Positions 1 to 51,559 of a stretch of 51,559 nt of DNA are shown piece by piece. The notes under the pieces were generated by a model, which saw only the letters and a program-made list of their open reading frames with translations, made no database searches and was not told where the DNA came from. Positions within the stretch are counted from its first letter, which is position 1. Every line of letters begins with the position of its first letter. The translations under genes were made by a program, and so were the position numbers. The stretch is from a virus: positions 1 through 51,559 of the IMG/VR virus record IMGVR_UViG_3300013102_000012. One strand, 5' to 3'.

Positions 1-123
1 GGCTGGTCGGCCGGAATGCGGTGAACCCCACGCGCCAACGGGTGCTTTGGCGCCCCGCTTTGGGTCGTGCCCAGACAGTACAGGTCGATTTCGTGTAGAT
101 CGCACCAAAACTCAAATCGCCCA
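1..123. repeat. Terminal direct repeat, left copy
   Basis: The first 123 bases are identical to the last 123 bases of the window (51437-51559). The repeat lies inside a single reading frame (the DUF1643 gene) that becomes intact when the ends are joined. The simplest reading is an assembly overlap of a circular or circularly permuted genome of 51,436 bp; a true short terminal repeat is less likely because it would split a gene. Confidence 0.95.
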
Positions 124-482
124 GGCGACCCGCCATTACCCCACGCAGCTAACACCTTGGGACGGCTTGTTGATGCTTTGGCATAACGTAGCGCGTCGTC
201 CCACGCTTGATAGTTAAGCGGCCCTTCGCGCGTACATTCGTCTTGCTGCATAAGGACAGACGGGTGGGGAGAACGAAAAGCGTTAAGGTTTATCACCCAA
301 ATTCCGCCGTAACCCCACGTCTTTGCACGCTTGGTTAATTCTTTGATTGTCGGATCGTCTATCAAATGGTTGGCCGTCGATGGGTTGAGCATGCACACAA
401 CCAACATCGGCGCATCAGACCAACGACGAGTTAACGACCATCGCCACACGCCGCAGGCGCTCAACCAAGCATCCTTCAGCAT
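1..482 (-). CDS. DUF1643 family protein, N-terminal part (gene crosses the contig ends)
   Basis: Reading the minus strand from 482, the frame stays open to base 1 and, after joining the ends, continues from 51436 to a TAA at 51403, giving about 171 residues. The protein carries the DUF1643 hallmarks: a MLNPSTA motif near residue 31, a following DDPTI segment, a GYGGIWVINL segment, AWGNGG, and a C-terminal CLGTTQSGAPKHPLA stretch. The biochemical role of DUF1643 is not known to me; such genes are common in phages and near restriction or modification genes. The start at 482 overlaps the stop of the VRR-NUC gene by 7 bp (ATGCTGA), so the two are probably co-translated. The gene looks more AT-rich than its neighbours, which suggests recent acquisition. 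Confidence 0.85.
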   Translation of the reverse strand, partial: MLKDAWLSACGVWRWSLTRRWSDAPMLVVCMLNPSTANHLIDDPTIKELTKRAKTWGYGGIWVINLNAFRSPHPSVLMQQDECTREGPLNYQAWDDALRYAKASTSRPKVLAAWGNGGSPGRFEFWCDLHEIDLYCLGTTQSGAPKHPLARGVHRIPADQ

Positions 483-895
483 GGCTCAAACCCCCGGTTC
501 GGATCGATCATAAAGCCGGCCGACCCACCTTCGGCCCGCACCATCTGCGCCCAGCGCAATTGGGCCATGGCGTGACCGTAGGCGGTCAGACGGCCCTTCG
601 CATCGTGCGTCGGGCCGGGCCGCGGGAACTTCCATCCGTCCGCCTTCACCTCGACCGACAGGAACTCAGCGACGACCGACCCGACCATATCGGGCGTCAC
701 CAGTCTCGGCGTCCAGCCGATCAGGTCGCCGGATTTGATGGTCTCGTTCATCGCCTTGGAGTCGTTGCCCAGGCCGTAGCGCACCGGGCGGCCGGTCTTG
801 TCGAGCAACACGCCGACGTTGTTCCGGAAAAGCCGCGCGCCGAGCGTGCCCGTATAGTGCGCGCGGATCCGGTCTTGGTTGCCGCTCTCGCTCAA
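476..895 (-). CDS. VRR-NUC domain nuclease
   Basis: A 139-residue protein if the TTG at 895 is used. That start overlaps the stop of the upstream HTH gene (TTGA) and has GGGGAG about 10 nt ahead; an ATG at 934 is possible but would overlap the upstream gene by 43 bp. The sequence shows the VRR-NUC fold of PD-(D/E)XK nucleases: RNNVGVLLD, a GLGND segment, SGDLIGW with the catalytic Asp, and FLSVEVKADG with the Glu-x-Lys pair, then an AQLRWAQMV helix and a GSAGF strand. Stand-alone phage VRR-NUC proteins are thought to cut branched DNA such as replication or recombination intermediates. It sits downstream of a helicase in one minus-strand operon, which fits DNA processing. Confidence 0.85.
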   Translation of the reverse strand: MSESGNQDRIRAHYTGTLGARLFRNNVGVLLDKTGRPVRYGLGNDSKAMNETIKSGDLIGWTPRLVTPDMVGSVVAEFLSVEVKADGWKFPRPGPTHDAKGRLTAYGHAMAQLRWAQMVRAEGGSAGFMIDPNRGFEPC

Positions 896-1194
896 CCGAC
901 CGTCTCCCCGACGTCCGCGCAGATCGCGGCCCATAGTTTCCGCACGCCCGACAGGTTCGGCGCGCCCGGCGGGGCCCAGGTCTCGAGCGTGCCGCCGTTG
1001 GCCATGTGCTCGGCAAGCGACGCCTTGAGCGTGTCGCGGTGCGTACGTGGCGTCGGCGTATGGACGCCCATCCGAACGAGCGCGGTTCGAACTGCCGGCG
1101 GGTTGACGCCGAACTGCGCGGCAATGTCGGGCATCGATACGCCCCGGCGGTACATTGCCGCCATGCGGTCGTGGCGACCATCATCCGTTCGCAT
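892..1194 (-). CDS. Small helix-turn-helix protein
   Basis: A 100-residue protein. Residues about 8-42 read as a resolvase- or sigma-like HTH: MYRRGVSMPDIAAQFGVN as helix and turn, then PPAVRTALVRMGV as recognition helix. The rest has no family I recognise. It overlaps the preceding gene by 14 bp and the following nuclease gene by 4 bp, so it belongs to the same operon. It could be a DNA-binding accessory to the nuclease or a local regulator; the sequence does not decide. Confidence 0.7.
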   Translation of the reverse strand: MRTDDGRHDRMAAMYRRGVSMPDIAAQFGVNPPAVRTALVRMGVHTPTPRTHRDTLKASLAEHMANGGTLETWAPPGAPNLSGVRKLWAAICADVGETVG

Positions 1195-1630
1195 CGGTGT
1201 CTCCCTTCGTATCCAGATGCCATTTGCCGTCTTGACGGCCGTCCCACTGCACGAACTTTTGGCCCAGCTCGCCGTTGGCCTTGATTAGCCGAATGAACAG
1301 GTCACCCATGCGAGGCAGCGCGGTCTGGTTGCGCGGAAAGACCGTGTCGACCGCGCGCACCTGCACGACGCCGAAATCCGCCTCCCCGATCGTGAAGGTC
1401 CGATAGACGCGCTTGCCGAACCATGGGTGCTGGCGGCTCTCGGCTTCCCGGGCCACTTCGACGGCTTGTTCCGCGGCGCGCAATTGCGCGACTGCGCGGG
1501 ATCGACGATCGGAATACCGCGCGTAAATTTCGCGCTTGGCGGCGTCCAGTTCAGACGCACGGGCCGCATCGATTGTCGCAAGGTCGTTGCGCGCTTCGGT
1601 GACGGCCCGGCCGAGAAGGTCGTTAGGCAT
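1181..1630 (-). CDS. Hypothetical protein with N-terminal coiled coil
   Basis: 149 residues, family not recognised. The first 65 residues are Ala/Glu/Arg-rich and predicted as a long helix or coiled coil; the rest is a compact mixed segment including HPWFGKRVYRTF and FPRNQTALPRMGDLF. A good ribosome site (AGGAAGGAA) lies about 8 nt before the ATG. The gene sits between the helicase (stop at 1645) and the HTH gene, both on the same strand with tight spacing, so a role in phage DNA metabolism is plausible but unproven. Confidence 0.7.
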   Translation of the reverse strand: MPNDLLGRAVTEARNDLATIDAARASELDAAKREIYARYSDRRSRAVAQLRAAEQAVEVAREAESRQHPWFGKRVYRTFTIGEADFGVVQVRAVDTVFPRNQTALPRMGDLFIRLIKANGELGQKFVQWDGRQDGKWHLDTKGDTDANG

Positions 1631-1644
1631 GGGTCGGTTCCTTC

Positions 1645-3444
1645 CTATCCAAGAGCAACGCCATATGTCCTATTGACCGCTTCGTCAACACGTTCCTTCA
1701 ACGCCTGCGCCTCGCACCAGTCGAGCGACATGGCGGTCAGCACGTCCGTTCCGAAAGTGACGAAGAACGCTCGCTGTATCTGGTGGTCGGCAAGCCCCTG
1801 GGCGTGCAGCCGGCCGGCCCATACGTCCATCGATTCGCGCAGGGCGATCTGCCAATTGTTTGACTTGTACCGCGCGTCCCAGAGGCGGGGCAGACCGATC
1901 GTCGGCACGCGCCGGGCGAGCGCTTCCGCCTCGAACTGTTCGCGGCTTATCGACACATCGAGAACGCGCCCCTCCAGCGCAGCGAGCGCGGCCGGGTCCA
2001 TCAGCTCAAGGTCGCCGTCCACATGTTCGGGCGCGGTCCGTCCCGACCGGTCGCCGTCCTTCGGCTTCGGGTCGTAGCCGCAATACGGGCAAGCCCGGTG
2101 GATCCGAGGGTAGCATTTCAGGCATAGCTGGCCGGTGCTTTCGAGTGGCTTCGGGTTGGTGCAAACCGTATTCTCCGGTTGATCGTCGGTGCTGGTGTTG
2201 CGCTTGGCACGCGGCTCGAGCGACCAGTCGCGGAACTTGGCGGGCGGGCCCAGCTGGGGGTTCACGAACCCGCCGATATGATCGATCAGCAAGGCACGCG
2301 GCTTCGGGCTGGCCGCGATCGCCGCGAGTCGTTCCTCCCGGGTGCGGGCGGCCTTGTACGCCTCGGTCATCATCGGCCGAAGCAAGCGGCCCAGCTGCTG
2401 CAGCCACGTGATAATGGAACCGGTCAGCCGGGCGAACGAACCGACCTGCAGTGCGGGAATATCCACGCCCTCGCTGATCACGTCGACCGCGACGATCTGT
2501 TGCAGCTCGCCCCGCTCGGCCCGCTCGAAAATGTCGTCACGAACGGTCGGGTCCGTGTCGCCGGTGATCAGTTCAGCCGATACGCCGCGCGCCCGGTATT
2601 CGCGCACGGTCTCGCCGGCGGTTTCGATCGTGCCGCAAAAGGTAATGCCCGACAGGCCTGCGGCGTACCGCAGATAATGGGCCGGAATGTCGCCGACGAT
2701 ATGGCTGGCACGCTCGGCGGCCAGACGTTGCGCCTGGGTGTACTCGCCGTCGGCGCCCTTGGGCGCTTCCATCGCTCTCAGGTCCGACGGCGGGCACACG
2801 ACATCGTAATCGCAGAGGAACCCTTCGTCGATAAGCCAACGCATATGCGGCCCGAGAACCATCACGTCGGCGAACCCGTCATTGCACCCTTCGCACGGCC
2901 CGCCGTTGCATCCGTGCTTATGGCGCCCGAGGCCCTTGCCGTCCGGGCGGCCGGGCGTGGCGGTCAGCAACAGGCCGCGGCATTGCGGATGCGTGAAGCG
3001 CTCGACGCCCTTGCCCCACTTGTTCGCGCGCAGGACGTGGTGTCCCTCGTCGACGATCCAGAGCGTCACCTGGGCGGACCACGCGTCGATGTCCTTGGCG
3101 TTCTTGAGGGTATCGATCGACACCACGCGGCACCGGGCGCCCGGCACGTACCAGCATTGGCCCAGTTTCTTGACGTGCTTTTTGGCAATGAGGCGCTTGG
3201 TCTTCTCGGATGCGATCAGGTCGTGCCGTACGCCGGCACGGCCCAGCATCAACGACATTTGCTCGACCAGCTTGTCCCGATGCGCGATCGCGGCGACGAA
3301 GCCGTTATGGTCCAAGATAACCTGCGACAAAATGGGGGTTTTTCCCCCACCTGTAACGAGTTGAGCGAGAACGACTCGATGATCGATCGCCCATTGCAGT
3401 TCGACCTGGCCGACGAGTTCGGCTTGGTAGGGACGGAGAATCAT
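1645..3444 (-). CDS. DEAD/DEAH-type superfamily 2 helicase
   Basis: 599 residues from the ATG at 3444, whose ATGA overlaps the stop of the methyltransferase gene; the open frame extends further upstream but only inside that gene. Motifs in order: Q-like LRPYQ at residues 3-7, Walker A LVTGGGKT at 29-36, DEGH box at 132-135, LLTATP at 159-164, and QQLGRLLRP (motif VI) near 365. Two cysteine clusters follow the SF2 pattern: CNGGPCEGC near 179-187 and CLKCYP...CPYCG near 455-470, the latter a likely zinc ribbon. It resembles the restriction-helicase (ResIII/RAD25-like) group used by phages in replication or recombination. It is co-directional with the methyltransferase and nuclease, so a role as a modification-linked translocase cannot be excluded. 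Confidence 0.9.
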   Translation of the reverse strand: MILRPYQAELVGQVELQWAIDHRVVLAQLVTGGGKTPILSQVILDHNGFVAAIAHRDKLVEQMSLMLGRAGVRHDLIASEKTKRLIAKKHVKKLGQCWYVPGARCRVVSIDTLKNAKDIDAWSAQVTLWIVDEGHHVLRANKWGKGVERFTHPQCRGLLLTATPGRPDGKGLGRHKHGCNGGPCEGCNDGFADVMVLGPHMRWLIDEGFLCDYDVVCPPSDLRAMEAPKGADGEYTQAQRLAAERASHIVGDIPAHYLRYAAGLSGITFCGTIETAGETVREYRARGVSAELITGDTDPTVRDDIFERAERGELQQIVAVDVISEGVDIPALQVGSFARLTGSIITWLQQLGRLLRPMMTEAYKAARTREERLAAIAASPKPRALLIDHIGGFVNPQLGPPAKFRDWSLEPRAKRNTSTDDQPENTVCTNPKPLESTGQLCLKCYPRIHRACPYCGYDPKPKDGDRSGRTAPEHVDGDLELMDPAALAALEGRVLDVSISREQFEAEALARRVPTIGLPRLWDARYKSNNWQIALRESMDVWAGRLHAQGLADHQIQRAFFVTFGTDVLTAMSLDWCEAQALKERVDEAVNRTYGVALG

Positions 3445-4163
3445 AGCGATGCGATCCGGTCGAGAGCGGCGAGACTGTAATCTAGGTCTCGTTCGATGCA
3501 GATCCATTTACGGCAGGTATTCTCGGCAGCGACCGCAGTCGTTCCGCTGCCAGCCGTGTTGTCCAGTACGGTTTCGCCTTCGTTCGTGTATGTTTTGATC
3601 AGGTATTCGAACAGAGCGACGGGTTTGGCGGTCGGGTGTGTCGGTTTCGTTTCGTGTTGAAAACGAATCACTGACCGGGGGAAATTACCTTCTTTTTGAA
3701 TGTACGGCTTATTTGAGACGTTTCCAAAATTACCGTTTCCGGATTTGTTTTTTCGAGCATTATTTACCGAAGTTTCGGTTAACCCCTGAGGATTGTAATG
3801 CATTTGGTTCATGCAGAATACGAGAACATCTTCGTGCGCAGTCAGTGGCCGACGTCGCGCATTTAGAAAACCTGACGCTTTAGTCTTTTCCCATACCCAT
3901 TGGTATTTGAATATATCCGGTGCTGACATAACCAGCGCGCTAGTGAACGGCTGGGCAGACGTGAGCACGATTGATCCGCGACAAATCCTTCGGTACGCGC
4001 TCCAAAGGGGTTTAAAGGGGATTACCGAATCCCAAGCATTTTGGGTCGTCCCATACGGCAGATCGCATAGAACCATATCGACCGATTTGTCCGGAATCTC
4101 GCGCATCCGCTCAAGGCAATCGCCGATCATCCAAACACCGTTTTTGATTTCCCAGGTCGACAT
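3441..4163 (-). CDS. DNA adenine/cytosine-N4 methyltransferase (beta-class order)
   Basis: 240 residues. The catalytic motif CDLPYGT lies at 33-39 (a DPPY variant with Leu in the second place) and the AdoMet-binding motif NTAGSGTT near 202 (FxGxG variant), so motif IV precedes motif I as in beta-class enzymes such as M.HinfI. It probably methylates phage DNA at a short site as protection against host restriction. The segment at about 3640-3830, which encodes the target-recognition part, looks clearly AT-richer than the flanks, suggesting exchange of that domain. The ribosome site AGGGAGA lies 14-20 nt ahead of the ATG. No matching restriction enzyme is visible. Confidence 0.88.
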   Translation of the reverse strand: MSTWEIKNGVWMIGDCLERMREIPDKSVDMVLCDLPYGTTQNAWDSVIPFKPLWSAYRRICRGSIVLTSAQPFTSALVMSAPDIFKYQWVWEKTKASGFLNARRRPLTAHEDVLVFCMNQMHYNPQGLTETSVNNARKNKSGNGNFGNVSNKPYIQKEGNFPRSVIRFQHETKPTHPTAKPVALFEYLIKTYTNEGETVLDNTAGSGTTAVAAENTCRKWICIERDLDYSLAALDRIASL

Positions 4164-4183
4164 GGCTGGTCAAATTCTCCCTA

Positions 4184-4212
4184 TTGACGCGTCCGTCATT
4201 AGCCCGTAGACC
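4184..4212 (+). promoter_or_regulatory. Promoter P1 (plus) of the replication operon, with palindrome
   Basis: TTGACG at 4184-4189, a 17-bp spacer and TAGACC at 4207-4212. The palindrome seen at six other sites covers the -35 (ATTGAC-N6-GTCATT, 4183-4200, one arm base off). The first gene starts at 4245 with AAGGGAGA ahead of it. This promoter is interleaved with a minus-strand promoter at 4196-4224. Confidence 0.6.
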
Positions 4213-4224
4213 GACCGTCGTCAA
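4196..4224 (-). promoter_or_regulatory. Promoter (minus) of the methyltransferase-helicase operon
   Basis: On the minus strand TTGACG (4219-4224), a 17-bp spacer and TAATGA (4196-4201), with a leader of about 25 nt to the ATG at 4163. Its -10 lies inside the spacer of the plus promoter at 4184-4212, and the reverse holds too, so the two can hardly be occupied at the same time. Confidence 0.5.
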
Positions 4225-4244
4225 CACAAGGGAGACCCCTAAAA

Positions 4245-5078
4245 ATGAAGATCGAACTGGACACCTCAACCGCCAGCGCGGGCGAACTGACGGCGTTGAT
4301 CGCGCTGTTGGCTTCGCTCGGCGGCCGGTTGCCGAACGTAAACGTTGGCGCAACGAGTATCCTGCCGCAGGTTTCGGTGTACGTCGACGAGTCGGCCGAC
4401 ATCACGGAAGAACAGGCCGCTGCCATTTTGGGCGACCGTATCGCTGGCAAGATGACGGAATTGCCGTCCGAGGCGCTAATCGCACTGGCGACCCAGAAAA
4501 CCGACCATCTGCCGGATGACGCGGGCGACCCGAACGAGACGGACGCCGAGGGCATCCCTTGGGACGAACGAATCCATTCGGGCAACAAGGCGAAGAATGC
4601 CGACGGCACGTGGCGCAAGCGGCGCGGCGTCGACGAAGTGACGTACGGTCGGATCTACGGCGAGCTGCAGGAGCGAGCGGCCGCGCCGAGGGAGCCCGAG
4701 ACCACTGGCACGCCGAGCGATGGGGCGGCGCCGACGCCTTCCGACACTGCACCGACCCCGAGTGCCCCGCCGCCTCCCGCTACGTCGGCCGCACCGCCCC
4801 CGCCGTCGGCTGATACGGGAAACGCCCCGGCCGCGGCGAGTGCCCCCACGGAGGCCGAACCAGCGGCGCCGGCGCCTGCCGAAAGTGCGTCGGACGGTGG
4901 CGTTAGGTTCCCGACGTTCGCGGCGTTCGTCCAGGCGGTCAGCGCGATCCGCAACCCAGCGATCCCGTATCTCGAACTGAACGGCCACGCGCAGTCGCTC
5001 GGCGTCGCCAAGTTCCCGGATATGAAGGACCACCCGGAACACTGGGAAACCTTCTATGCGATGGCCGCCGGCCAGTAA
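4245..5078 (+). CDS. Hypothetical protein with Pro/Ala-rich linker
   Basis: 277 residues. The N-terminal part (1-90) contains a short alpha/beta segment ending in an acidic stretch. Residues about 105-145 carry WDERIHS...DGTWRKRRGVD, a motif I have seen in phage early proteins of unknown role. Residues about 150-215 are a Pro/Ala/Thr-rich unstructured linker, followed by a small C-terminal domain (about 220-277). The linker resembles those joining DNA-binding domains in phage replication proteins. It is the first gene after promoter P1, placing it at the head of the replication operon. Function unknown. Confidence 0.75.
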   Translation: MKIELDTSTASAGELTALIALLASLGGRLPNVNVGATSILPQVSVYVDESADITEEQAAAILGDRIAGKMTELPSEALIALATQKTDHLPDDAGDPNETDAEGIPWDERIHSGNKAKNADGTWRKRRGVDEVTYGRIYGELQERAAAPREPETTGTPSDGAAPTPSDTAPTPSAPPPPATSAAPPPPSADTGNAPAAASAPTEAEPAAPAPAESASDGGVRFPTFAAFVQAVSAIRNPAIPYLELNGHAQSLGVAKFPDMKDHPEHWETFYAMAAGQ

Positions 5079-5167
5079 TTGACGACCGGGGGCGCGCGCA
5101 GTTTCGACATGCCGCGCTCAAACGACAGCACAATGCGCCCCGGGCGTAACCAAGGGAGACGACCAAG

Positions 5168-5764
5168 ATGTCACGACTTAACGTATCTGTCCGTGAAGCC
5201 ATGGCCAAAGCACTCGTAATGCACCGATTCACGGAAGAAGCGGCCGCACTGGTCGCTGAAAGCCGGAGGTTGTTCCGCGTCGCGTACGAGCATCACTATC
5301 CGAAGGCTGTGCGCGGTCATATCGATGCAATCCGTAAGTTCAGCCGCGATGCGATCGACACGACGACTAATCTCAAAGTGAACGCGGGTGGCCAGAAAAT
5401 CACCGTCGGCGATCAGCAAATCGGCAACGGCAACTACGGCCGGTGGATTCCCGAATGTGAGAAGCTTCCTGTTCTCCATGACCTCCAGAAATGGCAGGGA
5501 TGCGTTGCTTACGGGCCCGAAGATCCCGCGACAGCTCAATTCCAAGAGTTCGCGCGGCGCCGTAAGGATTTCGGGGAAATGGTCGAGACGGCGTACAACG
5601 AAGCGTTCGGTACGCTCGGCCAGTTCGCCACCGGCAAGAAATTGGCGGCGGATTGGCCCGAAGCCATGCCGGTCATCGGTCATTTGATACCGGAGGACAA
5701 CCGCATGTTGCCTGTCGTGCAGGTTTCCAAGCTGAACGCCTCGTTCAAGTTGCCGCCGAAATGA
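5168..5764 (+). CDS. Nmad5-like putative nucleotide-modification-associated protein
   Basis: 198 residues. The pattern, an N-terminal VREAMAKALVMHRF helix, an acidic/aromatic helical middle, and a C-terminal helical pair with LPVLHD, EFARRRKDFGEMVETAYNEA and a DWPEAMPVI tail, resembles the Nmad5 family described near phage DNA-modification genes. This is recognised from memory and not certain. A ribosome site (AAGGGAGA) precedes the ATG. The last base pairs overlap the next gene (AAATGA), so it is co-translated with the DUF2800 nuclease. If the call is wrong, it is a helical phage protein of unknown role. Confidence 0.6.
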   Translation: MSRLNVSVREAMAKALVMHRFTEEAAALVAESRRLFRVAYEHHYPKAVRGHIDAIRKFSRDAIDTTTNLKVNAGGQKITVGDQQIGNGNYGRWIPECEKLPVLHDLQKWQGCVAYGPEDPATAQFQEFARRRKDFGEMVETAYNEAFGTLGQFATGKKLAADWPEAMPVIGHLIPEDNRMLPVVQVSKLNASFKLPPK

Positions 5765-6912
5765 CCGCCCAGACCGAACACCACGCGCGCCTAGCGCCGT
5801 CGAGCGCCCATATCTGGCGGTATTGCCCCGGCTCGGTCGCAATGCAGGAACGCCAGCCGCCGGAAGACGAGACGGACGAAAGCCGCGAGGGGACCGCCGC
5901 GCATTGGCTGTTGGCCCGCACGATCCTGAAACTCGACACGCCGCCCGACGCGATCGCCGACAACGGCGTGCCCGTCAATCAGGAGATGCGCGACGCGATC
6001 GCCGAACTCGTCACCGACATCAACGACACGATCAAGGGATGCCAGCCGGGCGACTATTATCAGACCGAACAGCGGGTTTTTGCGCATACGATGATCCATC
6101 CCGATTGCGACGGAACGCCAGACAATTATTTCGTGCAGTTCTCGCGGAAGACGGCCCATATCTGGGACTTCAAGTACGGCCATCGGTACGTTGACGCCTA
6201 CCGGTGTTGGCAGCTGATCGCCTACGCGGCCGCGCTGATCGAAACCGCCAAAATCGCCGATTGGCGCGATTGGTCGTTCACGTTGACTATCGCCCAGCCG
6301 CGCAGCTTTTCGCGGGAAGGGGACGGCGGTACGCTGCGCGAATGGTTCGTCTCGGGTGCCGAGCTGGGTGGCTATATCGACGAGTTGCGCGCAGCAGCGG
6401 CCAAGGCGAGCGCGCCGGACGCCCCGTGCATCACCGGCGATTATTGCGGCGACTGCAAAGCCGCCTGGGACTGCATGGCCAATTTGCGCGCCGGGGGCTT
6501 CTCGGTCGACGTGATCCACGGCCAGCAAGGGACGAGCATGAACCCGGCGTCGATCGGCGTCGAAATGCGCGTGCTGCGTCAGGCTCTCGACCGGGCGAAC
6601 TCGCGGTTGAAGGTGCTGGAAACCAAGGCGATGCAGGCCATCGACACCGGCCAGACCGTGCCGTTCCACCGGCTCGAATGGACCAAACCGCGCTGGGTCT
6701 GGGATACGGCCAAGATCGCCGAGGCGGTCAGCGTCGTGCAGATGTTCGGTGTCGACGTGCTGCCCGGTGTGGCGCTGCCGACACCGAATGCGATCACCAA
6801 ACAGGGTGTTGACGGCTCCGTCATTACCCCGTACACGACCAAGGGCGCACCGGCCAAAAAGCTGGTGGCTTTCGAAGATGCGAACGTTTCGAAAATCCTC
6901 GGGCGTCGCTGA
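5761..6912 (+). CDS. DUF2800 / Cas4-RecB-like nuclease
   Basis: 383 residues from the ATG at 5761, which overlaps the previous stop; the open frame reaches further upstream but only over the preceding gene. It starts with the DUF2800 signature LAPSSAHIWRYCPGSV, then EGTAAHWLLA. WDFKYG near 135-140 supplies the Asp-x-Lys of a PD-(D/E)XK core. Four Cys near residues 223-236 (pattern C-x6-C-x2-C-x5-C) could bind an iron-sulfur cluster as in Cas4/AddB. Phages use such exonucleases in recombination and host DNA breakdown. Its neighbour is an ssDNA-binding protein, so the pair may make a recombination module. Confidence 0.85.
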   Translation: MTAQTEHHARLAPSSAHIWRYCPGSVAMQERQPPEDETDESREGTAAHWLLARTILKLDTPPDAIADNGVPVNQEMRDAIAELVTDINDTIKGCQPGDYYQTEQRVFAHTMIHPDCDGTPDNYFVQFSRKTAHIWDFKYGHRYVDAYRCWQLIAYAAALIETAKIADWRDWSFTLTIAQPRSFSREGDGGTLREWFVSGAELGGYIDELRAAAAKASAPDAPCITGDYCGDCKAAWDCMANLRAGGFSVDVIHGQQGTSMNPASIGVEMRVLRQALDRANSRLKVLETKAMQAIDTGQTVPFHRLEWTKPRWVWDTAKIAEAVSVVQMFGVDVLPGVALPTPNAITKQGVDGSVITPYTTKGAPAKKLVAFEDANVSKILGRR

Positions 6913-6927
6913 TAGGGAGACCAGAAC

Positions 6928-7890
6928 ATGTCACGATTTGTATTTGTCGGCCGCATGGTGCAGGGCGACGTCCATAAGGCCCAGCCGCAGCGGAAGGACC
7001 AGCGCACGGGCGCGCTCAAGTTCCGCAAGGACGGGTCGCCCGACTGCCCGTTCTATGTCGCGCTGGCCATCCCGAAGGATCCGGCGAAGCGTCTCGTCAT
7101 TCCGGGCGTGCCGGATTACGACAGCCAGCGCGCGCTGATCGATCAGGACGCGCGCACTTCCTGGCCGCAGTTTTTCACCGGCCAGCGCCCGCCGAACGTG
7201 CAGTTCGACCTTGCGTTGCCGGCCGACTGCAACAACCCCAAGTTCGCGAACAAGATCATCGACGGCGACGGCTATGACGACCAGGGCAAGCCGTACAGCC
7301 GCTATGACGGCTGGGCCGGATGCTGGGTAATCAAGTTCCAGAATGGCTATGCGCCAAGCGTGCAGGCCTGGGTCGTGAACCATGTCGATCCGATGCGGCC
7401 GGGCGCCGCGCCCTACACCGGCTGGCTCGACTTCGACAAGATGGGTCGGGCGGTCAAGTGCGGCGATTACATTTCGGTCGGCGGCTCCTGCGAATCCAAC
7501 AAGTCGACGGAATCGCCAGGCATGTACATGAATTTCGACACGATCGGTTTCGAGCAGGAAGGCGAACTGATCGTCCAGAGCGGCGGTGTCGATGCCAACG
7601 AAGCGCTCGGTTCGCGTGGCGGCGCGGCTCCGGCGGGAAACGCTGCCCCTGCGGCCACCCCCGCAGCGCCTGCAGCTGGCGCGCCGACCTCGCCGACTGC
7701 TGCCCCGTATGACGGCTATCGGGCCCCTACGACCGCCGGTGCCGCACCGACGCCGCCCGTGACCGCCACGACCCCGCCGCCGCCGCCCGCCGGTCCGCAG
7801 ATGACGGCCGCCGCGCAGTACACATACGACCAGTACAAGGCGAGCGGCTGGACCGACGACCAGTTGCGCGCCGGCGGCCTGATGGTCTGA
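6928..7890 (+). CDS. Single-stranded DNA-binding protein (DUF2815-like)
   Basis: 320 residues. The first 230 form a beta-rich domain with FVGRMVQGDVHKAQ, a long insert rich in Asp/Tyr, and GDYISVGGSCESN followed by GMYMNFDTIGF; that last part matches the OB-fold ssDNA-binding proteins of the DUF2815 type. Residues about 235-290 are an Ala/Pro-rich linker and the tail ends in a short helical segment (YDQYKASGWTDDQLRAGG) that may recruit the polymerase or nuclease. It follows the DUF2800 nuclease by 15 bp and is followed by a terminator, so it ends the first part of the operon. Confidence 0.78.
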   Translation: MSRFVFVGRMVQGDVHKAQPQRKDQRTGALKFRKDGSPDCPFYVALAIPKDPAKRLVIPGVPDYDSQRALIDQDARTSWPQFFTGQRPPNVQFDLALPADCNNPKFANKIIDGDGYDDQGKPYSRYDGWAGCWVIKFQNGYAPSVQAWVVNHVDPMRPGAAPYTGWLDFDKMGRAVKCGDYISVGGSCESNKSTESPGMYMNFDTIGFEQEGELIVQSGGVDANEALGSRGGAAPAGNAAPAATPAAPAAGAPTSPTAAPYDGYRAPTTAGAAPTPPVTATTPPPPPAGPQMTAAAQYTYDQYKASGWTDDQLRAGGLMV

Positions 7891-7907
7891 TATACCCCCA
7901 GCCTCAC

Positions 7908-7947
7908 GCGGGCGGATTGGTCGACCAGCCGCCGCCCGCTCTTTTTT
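7908..7947 (+). terminator. Intrinsic terminator
   Basis: Plus-strand hairpin with arms GCGGGCGG (7908-7915) and CCGCCCGC (7932-7939), followed by TCTTTTTT. It lies just after the ssDNA-binding gene and 18 bp before the next gene, so it probably lowers readthrough into the polymerase genes. Confidence 0.8.
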
Positions 7948-7964
7948 GAAGGGAGTCTGCAAAA

Positions 7965-8297
7965 ATGTTCCGTAATACCAACTGGACGCTCGAACGTGCC
8001 GTGGCCTTTTGCCGCACGCTTGAAAGCGTCTCGCCGCAGTTCGGCGCGCACGTCGCTCTAACTGGCGGCACCCTTTATCGTGATGGCGAGCGCAAGGACG
8101 TGGATATCCTCGTCTATCGGATCCGTCAGTTTGACGAGATCGACTGGGACGGCCTGTTTCGGGCGTGGTTTACCGTAGCGGGCGTTACGCTTGAGAACGA
8201 TTACGGCTGGCGCAAAAAGGCCAAGCTGCGCGACGGATCGGACATCGACTTTTTCGATGCCGAAGATAGCGGCGATTTCGAACCGGTGATGCCATGA
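7965..8297 (+). CDS. Nucleotidyltransferase-like small protein
   Basis: 110 residues. The middle shows ALTGGTLY followed by RKDVDILVYR and, near the C-terminus, DGSDIDFFD. The glycine pair, the Asp-x-Asp and a third downstream Asp are the catalytic layout of minimal nucleotidyltransferase-fold proteins. Whether it transfers nucleotides is unknown. AAGGGAG precedes the ATG. The stop overlaps the next start (ATGA). Confidence 0.65.
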   Translation: MFRNTNWTLERAVAFCRTLESVSPQFGAHVALTGGTLYRDGERKDVDILVYRIRQFDEIDWDGLFRAWFTVAGVTLENDYGWRKKAKLRDGSDIDFFDAEDSGDFEPVMP

Positions 8298-8482
8298 TCG
8301 AACGCGACAAGAACGACCAGTTCGTGCGGATCCGTTGCGACGTTTGCAACGAGCCGAGCCCGCCGACCGATGACATGTTCATCAACCGCGGCTTGAACAA
8401 TATGGGCTGGCAGTGCCTGGGCGGAACGCACAAATGCCCGACGTGCAAGCCGGCCGAGCCTGACGCACTGGCGGCCGAATAA
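8294..8482 (+). CDS. Small zinc-ribbon protein
   Basis: 62 residues with CDVCNE near residue 15 and CLGGTHKCPTC near 41-51, together able to bind one zinc. No family beyond zinc ribbon recognised. It overlaps the genes on both sides by a few bases and is translated with the DNA polymerase that follows. Confidence 0.7.
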   Translation: MIERDKNDQFVRIRCDVCNEPSPPTDDMFINRGLNNMGWQCLGGTHKCPTCKPAEPDALAAE

Positions 8483-10779
8483 TGCCCATACCGACGATGG
8501 ATTTCGAGACGTTCAGTGCCGCGGGGTTCGTCTGGCAGGAACCGACCGAAAAATATCCGTTGGGTCGTTGGGTCGCGCCGCCTGGCGCCAAGGATCCGGG
8601 CATTGCGGCGGTCGGCGCACCTGCGTACAGCGAACACCCGTCGACCGAGGTTCTGACGCTATCGTACGACCTGTGCGACGGGCGTGGCATCCGCCGTTGG
8701 CGCCCCGGCCAGCCGTTGCCTCTCGACCTGTTCGCGCACGTTACGGCCGGCGGCGTGATCGAAGCGCATAACGCGATGTTCGAACGGCTGATCGTCGAGA
8801 ACGTATGCGTCCCCAAATACGGCTGGCCGATGTTTCCGGCAACCGCATGGCGCTGTTCGATGGCAACCGCGCTCGTCGCACAGCGTCCGGCCGCCCTAGG
8901 CGCACTGGCCGAGGTGCTGGGGCTCGACCAGCAAAAGGACACCGAAGGCAAGCGGCTCATCAAAAAGTTCTGCGTGCCGCAACAGCCGATCGTTGGTCTC
9001 GTCGACAAAAAGACCGGCAAGGTCAAGCGGCCCGACCAGCCGGCGCGGCGTATCTACCCGGAGGACGACCCCGAGGATTTCGAAAAGCTGTGCGCTTACT
9101 GCGACCAGGACGTCCGCACCGAAATGGCGGCCATGGAACGCTTGCCGGCGCTCGAGCCGCATGAAGTGGCTGCATGGCAGGCCACCCAGGCGATGAACCA
9201 TCGCGGGCTGGGTGTCGACCGCCCGGGGCTGATGGCGTGCCTCGATATCCTCGACCAAGTGCTCGAGCGGTATGGCCAGGAATGCGAGCAGATCACCGGG
9301 TTCAAGGTGACGCAACTGGAGAAGTTGAAGGGCTGGCTGGCCGCGTACGGCGTCCATACGTCTTCGCTCGACGCGGACGCGCTCGACGCATTGCTTGCGC
9401 GGGACGACCTACCGCCGATCGCGCGACGTGTGCTGGAACTGCGCGAACGCACCGGCTCGGCGAGCGTGAAGAAAATGTATGGCTTGTTGAACCAGCTATG
9501 CAAAGACGACCGTATTCGCGACCTGATGGTACACCACGGCACGCGGCCCGGCCGCCCGACGGGCAATACGGTCCAGCCGCTCAACTTGCCGAAGGCGGGG
9601 CCCAAGCTGTCGTGGTGCCCGTCGTGCGAGCGCCCCGCGGCGCATAGCCCGCAATGCCCGTGGTGCGGCGGTCTGAAACCGGCGGTCGCCAAGTCCAAGT
9701 GGGAATCGGCCATGGTCGACCACGTTCTCGAAATCATGTCGACCGGCTCGCTGGACATGGTCGAGCGGTTCTTTGGCGACGCGATGACGGCGCTACAGGG
9801 CTGCGTGCGGGGGCTATTCGTCGCCGGACCCGGCAACCAGCTGGTCTCGACCGACTATAGCAGCCTGCAGGCCGTGGTGGCCGCCTGTCTGGCCGGCGAG
9901 CAATGGCGGATCGAAGCGTTCCAGACCAACAAGCCGATCTATCTGTTGGGCGCGAGCAAGATCACCGGAACGCCGGTTGAAGCGTACCAGGAATATTTTG
10001 CGACGCACGGCGAGCACCATCCCGACCGCCAGAAGATCGGCAAGGTTTCGGAGCTGGCTTGCGGCTTCGGCGGCTGGATCAATTCCTATCGTGCGTTCGG
10101 TTCGGAGGAACCCGACGAGGTGATCCGTGCGCAAATTCTCGCTTGGCGCAAGGCGTCGCCGGCCATCGTCGAAATGTGGGGCGGCCAGTGGCGCGGGCCG
10201 CCTTGGCGCCGAGAACGGCACGAACTGTATGGACTTGAGGGCCATTTCATCAAGGCCGTGCAGAACCCCGGCGAATATTTCGAATATCGCGGCATCGGCT
10301 TCTATATGGAGGGCGACTGTCTGGTCCTGCGGTTGCCCCAGGTCGACGGGATCCGCCGAGCGCTGCGTTACCACGAACCCCGGCTGACGCCTTCGGCGCG
10401 CAACCCGGACGAGCTGTCAATCAGTTTCATGACGTGGAACACCAACCCGAACTACGGTGCGCGCGGCTGGGTTCGGATGCCCACCTATGGCGGCCGGCTG
10501 TTCGAGAATGTCGTCATGGGCGTCGAGGTAGATATCCAGCGGTATGGCCAGCGATTGCTGGAAGCGCACGGCTACCCGATGGTTCTGGGCGTCTATGACG
10601 AAGACGTGTGCGAGATTCCCGAAGGCCAGCCGCTGACGCTCGGTCTCGAACCGGTCGCCGGGCTCAACCCATACGTGCAGGAAGTCGAACACCTGTTGCG
10701 CCAGATGCCTCCGGAACTGTCGTGGTGGCCGATCAAGGCGGCCGACGGCTGGGCTGGCCGGCGCTATCGTAAAGGCTAG
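8482..10779 (+). CDS. Family A DNA polymerase with 3'-5' exonuclease domain
   Basis: 765 residues. The exonuclease domain opens with MDFETFS (residues 5-11, Exo I), then AHNAMFER (Exo II). Polymerase motifs: motif A STDYSSLQAVV near 456, motif B KIGKVSELACGFGGW near 518, and motif C VYDEDVCE near 703 (His of the usual HDE replaced by Tyr). A Cys-rich insert at about 376-398 (CPSC...CPWC) looks like a zinc ribbon just before the palm. This is the replicative polymerase. Its stop interlocks with the stop of the convergent gene at 10776 (CTAG shared). Confidence 0.95.
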   Translation: MPIPTMDFETFSAAGFVWQEPTEKYPLGRWVAPPGAKDPGIAAVGAPAYSEHPSTEVLTLSYDLCDGRGIRRWRPGQPLPLDLFAHVTAGGVIEAHNAMFERLIVENVCVPKYGWPMFPATAWRCSMATALVAQRPAALGALAEVLGLDQQKDTEGKRLIKKFCVPQQPIVGLVDKKTGKVKRPDQPARRIYPEDDPEDFEKLCAYCDQDVRTEMAAMERLPALEPHEVAAWQATQAMNHRGLGVDRPGLMACLDILDQVLERYGQECEQITGFKVTQLEKLKGWLAAYGVHTSSLDADALDALLARDDLPPIARRVLELRERTGSASVKKMYGLLNQLCKDDRIRDLMVHHGTRPGRPTGNTVQPLNLPKAGPKLSWCPSCERPAAHSPQCPWCGGLKPAVAKSKWESAMVDHVLEIMSTGSLDMVERFFGDAMTALQGCVRGLFVAGPGNQLVSTDYSSLQAVVAACLAGEQWRIEAFQTNKPIYLLGASKITGTPVEAYQEYFATHGEHHPDRQKIGKVSELACGFGGWINSYRAFGSEEPDEVIRAQILAWRKASPAIVEMWGGQWRGPPWRRERHELYGLEGHFIKAVQNPGEYFEYRGIGFYMEGDCLVLRLPQVDGIRRALRYHEPRLTPSARNPDELSISFMTWNTNPNYGARGWVRMPTYGGRLFENVVMGVEVDIQRYGQRLLEAHGYPMVLGVYDEDVCEIPEGQPLTLGLEPVAGLNPYVQEVEHLLRQMPPELSWWPIKAADGWAGRRYRKG

Positions 10780-11345
10780 CTCGCCGGGATGGCCAGCACT
10801 TGCCCGGTAACCCCGGCCGCAGCAGTCGTAATGGGCGCGACGACGGCACCAAGGATACTGACCGTCACGCTCTGGGTTGTGAAGCATTTGATCGTCGCAC
10901 CGGTCGTCGTAATCGTACCGCTGACCGGGTAGCAGAGCGAACCTTGCGTTGCGCCGCTGGCGATGTTGGCGAACGGGAAAACGAGCGGTACGGACGGCAT
11001 TGCCACCCAGGTAACGCTGGCCGTTCCGCCGCTTGTGGTCGTAAAAGTGACCGTTCGTGTAATGCGAGGTTGCACCGCGTCGCCCCGGCGAAAGGTCATT
11101 GTCGAGCCGGCCGCGCCGCCGACAACTTCCATTCCGGGTACGGTCGAAGCGGGCGCGGGGATTGCCGCCGCTACCGCGTCGAGTGCGCTTTGAGATGCTA
11201 GCCCGGTCGTCGCCGTCTGCACCTCTGCCTTGGTGGCATACGATGACAGATCGACGTTACCCGCCTTGACGACCGGCGGGTTGATCAGTTGCGCATGGGC
11301 CGGAACCGCAATAGCCAGAAGGAACCCGCCGAGTATCCAACGCAT
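10776..11345 (-). CDS. Secreted beta-rich protein with Sec signal peptide
   Basis: 189 residues from the ATG at 11345; the longer open frame upstream only overlaps the next gene. Residues 1-19 (RWILGG, a hydrophobic core, then PAHA-Q) form a clear signal peptide with an AHA-Q cleavage site. The mature part is Thr/Val/Gly-rich and beta-like with one Cys pair candidate (LCYPVS and IKCFTT). Similar in style to the next upstream gene, so the two may act together in the periplasm or at the cell surface. Function unknown; superinfection exclusion or envelope change is a guess. Confidence 0.7.
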   Translation of the reverse strand: MRWILGGFLLAIAVPAHAQLINPPVVKAGNVDLSSYATKAEVQTATTGLASQSALDAVAAAIPAPASTVPGMEVVGGAAGSTMTFRRGDAVQPRITRTVTFTTTSGGTASVTWVAMPSVPLVFPFANIASGATQGSLCYPVSGTITTTGATIKCFTTQSVTVSILGAVVAPITTAAAGVTGQVLAIPAS

Positions 11346-11349
11346 CACG

Positions 11350-11688
11350 TCACCCCTGTTTGCAGACGAACCGATGGCCGGTCGTTGCCGCAGTGACGAA
11401 CACCTGCCCGGTCGGGACGAACCCGCCCCCGGCGAAAGTGATCGCGCCGCCGGGGGCCAACTCGTACGAACCATTCGTGGTTCCCGCCACAGTCGGCGCG
11501 TTGACGAACAACGTTTCGGTTGCCGCAATCGGGTTCTGGCAGAACAGATAAGCGCGGCCAGGACGGACATCGAACACCTGTTGCGATGTGCCCCCGGTCG
11601 TGATGGTTCCTGAGCCGTCCAGCTGGGCGACGGCAACGGGCGCCGCGAGCAGCGCAAGAGCGGCAAGCGCCAGCCGTGCGCGTTTCAT
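11350..11688 (-). CDS. Secreted protein with Sec signal peptide
   Basis: 112 residues. Residues 1-22 are a textbook signal peptide: basic MKRAR, a hydrophobic Ala/Leu core and AVAQ. The mature protein is small and beta-rich with two Cys (RAYLFCQNP and HRFVCKQG). It resembles small phage or bacterial surface proteins with a DVRPGRAYLFCQNP motif, family not named by me. It lies between the downstream secreted protein and the small helical gene, in the operon with the lysis genes. Confidence 0.7.
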   Translation of the reverse strand: MKRARLALAALALLAAPVAVAQLDGSGTITTGGTSQQVFDVRPGRAYLFCQNPIAATETLFVNAPTVAGTTNGSYELAPGGAITFAGGGFVPTGQVFVTAATTGHRFVCKQG

Positions 11689-11903
11689 GCCTTGAGCGCC
11701 TGCAGCTGTGCGTCGAGCGACTGAACGTCCGCGTGGACCCCAACGATCTGGTCGTTCAGCGCGTTCATGTCGTCGGTCGCCAGCCCGTCCTTCACGGCTT
11801 GCCAGTTCTGGACGAGCGCGGGGACCAACGCGGCCAGCTGGGCGGAGAGGGCGGTTGCCGCGCCAAGCAGTTCGACAGCCTGGGTTTCGGTCATTTTGGC
11901 CAT
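11685..11903 (-). CDS. Small helical protein
   Basis: 72 residues, all predicted helix (Ala/Leu/Gln-rich with heptad-like spacing), no signal peptide or membrane segment. The stop overlaps the start of the secreted protein that follows. Function unknown; the place inside the lysis/secreted operon suggests a small accessory or chaperone-like protein. Confidence 0.6.
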   Translation of the reverse strand: MAKMTETQAVELLGAATALSAQLAALVPALVQNWQAVKDGLATDDMNALNDQIVGVHADVQSLDAQLQALKA

Positions 11904-11904
11904 A

Positions 11905-12582
11905 TCAGTTCGCCTCCAGCACGCCGAGCGCCGCGAGTTGCGCCGGCAGGTTCGTCAGGATGAGGATCGACGCTTGAAGATCCGCCGCGTTCCCCGCCTG
12001 CTGGGCGGTAAACCCGGCCGCTTCCGCCTGGGCGCCGGTATGCAACACGTCGATCGCCCTGCGGCACGGCTCGACCAGCCGCGGCGCAGGCACGCGGCAC
12101 ACGGCGAGCGTCGATTGCTGCGCTGACTTGAGCGCCAGTTGCGCGGTCAGGAACGCCTTGCCGCTGTTGAGGCGCACCGACTGGGCGGTCGTCGCGCAAC
12201 CGCCCAGACCGGTGGCCGCGCCGGCCAGAAGCAGTACGGCGAGGAACGGAACGATTCGCATGACCGTGTCGCTCGGCTTGGCGTCGACCTTGGCAACGAG
12301 GCTGTTCGGCACGACCTTTTCGACTTCGACCAGCTCGCGCTTGCGATTGTACGTCGCGTACAGACCGTATGCTGCGCTAAAAAGCGCTGCGAGCGCACCG
12401 GCCACTGCGGTGAAATCGCTCGACTGAACGTAGGCGATCAGCCCGGATAGGTCGCGCTTGCCGACGAAACCCATGATGGCGGTCGCGCCGCCGATAAGCA
12501 CGGCCAGAAGGCGAAGCGCGGCGAATAGCGTCGACTGGATCGCGCTTCCGCTGACGATGATAGGAAATTTGAAGTCCTGCAC
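11905..12582 (-). CDS. Holin-like membrane protein fused to a lipoprotein-like C-terminal domain
   Basis: 225 residues from the GTG at 12582, which has AAAGGA about 9 nt ahead; an ATG at 12624 is possible but lacks a good site. The N-terminal half has two membrane segments (about 11-40 and 57-77) followed by a basic/acidic stretch ending VVPNSLV, as in small phage holins. At residue 108 an in-frame ATG opens a second membrane segment ending in the lipobox-like LGGC-A, then a helical domain with several Cys. The frame has no stop between the halves. Either one protein with three membrane segments, or a holin gene and an outer-membrane spanin-like lipoprotein joined in frame. Confidence 0.65.
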   Translation of the reverse strand: MQDFKFPIIVSGSAIQSTLFAALRLLAVLIGGATAIMGFVGKRDLSGLIAYVQSSDFTAVAGALAALFSAAYGLYATYNRKRELVEVEKVVPNSLVAKVDAKPSDTVMRIVPFLAVLLLAGAATGLGGCATTAQSVRLNSGKAFLTAQLALKSAQQSTLAVCRVPAPRLVEPCRRAIDVLHTGAQAEAAGFTAQQAGNAADLQASILILTNLPAQLAALGVLEAN

Positions 12583-12638
12583 GGTCGAAGTCCTTTCGGA
12601 TGGTTCGCCCGAGGTATACGGCAAAACCCGTAGTGATG

Positions 12639-13040
12639 CTAGGTGTTGCCCGGACCTTCGATCTTGAATGCGCCGTGTCCCAAGTCGGTTACTCGGGCGT
12701 TTGTTTCCGAAATGGCTGCTTGAATGGCGTTCCGGTTGCTGCCGCCGAACTGGATCAGCAATCGCTCAAGATCGGCGATGCGGGCGCGCAATTCTTGCGT
12801 TTCCTCCCGACATTCGAGCCGGTCCATGCGGCGCATTTCTTCGTAATGGACGCGGTCTTTCTCGCGGGCCGATTTCACCTCGGCCAGCTCGCTTGTTAAC
12901 GCTTCGATCCGCTTGTCACCGAACTTGTCCCAAAACCATTTGAGAATTGGGATCGCGCCGCCTGCGGTGATGCCCGCCCCGGCCAGTGCCGCTGCTGCCA
13001 TCTTACCGCCATCCGCCCCCAGTAGGTCTACACCGTGCAT
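12639..13040 (-). CDS. Membrane-anchored coiled-coil protein, inner-membrane spanin candidate
   Basis: 133 residues. One Ala/Gly-rich membrane segment (about 15-37) is followed by a long charged coiled coil (about 45-95). This topology is that of inner-membrane spanins (Rz-type), although no Rz sequence match is visible. It lies just upstream of the holin/lipoprotein gene. An alternative role is a membrane-tethered structural protein. The start overlaps the stop of the upstream membrane gene by 13 bp. Confidence 0.6.
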   Translation of the reverse strand: MHGVDLLGADGGKMAAAALAGAGITAGGAIPILKWFWDKFGDKRIEALTSELAEVKSAREKDRVHYEEMRRMDRLECREETQELRARIADLERLLIQFGGSNRNAIQAAISETNARVTDLGHGAFKIEGPGNT

Positions 13041-13471
13041 ACATGAGGGCCCCCAAAGTCGCGATCGGCAATGTCGCGCTTTATCAGATGGATCGTATTA
13101 TAAGACCAACGTCGAATGAAAGCAAACGCGAGAACCTGCACGATTGCTAGGCTATAGATGATCCAATAGGATGAAACCGGCTCGGCTCCGATCGCTTGTG
13201 CAAGCGCACAAAAAGCCATAGGCGACCAGATTGCAACACTGACGGTCTCAGCGGCATCTAGACGGAGGCGTGCCGTAATTATCAGCATCGTACCGTACAG
13301 GATGGCTAAATAGAAACCTTCGGCCTGAGGAGACGGCCAATACCGCCAGAACACCGCATCACCAAAGGAGCAGACGCCGACGAGGATCGGTACGGGTGAA
13401 CGCCCGACCAGTAGCGCAGGCACCCCGAGTACGACGAGGATCGCCCAATAGACGTACTCGGGGTGGTTCAT
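13028..13471 (-). CDS. Multi-spanning membrane protein
   Basis: 147 residues with four or five hydrophobic segments (about 7-24, 27-45, 53-66, 76-95, 101-118) and a basic C-terminus. No family recognised. It could be a second holin/antiholin or a superinfection-exclusion protein. It starts 3 bp after the stop of the tiny Pro-Thr gene, so both share a transcript. Confidence 0.6.
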   Translation of the reverse strand: MNHPEYVYWAILVVLGVPALLVGRSPVPILVGVCSFGDAVFWRYWPSPQAEGFYLAILYGTMLIITARLRLDAAETVSVAIWSPMAFCALAQAIGAEPVSSYWIIYSLAIVQVLAFAFIRRWSYNTIHLIKRDIADRDFGGPHVCTV

Positions 13472-13474
13472 CGC

Positions 13475-13546
13475 CTATTCCGCCGTCTTGGGCGTGGGCG
13501 TCGGGGTCGGCGTGGGCGTCGGCGTGGGTACCGGATGGCTTGCCAT
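13475..13546 (-). CDS. Pro-Thr repeat micro-protein (23 residues)
   Basis: A 23-residue reading frame: a MASHPV head, a run of alternating Pro and Thr, and a KTAE tail, ending in TAG. A strong ribosome site (AGGAGA, 7 nt spacing) supports translation, and the gene is packed tightly between the tail-fibre gene and the membrane protein. The Pro-Thr run would be an extended rigid rod. Function unknown. Confidence 0.65.
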   Translation of the reverse strand: MASHPVPTPTPTPTPTPTPKTAE

Positions 13547-13589
13547 TTGAGCGTCTCCTAGGTTTGGGGGAGCCCGTAGTTTTACGTAA

Positions 13590-14369
13590 TCAGACGCCCT
13601 TTGTCGACCAGTATACGACGCGGTCAGTCGTGTCGTTGTTGACGAGAACGAACGCGTTCACCTCGACCGGCCGCAGTCCGATGAGGTTGGGCGTGCCCGT
13701 CCCGACGGCAATTTCGGCGCCGATCGACGGTTGGATGCCGTTGGTATGTGTGACCGGCATGGTCACGCGCAATTGCGATGCCGCCGGTACGGTGCGCCGC
13801 CCCCAGCATTCCTTATAGCCGCTCCGATACACGCGGTAGCCGCTGGCATCGCTCGAGCTGATAAACTGCGACACGACCGGATCATACCCGGCGTCGACGA
13901 GCCCTTTAGCTGTAGGAACTACCAGATCGTTCGTCCCGGCCTGCAGATCCCCGGTGGTTGCCCGCCGGCCGACACGGGCCACCCAGCCAGCCGGGGAGGA
14001 ACCCTCCGGATTGGTCGTATTGCCGTCCGTGGTGCTTTCCCAGAGTAGCCCAGGCGTGCTGGCGGAAAGGACGACCGATCCTCGCGGATATCCGCCGTTA
14101 GACGAGACCGCGGGGTTGTAGGGCACCGGCGCACCCGCGCCGAACCATTGAACCCAGGCCGACAGGAAATTTAGGATGCCGTTGAAGTCCCGGCCGTCGG
14201 GCGGCGAACCGCCGGCGCCTTCCGCGACGAACGTGTTCGGCGGGAAGCCGAGCGACATGGACGCCGCGTTCGGATCTGCCGTGGTGGCCGGTACGGCGCG
14301 GATATAGGAGGACGTGGCGTCGCCGCCCCACCGCTTGGCGAACCACGTCGGAAGATCAGACAGTTGCAT
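13590..14369 (-). CDS. Tail fibre / receptor-binding protein
   Basis: 259 residues. The N-terminal two thirds match the pattern of short phage tail fibres: PPDGRDFNGILNFLSAWVQWFGAG, then GGYPRGSVV, LLWESTTDGNT and PAGWV. The C-terminal part (about 170-259) is a beta-rich tip typical of receptor-binding domains. It is the last gene of the baseplate cluster and starts at the stop of the DUF2612 gene (TGATG overlap). The protein probably attaches to the baseplate by its N-terminus. Confidence 0.85.
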   Translation of the reverse strand: MQLSDLPTWFAKRWGGDATSSYIRAVPATTADPNAASMSLGFPPNTFVAEGAGGSPPDGRDFNGILNFLSAWVQWFGAGAPVPYNPAVSSNGGYPRGSVVLSASTPGLLWESTTDGNTTNPEGSSPAGWVARVGRRATTGDLQAGTNDLVVPTAKGLVDAGYDPVVSQFISSSDASGYRVYRSGYKECWGRRTVPAASQLRVTMPVTHTNGIQPSIGAEIAVGTGTPNLIGLRPVEVNAFVLVNNDTTDRVVYWSTKGV

Positions 14370-14998
14370 CAGGGCACCTCGACCGTGAAGGAAACGCCCG
14401 TCGGTTTGGGCAAGACGTTCGACTGATAAACGATAGCGGTTTGCACGGGCGTCAACGATTCCGTGAACACGTACGTCAACGTCATATCCCCATTATCGCG
14501 CACGTACCCCTGACCGAACAAGGACAACATGATGTTGTTGATCGAAGGGATCGACGAGTCGGTGATGTTGAGCGCCGCCTTGGCGAGCAGTAGCGCGCGG
14601 TACGCTTCGTCGGTCAACGCCACATTGTTGGTCAGTTGCGCCGCATGGTAGAGGATGCCGAACCCGAACGGCTGCGCGTCGGCGTCCTGTTGGAACCCGA
14701 GGAACTGGCCGGAGGGAACGGCCAGCACCCGCCCCACGCCGAGGATGCGGCCCCACACGTCCAGACCATACCCTTGCGCACTGTCGATATCCCACATCAG
14801 CGCAAAAAACTCGTTGAACGGCCGGGCCGGGTCGAGCCACTGCGCGAAATCGTCGATCAGCTGGAGAAGGATCGGGCTGTTCGCGTACTGCGAAAGCAGC
14901 GTCACGGACGGATTGAAAAAGTAGTCGTCCGATACGATCACTTGCCCCGGTTCGGACGAGGCGATCGGTGCGGTTGCGAGAGGATATTCGGCCGTCAT
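14369..14998 (-). CDS. Baseplate/tail protein, DUF2612
   Basis: 209 residues. The segment from about 35 to 82, with LLQLIDDFAQWLDP, ALMWDIDSAQGYGLDVWGRILG and VLAVP, is the DUF2612 pattern, the counterpart of P2 gpI in connecting the baseplate to tail fibres. Its start overlaps the gpJ-like stop (ATGA) and its stop overlaps the fibre start, giving the usual gpJ-gpI-fibre order. Confidence 0.85.
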   Translation of the reverse strand: MTAEYPLATAPIASSEPGQVIVSDDYFFNPSVTLLSQYANSPILLQLIDDFAQWLDPARPFNEFFALMWDIDSAQGYGLDVWGRILGVGRVLAVPSGQFLGFQQDADAQPFGFGILYHAAQLTNNVALTDEAYRALLLAKAALNITDSSIPSINNIMLSLFGQGYVRDNGDMTLTYVFTESLTPVQTAIVYQSNVLPKPTGVSFTVEVP

Positions 14999-16164
14999 AC
15001 CAAGGTGACCGTGACCGTGCCAACGGCTGGAAATTGGTTGATGCCGACGCCGAGGCTGTTGACGCCGTTAATCGTGACGGTCAGCACACGCGCCCATGGC
15101 CCGAGTTGCGCAATCGGCGAAACGAACGACGACGCGTAGAGCGTCTGGCCAATCCGGGCGAGCGGGCCGAAGGCGGCGGTAACCGCGGCTTGGATCTGAG
15201 CAACCGCATCGCTCGGAACGTCTGGCTTGTTGGCAATGGAAATTGCGAAATTGGCAGCGAGCGACGCGGCGCGCTGGAACTTGACGGTATAGGTCGGCGG
15301 CGTGACGTACCCGGAGTTCGTATCCGCAACCGTCACGCTGGTCGAGCCGGTATACCCGCAACCAGGGGCTTTCTTGGTCCAGATGGCCCGTGCGACGTCG
15401 TCGTCAGTGCCGCCTTCGACGCAAACGTAAAGTGTGCGCGCGGCAATCGTCTGTGTCCCGATCGTGACGGCCGAGGCGGTCGCATTCTCGGTCACGTACG
15501 CGTCAGCAATGCCCGGCACGTTCAATACGGCGCCGCGGATGGCCGGCAGGATGCCGTTGGCGTTGATCGCGACGGACGCGGCGCGCCGTTCCTCAAATGC
15601 GTCCCGGCTTTCCTGATACTGGCCGATCGTGCCGTCCGTGGTGTTCGTGATGCTGTCCCAGCCGGGCACCGTCCGATAGATGCGGTTGAGCGAGCCGGCG
15701 GGGCACGCGATCGGCCCGGTCGTCAACGCTGCAAAAGGAATATCGACCGAACCGCTGGCCGGGATCGTTGCCGTCGAAAGGCTCTGATAGATCGTGCCGT
15801 CGCTGGCCTTGGCGAGCGAGCCCGCCGGGATGATGACGCCCGTCGCGCCAGATGCCGTGCCGGTAACGAGCGTCGGCGTCGCGGCGCGGCGCGTCAGGAA
15901 ATAAATCCGCGCGATTGCGTCTTGCATCCGGCCGGAGGCGTACGCCGGGTCGACTTGGTTGGTGAAGTCGACGAACAGGTCATTGAACGCGCCGATGACT
16001 GCCGCGAGGCTGGTCGCCAGCTGGCCCTGGGGCGTGCTGACGTTTGTGTTGAGCGCGCCGCCGAACGCGTCCGAGAAGTCGCGGGCTACCCCGGCCAGAA
16101 TGTCCAGTTCCTCGGGCGACGTGAAGCCGTCCGGGCCAAAGGACGGAAAGGGGACGTTCGTCAT
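14995..16164 (-). CDS. Baseplate J-like protein
   Basis: 389 residues from the ATG at 16164, which overlaps the stop of the gp25-like gene (ATGA). The longer frame extends upstream only over that gene. FTSPEELDILAGVARDFSDAFGG at the start (quoted in parts: FTSPEELD, ILAGVARDF) and the DLFVDFTNQVDPAYASG helix, RIYFLTRR, then beta-sandwich repeats with GAVLNVPGIADAYV, are typical of gpJ-type proteins that form the baseplate wedge of contractile tails. Confidence 0.9.
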   Translation of the reverse strand: MTNVPFPSFGPDGFTSPEELDILAGVARDFSDAFGGALNTNVSTPQGQLATSLAAVIGAFNDLFVDFTNQVDPAYASGRMQDAIARIYFLTRRAATPTLVTGTASGATGVIIPAGSLAKASDGTIYQSLSTATIPASGSVDIPFAALTTGPIACPAGSLNRIYRTVPGWDSITNTTDGTIGQYQESRDAFEERRAASVAINANGILPAIRGAVLNVPGIADAYVTENATASAVTIGTQTIAARTLYVCVEGGTDDDVARAIWTKKAPGCGYTGSTSVTVADTNSGYVTPPTYTVKFQRAASLAANFAISIANKPDVPSDAVAQIQAAVTAAFGPLARIGQTLYASSFVSPIAQLGPWARVLTVTINGVNSLGVGINQFPAVGTVTVTLV

Positions 16165-16511
16165 AGGGCGATCACCTGCGTTCCGTCGTTCGTCTTGATC
16201 TGGATTTGACCGGTTAGCACTCGGTTCGGCTGCGGCACAAGCACGGCTTTCGCGTCGATCACGCCGGGCACCGTCAGTGCGGCCTGTTGCGCGCGGGCGC
16301 GCAGAAGCTGGGTCGGCTGGTATCGGCCGAGCGCGTCCGTGAAGTACGGCACGCCAATGGTCGTGTCGTAATACGCTTCGCCTTGAAAGACCCGCACGGC
16401 GCTGGCCGCGTCCTGGGCTTGGCTGTACGGTTCGGACGCGATCGCCCAGTTGCCGGCGGCATCGACCGCCAAATCCCAACCGTCTCGATCCAAAAGCATT
16501 GTCGTAGCCAT
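16161..16511 (-). CDS. gp25/gpW-like baseplate wedge protein
   Basis: 116 residues. LDRDGWDLAVDAAGNWAIA at the start, then AQDAASAVRVFQGEAYYD, GVPYF and a C-terminal beta strand pair are characteristic of the small baseplate proteins of the gp25/gpW type. It precedes the gpJ-like gene as usual. The ATG stands 6 nt after an extended -10 (TGC-TAAGGT, 16518-16523), so its message may be leaderless. Confidence 0.8.
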   Translation of the reverse strand: MATTMLLDRDGWDLAVDAAGNWAIASEPYSQAQDAASAVRVFQGEAYYDTTIGVPYFTDALGRYQPTQLLRARAQQAALTVPGVIDAKAVLVPQPNRVLTGQIQIKTNDGTQVIAL

Positions 16512-16517
16512 AAGGCC

Positions 16518-16523
16518 ACCTTA
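16518..16523 (-). promoter_or_regulatory. Extended -10 of a probable leaderless promoter
   Basis: Minus-strand GTGC-TAAGGT followed by 6 nt and the ATG at 16511. The same GTGC-TAtsGT box stands at the same distance from the starts at 18285, 19596 and 21423. Here no good -35 is found at 17 bp; the repeated element is separated from it by extra bases compared with the other three copies. Confidence 0.4.
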
Positions 16524-16565
16524 GCACGGTCCAGCAGCGGCTCGCAATTTTGTTGACGTTGGGTA

Positions 16566-16594
16566 TTGACGGGACGGTCAATGACGGGCAGGTA
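16566..16594 (+). promoter_or_regulatory. Promoter P2 (plus) with palindrome
   Basis: TTGACG (16566-16571), 17-bp spacer, CAGGTA (16589-16594). The palindrome ATTGAC-N6-GTCAAT occupies 16565-16582. The methyltransferase ATG at 16601 lies 6 nt after the -10, so this message is probably leaderless. An upstream TTGACG direct copy sits 14 bp ahead. Confidence 0.65.
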
Positions 16595-16600
16595 AGGCAT

Positions 16601-17614
16601 ATGACCGCCTATTACAACGAATATGACCCGTTTGCGGCCGAATGGCTGGAGAACCTGATTTGGGCCGAGGCGATCGCGCCGGGGGTAGTTGATCGGCGGT
16701 CGATTGTCGACGTGACGCCGAATGATCTGGCAGGTTTCACGCAATGCCATTTCTTTGCAGGGATAGGGGTTTGGAGTTATGCGCTACGTTCAGCCGGATG
16801 GGCAGACGACCGACCCGTCTGGACCGCAAGCTGCCCTTGCCAACCTTTCAGCCAAGCAGGCCAAGGCGGCGGGTTTGATGACGAGCGGCACCTTTGGCCC
16901 GCCTTCTACCACCTCGCCAGCATCTGCGGCCCTCGCGTCGTCTTTGGCGAACAGGTTTCAAGTCCGGACGGCCTCGCTTGGCTCGACCTTGTTCAAACTG
17001 ACATGGAAGCAGCGGGCTATGCCTTCGGGGCGATGGATCTATGCGCTGCGGGCGTCGGTGCCCCGCACATCCGACAACGGTCGTTCTGGATGGCCCACGC
17101 CACTGGCCAAAATCGCAGGACCGGACTTTGCGATCAGCAACCGGCCAGGGTCGGGGTCGATGATGCTACCGGCGGTGGCAGCGCTCGCGTCGTGGGAGTC
17201 GCCCACGACGCGAGATTGGCGATCGGATCGTCATACCCGGACGAACGAGGAATTGTACGGGACGAAAGGAATGCCGCTGCCCGCCATGTCGTACCTAGCG
17301 AGCTGGCCGACGCCAATGGCGGGCAGCGCGGGAACCGACACTTACCGCCCGGCGGGCAACACGGACAGCAGCCGCAAAACAGTCGAGCTACTCAAACCAT
17401 CATTAGCCCAGCCCGCCCGACTGACGGTTTCTGGAGAGATGCTGATTGGCTCTACTGCCGGGATGGAAAGTGGCGGCCCGTTGAGCCCGAATCATTCCCG
17501 TTGGCTCATGGGATTGCCAACCGCGTGGGCTCTTTGCGCGGCTATGGTAACGCCATCGTCGCGCCGCTCACCGAAGAGTTCATCGGAGCCGCGCTAGACG
17601 TCCTAGACGGTTAA
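16601..17614 (+). CDS. DNA cytosine-5 methyltransferase
   Basis: 337 residues from the ATG at 16601; a longer frame begins at 16550 but inside the promoter. Motifs: [13 protein letters not shown] (motif I), [24 protein letters not shown] (motif IV with the catalytic Cys; quoted parts CPCQPFS and ERHLW), FGEQVSS (motif VI region with Glu), [14 protein letters not shown] (motif VIII), and a C-terminal GYGNAIV (motif X). It modifies phage DNA against restriction. It is the only gene of its plus-strand cassette in the baseplate region and its stop interlocks with that of the gpV-like gene (TTAA shared). A second long reading frame overlaps it in the +1 frame (16779-17597). Confidence 0.9.
16779..17597 (+). 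CDS. Overlapping-frame ORF inside the cytosine methyltransferase gene
   Basis: A 272-residue frame, +1 relative to the methyltransferase, beginning with an ATG that follows AGGGG by 9 nt. The product has protein-like features: [26 protein letters not shown], a [19 protein letters not shown] segment, ALRAS, WPTP repeated three times, [10 protein letters not shown] and SRWLMGLP. From memory, hypothetical proteins with this exact motif order recur in many phages and prophages, usually over such methyltransferases. That argues for an overprinted gene, although one frame could be translated only weakly. Function unknown. Confidence 0.5.
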
Positions 17615-18285
17615 ACCGGCGGTCCGCTCTGTCCGCCGCCGGGCTGCACGCCCGAATGCTTGTGTGTGTCGAAGTCCTTGCCGTTGAACGTCGAGCCGGC
17701 GCCGGTCGTCACCTTGCCGGTCACGGCCAGGTCGCCGCTCATACTGACCGTCGGCGCATCGATCGTCACGCCGCCGGGCGCGTTGATCGTCACGGGCAGG
17801 CCGGCAGCGGCGGTAATCGTCACGCCTTCGTCGTCCAGTCGCACGAACTGCGCGGGCGCGGCGTTCAGCAGGCCGCCCAGATAGATCCCGTCCGCCCAGT
17901 CGAACCGGCGCGCGCTGCCCGGGGTGGTCGGCTTGCGCGATCGTTTCACGCCGGAAATGTCCGAACTGCAGAACACCGCTAGGCCGATATCTCCGACCGC
18001 CGGCCGCACGATCACGCCAGACGTGCCGCCCTGTACACGCCAGACCGGCAAGCCGTGAATCGTGCCGTGTGGGACGGCGTTGCCCGCGCCGTCGACCTGG
18101 GCGACCATCGGTTGCACGTCGACCGCAAAGCCGGTCGACGTTTCGGTGACCGCTTTGACCTGAACCAGCGTGGTCGTTGCGGTCTTGTCGAGAATGGACC
18201 GCACGGCGAACGACAGCCGGTTCCATTCGCTGTTGACGTCCTGCAGGTTCGCCTGCCCGGTGTACGCTTGTTCGTTGGCGGCCAT
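17611..18285 (-). CDS. gpV-like baseplate spike protein
   Basis: 224 residues from the ATG at 18285. N-terminal helical/OB part with AVRSILDKTATTTLVQVKAV, IHGLPVWRVQGG and PAVGDIGLAVFCSSDIS is the Gp138/gpV N-terminal domain; the C-terminal half is a Gly/Val-rich beta-helix with VTINAPGGVTIDAPTV repeats and a final HKHSGVQPGGG tip, likely metal-binding. It forms the membrane-piercing tail spike. The ATG lies 6 nt after a TGC-TATGGT box, which makes an upstream start unlikely and suggests a leaderless message. Confidence 0.88.
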   Translation of the reverse strand: MAANEQAYTGQANLQDVNSEWNRLSFAVRSILDKTATTTLVQVKAVTETSTGFAVDVQPMVAQVDGAGNAVPHGTIHGLPVWRVQGGTSGVIVRPAVGDIGLAVFCSSDISGVKRSRKPTTPGSARRFDWADGIYLGGLLNAAPAQFVRLDDEGVTITAAAGLPVTINAPGGVTIDAPTVSMSGDLAVTGKVTTGAGSTFNGKDFDTHKHSGVQPGGGQSGPPV

Positions 18286-18291
18286 GGCCCG

Positions 18292-18320
18292 ACCATAGCA
18301 CGGGCAAAAAATGTTGACGA
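18292..18320 (-). promoter_or_regulatory. Minus-strand promoter of the gpV-like gene (leaderless)
   Basis: TCGTCA (18315-18320), 17-bp spacer, extended -10 TGC-TATGGT (18292-18297), then 6 nt to the ATG. It lies back to back with the plus promoter P3; the two -35 boxes are 6 bp apart. Confidence 0.5.
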
Positions 18321-18326
18321 TGGGTA

Positions 18327-18355
18327 TTGACGGTGCGGTCAATAGCCGTTAGGTA
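18327..18355 (+). promoter_or_regulatory. Promoter P3 (plus) with palindrome
   Basis: TTGACG (18327-18332), 17-bp spacer, TAGGTA (18350-18355). Perfect-arm palindrome ATTGACGGTGCGGTCAAT at 18326-18343, identical to that at 21464-21481. Drives two small genes starting at 18380. Confidence 0.75.
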
Positions 18356-18379
18356 GGGCGTAACAGAAGGAACCGACCG

Positions 18380-18556
18380 ATGAACACGTTCGCAACCCAG
18401 CAGACCGCCGAAACCATCCACCAAAACGCAGCCAACTGGACCGCCCTGCATACCATTAGCAACGAACAGGCTGACAAACTGATGGCAGAATATAAGGCGG
18501 AAAAGCGCCTTAGGGCGATCCGCCGATACCTGAAGGAACGGGCAGCACGAGGATAG
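18380..18556 (+). CDS. Small helical hypothetical protein (58 residues)
   Basis: 58 residues from the ATG at 18380, with AGAAGGAA 9 nt ahead. The product is one long amphipathic helix pair with a basic C-terminus (YKAEKRLRAIRRYLKERAAR). No family recognised. It is the first gene of the cassette under promoter P3; the next gene starts 6 bp after its stop. Confidence 0.65.
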   Translation: MNTFATQQTAETIHQNAANWTALHTISNEQADKLMAEYKAEKRLRAIRRYLKERAARG

Positions 18557-18562
18557 TACTCA

Positions 18563-18706
18563 ATGGGCAAGTCAGGCTACACCCGAATTTTCCATAGCGA
18601 CGGCACCGAACTCCCCAAAGGCTGGTATTATCGGCCTTACGGGGGTGGTGCGTTTGGGCCATTCTCTACCGAACGCAAAGCGCGCAAAGCGGCGGGGATT
18701 ACCTAA
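18563..18706 (+). CDS. Small Gly/Tyr-rich hypothetical protein (47 residues)
   Basis: 47 residues; GWYYRPYGGGAFGPFST followed by a basic helix (ERKARKAAG) resembles a small nucleic-acid-interacting phage protein with the pattern of DUF-type WY..R....G.FGPF domains. Its TAA shares CTAA with the stop of the convergent hub gene. Function unknown. Confidence 0.6.
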   Translation: MGKSGYTRIFHSDGTELPKGWYYRPYGGGAFGPFSTERKARKAAGIT

Positions 18707-19596
18707 CTCGGCGTCCCGATGATCGGTGCGGCCTGCCCGAGCAACCCGCACTCGACGCGCGTGAACCACTGGCCGCCGGGCAGCTCGGCGTCTAGGTTAT
18801 GCTGCACGGCCGCCACGGTCCACGACCCGTTCGCTGCGGCAAGCGGGCTCGTCACTTCAAGGCGCTGGCCGAATGTCAGCGACGGTGTGAAAAGCGTTGT
18901 CAGAGCGATTCCGTTCTGGGTGAACTGGGGATAGCCGACCAAGCCGGTGGCCGGCGATAGGTTGAGCGTCAAGCCCTCCCGCGTCGAGCCGAGCGGCCAG
19001 ATCGCCAACACCTGTTCGTCGATCAGCATATTGCAGCGTGCCGCCCGGGCGACGGCTAGAGCCTGATCGCGCAGCGTGCCCGGCAAGTACGGACTGTCCA
19101 GTGTTACCTGCACGCCGTTGTTCTCAAGCGATCGCGGGGGCACCATCTGGGCGGCGATGCTGGACATCAGCACGTCGACCGCCACCGGGCCGTTATAGCT
19201 GGTCGGCGCGACCGGCCGGATCGCGTCCAGGCCGCCGGAGAACGCCGACAGGGTGAACGCGACGTCGGGTGGGTTGCTGGCGTCTGCCCACGCTTCCTTG
19301 ATCGTGCCGGTAAAGACGACGCCCATGCCCGACTCGTCGTCGCCAGCCGTGACCGTCACGCTGTTCGAGCGCTCTTGCGCGTAGGCCAACTTGTTCAGCA
19401 CGGTCAGTCGTTGCATCACGTCGAGCGGCATTCCCAGCACGCGCAGTTCCAGCTGAGACATCGACGCGCCGCCGGCCTTGGTGATCGTGCAGGACGTGCG
19501 CAGCCCCTTGACCGTCACGGTATCGGATCCGTCCGCGCCGAACGCACCTTCGCCGAGCGCAAAGGTCAGTTCAATCTTGCGGGTCGTAAAGGCCAT
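18703..19596 (-). CDS. Baseplate hub protein
   Basis: 297 residues from the ATG at 19596. Segments such as KIELTFALGEG, GLRTSCTITKAGG, SQLELRVLGMPLDVMQRLTVL, VVFTGTIKEAWAD and the later beta-rich part with AVQHNLDAELPGG follow the phage hub (gpD/gp27-like) pattern found just downstream of the Dit-like and plug genes. The ATG lies 7 nt after TATCGT (19604-19609); a longer start at 19605 would lie inside that box and is rejected. Confidence 0.8.
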   Translation of the reverse strand: MAFTTRKIELTFALGEGAFGADGSDTVTVKGLRTSCTITKAGGASMSQLELRVLGMPLDVMQRLTVLNKLAYAQERSNSVTVTAGDDESGMGVVFTGTIKEAWADASNPPDVAFTLSAFSGGLDAIRPVAPTSYNGPVAVDVLMSSIAAQMVPPRSLENNGVQVTLDSPYLPGTLRDQALAVARAARCNMLIDEQVLAIWPLGSTREGLTLNLSPATGLVGYPQFTQNGIALTTLFTPSLTFGQRLEVTSPLAAANGSWTVAAVQHNLDAELPGGQWFTRVECGLLGQAAPIIGTPS

Positions 19597-19603
19597 GTCC
19601 GGC

Positions 19604-19632
19604 ACGATAGCACGGCCAAAATTTATTGACGA
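19604..19632 (-). promoter_or_regulatory. Minus-strand promoter of the hub gene (leaderless)
   Basis: TCGTCA (19627-19632), 17-bp spacer, TGC-TATCGT (19604-19609), then 7 nt to the ATG at 19596. Same arrangement as upstream of the gpV-like and Dit-like genes. Confidence 0.5.
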
Positions 19633-19638
19633 TGGGTA

Positions 19639-19667
19639 TTGACGGCACGGTCAATAGACGTTAGGTA
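19639..19667 (+). promoter_or_regulatory. Promoter P4 (plus) with palindrome
   Basis: TTGACG (19639-19644), 17-bp spacer, TAGGTA (19662-19667), palindrome ATTGACGGCACGGTCAAT at 19638-19655. Drives the two genes at 19695 and 19925. Confidence 0.72.
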
Positions 19668-19694
19668 GGATGCAACAGCAAGGGAGATACCACG

Positions 19695-19928
19695 ATGATC
19701 ACCGCAACCGAAACTAGCACCGGCACCGCCTTCGAAACCGTCGCCCGTGGCGTCTCCTATTACCTTCGCCGTAACGTACTCGGCCGGTGGGAGCTTTCGA
19801 GCCGCCGGCTGGCCATGAGCACGTTCGGGCAGGTTCGCCACTTCGAATCGCTGGCCGAGGTCGAAGCCAAGGTTAAAGCGTTCGCGGGCCTGTCGGCGCT
19901 CACCGAATCGCTTCCGGTAGCGGCATGA
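19695..19928 (+). CDS. Small hypothetical protein (77 residues)
   Basis: 77 residues; a beta-hairpin-like N-terminal part (GVSYYLRRNVLGRWELSSRRL) followed by a helix (SLAEVEAKVKAFAGLSALTE). This looks like a small compact phage-encoded protein of unknown role. A ribosome site (CAAGGGAGA) is 8 nt ahead. Its stop overlaps the next start (ATGA). Confidence 0.65.
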   Translation: MITATETSTGTAFETVARGVSYYLRRNVLGRWELSSRRLAMSTFGQVRHFESLAEVEAKVKAFAGLSALTESLPVAA

Positions 19929-20164
19929 GCGGGGAGACGTTCAACCCCCGTTGGCTGGCCTATTGTCGAGCCAACGGGCGCGACAGCGGGTCGCAACTCG
20001 CCCATGATCGGGAGGAGTGGAAGGGCGGCGCCATGTGCGGGTTCATCCTGTGGTGTCGTGAGCAGTTGCCGATTTTCAGCAAGGCAAACCCCGGCGCGTT
20101 CAGGCTCGGAACCCTCGTCGACCATGCCGCCTATGACGCGTGGCTAGGCGCTCGGTACCCCTAA
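19925..20164 (+). CDS. Small hypothetical protein (79 residues)
   Basis: 79 residues: FNPRWLAYCRANGR, a charged middle, MCGFILWCREQLPIF and DHAAYDAWLGARY. Two Trp/Cys-rich helices; no membrane segment. No family recognised. Its TAA abuts the stop of the convergent baseplate plug gene (TAATTA), leaving no terminator between the opposed genes. Confidence 0.62.
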   Translation: MSGETFNPRWLAYCRANGRDSGSQLAHDREEWKGGAMCGFILWCREQLPIFSKANPGAFRLGTLVDHAAYDAWLGARYP

Positions 20165-20464
20165 TTACGCCGCGTCATCCCAGACCAACAGGAACCGCCC
20201 GCCCAGGCCGTCGTAAGCCGGGTCGGCGGTTCCTTGCGTGTCGACGAAGAACAGGTCGCCCGCAAAGCCCCGATACGAACCGCGCACCAGCTTGACACGG
20301 TCGAGCGCTTTGACGCCGAGTATGACCGGCCGGTCTTGTTCGTAAATGTCCACGAACAGCCCGGTTCGACGCTGGCGGACGACGATCCGGCACGACTGGT
20401 CGCCCAACTGTACGGACAGACGTTGCGACGGCGTCGCGATCAGCGGCACGACGAATACGGTCAA
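20165..20464 (-). CDS. Baseplate plug protein (DUF6983-like)
   Basis: 99 residues from the TTG at 20464, which overlaps the stop of the Dit-like gene (TTGA). The longer open frame upstream is only that gene in another frame. QRLSVQLGDQSCRIVVRQRRTGLFVDIY and the C-terminal GDLFFVDTQGTADPAYDGLGGRFLLVW (quoted in parts: GDLFFVDTQG, YDGLGGRFLLVW) follow the DUF6983 baseplate plug pattern, a small protein capping the tail tube at the hub. Confidence 0.75.
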   Translation of the reverse strand: MTVFVVPLIATPSQRLSVQLGDQSCRIVVRQRRTGLFVDIYEQDRPVILGVKALDRVKLVRGSYRGFAGDLFFVDTQGTADPAYDGLGGRFLLVWDDAA

Positions 20465-21423
20465 CGGCCCGCCCCCTGGTATTGCTGCGCGGCGGGCGGT
20501 TGGCTTGTCTGTACGCTGCCGTCGTTCACTTGGCCCGAGCCGGTCGCTTCCTTGGTCTGGGTAAATTGCAGCGTGGCAGTCTGACGCACCTTGCGCAACG
20601 TTACCTCGAGCGCCATCAGCCCGACGCCGCGATCGGCAACGACCGTACGCCGCACGCCCGTCACGTTCACGTCGAGATAGACGCATTCCGGCGTGATCAC
20701 GCTGTAGAGCGTCGTCGCAAGCCATGCGTCTTGGATGGCCTTGAGGAAATCTTGCCGGTCCTCGACCGAACCGCCCTTAGTCATCACTAGCCGGATTTCG
20801 TACGGCGTGATCACCTTGTTGTACGAGCCGAACCCGACGGTCTCGGTCGGCGTGTCGGTGTTGTTGGGCGCGACCGGATAATCCGAAATGCGCGCCTCAA
20901 GGCTGTTCTCGAACGCAGTGATATTGTCCGCCTCGACGGCAAGATCGCCGTCCTGCGTGTACAGCCCCCACTGCAGGACCGTGTCGGCGTTCACTTCCTC
21001 GCCGGACGAGTCGAGCACGGGCGGTTGCGTCGGATTGACGAGCGCGGTCAGCGTTTCGCGCGCGCTCTGGGCCTGATCGAGCGCTAGGACGGCGTTGGCC
21101 CGCGCGCCGGCCAGATCACCGGACGCCAGCGCGGTCAGGCCGTTCGACGCGTTCGCTACTGCGCCGGACAACCCGCCGATCACGTTCGACCCATCCGGGA
21201 AGATATCGGCCGCCAGCCCGAGCGCGCCGCTGGCCGACGAGCCGGTCAGCGTGAAGCCGTCCGAGGCGCCCGGTAGGTCATTCGCGTCGAGCGCGCCGAT
21301 CGTGTCGAACGCGCTGGTCTCCGCATCGGTCGAGCCGCGCAGGATGGACGCCAGTTGCGGCCCGGCACGCGCTACCGGCGGCACGCCCGGCACGTCGGGC
21401 ACGTTGGGGAAAAGCGCGCTCAT
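20461..21423 (-). CDS. Dit-like distal tail/baseplate protein
   Basis: 320 residues from the ATG at 21423. A long N-terminal Ala/Gly-rich region (1-130) with PQLASILRG, DTIGALDAND and LDQAQSARETLTALV is followed by a beta-rich domain with SYNKVITPYEIRLVMTKGG, AIQDAWLATTLYSVITPE, VNVTGVRRTVVADRGVGL and MALEVTLRKVRQ, the signature of the Dit-like N-terminal domain. The ATG lies 6 nt after TATGGT (21430-21435), a likely leaderless promoter. Confidence 0.8.
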   Translation of the reverse strand: MSALFPNVPDVPGVPPVARAGPQLASILRGSTDAETSAFDTIGALDANDLPGASDGFTLTGSSASGALGLAADIFPDGSNVIGGLSGAVANASNGLTALASGDLAGARANAVLALDQAQSARETLTALVNPTQPPVLDSSGEEVNADTVLQWGLYTQDGDLAVEADNITAFENSLEARISDYPVAPNNTDTPTETVGFGSYNKVITPYEIRLVMTKGGSVEDRQDFLKAIQDAWLATTLYSVITPECVYLDVNVTGVRRTVVADRGVGLMALEVTLRKVRQTATLQFTQTKEATGSGQVNDGSVQTSQPPAAQQYQGAGR

Positions 21424-21429
21424 AGGGCG

Positions 21430-21458
21430 ACCATAGCACGGGCGAAAAATGTTGACGA
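21430..21458 (-). promoter_or_regulatory. Minus-strand promoter of the Dit-like gene (leaderless)
   Basis: TCGTCA (21453-21458), 17-bp spacer, TGC-TATGGT (21430-21435), then 6 nt to the ATG at 21423. Sequence almost identical to the copy at 18292-18320. Confidence 0.5.
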
Positions 21459-21464
21459 TGGGTA

Positions 21465-21493
21465 TTGACGGTGCGGTCAATAGGCGTTAGGTA
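21465..21493 (+). promoter_or_regulatory. Promoter P5 (plus) with palindrome
   Basis: TTGACG (21465-21470), 17-bp spacer, TAGGTA (21488-21493), palindrome ATTGACGGTGCGGTCAAT at 21464-21481. Drives three small genes, 21520 to 22339. Confidence 0.75.
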
Positions 21494-21519
21494 GGGTGCA
21501 CAGCAAGGGAAATACGAAC

Positions 21520-21705
21520 ATGGAAAAAGACTGGAATCCCATCGCGTCCGCACCGGAAAATCGAGTCGTCTGGACGAAAATCGATGATGCGGACGGTGTT
21601 CGGAACGAAGCTACTTTGAAACGTTCTGGCCGTCTCTGGTTCACGCCGGATGGCGCAATGTACGTCTATTATACTCCGACGCATTGGGCCGAGGTGACGG
21701 AATGA
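21520..21705 (+). CDS. DUF551-like small protein
   Basis: 61 residues from the ATG at 21520 (AAGGGA ahead); an ATG at 21496 is too close to the -10. EKDWNPIASAPENRVVWTKIDD, a middle strand pair, and a final YTPTHWAEV match the DUF551 layout (W-x-P start, aromatic THW end) common in phages. Its role is unknown. The stop overlaps the next start (ATGA). Confidence 0.7.
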   Translation: MEKDWNPIASAPENRVVWTKIDDADGVRNEATLKRSGRLWFTPDGAMYVYYTPTHWAEVTE

Positions 21706-21941
21706 AAGGTTATCGCATCTACGCAGCGACCGGCGCCCTGATCGGCGAGACGTGCCTTAACCTGATCGCCCGCGCGATCGTTCGGGCCGCCCAGTCGGCG
21801 CCGGCCGAATACAAGCTCGGCGAGATTGGCGTATGGCTCGACGGCCAGCCGGTCGACATTTCCGACTGGGGCGAGCCGGCCGCTTCTGCTGCGCGTATCG
21901 ACTGGGGCAATCATGCCACGGTCATTCCCGAAGGAATTTGA
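21702..21941 (+). CDS. Small hypothetical protein (79 residues)
   Basis: 79 residues from the ATG at 21702. GYRIYAATGALIGETCLNLIARAIVRAAQ and GVWLDGQPVDISDW suggest a beta-hairpin, a helix and a second hairpin. No family recognised. Sits in the P5 cassette between two small genes with 4-bp overlap on the left and 2-bp spacing on the right. Confidence 0.6.
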   Translation: MKGYRIYAATGALIGETCLNLIARAIVRAAQSAPAEYKLGEIGVWLDGQPVDISDWGEPAASAARIDWGNHATVIPEGI

Positions 21942-21943
21942 CG

Positions 21944-22339
21944 ATGACCGACTATACCGACGCATGGACCGAATGGGAGAACCTATTTCGGCGTCGCAAC
22001 ACTAACCCGGAGAACGTCGCTGCAGAATTTCTCCGCGACCGCGGGTATATTGTCGAACGCCCGGACACGCTTTCGTTGCCGGTACAGGTCGCCCGAAGCG
22101 GCAGTTGGACCGCCGCGGACGGGTATCGAATCAAACTTCACACCCGTGTCACTATCGGCGACCGTCAATTGCAAACTGATATTTCGATCGAGGTCACCAA
22201 CGCAGGATGGCCCGCCGCCGCATTCTCCAGCCAAACCGCGAACGCGCTATCACGGGCGATTCTTCGCGAAATCGAGCCTCAAATCGAAATGGGGATGGCG
22301 CACGAATTGGCCAAGGCGAAAGCCGAGAGCCGCGATTAA
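21944..22339 (+). CDS. Hypothetical protein (131 residues)
   Basis: 131 residues. DAWTEWENLFRRR helix, AEFLRDRGYIVERPD, a beta-rich core (YRIKLHTRVTIGDRQLQTDISIEV) and a C-terminal helix (QTANALSRAILREIEPQIEMGM). No known family; the helix-core-helix layout resembles small phage proteins that fold as dimers. Its stop interlocks with that of the tape measure gene (TTAA). Confidence 0.6.
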   Translation: MTDYTDAWTEWENLFRRRNTNPENVAAEFLRDRGYIVERPDTLSLPVQVARSGSWTAADGYRIKLHTRVTIGDRQLQTDISIEVTNAGWPAAAFSSQTANALSRAILREIEPQIEMGMAHELAKAKAESRD

Positions 22340-24087
22340 GGCTGCAAGCCCGTGTTGGCCTGCACGACCAGCCCGCGCTTCGCGAGCGCCCCGCGCATAT
22401 CGTGCGCAATGCCCTCGGCGTCCGTGGCGGCCGTATAGACGATGATCTGCCCGACGCTGGTCGTTTGGGTCGTCGTGCTGGTCGAGCCGCCGCCCGTCGC
22501 GCCGCGCGCCGCCATCCTGCCGGGCCGGACCGCGCCGACCGCTTCGCCCAGGATACCGCCTGCGCGCGCATAGTCGCCGCCCGCTCCGTCCCCCGGCCGA
22601 TAGAACTTGTCGATCATGGCGCGGGCGGCCTGACCGGATGTGCGGGCGCGGGTAATGTCGATGGTACCGAGTGTGGCGCCACGATCGCCCCCGCGCATTT
22701 CGGAGTACATGAAATCCAGCTGTTGCTGCAGGGTCGGGTGGGGCCCGTATTTGGCGAACAGCGCGCGCTGGCGCGCACCGAGCCATTGGCCGATGCCGTA
22801 CGCGCCGCTCGTCGGATTACGTACGTTCGCGCCAAGCGTGTCGTTCTCGGACCGCATCGCCGCGACCATGCCGCGCGCCTGGACGGCGGAAAACCCCTTG
22901 CTCTCCCAATACGCGCGGGCTTGCTGTTCGGCGCTGCGCGTGTCGCGCGAAGGCGGCGGGGGCGGGGCCGCCGAGCCACCGGCCTGCGGATGCTCTCGGC
23001 GGTAACGGTCGAGGATCTCTTGCCGCGGGCTCTTGCTGCCCGTCACATCGGTTCCGTCGGCACGCGCGTCCGCGCCGATCTTGAAACCGAACAGACGCCG
23101 CACCGGGTCAAAGATCGGATCGGTCGATTCGCCGACGCCCTTCCAAAACGTATCGAGCCGGTCGTACGCGGCTTTAAGGTCGTCCAGATGCGTGACGACG
23201 AGCGCGATCGCCCCGGCCAGCGCTGTGAACGGCCAGAACGCCGCGGCGGCTGCGACACCGATCGCGATGACGAGCCCGCCGCCGACCTTCAACACGGTGT
23301 TGAGATTGTCGCCCTTGTCGAGCCAATCGGCCAGCGCAGTAACGACCGTCTCGACCGCCGGGCGCAACTTGTTGGTCAGCCCGGTTTCGAGCATCGCCAT
23401 CTTCTCTTGGAAACGGGCCGCTGCCTGGGCGCTCTCGTCGGTCGCCACGCCCAGCTTGCGCTGTTCCTCGAGCATCCGCGTCACTGCGGTGCGGCCCTTG
23501 GCCAACAGGTTGATCGTGTTTTCGTCGAACCCTAGGCGCGACAGGCGGGCGTTGAACTCTTGCCGGTTCATCCGACCGGACGCCTCGGAAATCTTGAGCA
23601 GCGTTTGCGTCGGGTCCTGCAGATCCTTGGCGGTGACGCCGAGGCCCTGAAAGTCCGCGTCCTTGCCGGTTGTGCCGGTCAGCTGGAGCGACTGGAACGC
23701 AGAGGACAGGCCGCGCAGCACGCCGTCGATATCCCCGGCCTGCCCGCCGACACGCTTGATCGCGCCTTCCCAGGCGGACAGTTCTTCCGTCGCGACGCCG
23801 AGGTTCTTCGCCAGCCGCCCGGTCGCGGCATCCCCGGCCAGTATGTTCGACGCGAAATCCTTGATCCCGTTGGCGCCGGCCAGCATGAACAGAAAACCGG
23901 CCGTCTCGTTGCGCAGGGATCGAAGCCCCTGGACCATGCGCTTCTGCGAATCTTCCGTATTGCGGTTTCGCTTGGTCTCGTCCGCGTCGAGCCGCTTTAA
24001 ATCCTCGTCGAGTTTCTTCCGCTCTTTCTGGTAGTCGCGCGGGTCGAGACCCAAGGTGACGACAAAAGCGTCAATGATATCCGCCAT
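22336..24087 (-). CDS. Tail tape measure protein with tail lysozyme domain
   Basis: 583 residues. N-terminal coiled coil (about 15-65), hydrophobic segments near 260-300 (VGGGLVIAIGVAAAAAFWPF), a Pro-rich linker near 370, then a lysozyme-like domain from about 395: YWESKGFSAVQARGMVAAM, SENDTLGANVRN, SGAYGIGQWLGARQRALF. This domain follows the phage tail lysozyme pattern with catalytic Glu in SEND. The protein sets tail length and opens the cell wall during DNA entry. The ATG overlaps the stop of the tail-chaperone frameshift frame (TAATG). Confidence 0.9.
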   Translation of the reverse strand: MADIIDAFVVTLGLDPRDYQKERKKLDEDLKRLDADETKRNRNTEDSQKRMVQGLRSLRNETAGFLFMLAGANGIKDFASNILAGDAATGRLAKNLGVATEELSAWEGAIKRVGGQAGDIDGVLRGLSSAFQSLQLTGTTGKDADFQGLGVTAKDLQDPTQTLLKISEASGRMNRQEFNARLSRLGFDENTINLLAKGRTAVTRMLEEQRKLGVATDESAQAAARFQEKMAMLETGLTNKLRPAVETVVTALADWLDKGDNLNTVLKVGGGLVIAIGVAAAAAFWPFTALAGAIALVVTHLDDLKAAYDRLDTFWKGVGESTDPIFDPVRRLFGFKIGADARADGTDVTGSKSPRQEILDRYRREHPQAGGSAAPPPPPSRDTRSAEQQARAYWESKGFSAVQARGMVAAMRSENDTLGANVRNPTSGAYGIGQWLGARQRALFAKYGPHPTLQQQLDFMYSEMRGGDRGATLGTIDITRARTSGQAARAMIDKFYRPGDGAGGDYARAGGILGEAVGAVRPGRMAARGATGGGSTSTTTQTTSVGQIIVYTAATDAEGIAHDMRGALAKRGLVVQANTGLQP

Positions 24088-24337
24088 TACGCGCCCTCTT
24101 GAGCCGCGCGGGCTGCCCGCGCCAACGCTTCGTTATACGCGTCGACGTCCGCGATTTCCAGCAAGTCGTAAGCGTCCTCGAGCCCGTACACAGTTTGCAG
24201 TTCGTGCAACGTGGCGAGCTTGGCGCTGACGACGTTGCCGATCAGCTGGGGGACGTTTGCGTATCCGACGAATCCGACGTCGCTTGCGCCTGGACCGCCG
24301 CGCCCAGTTTCGACAGGTACGCGGCGACCGAAAAACC
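24087..24337 (-). CDS. Tail assembly chaperone, -1 frameshift extension (GT-like)
   Basis: A frame without its own ATG, -1 relative to the chaperone gene, open to the TAA at 24087. Its last part is clearly protein-like: SAKLATLHELQTVYGLEDAYDLL and EIADVDAYNEALARAA. A GGGTTTT heptamer in the right phase lies at 24332-24338; a second candidate, TCC CCC AGC next to the zero-frame stop (24248-24253), allows slippage on CCC. As in lambda gpG-gpT, a fusion product is expected in small amounts and would help fold the tape measure protein encoded next. Confidence 0.65.
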
Positions 24338-24733
24338 CGTGTGGAGTTCGACGACCTCCCCGCGCAACTTCACGAGCGTCGAGATTTCTTCGATATCTTC
24401 GTCGTCGAGCGGCCGCGTGACGTCCTGCCGGGTGCGGTCAGGCAGCAATTCGACGCACGACATCATTTCGTCAAGTAGCGGCTCGGCGTCGACGAACGAC
24501 GTGGTGAGCAGCGCACGAAAGCCGACGGCGACCATGGCACCCATACCTGCGCGCATCACTTCGGGCGAGATATCGACGCCGCTGTCCGCGATCGCCAGAA
24601 GCGCGCGCGTCGCCCACTTCTCGGCGCGGACAGCGGACATTTCGGTGATCTTGAAGGCCTTGCCGGCGTCGCGGTTCGGTCGGTCCTTGTCGTCACTGGT
24701 TGGGATGACGACGAGCTTGGTTTTGCGGGCCAT
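24242..24733 (-). CDS. Tail assembly chaperone (gpG-like)
   Basis: 163 residues. GKAFKITEMSAVRAEKWATRALLA, GMGAMVAVGFRALL, PLLDEMMSCV and RLDDEDIEEI-like segments follow the tail chaperone pattern found between tube and tape measure genes. The frame ends at a TGA at 24242. A -1 shifted frame continues to 24087 (separate entry). AAGGGAGA precedes the ATG. Confidence 0.82.
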   Translation of the reverse strand: MARKTKLVVIPTSDDKDRPNRDAGKAFKITEMSAVRAEKWATRALLAIADSGVDISPEVMRAGMGAMVAVGFRALLTTSFVDAEPLLDEMMSCVELLPDRTRQDVTRPLDDEDIEEISTLVKLRGEVVELHTGFSVAAYLSKLGAAVQAQATSDSSDTQTSPS

Positions 24734-24755
24734 AAATCTCCCTTGGGCCTATTGG

Positions 24756-25196
24756 TTAAGCGGGTCCGGCCGTGACGTCCTGCCACGTAATGGAGAACTG
24801 GCGCGGCTGGATCGTGCGGCGCAGCGACGGCATCACGGACGACGCGGTCTTGAAGCCACGGGTCATGGTGTATCGCTTGCTGGTCGCCTTGATCAGCAAC
24901 GAACCGAACGCGATGTACGTTTCGCGCCGCTGGCGCTCGGCCTGCGTCCAGTTCTCGAAAAAGTCGATGCTCTCGCTGTCCGCCTGCAACATGATGTTCT
25001 GCACGACGGCGTTGAACACCCAGCCGGCCGACAGGCGGCCGTCGATACCGAAACTCGTCTCGGCGGTCGTCAGCGCGTCGGTGTTCGACAGGTCGTCGGC
25101 GGAAAAGCCCTGGATGCGGCGCGGCGTGTCGTACAAGCCGACGACGCCCAGCATCAGGATAGCGTTTGCCGAGGTGATCGTACGGTTGTTCGCCAT
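24756..25196 (-). CDS. Tail tube protein (DUF3277-like)
   Basis: 146 residues. ITSANAILMLGVVGLYDTPRRIQGFSADD, IDGRLSAGWVFNAVVQNIMLQADS and DFFENWTQAE match the DUF3277 tube proteins of contractile-tailed phages. It directly follows the sheath gene, its start overlapping the sheath stop (TAATG). It forms the inner tube of the tail. Confidence 0.85.
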   Translation of the reverse strand: MANNRTITSANAILMLGVVGLYDTPRRIQGFSADDLSNTDALTTAETSFGIDGRLSAGWVFNAVVQNIMLQADSESIDFFENWTQAERQRRETYIAFGSLLIKATSKRYTMTRGFKTASSVMPSLRRTIQPRQFSITWQDVTAGPA

Positions 25197-26680
25197 TACT
25201 GCACCTGCAGGCTGGAGAGAGTGATTTTCTGCACCGACTGGCCGTCGGTATAGAAGAACGTGGCCGTCGGCGAGCCGCGGACCGCGCGCACGGTGCCGCC
25301 CGGATCCACGACGGAAAGATACCAGCCGCGGGCGAACAGCACGTCGGAGATATCGAGCCCGGCCAGCTGGTTGACCTGCGTCTTCTGGGCATCGGTCAGC
25401 GTCACGCCGGACCGGATCGCACCGAAAGATACGGCCGCGTCAATATCGGTCTGAACGCCCGAGCCGATCATTTCATAGCCGTCGTCGTTGTACGGGATCT
25501 GGCCGAGGTTGGTCAGAAGCGACATCAGCGAGACTTGGAAGCGGTTGTTCAGCCAAATCTGGTTGATATAGCTGTCGATCCACTTGAAATCGCCCGACAC
25601 GCTGCCCGGATACAGGAACGTGAACTGATCGTTGGCCGTCGCGTACGAACCATAGAAGTTGTAGCCGTTCGCGATCAGGTTCGCCGCGATCGTCTGGTTC
25701 GTGACGTCCGCCGCCAGTCCCGACTGGCTACGGAAAGCACCGTTCGCACGGCCATTCGTCCGGTTGAAGTCGATCGACGCGACGTATCCCAGGACGAACA
25801 CCGCCTTGTCGGCGGCGGGCGCCCACACGATGGCCGTCCCGGAAAGGTTGGCGTTCTTGATCAGCGCGGCCGGTGACGTCGTGTCGGTATTGGTGGTGCC
25901 CGCGACGATGTTGGTCCACGGCACGTACAGGAAGCGATTGCCGCGGCCGTTCGTCCACGTCGCAAACGCGACGATATCGTCCGACGCCGCTTGGAACAGC
26001 GTCGTGAACGTCACGAAATCCTGCGTTTGGCCGATGACACCCGCCATGGCGGTTCCGGGGGTATCGACCGCGGCGCCTTGCGACAGGACGGCACCGGCCG
26101 CCGCAGTCAGGCCCAGGCCGCTGGCAAGCGAGCCGCTGGCGACCGTGATGGTCGACGTCGCGCCGGTCGCGTTGGTCGTGAAGGTGAAGGCGCCCGCGAC
26201 GCTGTCATACGTCACGGTAAAGGCCGGCGTCGTGAAAGCGGCCTGAATGAGCGTTGCGGCGTTCGAGAAGCTGGTAGCGCTCGAAAGGTTGATGGTGCTG
26301 GAAGTGGTCGACGTGCCGTTGACAGTCAGGGTCAGCGTGCCGGTGAGGGCCTGCAACTGCGTCAGGGTCAGACCGAGCGAGGCCCCGCGCAGCCATGCCG
26401 CACGCGCCGTCGACGCGTAGGCGGCGAAAAGCAGGAACGCCGGTTTGACGAACGAATTGTCATAGCCGAGGAAATAAATCACGGCCTTGGCGTACTCGTC
26501 GGACGTCGGACCGAAATAGGCCGAGACGGCATCAGCGCTCGTGAACCGCAGGATCGTGCCGTACGGCGCGCGCGTGCTGTTCGTCAGGATCAGACCGGCC
26601 ATATCCAGACCGGTGCCGCCGGAACCGATAACGCCAGGAATGACGTTGACGATTTCCGAGGCTGGGATACTCGCAACCAT
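25196..26680 (-). CDS. Tail sheath protein (DUF3383)
   Basis: 494 residues from the ATG at 26680; the longer frame only runs over the previous gene. VASIPASEIVNVIPGVIG, LILTNSTRAPYGTILRFTS, VSAYFGPTSDEYAKAVIYF, a TLTVNGTSTT beta domain, and late segments GYNFYGSYATANDQFTFLYPG and WLNNRFQVSLM are hallmarks of the DUF3383 family, the contractile sheath of this phage group. Preceded by the tail terminator, followed by the tube gene. Confidence 0.92.
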   Translation of the reverse strand: MVASIPASEIVNVIPGVIGSGGTGLDMAGLILTNSTRAPYGTILRFTSADAVSAYFGPTSDEYAKAVIYFLGYDNSFVKPAFLLFAAYASTARAAWLRGASLGLTLTQLQALTGTLTLTVNGTSTTSSTINLSSATSFSNAATLIQAAFTTPAFTVTYDSVAGAFTFTTNATGATSTITVASGSLASGLGLTAAAGAVLSQGAAVDTPGTAMAGVIGQTQDFVTFTTLFQAASDDIVAFATWTNGRGNRFLYVPWTNIVAGTTNTDTTSPAALIKNANLSGTAIVWAPAADKAVFVLGYVASIDFNRTNGRANGAFRSQSGLAADVTNQTIAANLIANGYNFYGSYATANDQFTFLYPGSVSGDFKWIDSYINQIWLNNRFQVSLMSLLTNLGQIPYNDDGYEMIGSGVQTDIDAAVSFGAIRSGVTLTDAQKTQVNQLAGLDISDVLFARGWYLSVVDPGGTVRAVRGSPTATFFYTDGQSVQKITLSSLQVQ

Positions 26681-27189
26681 CAATCCGCCTCCACAATGAT
26701 AACGCCGACTGTATCGGCAAACTGTTGGCTTGTCGAGACGGTGGGGTTGATCTGCATGAGGGCATGCACAAGCCACCGAGTGGTGTATTGCTGCTCGCTA
26801 TCGACCAGCGGCATTTGGCGCCCGTCGTCGCACCAAAGCGGCTGGACGCCGAACGGTCGCAGATAATCGCAGCCGTACAGGTCGCGGAACAGTTGGGCGA
26901 AAATCTGCGCATGGTCCGTGGCGTTCGGGCCGTAGAAATTGATCTGACAACCGACTTGCGTCGACAGGGTCGTCAAGCGCTGGCTATCCGTCGGCGCATA
27001 GTTGCGCACGGTCGTAGCGAGCGACGCGCGATCGGTCGGGATCAGGATCACGAAGTCCGGCCCGACGGGCATCGGCACGTCGTTTTGCTGACCTTGCCGG
27101 ATGTCGTTGTTCGCCAGCTCGGGCAGGATCTCGTGCATGAACGCCTTGAGCGCGGCAAACACGTCATCGTCGAAAATGTCGATCGCCAT
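26680..27189 (-). CDS. Tail terminator / neck protein (LIC_12616-like)
   Basis: 169 residues from the ATG at 27189. DDDVFAALKAFMHEILPE, VPMPVGPDFVILIPTD, INFYGPNATDHAQIFAQLFRD and a final SQQFADTVGVIIVEAD follow the phage neck/tail terminator pattern. Start and stop overlap neighbours by one or two bases. It caps the tail tube and joins it to the neck. Confidence 0.75.
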   Translation of the reverse strand: MAIDIFDDDVFAALKAFMHEILPELANNDIRQGQQNDVPMPVGPDFVILIPTDRASLATTVRNYAPTDSQRLTTLSTQVGCQINFYGPNATDHAQIFAQLFRDLYGCDYLRPFGVQPLWCDDGRQMPLVDSEQQYTTRWLVHALMQINPTVSTSQQFADTVGVIIVEAD

Positions 27190-27572
27190 CAGGTCGGCCC
27201 CCCGGTTTGCTGGACGAGCGCGACCTTGCACCATCCGGCCATCGTCCAGCCTTCAAGAACGGCCATCACCTTCCACCAGACGCCTTCAAAGAACAGCAAG
27301 TCGCCCCCGGTCTGCTTGACCCGGTCGTACGCCTGCAACTGGCCGTTGCAGTACGCCGCGCGATCGCACTGGCTCAGGTTCATCGACTGGATATGCTCGA
27401 TTTCTGCCTTGGTGAGCGCCTGGGCCTGCACGACGACCGTTGCGGCCGGTGCGTACGTTACGGCCATCTTGCCGCTCGGCTGGGTCGTGAAGCCCTGATA
27501 CGCGCGCAACGTGGCCGGCGTGTTCGGGTTGACCGCCGACGTCAGCCGATTAGCGATGCCGCGGAGGTTCAT
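27189..27572 (-). CDS. Head-tail connector region protein, hypothetical
   Basis: 127 residues from the ATG at 27572, whose ATGA overlaps the upstream stop. NLRGIANRLTSAVNPNTPATLRAYQG, VQAQALTKAEIEHIQSMNLSQ and GDLLFFEGVWWKVM; the last part looks like the beta-barrel stopper fold (phage head-closure or Ftsz-like minor capsid). The position between HK97gp10-like and terminator genes supports a head-closure role. Confidence 0.65.
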   Translation of the reverse strand: MNLRGIANRLTSAVNPNTPATLRAYQGFTTQPSGKMAVTYAPAATVVVQAQALTKAEIEHIQSMNLSQCDRAAYCNGQLQAYDRVKQTGGDLLFFEGVWWKVMAVLEGWTMAGWCKVALVQQTGGPT

Positions 27573-28099
27573 TCTTCGACCTCGTGATCGACCGAATTGA
27601 GCATATGGCCCGTCCACGTCAGCGGTTTTCCGGGCGGGGCGGTCTCCCCGGCGGTAGCGTCCGACCATGCCTTCAACACGTCGTCGAACTCATAGCCGCC
27701 CATCGGGAAGCGTTGCTTGAGCAGGTTGGTCGCCATGCTGTTCGGCGGGGAGCTGGTCGCGACGATCGACTGACGCAGCTCGCCCGCGATACCCGCGCCC
27801 ATCATGTCGAGCGCCTTGTACGCATCCCAGTCGTTCAGCTCGAGCAACTTGGCCAGCTTGGCGCCCCAGGTCGGCGAGTTCGACGCGACCATGTTCGAAA
27901 AGAACGGGCGGGCGGGAATGCCTTTCGCGGGCGCGCCGAAATTGTTGATCGCCGCAACGGTCGCAACGGACGTCCCGTCGGGATACGTCGCGCCCTCGAG
28001 GAACCCGACGCGCAACGTCGCGCCCTTCGCCACCTTGGCGGCCAGCTCGGCCAGCCGCTTCTGGAGCAACTGGCCGCCTTTTAGGGAAGTAGACGGCAT
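27569..28099 (-). CDS. HK97 gp10-like neck/tail completion protein
   Basis: 176 residues. VRVGFLEGATYPDGTSVATVA with INNFGAPAKGIPARPFF and a long C-terminal helical part ending WSDATAGETAPPGKPL correspond to HK97-gp10-like tail component proteins. It lies between the DUF4054 adaptor and the head-closure candidate. Confidence 0.78.
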   Translation of the reverse strand: MPSTSLKGGQLLQKRLAELAAKVAKGATLRVGFLEGATYPDGTSVATVAAINNFGAPAKGIPARPFFSNMVASNSPTWGAKLAKLLELNDWDAYKALDMMGAGIAGELRQSIVATSSPPNSMATNLLKQRFPMGGYEFDDVLKAWSDATAGETAPPGKPLTWTGHMLNSVDHEVEE

Positions 28100-28100
28100 G

Positions 28101-28547
28101 TCAGCGCCAGCCCGGGTACGCTGGGCCGAAATAGCGCGGCTGGGCGGGTACGTAGCGCGCGGTGCGCAGCCACCGGGTCAATTCCCAGAACAGCGCGCCG
28201 TATTGCGTCTGCAGCCACCACGCTTGGCTATTGCTGACCGCCCCGTAGTCCGTCGAGACCGAGACGCTACCCTCGGTTGCGCTCGACACGCGGCCGATCA
28301 GCTCGCGCGGCACCGGCAAGGTCTGCCCAGCGGCAAGCGGATAGCCCGCCAGGGACGCGAGGTGCGCGGTCGCATAGTTCAGCATCGTCTGGCGGGCGGT
28401 CACGTCCTGCACGGACGAACCGTCCGTATTGTCGAGCAAGCCGAGCCCTGCGATCGAAAAGAAAGAGCCGGCCAACGCTTCGTTGACCGACCCCATTTCC
28501 GGAAACAGGGCGGTCCATTGCGCGTAGTCGAATACCGCGACCGCCAT
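28101..28547 (-). CDS. Head-tail adaptor, DUF4054
   Basis: 148 residues. [26 protein letters not shown] (quoted parts: [17 protein letters not shown]), [42 protein letters not shown] and [18 protein letters not shown] fit DUF4054, an adaptor between portal and tail. It is followed at once by the HK97gp10-like gene. Confidence 0.85.
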
Positions 28548-28559
28548 GTCCGTTCGTCC

Positions 28560-29003
28560 TTACTTGCCGCGCTTGCCCTTCGGCGCCGCGCCGTTCGCTT
28601 CGTCCGCGTCGTCGTTCTTCTCGACGCCTTCCTTCTCCGGGTCGAGCCCTTCGAAGCCGGTCGCCACCGCGTCCGACATGGCGGTGCATTCCTTGCGCGC
28701 CTCGTCGAAGCTCTTGTACGGGCCGAGGATCGAACCGTTTTCCAGCGCCGGGAACGGTTCGGCCAGCTTGCCGCCGTTCTCGTCCATGGTCACGGCCTTC
28801 GCCCAGGCCGCGAAGGCGTCGGCCTGTCGATCGGACACTTCGGTCAGGCCGAAACCGCCCGAGCGATGATTGTTGTCGTCGAGACGACCGTTCGGCGACA
28901 CGTTCTCGAGACGCTCGCCGATGTTCGAGCCGACGAGAACGATCGTCTGGCCTTCGTGCGTGATCTGCAGGCCGTTCGGCAGCTTACAAGCGATGACGGG
29001 CAT
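28560..29003 (-). CDS. Hypothetical virion-associated protein
   Basis: 147 residues: a short beta domain with LPNGLQITHEGQTIVLVGSN, a middle helix with SDRQADAFAAWAKAVTM, and a charged C-terminal tail rich in Glu/Asp/Lys. Between the capsid and adaptor genes such proteins are often capsid fibres or head-to-tail regulators. No confident family. Confidence 0.65.
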   Translation of the reverse strand: MPVIACKLPNGLQITHEGQTIVLVGSNIGERLENVSPNGRLDDNNHRSGGFGLTEVSDRQADAFAAWAKAVTMDENGGKLAEPFPALENGSILGPYKSFDEARKECTAMSDAVATGFEGLDPEKEGVEKNDDADEANGAAPKGKRGK

Positions 29004-29032
29004 TGTGGTCGGTCCTTCCTAAAGCCATCGGT

Positions 29033-29074
29033 ATCCCGGCCGCCGTGCGGGGAATCGGGGGCGGCGGCCGGGAT
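29033..29074. other. Strong stem-loop downstream of the capsid gene
   Basis: A perfect 13-bp inverted repeat (arms 29033-29045 and 29062-29074, ATCCCGGCCGCCG and its complement) with a 16-nt loop lies in the 91-bp gap between the capsid and the next gene. No T-run follows in either direction, so it is not a standard terminator. It may protect the capsid message from 3' decay or reduce downstream expression. Confidence 0.7.
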
Positions 29075-29094
29075 GGCGGGGCGCTAGGTCTGGG

Positions 29095-30126
29095 TCAGAT
29101 ACCCAGCATCTGCGCGATGGCGATCGGGCGGCGAATGATCGCGCCCCAGGTGCCGGCGCTGAACTTCTGCATCCACGCCGACAGTTCCTGAACGATCGGA
29201 TGCGCGCGCATCTTCTCGGTGAACCCGGCCCAGATCGTCTGGTCGCCCTGGTAGTCCTTCACGACCAGCTGCATCAGCTCGCCCGAGCCGGTCGAATATT
29301 CCGGCGCGGCGCGGACCGTCATGTTCGGGAACGCACGCTTGATCGCGTCGATCACCGGGATCAACGTCAGGGTCGAAATGGTGGCCAGACGCGGCTGACG
29401 GGTCGTCGAAAGGATCAGTTCCATAGGATCCGTCATTTCGAGATTGCCGCCCATCTGCGTCTGAAGCTGCGTGTACAGCGCCAGCACATCACGATAGATT
29501 TCTTCGGCCGTGGCGTTCACCCACGACGTACCGCCCGCGGTCTTGGTGGCGGGAGCGATCGGGGTGATCAGCGATGGGTCGTTGAGCATGCCGTAGTTCT
29601 GCAGGCCGGAAATGCCGTAGAAGTACGAACGGTTCTGGAACCGGTTGAACGTCTGCGCGACCGAGGCGTCCAGCCGGGCCGAATAGTCGATCGCGGCGAC
29701 GCCCCACATGGCGAGCTGACGTTCGCCCATGCGCTTGATCGTCTGGTAGTGGTACGGCTGGCGCGCCACCCAGTTGACGTTCGCGTCGACCGTGCCGCCG
29801 TTCTCATAGTCGCCATACGCGACGACATGACCGGCCGGCTCGGCGAGTGGCATCATCAGCGACATGGTCGTCCAGTCGCCCTTTTTGATCTCGCCGCCGG
29901 CGATCTCGGCCGCCCGGAGCGGCTGGAGAACAACCTCGATCACGTTCGGGTCGACGATGTTCGCCAGGAACGCCGGGATACCGGTGTTGGCGGTGGTGAT
30001 CAGCTGCGGCTGGGCATCCATCGCGAGCGGGAGATTGCTGCGCCATTCGTCCTGGGCATACACCGCCGTGTCCGGGAAGTGCACGCCGTAATCGGCGAGG
30101 AAGCGACGGTCGTTCAGATCACGCAT
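29095..30126 (-). CDS. Major capsid protein (DUF2184)
   Basis: 343 residues. DYGVHFPDTAVYAQDEW, ITTANTGIPAFLANIVDPNVIEVVLQPLRAAEI (parts: GIPAFLANIVDP, VVLQPLRAAEI), GDYENGGTVDANVNWVARQ, QRQ-like YHYQTIKRMGERQLAMWG, FYGISGLQNYGMLNDPSL and late WTGFTEK-like WAGFTEKMRAHP are the DUF2184 HK97-fold capsid pattern. The gene follows the cement protein and precedes the stem-loop at 29033-29074. A GGGGGT site lies 13 nt ahead of the ATG. Confidence 0.92.
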   Translation of the reverse strand: MRDLNDRRFLADYGVHFPDTAVYAQDEWRSNLPLAMDAQPQLITTANTGIPAFLANIVDPNVIEVVLQPLRAAEIAGGEIKKGDWTTMSLMMPLAEPAGHVVAYGDYENGGTVDANVNWVARQPYHYQTIKRMGERQLAMWGVAAIDYSARLDASVAQTFNRFQNRSYFYGISGLQNYGMLNDPSLITPIAPATKTAGGTSWVNATAEEIYRDVLALYTQLQTQMGGNLEMTDPMELILSTTRQPRLATISTLTLIPVIDAIKRAFPNMTVRAAPEYSTGSGELMQLVVKDYQGDQTIWAGFTEKMRAHPIVQELSAWMQKFSAGTWGAIIRRPIAIAQMLGI

Positions 30127-30133
30127 GGTTGGA

Positions 30134-30889
30134 TTACCCCCAGACCGAGATTTTGGCGATATCGCCAGCCGCGGCCGGGCTGTCGACGCGATAGTTGGTC
30201 GGCGCGGCGGTCGTCTGCGTCAGAGCGACGTTCGTTCCGCCGGCGGTGGCGTTGGCCGACAGGACTGCCGTCGCGCCCGAGACGCTGACGATGTACGCGC
30301 CCGCCGGGATGCCCGTGCCGCTGACCGGCTGGCCCGGAACGAGCGTGCCGCCCGCGACCGCGGTCAGGTTGGCCGAACCGTTGGTGGTCGTCACGGTGAC
30401 GCCCGTTGCGGTCGGCGGCGTGCTGGTCGCCCCCGCGATGGCCGAGCCGTCCGCGAAACTGGCAAACACGTACGAGCCGATTGCCGCGCCGGCCGCGAAC
30501 TGTGCGAACACATCGCCGCGGGTGATCAGCGTGACGCCGAAACCGGGCTGCATGGCCGACGTGTTTTCGCCGAGGTAGGCGGTGATCAGCGAGACCTGAT
30601 CGCGCTGGACGAACCCGACGCGCACACGGCCCGGCTGGCCCGAAGCGCCTTCGGTGAACAGCGCGCCGGTGCCCGGATTGGCCGAGGTGACGAGGCCGGT
30701 CACGGTGTCCGCGAAAGCGAACTGGCCGATGATCACGCCGGTCGTGCCGACCTTCCACGAACCGGAAGCCGCTTCCGACAGATCGCCGGTGTTGGCCTGG
30801 AGGAGCGAAACGTGCGGATTGGCCGAAGCCCACCCGCCCTTTACGCCCGGGGCGATGTAAGCGTTAACGGAACGCTGGAAACCTGCCAT
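30134..30889 (-). CDS. Capsid decoration / structural cement protein (Gp24-like)
   Basis: 251 residues. The N-terminal part (VNAYIAPGVKGGWASANPH), GVIIGQFAFAD, GLVTSANPGTGALFTEGASGQ and VRVGFVQRDQ... are cement-like. An inserted domain near 160-225 is Thr/Gly-rich and Ig-like, with SGTGIPAGAYIVSVSG. It binds the capsid outside and stabilises it. It ends 8 bp before the capsid gene. Confidence 0.82.
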   Translation of the reverse strand: MAGFQRSVNAYIAPGVKGGWASANPHVSLLQANTGDLSEAASGSWKVGTTGVIIGQFAFADTVTGLVTSANPGTGALFTEGASGQPGRVRVGFVQRDQVSLITAYLGENTSAMQPGFGVTLITRGDVFAQFAAGAAIGSYVFASFADGSAIAGATSTPPTATGVTVTTTNGSANLTAVAGGTLVPGQPVSGTGIPAGAYIVSVSGATAVLSANATAGGTNVALTQTTAAPTNYRVDSPAAAGDIAKISVWG

Positions 30890-30894
30890 GTCGA

Positions 30895-32154
30895 TCAGCC
30901 CCGGATCAGGTTGCCACGCTTCGGAAAGCGCTTGGCAACGTCGTTGTAGGATTCGCGCTGGGCCTTGTGGTCCTGCGCGATCGGCGCCTTTTCGCGGACC
31001 GCCTTGGCGATGGCGCGGAAGGTCGTGCCGAGCGCCGCGTCGGGCAGCTCGGTCGAATTGACGCCCAGCGCGTCCAGACCGGCGCGGTAATAGGCGGCGG
31101 CGCTGTCCATGGCGACCAGTTCGCCGGTCACCGGCAGCACTTCGCGCTCGGCGGTACGAATGGCGGTCGCTTCGGCCAGCGCGTCACGCTTGGCCTTCTC
31201 GACCATGCGCGAGACGGTCGCGGCGTCCATGGCGGGCTTGTCGTCCGCGTCCTTGTCGCCATCTTCGTCCATGGCCGGCTTCTTCCCGTCCTCGTCGTCG
31301 CCTTCGTCTTCGGCGGTCTCGAGGTCGTCCTTGCCGTCGAGCGCCATGCCCTTGACGGCGGCGATCACCGACGAGACGCTTTCGAGGTTCAGCGCCGCAT
31401 CGGCGGCCAGATGCGGCTGGGCCAGACCGAACACCTTTTCGGCCAGGGCCTTTTCGGCGCCCGGCTTGGCAAGGGTCTTGTCGTTGACGTCGGCGAGCGC
31501 CGCGCCCATGTCGAATTTAGCGTCCTGCGCGAGAAGCGGACGGATCAGACCAGCAAGGCCGCCCCCCAGCATCAGCGCTCGCTTCGATTTGAAAGCCATC
31601 GGCTGTTCGTCTCCAACGATTACGTCCGGTCCCGCGCGACCCTCAATCACAAGGGCCACATGGTTCCCGACAATATCCCGCATTACCCCGTCATAGTCAA
31701 CGCCCTCGAAATTACCGGGCGTCATGTCGGCCCGATAACGATACGCGCTCGACAATTCCCGTTTTTCCTCGGCTTCGATACCGTCGATGCTATCGCGCGC
31801 CCAGACGACCATAGAATTGGTCAGATACGGGCCGTTCATCGCCGCATCGGTGCCAGTCGAACCGACGACCAACCCCGGCTTGTGCGAACCGTCGTCGTAC
31901 GCCGTGACGGGCACATGCTCGCTCAAGACGGGCAGGTTGTTGAACGTTGCTGCACCAGCCGCCAATTCCGCCGGGTCGCGCAGCAAATTATAGATGCGGT
32001 CGGGATCGAGACCAAGCGTATCCCAAGCCGGTATTTCCCGACCGAGGTATCCGCAGACGTTCGCCTTGCTGATATTGGTGACGCGCAGATGCAACCGACC
32101 ATCCGCGTCGTACGAGCGGACGGATGAGGCCCGGTCCATGGCGATCAGGATCAT
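30895..32154 (-). CDS. DUF2213 prohead protease with scaffold-like C-terminus
   Basis: 419 residues from the ATG at 32154 (ATGA overlap with the upstream stop). DGRLHLRVTNISKANVCGY, GLDPDRIYNLLRDPAEL, FNNLPVLSEHVPVTAYD and GNHVALVIEGRAGPDVIV are DUF2213. Residues about 255-320 are a highly acidic helical region (DGKDDLETAEDEGDDED) like a scaffold that is later cut, and the C-terminus is helical. It probably acts as protease and scaffold in head assembly. Confidence 0.85.
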   Translation of the reverse strand: MILIAMDRASSVRSYDADGRLHLRVTNISKANVCGYLGREIPAWDTLGLDPDRIYNLLRDPAELAAGAATFNNLPVLSEHVPVTAYDDGSHKPGLVVGSTGTDAAMNGPYLTNSMVVWARDSIDGIEAEEKRELSSAYRYRADMTPGNFEGVDYDGVMRDIVGNHVALVIEGRAGPDVIVGDEQPMAFKSKRALMLGGGLAGLIRPLLAQDAKFDMGAALADVNDKTLAKPGAEKALAEKVFGLAQPHLAADAALNLESVSSVIAAVKGMALDGKDDLETAEDEGDDEDGKKPAMDEDGDKDADDKPAMDAATVSRMVEKAKRDALAEATAIRTAEREVLPVTGELVAMDSAAAYYRAGLDALGVNSTELPDAALGTTFRAIAKAVREKAPIAQDHKAQRESYNDVAKRFPKRGNLIRG

Positions 32155-32426
32155 ACGTTCTTCCCTTTCTTCGGCCATACGAACCGAGCCGCGACGTCGT
32201 CGAACCCAGGCAGATGGCTCCCGATATACGGTACGCGCTCGGCGCCAGTGTCACGGGAGACCTTGCCGAGCTTCGCGCTGCCGTCCTCGTTGCACACGAT
32301 GATCTTGCGGGAATCGCCGGCCGGAAGCGCCGGTTGCGCCTTGAGCGCGTAATAGCTCTGCTCGGCGATCTGAAGAGAGATCACACCGTCCTTTTCGCCG
32401 GCGTAGGTGATTTCGGGAAGTGCCAT
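32151..32426 (-). CDS. Hypothetical head-region protein (91 residues)
   Basis: 91 residues: LPEITYAGEKDGVISLQIAEQSYYALK, RKIIVCNEDGSAK, FVWPKKGKNV. A small beta-rich protein between tailspike and protease genes; no family recognised. A KxG-rich tail suggests nucleic acid or capsid contact. Confidence 0.6.
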   Translation of the reverse strand: MALPEITYAGEKDGVISLQIAEQSYYALKAQPALPAGDSRKIIVCNEDGSAKLGKVSRDTGAERVPYIGSHLPGFDDVAARFVWPKKGKNV

Positions 32427-32439
32427 CGTTTCGTTTCCC

Positions 32440-34743
32440 TCAGGCCATGACGCCAGACGCGAGATTACCGGTGCCGAACGCGCCCGTCGCGGTGATTTGC
32501 GTCCCGTTGTTCTGCAGCTTGTTCGCCGACCCGCCGGTCATGCTCGGTCCATAGATTCCCGAACAATTCACCTCGTTATATGTGTTGGCCGTGCCGTTCA
32601 ACGACACGCCGCAGGGGAGAGTGATCGAGCTGTTGGACGAGGCCACGTCGCAGTTAATGACGTTGCGGTTGGACGCGGTCAACTGCACGCCTGCGGTCGC
32701 GACCGTCTGGCTGGCCTGCATGACACGATCGGTCAGACGGCACCACACCGAATTGACCATGCGGATCGGATCCTGAAAATCGACCCACTGGTTTCCGAAG
32801 CCCGACACGCCTGACGAATTTTCGATCAGAAGACCGGTCGCTGGGTTGGCGTTCGCCACGATCGCCTGAAGGCTGGTGATCGTCACGGCGCCGTGGCTCT
32901 CATAGATATGGACGCCGATCGACGACGGGCCGGTTGCGACGGTGCTGCCGATATACCCGCCGATGATCTGCGCGGCCGTCCGCGGCCCGGTCGTCGAAAT
33001 GCGGATGCCTGCGAACCGGCAACCGTCCAGAACACACGCCCGGATTATCAGGTCTTCCGTATGCCAGTCGAGCGCGGTCGACGAACGGCCGGCGGCGTCG
33101 ATCCCATAGCCGCAGTTCACCGTCTCGAACTTCGTGACGAACGTGTCGGTGAAGCCCTGGTACATCTGCAGGCCAGCGCAATACGTGTAGGTATTGCCCG
33201 CGCTTTCGTTCGAGAACGCGCCGCAGTCGTCATAATAGAGCGACGCATTGCCGCTGTTGAACCCGCTCGGCGCGTCGTTGTTCTGGAAGAACCCGGCGAA
33301 AAAGTCGTTGCTGGGGTTCGCCGCGTCCAGATAGCGCAGCGACCGGCATTTCGTGTAACGGCAAGCCACAGTCGCGGTCGAGTAGAACCCGATCGTGTTT
33401 TCCTTGACCCACACGTTACGAACTTCGCAAAGGTTGGCCCATTGCATAATCAGACCGCACGGCGCGTTGGCAAAGCCGCTGGCGGGGTTCTGGATCGTGA
33501 CGTTCCGGATGATCGACAGGTTTTCGACGACGACGTGTTCGACCCAGCTCGGGACGCTGCCGCCGGGATTGCTGGCCTGTCCGATCCGGATACCGCTCGC
33601 GTATCCGTTCGTCAGGATCAGCTTCGTCGCGGTCCGGTTCGAATTGTTAGGTGCAAGATCGTCCTGCGTTTCCGATACGCCGCGCAGCACTCGGCCATTC
33701 GTTACCATCGAAATGCAGACCGCACCGGCGCTTTGGCCGCTGTTGCCGATATAGTAATCCCCCGAACCGAGCTGCGACACGGGACAGGCGAGGATGCACG
33801 CATTGATCGCCGCACTATTGTCGACGGTGTTGTCGTTGGCGACCGCGCCGTACCATGCTGGGTAGCCAGTGATGTTGTCCCAGATCCGCGCCCAATAATA
33901 GCCTGCCGTGTTCGATACGACGTACAGACCCTCGAGACTGTCGGTCGGGGCCGTCCCGGAGCGGAGCGCCCACCAGCCGGAGCGGCCGGGGGTCGTCGTG
34001 TCGTCCAACTCGACCAGCGCGAAGCGGGTGACGTTGAGCGCCTTCATCACCGTGCGCGATGTTACGCGGATCGGACGCAGGTCTAGCGCCGCTTGGGCCG
34101 TGATGCCGTCGGCCGTGCCGACCGCAGCCGCGCCGGTGTTTGCCGCGAGGGTAGGGGCGGACAAAGCGTTATCAAGCGCGGCCTGAACGGTGATGCCGCC
34201 CGTCGTGCCGACCAGCCCGGCACCGGTGTTTTCCGCGAGGGTAGGGGCGGACAAAGCGTTATCAAGCGCGGCCTGCACGGTGCCGCCACCCGTCGTGCCG
34301 ACCAGGCCGGCACCGCCATTCCCGGCAAGCGTCGAAGCGGTAACCTTGGCGTTGATCGCGACGGTCGCCGCCTGTTGGGCGATCGCCGCCGACGCGCTGT
34401 TGCCGAGCGAATTGATGATGGGGAACGTGCCGCCCGTAGCGATCAGATCGGCCGCCCGCGCGACCAGAGCAAGGGTCGCGTTGACCGGAAATGCGACGGC
34501 GGCATTGCCGTTGCTGGACAGTTCGGGCGAACGAACCATCTGGTTGGACGACGCGACATAGACGCACGTGCCGACTTCGTACAGGAACCCTTCGCCGACG
34601 GCGTAGCTGTACGTGGTGCCGTCTACCAGCGCTTCCGAGCCGCGGAACCCCGGCGCCGGGCCGCCCAGCGTGAAAGGGCCCGTGCCCGACGAGGTGATGA
34701 AAATTTTGACCCGGTCGACCAGCGTGACATTCGTCGCCATCAT
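32440..34743 (-). CDS. Tailspike with beta-helix, possible depolymerase
   Basis: 767 residues. Residues 1-75 form a conserved N-terminal domain (YSYAVGEGFLYEVGTCVYVAS) seen in phage spike proteins. Residues about 140-225 carry three 30-residue repeats (entry at 34143). From about 280 the sequence reads as a right-handed parallel beta-helix with many NN and IRI rungs (AINACILACP, NVTIQNPASG, LIIRACVLDGCRFAGIRIS). Beta-helix spikes often cleave or bind surface polysaccharide. Its place inside the head operon, far from the baseplate genes, is unusual. It starts only 10 nt after a terminator. Confidence 0.82.
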   Translation of the reverse strand: MMATNVTLVDRVKIFITSSGTGPFTLGGPAPGFRGSEALVDGTTYSYAVGEGFLYEVGTCVYVASSNQMVRSPELSSNGNAAVAFPVNATLALVARAADLIATGGTFPIINSLGNSASAAIAQQAATVAINAKVTASTLAGNGGAGLVGTTGGGTVQAALDNALSAPTLAENTGAGLVGTTGGITVQAALDNALSAPTLAANTGAAAVGTADGITAQAALDLRPIRVTSRTVMKALNVTRFALVELDDTTTPGRSGWWALRSGTAPTDSLEGLYVVSNTAGYYWARIWDNITGYPAWYGAVANDNTVDNSAAINACILACPVSQLGSGDYYIGNSGQSAGAVCISMVTNGRVLRGVSETQDDLAPNNSNRTATKLILTNGYASGIRIGQASNPGGSVPSWVEHVVVENLSIIRNVTIQNPASGFANAPCGLIMQWANLCEVRNVWVKENTIGFYSTATVACRYTKCRSLRYLDAANPSNDFFAGFFQNNDAPSGFNSGNASLYYDDCGAFSNESAGNTYTYCAGLQMYQGFTDTFVTKFETVNCGYGIDAAGRSSTALDWHTEDLIIRACVLDGCRFAGIRISTTGPRTAAQIIGGYIGSTVATGPSSIGVHIYESHGAVTITSLQAIVANANPATGLLIENSSGVSGFGNQWVDFQDPIRMVNSVWCRLTDRVMQASQTVATAGVQLTASNRNVINCDVASSNSSITLPCGVSLNGTANTYNEVNCSGIYGPSMTGGSANKLQNNGTQITATGAFGTGNLASGVMA
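34143..34322. repeat. 90-bp tandem repeat in the tailspike gene
   Basis: Two nearly identical 90-bp units (34143-34232 and 34233-34322) share a core of about 40 bases and code for 30 residues each, with GTTGGxTVQAALDNALSAPTL and ENTGAGLV. A third, diverged protein-level unit lies on the low-coordinate side. The unit is a helical stalk repeat that could vary in number between phages. Confidence 0.8.
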
Positions 34744-34752
34744 GCGCCCCGT

Positions 34753-34790
34753 AAAGAAAAACCGCCCGAACCTAACAGGCCGGGCGGTTT
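34753..34790 (-). terminator. Intrinsic terminator after the MuF/portal/terminase operon
   Basis: Minus-strand hairpin AAACCGCCCG / CGGGCGGTTT (34781-34790 and 34759-34768) with a 12-nt loop and a TTTTTCTTT tract. It lies 60-95 bp after the stop of the MuF-like gene and just before the tailspike start. Confidence 0.85.
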
Positions 34791-34848
34791 CTGGCTAGAT
34801 AGCCGTGTCGCATGGGGCTTGGTGCTACGGTCGAATAGGCGCCCTCCG

Positions 34849-35643
34849 TCAGTCAAATCCCGGTATGACCGGCACCGAAACGCAACGACAGTTGATCAGG
34901 GTACCCGGCCAAACCGAACCTTCACCATCGCCGAAATCGTGACCGGTGGCAATATCGTACGTCTGGCCGCTGAACCGCACGTGTTCGGGGCGAGGCGTCT
35001 TGCCGCCTGCGCTGTGCAGCCATTTCGCCTTCGTCACGCCCATTTCGAGCGCGCGGGTGCGCACCATGACCGCAGTCGCCTTGTTGTTCTGGTCGCGGGC
35101 GATCAGTGCGGCCCGGCGCTTGGTGACGCCCGTTCGCTTCTCGAGCTTCTCGGTCAGGTATCCAAGGTCGCGGCCGTTCTGGACGGATTGCATCAGATCG
35201 ACCTGCACACCCTGCAAATGCTGCTCGGCAATCGACTTGATCAACCCGACATTCTCTTGCACGACCGCGCCGTACGCATCCTGCATCGCCTTTGTCGGCT
35301 TGAACTTGACGGTGAACCCGGCGTTGCGCAGGTCGGCCTGCAACCCACGGTCGACGCGCGCCTTGTGGGTGTTGGCGAACCGGTCGGCCAGCTTGGGTGC
35401 CAGCTCGTCGAACCGTCGAAGCCACCGGGCCGCCAGCTTGTCGAATGCGGATTGCAGCACGTTCGCCGCGCTCGCATCTTGCGCCAGGGCGACCGTCTCG
35501 GGCGTGTCGGACCGGTAAGCCGCCCGCAACCAGAAGTTCACCGACCGGACCATGTCGTCGATCATGCGGTCCAGATCCTTCTGGTAGCGGATGCGGGTAG
35601 GAGCCGCCGGTCGAATCGGCGTGAACGTCTTAGGCGTCGCCAT
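34849..35643 (-). CDS. Mu gpF-like head morphogenesis protein
   Basis: 264 residues. The N-terminal half is helical (RYQKDLDRMIDDMVRSV); the C-terminal half has NRDLGYLTEKLEKRTGVTKRRAALIARDQ-type sequence (parts: YLTEKLEKRTGV, ALIARDQNNKATA) and WLHSAGGKTPRPEHV with GDGEGSVWPGTLINCRC, the MuF C-terminal signature. Minor head protein placed next to the portal. It overlaps the portal gene by 14 bp. Confidence 0.88.
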   Translation of the reverse strand: MATPKTFTPIRPAAPTRIRYQKDLDRMIDDMVRSVNFWLRAAYRSDTPETVALAQDASAANVLQSAFDKLAARWLRRFDELAPKLADRFANTHKARVDRGLQADLRNAGFTVKFKPTKAMQDAYGAVVQENVGLIKSIAEQHLQGVQVDLMQSVQNGRDLGYLTEKLEKRTGVTKRRAALIARDQNNKATAVMVRTRALEMGVTKAKWLHSAGGKTPRPEHVRFSGQTYDIATGHDFGDGEGSVWPGTLINCRCVSVPVIPGFD

Positions 35644-37159
35644 CGGCCGGCGGCTCCGCGTCTTCCTCGTCGTTCGTGTCGTCGGGCGGCGGGTCGGTCA
35701 GGTCGACGCCATGGTATAGGCTGGTTTCGTCGTTCGACAGGCGCTCGCGGACTTCCTCCGGGCTGACGATGCCGGCGTCCACGTAACCTACGTCTGCGTC
35801 CGCATCGCTCTTGCGGATCGACGCCTTGTCGTTGTCGCTCATTTCCCACAGCGGGATGAACTCGAATTTGATTTCCGGATCGATCGCGCCGAACAGCGAC
35901 AGCTGCACACACTCGAACACAACTTGCAGCGCCGGCCGCTGGTGGTTCTCTTGGTACGAATGCACGTCGGCGTAGAAATTGCGGGTCTCGCCGTCGCTGG
36001 TGGCGTTCAGGCCGGTCGGCGTGATTTGCAGGTAGATCGACAGCGGGATCCGCGCGACGCTGGCCATCTGCTCTTGCGCCTGGGCCTGCAGCTTGTCGAG
36101 GCTGGAAAGGCTGGCCGAGACGTTGGCAAATTCTTCCTGGGTTTTGTCGATAACGAACGTGCCTCGGTTGTCGCGCATCCGATTGAACATGTCGACGCGG
36201 TTGAACATGGCCTGTTCGCCGCCCGCGGAAAGCGTGGCCGCCATATCCATTTTCAGCACCATAACCGAAAACGAATTGATCAGGTCGCTAACCGCCTCGC
36301 GCGTGCGCAGCCAGTTGTCGACGTACGGTTTCATCAGCTGGATAAGCGACTGCCCGCCGAACGAATAGGCCGGCTTGAGCATGTCGGACACCGGCCGGCT
36401 GGTGACCGTGAGCAGGCGGGTCGCGTTGACCGTGCGGCCATAAACGAACCATTGCGTTGGCCGGTAGAAGTCTTGACGAAGCGGGTTGCTGGTCGAGTAG
36501 GTGCCGGGCGCGCTCCACATCGGCTCCAGAACCTTGATCGCCTTGAGCGGGCGGGACTTGCTGATCTTGGTCGACGTGCGGATCAGGGGCGTGGCCAGTT
36601 CCGCGTCGTTGCCCTCGCGATCGCCAAAGTCCAGAAAGAGCTGGCCACGGCCGTACGCGTGATCGTTTAAAGCGAGCGTCTGGAACGTCTCGCGCACCGC
36701 TAGCCGGACCATTTCGTCCCAGATCTGTTTGCGCTTTTCGTCCGAACCGCCGATCAGCTTGATCCATTTGCGGGTGGTATGTTCGGCCCAGATCTCGCAG
36801 GCATGGCGGTATTCCGCGCGCTGGAACAGCTCGGCGAGATACGGGTAGCCGAAAAAGCCTTGGCCCTCATGGAATACTGCGTTCTGCACGGCCCAGCCGG
36901 TGGCGGAGGACGGATCGGTCGGCGCCCAGTCCATCGCCATTTCTTGCCCGGCCGGGATGACGCCGGGCATAGGCTGGTACGGTTTGAACACGCCCTCCGG
37001 CGATCGGCGCATGACGATGTCGCCCGGCTCATTTTTCGGCCCGGCCATGGCTACCATTTCCGGACGAATAATCATGGGTGGGTCGCGCTCGATAGGGCGT
37101 TCCCCTCGCGCGGCCATGGCGGCCCGTTCGCCCAACTGGTAGCCGTTAAATTTCGTCAT
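35630..37159 (-). CDS. Portal protein (DUF1073)
   Basis: 509 residues. DPSSATGWAVQNAVFHEGQGFFGYPYLAELFQRAEYRHACE (parts: GYPYLAELFQRAEY, ACEIWAEHTTRKW), an EGNDAELATPL segment, WSAPGTYSTSNPLRQDFY and SLSSLDKLQAQAQEQMASVARIPLS are DUF1073 portal features. Some database entries of this family carry a name linked to anti-CBASS Acb1; the size and the terminase-portal-MuF order here favour a portal. Start overlaps the terminase stop (ATGA). Confidence 0.92.
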   Translation of the reverse strand: MTKFNGYQLGERAAMAARGERPIERDPPMIIRPEMVAMAGPKNEPGDIVMRRSPEGVFKPYQPMPGVIPAGQEMAMDWAPTDPSSATGWAVQNAVFHEGQGFFGYPYLAELFQRAEYRHACEIWAEHTTRKWIKLIGGSDEKRKQIWDEMVRLAVRETFQTLALNDHAYGRGQLFLDFGDREGNDAELATPLIRTSTKISKSRPLKAIKVLEPMWSAPGTYSTSNPLRQDFYRPTQWFVYGRTVNATRLLTVTSRPVSDMLKPAYSFGGQSLIQLMKPYVDNWLRTREAVSDLINSFSVMVLKMDMAATLSAGGEQAMFNRVDMFNRMRDNRGTFVIDKTQEEFANVSASLSSLDKLQAQAQEQMASVARIPLSIYLQITPTGLNATSDGETRNFYADVHSYQENHQRPALQVVFECVQLSLFGAIDPEIKFEFIPLWEMSDNDKASIRKSDADADVGYVDAGIVSPEEVRERLSNDETSLYHGVDLTDPPPDDTNDEEDAEPPADGDA

Positions 37160-38790
37160 GCTCGCATCACCATTTCGGAAGTGATTATCATCGGTCGCCG
37201 GGCGCTGCCCATCACCATCATAACCGCATCGGCGAGGTTTGGCGACTTCGTGCCGTCGGGTTTCTTGTTGACGACCATTTTGCCGATCGCGTTCGGGCCC
37301 CAGGTCGGCTGGGACAACTCGCTGATCAGCTTGTTGCGCAGCTGGGCGGGGAGGGTCGACGGGATGCTGATCAACATGGTCGGGTCGTATTTATAGCCCG
37401 GCTCGGTCCGCGCGCGGAACGTCTCTTTGAACCGCGCCTTGAGCGCGCCCCACGACTGGGCCTTGAGGTTCATGTAATAGTCGCCGTTCGTGCGGTCCGC
37501 GCCGGGCGCAATCTTGCTGTCCGGCCGCTCAACGGCACCCGAGCCCCAGAACGGCGCGACGTTGATCAGGCGAGGGGGCTTGTGCGTCCGCTCGCCTTCC
37601 GCCCGGCGTTCTTCGTTGATCACGCGCGCGTCGCCCCGCACGCCGGCGCCCATGCCGTCCGCGTCGTAGATGAACGACGTGATCCCCAACTCGTCCGCCA
37701 GGCCGAACGCGCGGACAACCGTCTGGAAAATATCGGACCCTTCGCCGCTCCACTCCTCAAGCCGGTCGAGCAAAATTCCGTGCGCACTGGCGAAGGCGTT
37801 CCGGTCGATCCCTTCGTCTGCCACGTCCAGCGCGGCCCGGCGCTCGCCGCTCGGCTCGATCCCAAGGTGAACGTGCGCATCGATCGACGCTTGGACCCAG
37901 TCGCTCGGGATAATGACGCCTTCGACCGAGGCGGCGAAATTGATATCGATTTCCTGGGCGACAGTGACCGGATCAAGCATTTCCTTTTGCTTCTGGTACC
38001 ACGCGTCATCCTTGCGCGGGTCGTCCTGCCAGCGGATGAAAAAGACGCGTTCGGCTGGCCAACTATGCACCTTGTCGGCGAAAGGATTTCCCATGCCGTT
38101 GGCGCTGCTGATATCGATGCGGCAATTGGTCGTTGCGGATAGCGATGCTTCGATCAGCTGGGGCCGCATCAGGTAGGCTGATTCGTCCACGCCGTAGATA
38201 CTGGCGCGATCGCCGCGGCCGATATTGTCGCCAGCCTCGCCGGTGAACGACGAGCCCATGTCGGGGAAGACGAGCCGCATGTGCGGGTCATGCACGCCCG
38301 GGCGATGGCCTGCGCGAAACTCGGGGGGCAACCCGGCGATGAATTTGCGAGCCTTCCAGAACAGCGCTTTCGGCGAGCCCGCAAGATCGACGTATTCCTC
38401 TTTGCGCGACCCGACGCCGGCCGCAAACCCTTCGTGCGTGACGCACAGAGCGACCATCAGCGAGACGAACAGCCAAGACACGCCGACGTCGCGGCTCTTG
38501 GGCGTGACGCCCGGTTCGCGCGCCTTCCAGCGCTCCACGACCCATTGGCACCATTCGACCTGACGCGGGAACATGATGAACGGCACGGCGGCCGGAAGTC
38601 CCGCGTCCACGTTGCGCGGATCGTACGTCACGCCCCAGTCGGTGATGAGGCGCCACGGCTCGTCCCGATAGACGCGCTTGAGGTGACCGACCAGTTCGGA
38701 CTGTTCGCGCAACCGCTGCAGACGAGCCATCCGGGCTTTGATGATCGGCGTGTACTGCGGGTTTGCCCAGTCGATTGTGTCGGTGGTCAT
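37156..38790 (-). CDS. Terminase large subunit
   Basis: 544 residues. An ATPase domain with TPKSRDVGVSWLFVSLMVAL (Walker A-like KSRDVGVS), SFTGEAGDNIGRGDRASIYGVDESAYL (Walker B with VDESA), then a nuclease domain with ALDVADEGIDRNAFAS, FIYDADGMGAGVRGDARV and a late SPNLADAVMMVMG Asp. These are the three catalytic Asp regions of terminase nucleases. Drives DNA packaging. Confidence 0.93.
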   Translation of the reverse strand: MTTDTIDWANPQYTPIIKARMARLQRLREQSELVGHLKRVYRDEPWRLITDWGVTYDPRNVDAGLPAAVPFIMFPRQVEWCQWVVERWKAREPGVTPKSRDVGVSWLFVSLMVALCVTHEGFAAGVGSRKEEYVDLAGSPKALFWKARKFIAGLPPEFRAGHRPGVHDPHMRLVFPDMGSSFTGEAGDNIGRGDRASIYGVDESAYLMRPQLIEASLSATTNCRIDISSANGMGNPFADKVHSWPAERVFFIRWQDDPRKDDAWYQKQKEMLDPVTVAQEIDINFAASVEGVIIPSDWVQASIDAHVHLGIEPSGERRAALDVADEGIDRNAFASAHGILLDRLEEWSGEGSDIFQTVVRAFGLADELGITSFIYDADGMGAGVRGDARVINEERRAEGERTHKPPRLINVAPFWGSGAVERPDSKIAPGADRTNGDYYMNLKAQSWGALKARFKETFRARTEPGYKYDPTMLISIPSTLPAQLRNKLISELSQPTWGPNAIGKMVVNKKPDGTKSPNLADAVMMVMGSARRPMIITSEMVMRA

Positions 38791-38930
38791 TGGCTTCCGA
38801 GCAACTGGCGCGCACGATCAAGTCGCCGCTCGATTTCCTTGACCGTGTCGTAATCGGCCGGTCGTTCGGTCTTGAGGCGGTCGATCAGGTCGCGGATCAT
38901 CTGGTCGGTAATGAACGGTCCGTGTGCCAT
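38787..38930 (-). CDS. Small hypothetical protein (47 residues)
   Basis: 47 residues from the ATG at 38930: FITDQMIRDLIDRLKTERPADYDT and VKEIERRLDRARQLLG, two helices. The TGA overlaps the terminase ATG (ATGA) and AAGGGAGA precedes its own start. Too small for a full small terminase, though a regulatory or packaging accessory is possible. Confidence 0.7.
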   Translation of the reverse strand: MAHGPFITDQMIRDLIDRLKTERPADYDTVKEIERRLDRARQLLGSQ

Positions 38931-38947
38931 CGGTCAATCTCCCTTGG

Positions 38948-39355
38948 TTAGACGGGCAGGAACATGCGAATGAGGGGCAGGGGGTCGGTCGCCCCATCAT
39001 AACCATTTAACAAACCGGCTTCGATCGCCAAGTCTTGCACGTCGCGACGAAATTTTTCGTACTCGTCGAACATACGAGCGAATTGCCGAAGCGTTTCGGT
39101 CAAATCCTTTTCATTCGTGACGAACTCTCGAAACGTCGGGTCTTGTTCGGCCCACACGCCAATCGCTTCCTCATGCTTGAGCCGCAGCCGGGCGTCCCGC
39201 ACGTCCTCTACGTCCAGTTGGTGCCACAATTGCAGTTCGTCCGCATCGTCCTGGGCGGCGTCGATCAGTTCGAGCGCCTCGCGTGCCCGGTCCGCATCGG
39301 GGCCGCCGGTGGCGTACACGCTTTCCAGCCATTCGCGCGTATCGAGCGGGGTCAT
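38948..39355 (-). CDS. Hypothetical acidic helical protein
   Basis: 135 residues from the ATG at 39355. Nearly all helix with many Asp/Glu: LDTREWLESVYATGGPDAD, ELQLWHQLDVEDVRDARLR, EYEKFRRDVQDLAIEAGLL. No family recognised. Part of the operon that leads into the terminase. Confidence 0.62.
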   Translation of the reverse strand: MTPLDTREWLESVYATGGPDADRAREALELIDAAQDDADELQLWHQLDVEDVRDARLRLKHEEAIGVWAEQDPTFREFVTNEKDLTETLRQFARMFDEYEKFRRDVQDLAIEAGLLNGYDGATDPLPLIRMFLPV

Positions 39356-39630
39356 CGTTCGATCAGGTACAACGTCGCACCGTCCTTGTCGGTCGTCACG
39401 ACACACAGACCGGCAAGAACCACGTCCCGCCAACCGTAATAGCCCGCGGCGCGCGCTTGGTCCGGACGGACCCAAAAGCGACCGAACGTCACGAACAGCC
39501 CGCGCTGCGTGTACAGGCGGCCCAGGTCGTCCACGTCGCCCGCTTCCATCAGCTCGGGCAGAGGCTCCCGGCACGGATCGTCGATCGTCAGCCGGTTCGT
39601 CAGGTCTTTCGACCAGTCAGCGATATTCAT
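39352..39630 (-). CDS. Hypothetical protein (92 residues)
   Basis: 92 residues from the ATG at 39630, which has AGGA 6 nt ahead. RLYTQRGLFVTFGRFWVRPDQARAAGYYGW and GLCVVTTDKDGATLYLIER suggest a small beta-rich domain. Function unknown. Its start overlaps the stop of the Arg/Cys-rich small gene upstream. Confidence 0.6.
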   Translation of the reverse strand: MNIADWSKDLTNRLTIDDPCREPLPELMEAGDVDDLGRLYTQRGLFVTFGRFWVRPDQARAAGYYGWRDVVLAGLCVVTTDKDGATLYLIER

Positions 39631-39788
39631 GGGTGTTCCTCCCCGTGCGACCAGCGCGCCCCGCACGCGCAAGCCATTTCGTCGCCTTCCCGGCGGACGA
39701 GGCACCGGATACGGTCCGCGCGCAACTGCCGACGGATCGTATCGTCGAACTGGCGGCGGGGCGGATTCGGGTGGAGCCGGCGGGTCAT
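39627..39788 (-). CDS. Small Arg-rich protein with Cys cluster (53 residues)
   Basis: 53 residues: MTRRLHPNPPRRQF, RQLRADRIRCLVRR, then ACACGARWSHGEEH. The Cys/His set could hold a zinc. Start and stop overlap both neighbours by 4 bp, a strong sign of a real gene. Function unknown. Confidence 0.65.
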   Translation of the reverse strand: MTRRLHPNPPRRQFDDTIRRQLRADRIRCLVRREGDEMACACGARWSHGEEHP

Positions 39789-39991
39789 TTGAGCGCGTCC
39801 CGCACACGATCACCTGCAAGCGCCAAGTACATGGCCTGCACGTCCCGAAAAATCTCGTCCGCTGTGGCGGTCTTCCAAGATTTGCCCGAGCCGACGGCAT
39901 TGTTCACCGCGGCGGCGACCCGTTCATCCGTAGCGGACGTGCCAGACAGGCTGGTCGTCCTCAACAGCCTATGCTTTTGGGCGGCGCTCAT
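39785..39991 (-). CDS. Small hypothetical protein (68 residues)
   Basis: 68 residues, basic N-terminus (SAAQKHRLLRTTSLSG) then a helical part (ERVAAAVNNAVGSGKSWK, EIFRDVQAMYLALAGDRV). No family recognised; coupled by overlaps to the genes on both sides. Confidence 0.6.
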   Translation of the reverse strand: MSAAQKHRLLRTTSLSGTSATDERVAAAVNNAVGSGKSWKTATADEIFRDVQAMYLALAGDRVRDALK

Positions 39992-40320
39992 TTGTCGCGC
40001 TCGGCGAGCATGGCGTCGGCCATCCGATAGGCCGCCTTGGCGAGCAGCGCGGTCACTTCCTCGCCGTCGCCCGCCTGCACGCGCTGCCAGAACTCGACCG
40101 GCTCGCCGATCAGGACGGGAAGGGCGGCCATGGCGAACCGGTCGCGCAGTTCCCTACGGGCGACTCGAGCTTGGGTACTGCGAATAGCGGCCTGATCGGC
40201 GACGGCTTGGTCAATTAGTTTCTGGTACGGATTGTCCGCTTTATGGACCACCGACCCCGTAGTCGGCGGCGTACCGAGCGAACCTTCGGGCCCGCGATGG
40301 CCTGAACGTCGGCCCCACAT
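39988..40320 (-). CDS. Hypothetical protein (110 residues)
   Basis: 110 residues from the ATG at 40320, overlapping the stop of the membrane gene (TGATG). N-terminal basic Gly-rich tail, then helices: YQKLIDQAVADQAAIRSTQARVARRELRDRF, EPVEFWQRVQAGDGEEVTALLAKAAYRM. No family recognised. Confidence 0.6.
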   Translation of the reverse strand: MWGRRSGHRGPEGSLGTPPTTGSVVHKADNPYQKLIDQAVADQAAIRSTQARVARRELRDRFAMAALPVLIGEPVEFWQRVQAGDGEEVTALLAKAAYRMADAMLAERDK

Positions 40321-40583
40321 CAGCCCAACACCACGAAAATGGCCAGCGCCAGCGCGCCGCCCGTCCAGCCGATCAGCCGCAGATAATGGCGCTCGCCAGC
40401 CGGATCGTACTCGACGCCCGACGCGACCCATTCCAGCCGCAGGACGGAATAGACGAACATCGCGAGCAGAACGACCAGTGCGCCCCAGCCGAGCAGGCCG
40501 TAGGCGTACAGCGCGATCAGGGCGATCCAGGCGAGCAGGGCGCCGCCTCCGATCGCTGCGCGGTGAATGTGGGTCTGGGTCAT
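40320..40583 (-). CDS. Small membrane protein
   Basis: 87 residues with three hydrophobic stretches (about 11-28, 31-46, 71-86). First gene after promoter P6 and before the packaging genes. No family recognised; may be an exclusion or holin-like protein. AGGGAGA precedes the ATG. Confidence 0.65.
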   Translation of the reverse strand: MTQTHIHRAAIGGGALLAWIALIALYAYGLLGWGALVVLLAMFVYSVLRLEWVASGVEYDPAGERHYLRLIGWTGGALALAIFVVLG

Positions 40584-40610
40584 GGGTCGGTTCTCCCTGT
40601 TGATGCCGGG

Positions 40611-40639
40611 AGATTATCGGTAGTTGACCGCGCCGTCAA
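40611..40639 (-). promoter_or_regulatory. Promoter P6 (minus) with palindrome
   Basis: Minus-strand TTGACG (40634-40639), 17-bp spacer, TAATCT (40611-40616); palindrome GTTGAC-N6-GTCAAT at 40623-40640. It starts the operon 40583 to 34849 (membrane protein to MuF-like protein), ended by the terminator at 34753-34790. Confidence 0.72.
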
Positions 40640-40646
40640 TAGCCCG

Positions 40647-41666
40647 TCATTTGGTCGGGAAGAAATTCCCCGCCGGGGCGCGGCTGACAGCGCTGTTGAC
40701 AAAATAAACGGGCGCTACGTTCCCCTCGACCACGGCGCCCGGGTCATTGATCCGGATCCACGGCGTCACGCCCGGGCACGCATCGATCCGGTTGAACTTG
40801 ACGACCGTGCCGCGCGCCTGGGTGACGTACATGCTGATCGCGTGCCAGTTCACGCAGTGCATGTAGTTCCCGACGATTTCGATGTTCGTGTAGTCGCCGC
40901 GGTTCGCTTCGTCGCCGAACCAGATTCCCTGGGGGTAAAGGTAGGGGCTGGCTGGGTTCGCGTCACCGATGAACTGATTGGCGATGATGCGGATGTTCTT
41001 GCAGGCGGCCGGCAAATTGGTCGTCCAACACTGAATGCCGTCCGGATGATACCCGCCGACCGTGCGCCACTTCGACATGCGGTTCCACGCGATCAACGCC
41101 CCGTCCACATTGGGGATTTCGATCGCGTCGATGCCGATCATGCTGATGTCGTTGTCGCGGATCGTGACGTTACGGCTGGACGTTACGCCGATGCCGATAT
41201 TCACCTCTAGGAACAGCGAATTGGCGATCGTCAGGCCGTCTACGCCTACCGCGATCACCCCGTGCGGGTCGGTCGTGACATTGCCGTCGATCACCCCATG
41301 CGCATAGATTCGTTCCAGCGTGACGTTCGATCCGTTGTTGATCCGGACCATCGGCTGCGGGATCGTCTCGCCCGCCGGCGGCACGTACGCAAACTCGACG
41401 TCCGATATGTACACGCCCGCCGGGTTATTGATCGTCAATCGAGAGAACACGGCCGGGCGGGACGGGTCGACACTCTGCAGCGTCAGGTTGACCGGCGAAT
41501 TGAGCGCCGCTGCACCGTAATTGCCCGACGCCAGCAAAATCACGTCGCCCGGCTTGGCGGTCCTGAGCGCGGCCGTGAGTTGCACCAGCGACCCGACTTT
41601 GATCGTAGCGGCCGAGGCAGAAACCGGGGCGGCGAACAGAGCGAGCGCTACGAGAAATCGGGTCAT
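40647..41666 (-). CDS. Secreted right-handed beta-helix protein
   Basis: 339 residues from the ATG at 41666, with AAGGAAG ahead. Residues 1-20 are a signal peptide (TRFLVALALFAAPVSASA). The mature part is a beta-helix: TIKVGSLVQLTAALRTAKPGD, NVTIRDNDISMIGIDAIEI, NIRIIANQFIGD, with a NPAGVYISDVEFAYV rung, and a WHAISMYVTQARGT segment, much like polysaccharide lyases or hydrolases. A Sec signal is odd for a virion protein, so it may act in the host envelope or be released at lysis. Confidence 0.75.
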   Translation of the reverse strand: MTRFLVALALFAAPVSASAATIKVGSLVQLTAALRTAKPGDVILLASGNYGAAALNSPVNLTLQSVDPSRPAVFSRLTINNPAGVYISDVEFAYVPPAGETIPQPMVRINNGSNVTLERIYAHGVIDGNVTTDPHGVIAVGVDGLTIANSLFLEVNIGIGVTSSRNVTIRDNDISMIGIDAIEIPNVDGALIAWNRMSKWRTVGGYHPDGIQCWTTNLPAACKNIRIIANQFIGDANPASPYLYPQGIWFGDEANRGDYTNIEIVGNYMHCVNWHAISMYVTQARGTVVKFNRIDACPGVTPWIRINDPGAVVEGNVAPVYFVNSAVSRAPAGNFFPTK

Positions 41667-41676
41667 ATCTGCTTCC

Positions 41677-44313
41677 TTACGCGGCGCCCAGGTCGTTACG
41701 GCGACGGACCTGAACGCGGCCCATCCCCAGGCGATAGGCGAACGGCACATTCGCGCTGGTGCCCATGTTGATGAAGATCTGCGGCGCGTTGGGCGTGGTG
41801 CCCGTCGTGTCGAGCAGCGGCGTGATACGGTACAGGCTGTCTGCGCTGTTCGCCGCGGCAAGCGTCACGAACTGGTCGTCGATGTAGATACCGGCGGCCG
41901 AGTCGGAAATCTGATGATCGATGCCGACGATGGTCGACAGCGGACCGGCCGAGAAATTGCGGGTGATCGCCGACGTGTTGAACGACGTTTTCAGCGTCGT
42001 GCCAGTGTGCCCATAGGTTCGGCCGTTGAACGCTGTCTTGGCATACTTCATCTGGGCGCCGCTCATGAGTAGATCGCCCGCGTTCATGCGCCCACCAGCG
42101 AAACTCAAGGTCTGGAAAAACTGCAGGGCAGTGACCGCGGTGTGTGAACCGTACGCCTCCATTACGAACCGCGCGAAGCCGTTCTCGTCGACTTCGTTTG
42201 CGACAGCCACGGTTGCCGTACCATTCGTGACCGCGGTTGCCATTGCCGAGTTACCGAGCTGCCAGCCGAAGGGGATCGCGCTGTTGGCCACGCCGCCGAT
42301 CGTCGACGTGCCGGTCGTGGTCGTGAGGTTCGTGCCGTTCCAGTCGGTGCCGAACACAGCCGGGTCGATCAAACCGTTCATCATGATGTTCCGGCCGATC
42401 GTGCCATCGGTCATCGCGGCATAATCGAAATTGCCGATATCCTGCTCAAGCAGAAGTTGGGCGTTGGCCGGCACGGACGACGCGGCGGTGAACGTGATCG
42501 TGCCCACGCCCGTCACGAAATTGTGGCTTCCGGACGCAATGCCGGTGCCGGTGATCGCGCCGGTGGTCGTGTCGATCTTGCCGACGACGGTGCCGTTGAC
42601 CGAGACCAGCGTCGGAACGGGACCACCCGTGGCGGCCGAGCGCATGGACGGCGGGAGCGTGTAGGTGAACACGGTCGTGGCGCCCGTACCACGGCCGACC
42701 TGCCAATTGTTCAGAGAAGGCTTCCGGTCGAGCGACGGCGCGCTCGGATAGTCGGCGTTGAACTTGGTACGCAGGGCCGCGCCGGTGTTGATCGACGACG
42801 TGTGCAAGCCGTGCAGCTGGAGGTTGTCCATCGTGCCGGGCTTGGAGGTCTGGAGCGCCCCGGACGACACGTCGAGCTGGGCGTTGAACGAGTCGAACAC
42901 GCGCACCCAGGGGCGATTGTACTGCAAGCCGGGCAGGCCATAATCGACGCCGTTGACCGTCGATACGTAATTGGCGGCGGTCGACTCCGACCATTCCTTG
43001 ACGATGCGCTGGAGCGCGCCGGTCAGCACGCGCCCACCGTTCGGCGTCGCGTTGTACGTGATGTACGCGGTGGTCGGCGCGGTGCCGCCGAACGTGTACA
43101 CGCCACCCGACGTCACGGTGTATTGGTCCTGACCGGGCGCCGACGCGACCTTTGTCAGTGGGCGGGGACCGCCGCTTGCGAACACGCCCACTACGCCGAC
43201 CGCGCCGAAGCTCTCGCCGTCTTGGAAATTGGCGGTATTGGTCGCCGTGCAGGTGCCGCCGGTGACGGTCTTGCTTTCCATCTGGAAGCACGAGTCGCCG
43301 CGGGGAAACTCGTTGCCGGTGTACCAGACCTTACCGGCCGAGCCGTACGCATCGGCGATCGCGGCGATCGTGCGCAGCGTCTGGTAGGCCGTGCTGGGCG
43401 TGTTGTAGTAGGCCGCCACGTCATTGACCGACACGGACGCCGAGAAAATATGCTTGCCTGTTTGCGTCAGGCACGACGCGACCGCATCGGAACCGGTCGA
43501 CCACTGATCGTCGGTCGGGCCCGCGCCGGTACCGATCGTCGCGGCGGCCGGGTTTACCGTAGCGGAAATGACGCCCGGGATGGGCGAACTGGCGTTCGTG
43601 CCGATGTAGGTTTGCTTGTCGCGCTCGAACTGTGCCTGGGTCGACGACGCGCCGACGGCGTGCTGATAGCCTTCGCCGAACACCCACTTGTTACCGCACA
43701 TGGCCTGCGCATAGCCGAGCATCGTCACGCCCGTCTGACCGTTGCGAACGCTAAGACCGGTCGTGCTGACCGAGAAGCGGCTACCGGAGTTGGCGGTACG
43801 GCTGTCGCCGTTCGTTTTGGCGAGACTGGGCGCCGGGAAGACGAACCCGCTCGAGGCGACGACTGCCAGATTGTTGGTAGGGTTGGGGCTATTCGTTGCA
43901 ATGGGCAACGTCTCCAACCCGTTGAGAACTCCCGAAGCGGTCGGAGTGCCAACCACACTGCGAGTCGTTCCCGACGTACTCGGAACCGAAATGCCCGGAA
44001 TGTTGAAAGAATAGGAACTGCCGTCAGTCAGGCCGGACAACGAGACGCCCGAGGCGACCGTGCCTTGCGTCAGCGAGCCGGACAGCGTGACCGGGCCGAG
44101 CGTGATGCCCCCGCCGCTGAACATCGTCGTGGCGCTCGCCACGCGGCCCGTATCGAGGTCCAACACGGTATAGGCCGACGGATTCGCCAGAACGGCCGTG
44201 ACGGCCACGCTCGATCCCGTGCGAGCGTCGTACATGCGATATGCCGAGGGGTTCGCCTGGGCCTGTGCCGGCGTGACGACGTTGCCGTGCGTCGGGTCGA
44301 GAAACGAAGCCAT
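41677..44313 (-). CDS. Large receptor-binding protein with SGNH-type esterase domain
   Basis: 878 residues. Residues 1-60 form a repeated VDTGxxxx-like head (NPSAYRMYDARTGSS, NPSAYTVLDLDTGRV). From about 168 a SGNH/GDSL hydrolase-like domain: NGDSRTANSGSRFS (catalytic Ser block), GEGYQHAVGAS, and MDNLQLHGLH near 496 with the Asp-x-x-His pattern. The C-terminal third is beta-rich and likely trimeric. It may deacetylate surface polysaccharide during adsorption. Confidence 0.7.
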   Translation of the reverse strand: MASFLDPTHGNVVTPAQAQANPSAYRMYDARTGSSVAVTAVLANPSAYTVLDLDTGRVASATTMFSGGGITLGPVTLSGSLTQGTVASGVSLSGLTDGSSYSFNIPGISVPSTSGTTRSVVGTPTASGVLNGLETLPIATNSPNPTNNLAVVASSGFVFPAPSLAKTNGDSRTANSGSRFSVSTTGLSVRNGQTGVTMLGYAQAMCGNKWVFGEGYQHAVGASSTQAQFERDKQTYIGTNASSPIPGVISATVNPAAATIGTGAGPTDDQWSTGSDAVASCLTQTGKHIFSASVSVNDVAAYYNTPSTAYQTLRTIAAIADAYGSAGKVWYTGNEFPRGDSCFQMESKTVTGGTCTATNTANFQDGESFGAVGVVGVFASGGPRPLTKVASAPGQDQYTVTSGGVYTFGGTAPTTAYITYNATPNGGRVLTGALQRIVKEWSESTAANYVSTVNGVDYGLPGLQYNRPWVRVFDSFNAQLDVSSGALQTSKPGTMDNLQLHGLHTSSINTGAALRTKFNADYPSAPSLDRKPSLNNWQVGRGTGATTVFTYTLPPSMRSAATGGPVPTLVSVNGTVVGKIDTTTGAITGTGIASGSHNFVTGVGTITFTAASSVPANAQLLLEQDIGNFDYAAMTDGTIGRNIMMNGLIDPAVFGTDWNGTNLTTTTGTSTIGGVANSAIPFGWQLGNSAMATAVTNGTATVAVANEVDENGFARFVMEAYGSHTAVTALQFFQTLSFAGGRMNAGDLLMSGAQMKYAKTAFNGRTYGHTGTTLKTSFNTSAITRNFSAGPLSTIVGIDHQISDSAAGIYIDDQFVTLAAANSADSLYRITPLLDTTGTTPNAPQIFINMGTSANVPFAYRLGMGRVQVRRRNDLGAA

Positions 44314-44322
44314 GCGCGCCCC

Positions 44323-44763
44323 TTAGCCTTTCATCAAATCTTCGTACGCCCGCTGCGCGACGATCGGGTCGTCACTCACGGGTATAGTGACAGTAGCGGT
44401 TTTTTGCTCGACCTGCAATTTCTCGCCGTACGTCTTCGGGTGCCACTTGGCGAGCAGCTTTAGCCGGGTCTCCACGCGCAGCTTGGACCGGGCGATCCAT
44501 TCTTTGTTCGGCTTCTCCGTGCCGTCGAACGTCGTGTCGTCGGCGATGGCAAAGCATTCCTCGGCGATCGCATCGGCGCCGGCCGCCCGGGCCTTTTCCA
44601 TCATGTCGCGGAACCGGTCGGATTCTTCCATGTGTTCGTACACGTCCTGTCGACGCGTGATACCGAGCAGACGGCATGTCTCGGCGATCGTCTTCCCGCC
44701 CGACACGTAGTCGGCGATCAGGTTCGCTTCGATGCTGTCGGCATAGTCGGGCTGGTCGGTCAT
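44323..44763 (-). CDS. Terminase small subunit
   Basis: 146 residues. An N-terminal HTH (YVSGGKTIAETCRLLGITRRQDVYEHME) and a helical domain ending RSKLRVETRLKLLAKWHPKTYGEKL, a pattern typical of phage small terminases. It lies 6 kb from the large subunit, separated by adsorption genes. The ATG stands 6 nt after TACATT (44770-44775), so the message may be leaderless. Confidence 0.8.
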   Translation of the reverse strand: MTDQPDYADSIEANLIADYVSGGKTIAETCRLLGITRRQDVYEHMEESDRFRDMMEKARAAGADAIAEECFAIADDTTFDGTEKPNKEWIARSKLRVETRLKLLAKWHPKTYGEKLQVEQKTATVTIPVSDDPIVAQRAYEDLMKG

Positions 44764-44769
44764 GCGGGC

Positions 44770-44798
44770 AATGTACCGCGCCTACGTGCGAGAGGCAA
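44770..44798 (-). promoter_or_regulatory. Promoter of the small terminase gene
   Basis: Minus-strand TTGCCT (44793-44798), 17-bp spacer, TACATT (44770-44775), then 6 nt to the ATG at 44763. Same leaderless spacing as the baseplate promoters, without the palindrome. Confidence 0.5.
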
Positions 44799-44803
44799 CG
44801 TGG

Positions 44804-44874
44804 ATGCCCGAGCTGGGGTCGAACCAGCATTGACGGCTTCAAAGGCCGAAGTCCTACCGTTAGACGATCGGGCA
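44804..44874 (-). tRNA. tRNA-Gln (anticodon TTG)
   Basis: 71 nt on the minus strand. The acceptor arms TGCCCGA / TCGGGCA pair fully; the T arm is GCTGG-TTCGACC-CCAGC; a 3-bp D stem GTC/GAC encloses an AT-rich loop; the anticodon loop CTTTGAA gives TTG, reading CAA. The outer pair of the anticodon stem is a mismatch. A CCA end is not encoded. Confidence 0.8.
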
Positions 44875-44884
44875 AAACATTTGT

Positions 44885-44962
44885 GCGGCCGAACCGGTGG
44901 GGCTCGAACCCACAATGTCCGGAAACCCGGGAGCTTGTCCAGTTAACTGACAGCCCGACCGC
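44885..44962 (-). tRNA. Degenerate tRNA-like sequence
   Basis: A perfect T arm (GTGGG-TTCGAGC-CCCAC), a D-like arm (TGTC-AGTTAACTG-GACA) and acceptor-like ends (GCGGTCG / CGGCCGC, one wobble). But the anticodon region folds as CCGG-GTTT-CCGG with a 4-nt loop and a few extra bases separate the T arm from the acceptor. It is either a decayed tRNA, an unusual fold or a tRNA-like decoy; I cannot assign an anticodon. Confidence 0.4.
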
Positions 44963-45240
44963 TGCGATTGGAACTAGCCGCAGCCGGCGGAGCCGTCAAC
45001 ACGCAACGATAATCCTTATCGCACCATCAATTCTCGCGCGCGAAACGTCCTTGCCGCCTAGCCGTAGTGAGCCCATCCGCGGACAATCCTTATCAATCTC
45101 CAACCAATCCGGCCATCTCGCCCAATTTACGATAAATTCGAGCTAAATTATAAATTACCGTCCGCCACACACCTATTTAAGGTGTGGAGAATGGTGTGGG
45201 GACTTAAAATATCTAATAAAATCAATAGATCACTACTCTA

Positions 45241-45267
45241 CTTCCCACACTTCCCACACTTCCCACA
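45241..45267. repeat. Three tandem 9-bp iterons CTTCCCACA
   Basis: Three direct copies of CTTCCCACA in a row; the reverse complement stands at 45330-45338 and related GTGTGG words occur around. This is the most regular part of the candidate origin. Confidence 0.8.
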
Positions 45268-45448
45268 CCATTCGCCTACTACACGCACACACGCCCACAT
45301 ATGCATACATGTGCATGGAGTTTGAAAGGTGTGGGAAGTGGGGGAGGTGTGGGGCCGACCAGCTAAGTGTTTGAAAAAATACAAAAAGTCTCTCCACACC
45401 TGTGGGGCGCTAAATTTCGCCAATTTACGCTAAATTACTTCACGCACT

Positions 45449-45478
45449 AAAAAGCCGCCGGTAATTTATACCGACGGC
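45449..45478 (-). terminator. Intrinsic terminator of the primase operon
   Basis: Minus-strand hairpin GCCGTCGGT-ATAAATT-ACCGGCGGC (one wobble pair) followed by TTTTT. It lies 20 bp after the primase stop at 45498 and closes the early minus operon that starts at promoter P7. Confidence 0.8.
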
Positions 45479-45497
45479 CTATAAAATTTATAGTAAT

Positions 45498-47843
45498 TTA
45501 ACGACGAAACGGAATGACGTTTGAAGCCGGCGGCCCCGACGCGATCAACGCTAGCTCGACGCCCTTGACCAACTCAACGACGTCCATTTCATTAAGCAAG
45601 GCGTGACCCTTCGCAAAATAAAGAGGGCAATACGTCCCGTCCGATAGCGCGCTGCTCGGCCGGCCCTTGTTCGTGAACGCAGGGTGCTTGACGTAGCCGA
45701 GGGTTTTGAGCAGCGCCGACAGTCGGGAGGGGTTCATCGACTTGCGCATGCGGTCGGCCAGCCCGCGCATTGCGTCGAACGTGATGATTCCGCCTCGGAA
45801 CCCCGGATAACCGGAGTCGACTGCGTACAGCACTTCCTGTTCAACCATGCCGAGGCTGGCGATACGTGCTTCCGCCGTGCTGGTGGTTTCCGGCGCGCGC
45901 TGAAGGCCGCGGGCGGGGTCCATTTCAATGCGCAGCGGGAAGGTCGCCAGAAAGTTCGTCACGATGGCATAGCCGTCGGCCCGTAGCCAGTCGTACAGCT
46001 CGGGAAAGTACATGCCGGTCATGTCGTCCCGGATCAGGTCCGCGGCGTCTTGCTGAGCGCAATAGAAGATACCGAACCGGCGTTCATCATCGTCGATGGG
46101 GCACGCATCCTTGTGGTTGGTGCACATGAACCCGTTCGCTCGATTGTCACTGACGGTCTGCTTTTTCCCCTTGCCTTCGGTGGCGATACGACGTGCGGTA
46201 ACGGTGTCCTTCATCACCTCGACAAAATCGCGCTTGCCTTCGCTCGAGTGGATTTCTTCGAACCCCAGGAACAGCTTTCCGACGATCCAGTCGTTGAACT
46301 GATTGCCGGTCTTGGTCAGGCTTTCCGCGCGCACCTTGTGCGAATAACGGTCGCCGATCGCCGCGGTCATCACGTCGAGCAGAAGCGACTTCCCGTTGCC
46401 CTTGACGCCTTGGACGACCGGCCACCATTGGAACTTGGCTCCCGGGTTCTGCACGCAACTAGCCATCCAGTGCAGCAACAAGTCGGCGTCGCGTGGATCC
46501 GGCAGCATCTTCCGCACGTGGTTGACGAACGGGGACGGGTCGCCTTCAATGCGGGGTGTGCGGATCGAGACATAGGTGTTCAGGTACGGCGCGTTTTCGA
46601 TTTCGACGATCGCGGCCGGCGGCAATTCGGGCCGGAAGACGACGCCCAGTACTTTCGGAAGCAACGCATGCTCGTTCTGATTGAACATTTGCCACGCCGA
46701 CTTATGCGGCTTGGAACCGTCAATTGTCGCGCTGAACGTCGGGCCTGCGTAGACCTGATCAAACTGCGACCGGTTCATGAACCAGCCGCCTCGCGTGAAC
46801 ATTTCGTCGCGCTCGGTGACATACACGCAGCCTTCGAAATAGAGGTGCATGTTGTCGGCCGTCACCATATGCGGACGGATCGGCGGCCCAATCAAATCGC
46901 ACGCTTCGGCCACGGTCAGTACCCGCACGCCCGTATATGCCGACGGCAAAGGCGGGGGCGGCGCAACATTGGCGGGCGTGCGGGTGCCTAGCGCCTGTTC
47001 AGGCGTGACGGGTTCGTGATGCTCGACTCCGCGGGGCTGCAAAATCCCCTGGTCGAACGAGCGTCGCAGAGTATCGTTCGCCTTGAACTCATGTCCTAGC
47101 CCGCGGCCAGAGAGCACTTCCTCAAGTGCTTCGAATGCCTCGTCCGCGCGGATCTCCCCACCCCCAACCAGCTGGCCGATTGCCCAACCCGCCATGTTGA
47201 TCGCGTCGTTGACGTGGTCCTGAACGGATGCCAGCTTTTCGCATTCGTCGAGCAGCGCCGCCCGGCCGTACGCCGTAGTCTCGTCGCACTCTTTGGGGGC
47301 AACAGGCGGTTTATGCGTACGTGGCATCAGCAGGGCGAGCAACCAGTCGGGTGCCGGAGCGACAGGCGCGTCCAGTTCAACCGCATAGGCGCCTTCGACC
47401 TTGCCTTTGGCGCGTTCGTCATCGGTCGGCACGTAATATGAACCGGGGCCGACTACATAGCCGCCATCGCCCCGGATATCCCATCCATCGACGGCGCCGC
47501 CGGGCAGATCGCGCGTCCAGGTCCGGCCGGCGCGGTTCACCACCACCCAGCCAGGATGCTGGAAATAGAAGTGCGTGCCGCGCGGCGTAGTGATCGTAAG
47601 TGTCGGCGGAATGCCTAGGGATTCGGCTGCAATGCGGGCCAACAGGTTGTCACAATCCAGCACGACCACGCCCGACACGGCGCCAGTGGCGACGCCGGTG
47701 TTAAACGAGCCCGTAGCCCAAGTAGCGACGAGAGGCGCGGGCGCACGAACGGTCTGGTATGGTTCCCATTTCAGCGCCGGGCTTTTTGTATTCGGTTGCA
47801 GCGGGAACAATGAAAACCCGCGGTCATACATTCCCCAAAGCAT
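45498..47843 (-). CDS. Primase-polymerase / helicase (prim-pol plus DUF5906)
   Basis: 781 residues. N-terminal prim-pol domain: GVVVLDCDN (61-66) with the metal-binding Asp pair, TTPRGTHFYF (85-94), WDIRGDGGYVVGPGS (121-135). C-terminal SF3-like helicase: GVKGNGKS Walker A at 479-486, LFLGFEEI Walker B at 524-531, then FMCTNHKDACPIDDDERRFGIFY (parts: CTNHKDACPIDD, RRFGIFY). It opens DNA and makes primers for the polymerase. Located beside the candidate origin. Confidence 0.92.
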   Translation of the reverse strand: MLWGMYDRGFSLFPLQPNTKSPALKWEPYQTVRAPAPLVATWATGSFNTGVATGAVSGVVVLDCDNLLARIAAESLGIPPTLTITTPRGTHFYFQHPGWVVVNRAGRTWTRDLPGGAVDGWDIRGDGGYVVGPGSYYVPTDDERAKGKVEGAYAVELDAPVAPAPDWLLALLMPRTHKPPVAPKECDETTAYGRAALLDECEKLASVQDHVNDAINMAGWAIGQLVGGGEIRADEAFEALEEVLSGRGLGHEFKANDTLRRSFDQGILQPRGVEHHEPVTPEQALGTRTPANVAPPPPLPSAYTGVRVLTVAEACDLIGPPIRPHMVTADNMHLYFEGCVYVTERDEMFTRGGWFMNRSQFDQVYAGPTFSATIDGSKPHKSAWQMFNQNEHALLPKVLGVVFRPELPPAAIVEIENAPYLNTYVSIRTPRIEGDPSPFVNHVRKMLPDPRDADLLLHWMASCVQNPGAKFQWWPVVQGVKGNGKSLLLDVMTAAIGDRYSHKVRAESLTKTGNQFNDWIVGKLFLGFEEIHSSEGKRDFVEVMKDTVTARRIATEGKGKKQTVSDNRANGFMCTNHKDACPIDDDERRFGIFYCAQQDAADLIRDDMTGMYFPELYDWLRADGYAIVTNFLATFPLRIEMDPARGLQRAPETTSTAEARIASLGMVEQEVLYAVDSGYPGFRGGIITFDAMRGLADRMRKSMNPSRLSALLKTLGYVKHPAFTNKGRPSSALSDGTYCPLYFAKGHALLNEMDVVELVKGVELALIASGPPASNVIPFRR

Positions 47844-48037
47844 CAGACGAGCGCCTCGTACTCACCGCACCAATCGGCTTGGTTGACTTGCGGCCATTGC
47901 CCGGTGTTCTGCGCCTTGACACGCACCGGGGGGAACCGTCGGCACTGCGCGATGTTATCAAAATCGGAAACCGAAGATGCCCAGAAGCAGCAAGTCTTGC
48001 AACGACCATGCGAGGCCTGTAGAGAAATATCAGCCAT
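47843..48037 (-). CDS. Small Cys-rich (zinc-finger) protein
   Basis: 64 residues: CKTCCFWASS, CRRFPPVRV, GQWPQVNQADWCGEYEAL. This CxxC...C...C pattern with PP and WP motifs is seen in small phage proteins of unknown role. Its stop overlaps the primase start. AAATATCAGCC-like leader; weak ribosome site. Confidence 0.7.
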   Translation of the reverse strand: MADISLQASHGRCKTCCFWASSVSDFDNIAQCRRFPPVRVKAQNTGQWPQVNQADWCGEYEALV

Positions 48038-48270
48038 GGCGATGTGTCCTCATCGGTATTGGTTAGGGCGGTTGCTGGGTCCGCTAAACCCGCGCCGCCC
48101 GCCCTACGTATCCCCACATTCGGAACTAATCAAGCAGGCGTGCAATGCTTGCGGTTGGTCGGTCTTTAAGGTACGGTCAAGCCCAGCCGTCGGCTAGCGC
48201 TTTCTCCCTTGCGCGCGACGGACAGGGCGGCGGCGCGGATGGTCGGCCAACCCGCCGCCCGCTCTCCCCT
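48038..48270. other. Gap with a possible promoter
   Basis: No gene seen in this 233-bp gap. On the minus strand TTGATT (48128-48133), 17-bp spacer, TACGTA (48105-48110) may start transcription of the zinc-finger and primase genes. A GC-rich inverted repeat (GGGCGGCGG / CCGCCGCCC) lies near 48215-48265 without a T-run. Confidence 0.4.
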
Positions 48271-48597
48271 TTAGCCACGTTCACCATCTCCAGTAATGAG
48301 GGCATCGAAGGCGTTGGCCATATCGCTGGCGGCATCCTCCAGGCCTGCGTGCATGCCATCGGGGATGTAGTCGAGCTGGTCTGAAACTCGTGTCCAAAGC
48401 CGCTCAAGCGCATCGATCTTCTCCGCCACCTCCCGTAGTGCTTCTTCACTGGCGGAGGTGATGGCTGAGATCGCTATGTCGCTGTTGATCAGGGCAATGT
48501 CGCCACCGCGGAGCGCGGCGGGCACTTCCTTGCAGCCGAACTGCTCTGCAGCATTCGCCAAGCACTCCCGCGCCCGCTGGTTCGTATCGTCGTTCAT
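48271..48597 (-). CDS. Hypothetical helical protein (108 residues)
   Basis: 108 residues, mostly helical: RARECLANAAEQFGCKEVP, DIALINSDIAISAITSASEEALREV. No family recognised; its start overlaps the next upstream gene by 4 bp. Confidence 0.62.
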   Translation of the reverse strand: MNDDTNQRARECLANAAEQFGCKEVPAALRGGDIALINSDIAISAITSASEEALREVAEKIDALERLWTRVSDQLDYIPDGMHAGLEDAASDMANAFDALITGDGERG

Positions 48598-48815
48598 GAC
48601 TGCACACCCCGGAGGGCTGCGAGCGCGTTCCGTGCGATCATCCAGCCGGCGTTCGGGGTTTCCGCGATTTGCTCCAGCGCCTCCACCAGCGGCTTTACTG
48701 CTTCGGTGCGGTGGCGGGCGAAGTCCTCGGCAAGGTCATAGCAGCCGTCGCCACGGCTCAGAACATTGCGGGCTGCCTGGCGATCTACATTTGTGATTTC
48801 GACGTCATTACGCAT
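48594..48815 (-). CDS. Hypothetical small protein (73 residues)
   Basis: 73 residues: ITNVDRQAARNVLSRGDGCYDLAEDFARHR followed by VKPLVEALEQIAETPN. Similar helical pairs occur in phage early operons; function unknown. Overlaps both neighbours. Confidence 0.62.
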   Translation of the reverse strand: MRNDVEITNVDRQAARNVLSRGDGCYDLAEDFARHRTEAVKPLVEALEQIAETPNAGWMIARNALAALRGVQS

Positions 48816-49077
48816 TGCTTTGCTCCTGATGGGTGGAGAGGGTGGCGTACTTGTCCAGCTGCTTCACGCAGCCGAGGAAGTCCCGCGACATTTCCGGATC
48901 ACGGCCATGCTCGATGCGAAACTGGCAGACGCCGCCGTAGTGGAGGCTGATGTTGGTGGTCAGCTTGGGGTCAGCGCGACGCGGCCAAATCTTCCACTGC
49001 TTCTCAAACCATGCCTTTGTTTCGGCATCGCCCGCCCCGTAGAGGTTGCGGCCAATCAAGGTGTTTTCCTCGCTCAC
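48808..49077 (-). CDS. Hypothetical protein (89 residues)
   Basis: 89 residues from the GTG at 49077, which overlaps the upstream stop (GTGA); a longer frame is only that gene. AWFEKQWKIWPRRADPKL, SLHYGGVCQFRIEHGRD, RDFLGCVKQLDKYATL. Unknown. Confidence 0.6.
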   Translation of the reverse strand: MSEENTLIGRNLYGAGDAETKAWFEKQWKIWPRRADPKLTTNISLHYGGVCQFRIEHGRDPEMSRDFLGCVKQLDKYATLSTHQEQSNA

Positions 49078-49481
49078 TTCGCGCCCTCCCCCATCTTGAA
49101 GATGCGCTCGGACGAGGTGGAGAGCGCCGCGTTGAGGACGGCAACCATCCATTTCCCTCGGGCAATATCTACACCCTCTTCATCCCAGGATGAGATGTTG
49201 AAAGCTGCTCCAGTTGGATCAACCAGATACAAGGCGCTGTGATGATTGTCCGGCTCAGGGTCTAGTAACTCAAACTTGCCAGTTCCGTACGGCGTGTCAT
49301 AGCGTAATCTATTCCTGATCCCGTTGGCTTGTGTGAAGAGGAAGTGCCGCTCGCGTTCTTCGACGATTGCCGTCTGGATCGCGCCGACAAGATCGGTCCA
49401 CAGGTACATGCCGCTTGGATGGCGCCACGTCTCGTTTGCGATACGCTCGCCTTCGGCTTCGATGTCGGGAAGATCATCCAT
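49074..49481 (-). CDS. Hypothetical protein (135 residues)
   Basis: 135 residues: GERIANETWRHPSGMYLWTDLVGAIQTAIVEERERHF, then a beta-rich half with YDTPYGTGKFELLDPEPDNH and GAAFNISSWDEEGVDIARG. Typical phage early protein with no known family. Confidence 0.62.
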   Translation of the reverse strand: MDDLPDIEAEGERIANETWRHPSGMYLWTDLVGAIQTAIVEERERHFLFTQANGIRNRLRYDTPYGTGKFELLDPEPDNHHSALYLVDPTGAAFNISSWDEEGVDIARGKWMVAVLNAALSTSSERIFKMGEGAK

Positions 49482-49581
49482 GGTGAATGGCTCCCTTGAT
49501 AAGGTTGGCCGCTACGTTGCCAGCGACAACCATGGCGAACAGCGCGAGCCAGAACACCGCAACCTTGAATGCGTGGATCAT
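49474..49581 (-). CDS. Single-membrane-segment micro-protein (35 residues)
   Basis: 35 residues: IHAFKVAVFWLALFAMVVAG membrane segment and a basic tail. The ATG overlaps the upstream stop (ATGA) and its TGA lies inside the next start region (ATGGATGA). Small phage membrane proteins of this size may modulate host functions. Confidence 0.6.
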   Translation of the reverse strand: MIHAFKVAVFWLALFAMVVAGNVAANLIKGAIHHG

Positions 49582-50435
49582 TTCGCCTCTCCCTTCACGA
49601 TAGCCGCGATGCTCTCCACGATCTCCGGGGAGATGGTAGGATGGGCTGCCTTGGCGAGGTCGAGGGGAGATGGATCTGGGCGAATAACGCCGAGATGGTC
49701 TAGGAACCGCGTCAGGTCCCGATACCCCCTCTCTTGCTGCAGCCACCACCGCGCCGCTTCTCCACGGGTTACAGGCGTCACCGCGACCATGCCCGCAAGC
49801 TCTGCGTAGTGCTTGGCCGTCTCTACAGCGGAATAGGCGGGGACGAACTCGTTGCCTTCGATGGGTTTGGCGTACAGCGGCGTGACCGTGCGCAGGTCGC
49901 TCGGCTCTGGGATGTACGCGGGCTTCCGCAGCAACACCGGATCGGCGTATTTCTGCTCTACCCAGTAGCCAAACGGCTCCGGCTTCCCCTCCTCTGCCGG
50001 TTCGGGAAGGCTGGTGGTGGGGCGGCGCTGGTAGCCGATCACATAAACGCCGTCGTAGCCCTCTGTCCAATAGCCGGAAGTACTCACAACGCCAGCTGTC
50101 GTGCCGTCGCTCAACAGCACGCGCCCGTACGCCCAATCGGGCGGACATTGACCGCGCAAGTACCACGGCCACATGGGGGGGCGGTCCGGATGCGCTTCGT
50201 TCCAAGTGATGCACCGATATACGATGTCAGAGGCGTCGAGACGGATGGCGGTGGCGCACTTCCAGTCGGCATCGGTCCACGCGCCGTGATTAGCCGGTCC
50301 CCAGCGCCCATCGCTCTCGCAACGGTGCTGGTACTCGATTTTCGTGTGCGGCCGCAGCCACGAAGGCGGCCACACGTCGCACAGCGGATTGTCCCGCGTA
50401 AAGATGGCGCCGGGGGTGAAGTTCGGTTCGGTCAT
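49578..50435 (-). CDS. Hypothetical protein (285 residues)
   Basis: 285 residues from the ATG at 50435 with AAGGGAGA ahead. The first 150 residues are Trp/Cys-rich (PLCDVWPPSWLRPHTK, CITWNEAHPDRPPMWPWYLRGQCPPDW); a middle basic loop; the C-terminal part is helical with GEAARWWLQQERGYRDLTRFL. No family recognised. Second gene of the TetR-led early operon. Confidence 0.65.
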   Translation of the reverse strand: MTEPNFTPGAIFTRDNPLCDVWPPSWLRPHTKIEYQHRCESDGRWGPANHGAWTDADWKCATAIRLDASDIVYRCITWNEAHPDRPPMWPWYLRGQCPPDWAYGRVLLSDGTTAGVVSTSGYWTEGYDGVYVIGYQRRPTTSLPEPAEEGKPEPFGYWVEQKYADPVLLRKPAYIPEPSDLRTVTPLYAKPIEGNEFVPAYSAVETAKHYAELAGMVAVTPVTRGEAARWWLQQERGYRDLTRFLDHLGVIRPDPSPLDLAKAAHPTISPEIVESIAAIVKGEAK

Positions 50436-50467
50436 GTCGGTCGGTCTCCCTTGGTCGTTTGGTTCGG

Positions 50468-50815
50468 TTAGATGCGGACGGACGCGCGCAGCCCGGCCGG
50501 CACATCGTCGAGCGACAGGCACCCATCGACCAGCCCGATCCGCATCATGCGCAGGTCGGACTTTTCGACGGCCCGTTTCATCACGGCGGCCAAAACGCGT
50601 TCACGGTAGCCGATCCGGTCATGCTCGCCGCGGGTCAGCCGGACGCGCCCGAAGTTCGACACGCTGGCCGGTGACACGTCGGCTTCCTGGGCGATCGCGC
50701 TGCGCGTCAGGGCGTTGATTCCATTCAACTCGACGATGCGCCAAGCGGCATCGACGATCGCCGCGTCCCGAAGGATATTGCGACGGTCAATTTCGAAGTC
50801 GGTGTCGTGGTGCAC
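50468..50815 (-). CDS. TetR-like HTH regulator
   Basis: 115 residues from the GTG at 50815 (AAAAGGGAA ahead); an ATG upstream would lie in the promoter. ILRDAAIVDAAWRIVELNGINALTRSAIAQEADVSPASVSN (parts: AAWRIVELNGINALT, IAQEADVSPASVSN) is a TetR-type N-terminal HTH, but the C-terminal dimer domain is very short (about 60 residues) and ends VPAGLRASVRI. Its own promoter carries the palindrome found at six other promoters, so it may repress or activate that set. Confidence 0.7.
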   Translation of the reverse strand: MHHDTDFEIDRRNILRDAAIVDAAWRIVELNGINALTRSAIAQEADVSPASVSNFGRVRLTRGEHDRIGYRERVLAAVMKRAVEKSDLRMMRIGLVDGCLSLDDVPAGLRASVRI

Positions 50816-50855
50816 GGGCGTAATTCCCTTTTGGTTGGTTCTAAAGTACCCTTCG

Positions 50856-50884
50856 GTCCTAACAGCTATTGACGGAGCGGTCAA
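50856..50884 (-). promoter_or_regulatory. Promoter P7 (minus) with palindrome, of the regulator operon
   Basis: Minus-strand TTGACC (50879-50884), 17-bp spacer, TAGGAC (50856-50861); palindrome ATTGAC-N6-GTCAAC at 50868-50885. It drives the TetR-like gene and the early genes to 45498. The palindrome ends 2 bp before the endolysin ATG on the other strand. Confidence 0.7.
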
Positions 50885-50887
50885 CGC

Positions 50888-51406
50888 ATGACGTACACCC
50901 TCGGCGCCAAGTCGCTTGCCAATCTCGCCGGCGTGCATCCCGTATTGGTCGCGGTGGTCAAGCGGGCGATCCAGCTAACCGAACAGGATTTCACCGTGTA
51001 CGAAGGCGTGCGGACGCTCGAGCGCCAGAAACAACTGGTTGCGGCTGGCACGTCGAAGACGCTCGACTCGATGCACATTCCCGCGCCCGACCGGCTGCAG
51101 GTGCTGGTCGAGCCCGGCTTCCTGGGCCATGCGGTCGACTTGGTGCCGTGGATCGACGGGCGGGCCCAATGGGATTGGGACGCTATTTATCCGATTGCGT
51201 CGGCCGTCTGGCGCGCAGCGGACAAGCAAGGCGTCCAGGACAAGCTCAACTACGGGGGCGTTTGGGATCTGTGGGCGAACCATTGGGACGGCTCGACGCC
51301 CGAGGCGGTCAAGCGTGCGGTCAACGCATATACGGACCGTCGGCGCGCCAAAGGACGAACGGCATTTCTCGACGGTCCGCATTGGCAGATCGGCCGGCTC
51401 GGTTAA
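50888..51406 (+). CDS. Endolysin, M15 (VanY-like) peptidase
   Basis: 172 residues. VYEGVRTLERQKQLVAAGTSKT is the M15 start; SMH at 61-63 and GHAVDLVPW at 80-88 are the zinc-motif halves, with 16 residues between the His and the Gly where other phage endolysins have 2; GPHWQI near the C-terminus supplies the last His. It cuts the peptide of peptidoglycan (L-Ala-D-Glu type) at lysis. It lies apart from the holin/spanin group and its stop interlocks with the DUF1643 stop (TTAA). Confidence 0.88.
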   Translation: MTYTLGAKSLANLAGVHPVLVAVVKRAIQLTEQDFTVYEGVRTLERQKQLVAAGTSKTLDSMHIPAPDRLQVLVEPGFLGHAVDLVPWIDGRAQWDWDAIYPIASAVWRAADKQGVQDKLNYGGVWDLWANHWDGSTPEAVKRAVNAYTDRRRAKGRTAFLDGPHWQIGRLG

Positions 51407-51559
51407 AAGCCGCAGTGCGCACGCCATAAAGTAAGCGGCTGGTCGGCCGGAATGCGGTGAACCCCACGCGCCAACGGGTGCTTTGGCGCCCCGCTTTGGG
51501 TCGTGCCCAGACAGTACAGGTCGATTTCGTGTAGATCGCACCAAAACTCAAATCGCCCA
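51403..51559 (-). CDS. DUF1643 family protein, C-terminal part (continues at 482)
   Basis: Frame on the minus strand entering from the left end of the contig. Bases 51437-51559 duplicate positions 1-123; the new part is 51403-51436 and codes for the last residues (LTLWRAHCGF) before the TAA. See the entry at 1-482 for the whole protein. Confidence 0.85.
   Translation of the reverse strand, partial: GRFEFWCDLHEIDLYCLGTTQSGAPKHPLARGVHRIPADQPLTLWRAHCGF
51437..51559. repeat. Terminal direct repeat, right copy
   Basis: Identical to bases 1-123. See the left copy; most likely an assembly overlap of a circular map. Confidence 0.95.

Follow-up and report, generated by a model that had tools for sequence, protein, structure and literature searches.

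A repeated palindrome-headed block at four antisense cassettes in a phage tail operon, and its likely role as a two-sided control element

How can accessory genes stand backwards inside a packed structural operon while late expression is kept? This question is raised by a phage genome (IMG/VR record IMGVR_UViG_3300013102_000012) whose whole stretch of 51,559 nt, here called the window, was analysed. A sequence-only reading of the locus had described four plus-strand cassettes amid minus-strand tail and baseplate genes, and the ORFs match that description. Based on comparisons of sequence, we consider it likely that the block at the head of each cassette is a two-sided control element around one operator, with a TetR-like protein as its likely reader. 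The genes concerned are as follows.

16161–16511, minus strand: gp25-like baseplate wedge gene (PHROG 120)
16601–17614, plus strand: cassette 1, a C5 cytosine DNA methyltransferase of 337 aa (PHROG 363, E 1.7e-82; Pfam PF00145, E 6.8e-10)
17611–18285, minus strand: gpV-like gene (PHROG 20516, unknown function), a conserved syntenic partner in relatives
18380–18706, plus strand: cassette 2, two ORFans of 58 and 47 aa, no confident family
18703–19596, minus strand: baseplate hub gene (PHROG 196)
19695–20164, plus strand: cassette 3, two ORFans of 77 and 79 aa
20165–20461: Pam3 gp18-like plug gene, after the PHROG-1830 gene
20461–21423, minus strand: PHROG-1830 tail protein ("Dit-like")
21520–22339, plus strand: cassette 4, three ORFans of 61, 79 and 131 aa
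22336–24087, minus strand: tape measure protein (PHROG 9570)

The ORFans of cassettes 2 to 4 have no confident match in PHROGs, Pfam, PADLOC or NCBIfam, and no integrase was found among the window genes searched in PHROGs and Pfam, which are part of all ORFs. Each cassette runs at its 3′ end into, or right up to, the stop codon of the late gene upstream, with 4 bp shared where the two overlap; the sequence-only reading had not mentioned this.

The head block and its palindrome

As the sequence-only reading had claimed, a repeated block stands at the head of every cassette, in four copies that are not due to chance. Three of these are 75–91% alike across 81 nt. The copy at the methyltransferase keeps only a 51-nt core (73–80% alike) and has 12–13 additional bases separating the palindrome from the late ATG. 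A search of IMG/VR for the exact block pattern gave no match. The palindrome itself, TTGAC-N6-GTCAA, occurs seven times in the window, where 0.04 copies are expected and none of 100 shuffles reaches seven:

1673–1688: palindrome, with candidate promoter TTGACG-17-TATGGC for a minus-strand gene (1181–1630) downstream of the helicase
16566–16581: TTGACGGGACGGTCAA, putative −35 of the cassette 1 promoter; candidate −10 CAGGTA at 16589–16594, 6 nt from the ATG
18327–18342: TTGACGGTGCGGTCAA, putative −35 of the cassette 2 promoter; candidate −10 TAGGTA at 18350–18355
19639–19654: TTGACGGCACGGTCAA, putative −35 of the cassette 3 promoter; candidate −10 TAGGTA at 19662–19667
21465–21480: TTGACGGTGCGGTCAA, putative −35 of the cassette 4 promoter; candidate −10 TAGGTA at 21488–21493
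40624–40639: palindrome, with candidate promoter TTGACG-17-TAATCT for a minus-strand small membrane-protein gene (40320–40583)
50869–50884: palindrome, 53 nt before the GTG of a TetR-like gene and, on the plus strand, 3 nt ahead of the endolysin ATG

Because three of the seven copies stand elsewhere (1673, 40624, 50869), before non-cassette genes and the TetR-like gene, the palindrome is not cassette-specific, and we rejected the earlier view of it as a mark of cassette promoters alone. A terminator or stoperator role was also rejected, the sites being symmetric and in promoter register. Promoter-like sequence lies in register at all four cassettes; a consensus scan called none of the eight block promoters, whose candidate −10s are far from consensus. 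Most palindrome promoters in relatives are followed by a Shine-Dalgarno (SD) sequence and an ATG. The palindrome may vary (TTGAC-N6-GTCAT in relative G015, TAGCGC-N4-GCGCTA in PY6), with the layout kept. About 48 nt separate the centre of the operator from the late start, which lies downstream.

The TetR-like gene points to a possible reader.

50468–50815, minus strand: short TetR-like HTH regulator of 115 aa with a GTG start, the proposed reader of the palindrome

This protein matches Pfam TetR_N (PF00440) with E 3.6e-5 and 23.9 bits, just under the cut-off of 24. Its AF2 model has a pLDDT of 86, and the 50 best Foldseek matches in the PDB are mostly TetR-family entries, although the best E is weak (0.042). 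At 115 aa versus about 170–207 aa for the matched chains, it does not have a full-length C-terminal ligand/dimer domain. The palindrome lies near the phage's own TetR-like gene in the window, in most relatives, and in the phages JD001, MSW-3 and Scuro. It is exact and directly upstream in the window, G003, G005, G006 and G014, directly upstream with one mismatch in G007, and one gene upstream in G013 (exact) and G015 (one mismatch); in G010 it is exact and directly upstream, and the TetR-like gene is divergent. Nearly all of the large relatives that bear the palindrome have a homologue, encoded by the first or second gene behind a palindrome promoter. The one large relative that has no homologue, G011 (43 kb), also has no palindrome, even when one mismatch is allowed. 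These observations suggest that the palindrome is probably a genome-wide operator, overlapping the −35 and spacer of sigma70-like promoters and read by a probable TetR-type regulator.

On the cassette side, the palindrome would serve as the −35 of a sigma70-like promoter and fill most of its spacer, so that binding of a protein there would turn the cassette off. That protein would likely be the phage's own short TetR-like regulator, and its gene, lying behind the same operator, would be autoregulated. Since the operator at the cassettes also precedes the TetR-like gene, the cassettes read best as accessory members of a TetR/early regulon that stand backwards among the late genes, and not as independent morons.

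The same arrangement of regulator and site is also seen in a separate cultured lineage. JD001 (Klebsiella), CP-T1 (Vibrio) and MSW-3 (Edwardsiella) encode a homologous short TetR-like protein (the match between the window and JD001 proteins is weak, 31% over 86%, E 9e-3) and contain 7, 6 and 5 exact palindromes, respectively, versus 0.03–0.05 expected in each. Among the annotated cases examined, the palindrome heads 4 of 5 antisense late-operon cassettes in JD001 and 4 of 4 in both CP-T1 and MSW-3; in JD001 and MSW-3 it is also found at the phage's own TetR gene. These phages differ from the window in the place of the late start. Their late ATG is mostly 1–10 nt from the palindrome, or inside it, and there is mostly no separate late promoter, whereas in the window block a separate, apparently leaderless promoter lies about 41 nt from the palindrome.

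The late side, and gain and loss of cassettes

The other half of the block faces the next late gene. The sequence TGCTANNGT followed by N5..8-ATG occurs exactly four times on both strands of the window, versus 0.07 expected, and all four sites belong to late genes beside blocks, with a spacing of N6 or N7:

16518–16526, minus strand: late-side element TGCTAAGGT, 6 nt before the gp25-like ATG
18292–18300, minus strand: late-side element TGCTATGGT, 6 nt before the gpV-like ATG
19604–19612, minus strand: late-side element TGCTATCGT, 7 nt before the hub ATG
21430–21438, minus strand: late-side element TGCTATGGT, 6 nt before the PHROG-1830 ("Dit-like") ATG

Of 24 distinct late starts beside a block, 19 have TANNNT at −12/−13 and 5 lack it there; among 80 late starts of other kinds, 3 have it. 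The Fisher value for this contrast, 5e-14, was computed on 20 of 25, with one row listed twice, and it overstates independence, as the rows come from related phages. SD pairing is weaker at block-adjacent late starts (−2.4 versus −4.7 kcal/mol; p 3e-6, with the same overstatement). The position of TANNNT relative to the ATG is kept in the 19 genes despite diverging surroundings, and no −35 is conserved. A −10 element 6–8 nt before the start codon, with no SD leader, is the predicted form of a leaderless promoter, and TGCTANNGT with N6/7-ATG is apparently such a late promoter, extended −10-like in character. The block had been described as firing both ways. It is indeed two-sided, with the palindrome and cassette promoter on one side and the late-gene element on the other; that both promoters would fire is what we infer from their sequences.

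It had also been argued that the late gene next to a cassette would otherwise be cut off from its operon. This does not follow, because there is no terminator signal above chance and read-through is possible: the terminator scan found 7 candidates versus 11.3 in shuffles, and the convergent 3′ ends overlap or abut. An insertion does surely disrupt the overlap of start and stop codons between late genes; the late side resembles a leaderless start, by which this break would be mended. With its extended −10-like element 6–7 nt before the ATG, it would give a leaderless transcript, and the late gene would gain its own transcription and translation start once insertion has broken the coupling overlap.

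Comparison of genomes bears out the claim of modular cassettes. Relatives L052 and L053 share 94% DNA identity in the hub and 90% in gpV, and differ at the hub/gpV junction by 485 bp, namely a cassette plus its block. This junction is a 4-bp overlap in L052, L009, L010 and L011; the window has 417 bp at this point, and L053 485 bp. In L009 and L010 the cassette 2 junction is thus empty, its flanks overlapping by 4 bp, and in L009 that of cassette 3 is almost empty. Thus cassettes are present or absent between close relatives with intact flanks (L052 versus L053, L009 versus the window), and the late genes that flank empty sites are intact and often overlap (ATGA). Methyltransferase homologues stand at the cassette 1 junction in L010, L012, L014 and L015 as well. 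A search of genome contigs with the hub found no relatives. The pairing of block and cassette is not strict, however. At the TMP/Dit junction, L015 keeps the palindrome and the late side, the cassette having been lost together with its −10, and antisense inserts with no block occur in L056 (ch/TMP), JD001 (gp09), phiAO1 (catalase) and others. The sequence-only reading had named such cases in advance as counting against it, and in part they do.

Alternative explanations and known systems

The block might do more than repress. A TetR-like protein bound at the palindrome may repress the cassette promoter and also activate the leaderless late promoter, making the block an early-to-late toggle. We regard this as a tentative proposal. 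In 19 of 24 block genes, the palindrome begins between −55 and −58 relative to the late ATG even though the intervening bases diverge, no −35 can be recognised in the late promoter, and bidirectional blocks typically have a GTCAATACC-type flank beside the palindrome; the remains at the L015 junction also fit. There is precedent in phage phi29, where p4 (with p6) governs the early/late switch at A2c-A2b-A3 in this way, from sites that overlie early −35s and at a late promoter whose −35 is poor (PMC3100819). LuxR of Vibrio harveyi, a TetR-type protein, is described as both activator and repressor (PMC2628434). Against the proposal, the spacing is longer by 5 to 13 nt in window gp25, L017, L052/L053 and L054 gp25, not in helical phase in every case, and activation from −48 is not general because the palindromes of MSW-3, CP-T1 and JD001 mostly adjoin the late ATG. 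Alternatively, the late-side element could be a remnant, TGCTANNGT having been carried along with the operator, with late genes expressed by read-through from upstream. The lack of terminators in the scan, the overlapping or abutting convergent stop codons, and the cultured phages that mostly do without a separate late promoter are all in line with this reading. We nevertheless judge it unlikely, given that the place of TANNNT is kept in 19 of 24 block genes and nearly absent at other late starts, and that SD pairing is weaker where the block adjoins.

Phage morons are small accessory genes that lie between structural genes and have their own promoter. The cassettes could be ordinary morons, acquired independently and expressed constitutively, with a common block only through recent duplication or recombination. 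They are compact, mostly ORFans and variable in presence, and they resemble morons in being small accessory genes, in standing between structural genes and in having a candidate promoter of their own. Yet the same palindrome precedes non-cassette genes and the TetR gene and heads unrelated cassettes in distant cultured phages, the block copies are paired with different genes, and no terminators were found by the scan, which together make this account improbable. The term moron, applied by the sequence-only reading, does not hold in its usual sense, as the scan gave the cassettes no terminator of their own; they also differ in sharing a probable phage operator, in lying on the opposite strand and in supplying the following gene with an apparent late promoter. 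Even less probable is that the repeats serve mainly as recombination targets for cassette shuffling, with regulation secondary. Recombination between 17-bp palindromes has been proposed for Cluster O mycobacteriophages (PMC4351075), and the gpV/gp25 junction is a shared insertion hot spot. But there is one palindrome per cassette rather than a flanking pair, promoter register is kept, and phiAO1 has palindrome-free antisense inserts at this same hot spot; a role solely as recombination hot spot was rejected.

In the preferred reading of a two-sided element around one operator, the sequences themselves show the repeated palindrome, its place before TetR genes, a late-side element specific to block genes, and block and cassette gained or lost together; binding by the TetR-like protein, the sign of its regulation, early timing and the leaderless start are inferred from them. 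This reading has partial parallels. As with phi29 p4, a predicted regulator site overlaps an early −35, here supplied by the palindrome, and lies beside an opposite-strand late promoter of poor −35; unlike in phi29, the element is repeated at several cassette junctions, the protein is TetR-like, and late-side activation is hypothetical. Cluster O mycobacteriophages have more than 30 17-bp dyad repeats, often inside genes and with no named regulator, predicted leaderless promoters, and, within the structural operon, a leftward gene that has a leaderless promoter to itself, PL2 (PMC4351075). The many dimer-type palindromes, predicted leaderless promoters and reversed gene are features in common, but the Cluster O repeats have no link to backwards cassettes. 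Stoperators of Cluster A resemble our sites as candidate repressor sites scattered over a phage genome; stoperators are asymmetric and terminate transcription (PMC9283540, PMC4351075), whereas the window sites are palindromic and lie in promoters instead of being oriented with transcription. The Start Associated Sequences of Cluster K, also tied to gene starts and often with inverted repeats, contain the ribosome-binding site (PMC3203893), unlike the late starts here, which have weak SD pairing and a −10-like element.

It is conceivable, though speculative, that a short TetR-like protein and its palindrome form an undescribed and widespread system of lytic myophages, a portable early/late toggle at late-operon junctions that would keep backwards cassettes off and turn the next late gene on through a leaderless promoter. 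We found nothing on TetR/palindrome control in these phages in the open-access literature searched, where the role of the TetR-like gene is undescribed; our analysis names a candidate regulator and site for about 100 sequenced phages. It offers a testable mechanism by which lytic phages may add accessory genes inside packed structural operons with late expression kept, and the operator would be a simple route to early accessory genes, possibly anti-defence and many of them ORFans. That cultured phages of Klebsiella, Vibrio and Edwardsiella share the arrangement makes the proposed early/late control testable. Their TetR-like protein is annotated as TetR in JD001 and CP-T1, and as hypothetical in MSW-3.

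The palindrome and its putative regulator

An ORF check of the window bore out all the coding claims of the sequence-only reading. The blocks heading the four antisense cassettes share a 51-nt core, 73–91% identical between copies. Central to each block is the palindrome TTGAC-N6-GTCAA, which has seven exact copies in 51.6 kb, versus 0.04 expected:

Heads of the four cassettes: one exact palindrome each
1673: exact palindrome
40624: exact palindrome
50869: exact palindrome

At every site, one arm supplies a −35 element (TTGACN), with a −10-like hexamer 17 nt on, ahead of a gene; some hexamers depart strongly from the consensus (e.g., CAGGTA, TAGGTA). The methyltransferase cassette looks leaderless on its own side (16589–16601), with a candidate −10 located 6 nt ahead of the ATG, as do the cassette starts at gp25 in two relatives' loci, L012 and L015.

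The palindrome at 50869 lies upstream of a gene for a 115-aa TetR_N-like protein. An AF2 model of this protein has a pLDDT of 86, and its PDB matches are mostly TetR-family chains, aligned via the HTH part with weak E-values. Homologues are found in related genomes G003, G005, G006, G007, G013, G014 and G015, and a more divergent one in G010. The palindrome lies directly 5′ of the TetR-like gene in the window, G003, G005, G006, G014 and G010 (exact) and in G007 (one mismatch); in G013 (exact) and G015 (one mismatch), it precedes a small gene that itself precedes the TetR gene. In G011, neither TetR nor palindrome was found. All five G015 palindromes found at one mismatch (L065 record) differ in an outer base, mostly reading TTGAC-N6-GTCAT, and the TetR-like protein of G015 ranks with the most divergent, which fits a joint change of site and protein. 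In the window (50869–51406), the palindrome also lies 3 nt upstream of the ATG of a plus-strand endolysin gene, the TetR-like gene being on the minus strand; in G005 (L033/L043), a lysozyme-like gene likewise starts immediately next to the palindrome and runs divergently from the TetR-like gene. Other features of the window are:

892–1194: small HTH protein, weakly similar to GcrA/HTH_23 and also a candidate regulator; located downstream of the palindrome at 1673
3441–4163: N6/N4-type DNA methyltransferase with a weak CcrM-like match, the second in the window and encoded away from the late operon
44801–44874, minus strand: lone tRNA-Gln (TTG) gene

Insertion sites and the late-facing side of the block

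Window proteins were mapped onto 15 loci (45–80% identity) obtained from hub searches of IMG/VR. The gpV/gp25 junction emerges as a hot spot for insertion; inserts were also seen at TMP/Dit, chaperone/TMP, hub/gpV and plug/hub and ahead of sheath. Where there is no insert, neighboring genes overlap by 4 bp or almost abut. L052 and L053 have hubs 94% and gpVs 90% identical, but their hub/gpV junctions are, respectively, a 4-bp overlap and 485 bp of cassette plus block. Antisense inserts usually carry the palindrome block at their head, and two sense inserts (the L012 zinc-finger ORF and the L017 HNH) have none. Exceptions are L056, with an antisense ORF lacking the palindrome at chaperone/TMP, and L057, where the hub/gpV palindrome is close to the start and the late element is missing. 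At TMP/Dit, L015 has a block without a cassette, in which the palindrome and late side are kept and the cassette −10 is lost.

In the window, TGCTANNGT lies 6–7 nt upstream of the ATG solely at the four block-adjacent late genes (0.07 expected); TANNNT at this position is absent from the other listed late starts, some of which are uncertain. Across window and relatives, TANNNT at −12/−13 is seen in 19 of 24 block-adjacent late starts, counting once the L053 hub that was entered twice among the 25 rows, versus 3 of 80 other late starts; since the rows come from related phages, p-values for these late-side counts are upper estimates of the evidence. For 19 of these 24 starts, the palindrome begins between −55 and −58, and SD pairing is weaker at block-adjacent starts than at other late starts (median −2.4 versus −4.7 kcal/mol). 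From its position, we read the late-facing side as a predicted leaderless late promoter.

A proposed mechanism and its precedents

The best-supported mechanism, judged from sequence, is one in which the TetR-like protein would bind the palindromes and repress its own gene as well as the promoters of the cassettes, and the late side of the block would restore expression of the next late gene. In a stronger form, the same bound protein may also activate the late promoter, by analogy to p4 of phi29 (PMC3100819). The fixed spacing between palindrome and late start fits such activation, as does the cassette-less L015 block. Every part of the block system has a known counterpart: Cluster O phages carry repeated palindromes and leaderless promoters (PMC4351075), stoperators form site arrays, and phi29 provides two-sided switches. 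For their combination with portable antisense cassettes, and for its presence in well-sequenced cultured phages, we found no account in the open-access papers searched.

Cultured phages

Exact palindromes number seven in Klebsiella phage JD001 (NC_020204), six in Vibrio phage CP-T1 and five in Edwardsiella phage MSW-3 (0.03–0.05 expected each). Among the annotated antisense late-operon cassettes examined, a palindrome with at most one mismatch heads 4/5, 4/4 and 4/4, respectively. JD001, whose TetR matches the window protein at 31%, has a palindrome at its own TetR gene, as do MSW-3 and Scuro; CP-T1 has a degenerate copy. The late ATG in JD001, CP-T1 and MSW-3 is mostly 1–10 nt from the palindrome or inside it, implying that a separate leaderless promoter is a trait of the window's family.

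In phiAO1 (L076), antisense sulfurtransferase, peroxiredoxin, SOD and catalase genes lie among the late genes (3792–6495 and 23390–25513), the catalase gene at the gpV/gp25 hot spot. Neither an exact palindrome nor a TetR match was found in this phage, so the hot spot predates the block or extends more widely than it does. PY6 (L082) uses TAGCGC-N4-GCGCTA, a different palindrome, and its antisense cassette is headed by one copy; here the layout is retained and the operator changed. Copies of this palindrome lie in promoter-like sequences:

7108: TAGCGC-N4-GCGCTA
8015: same palindrome
12383: same palindrome
19993: same palindrome
28189: same palindrome
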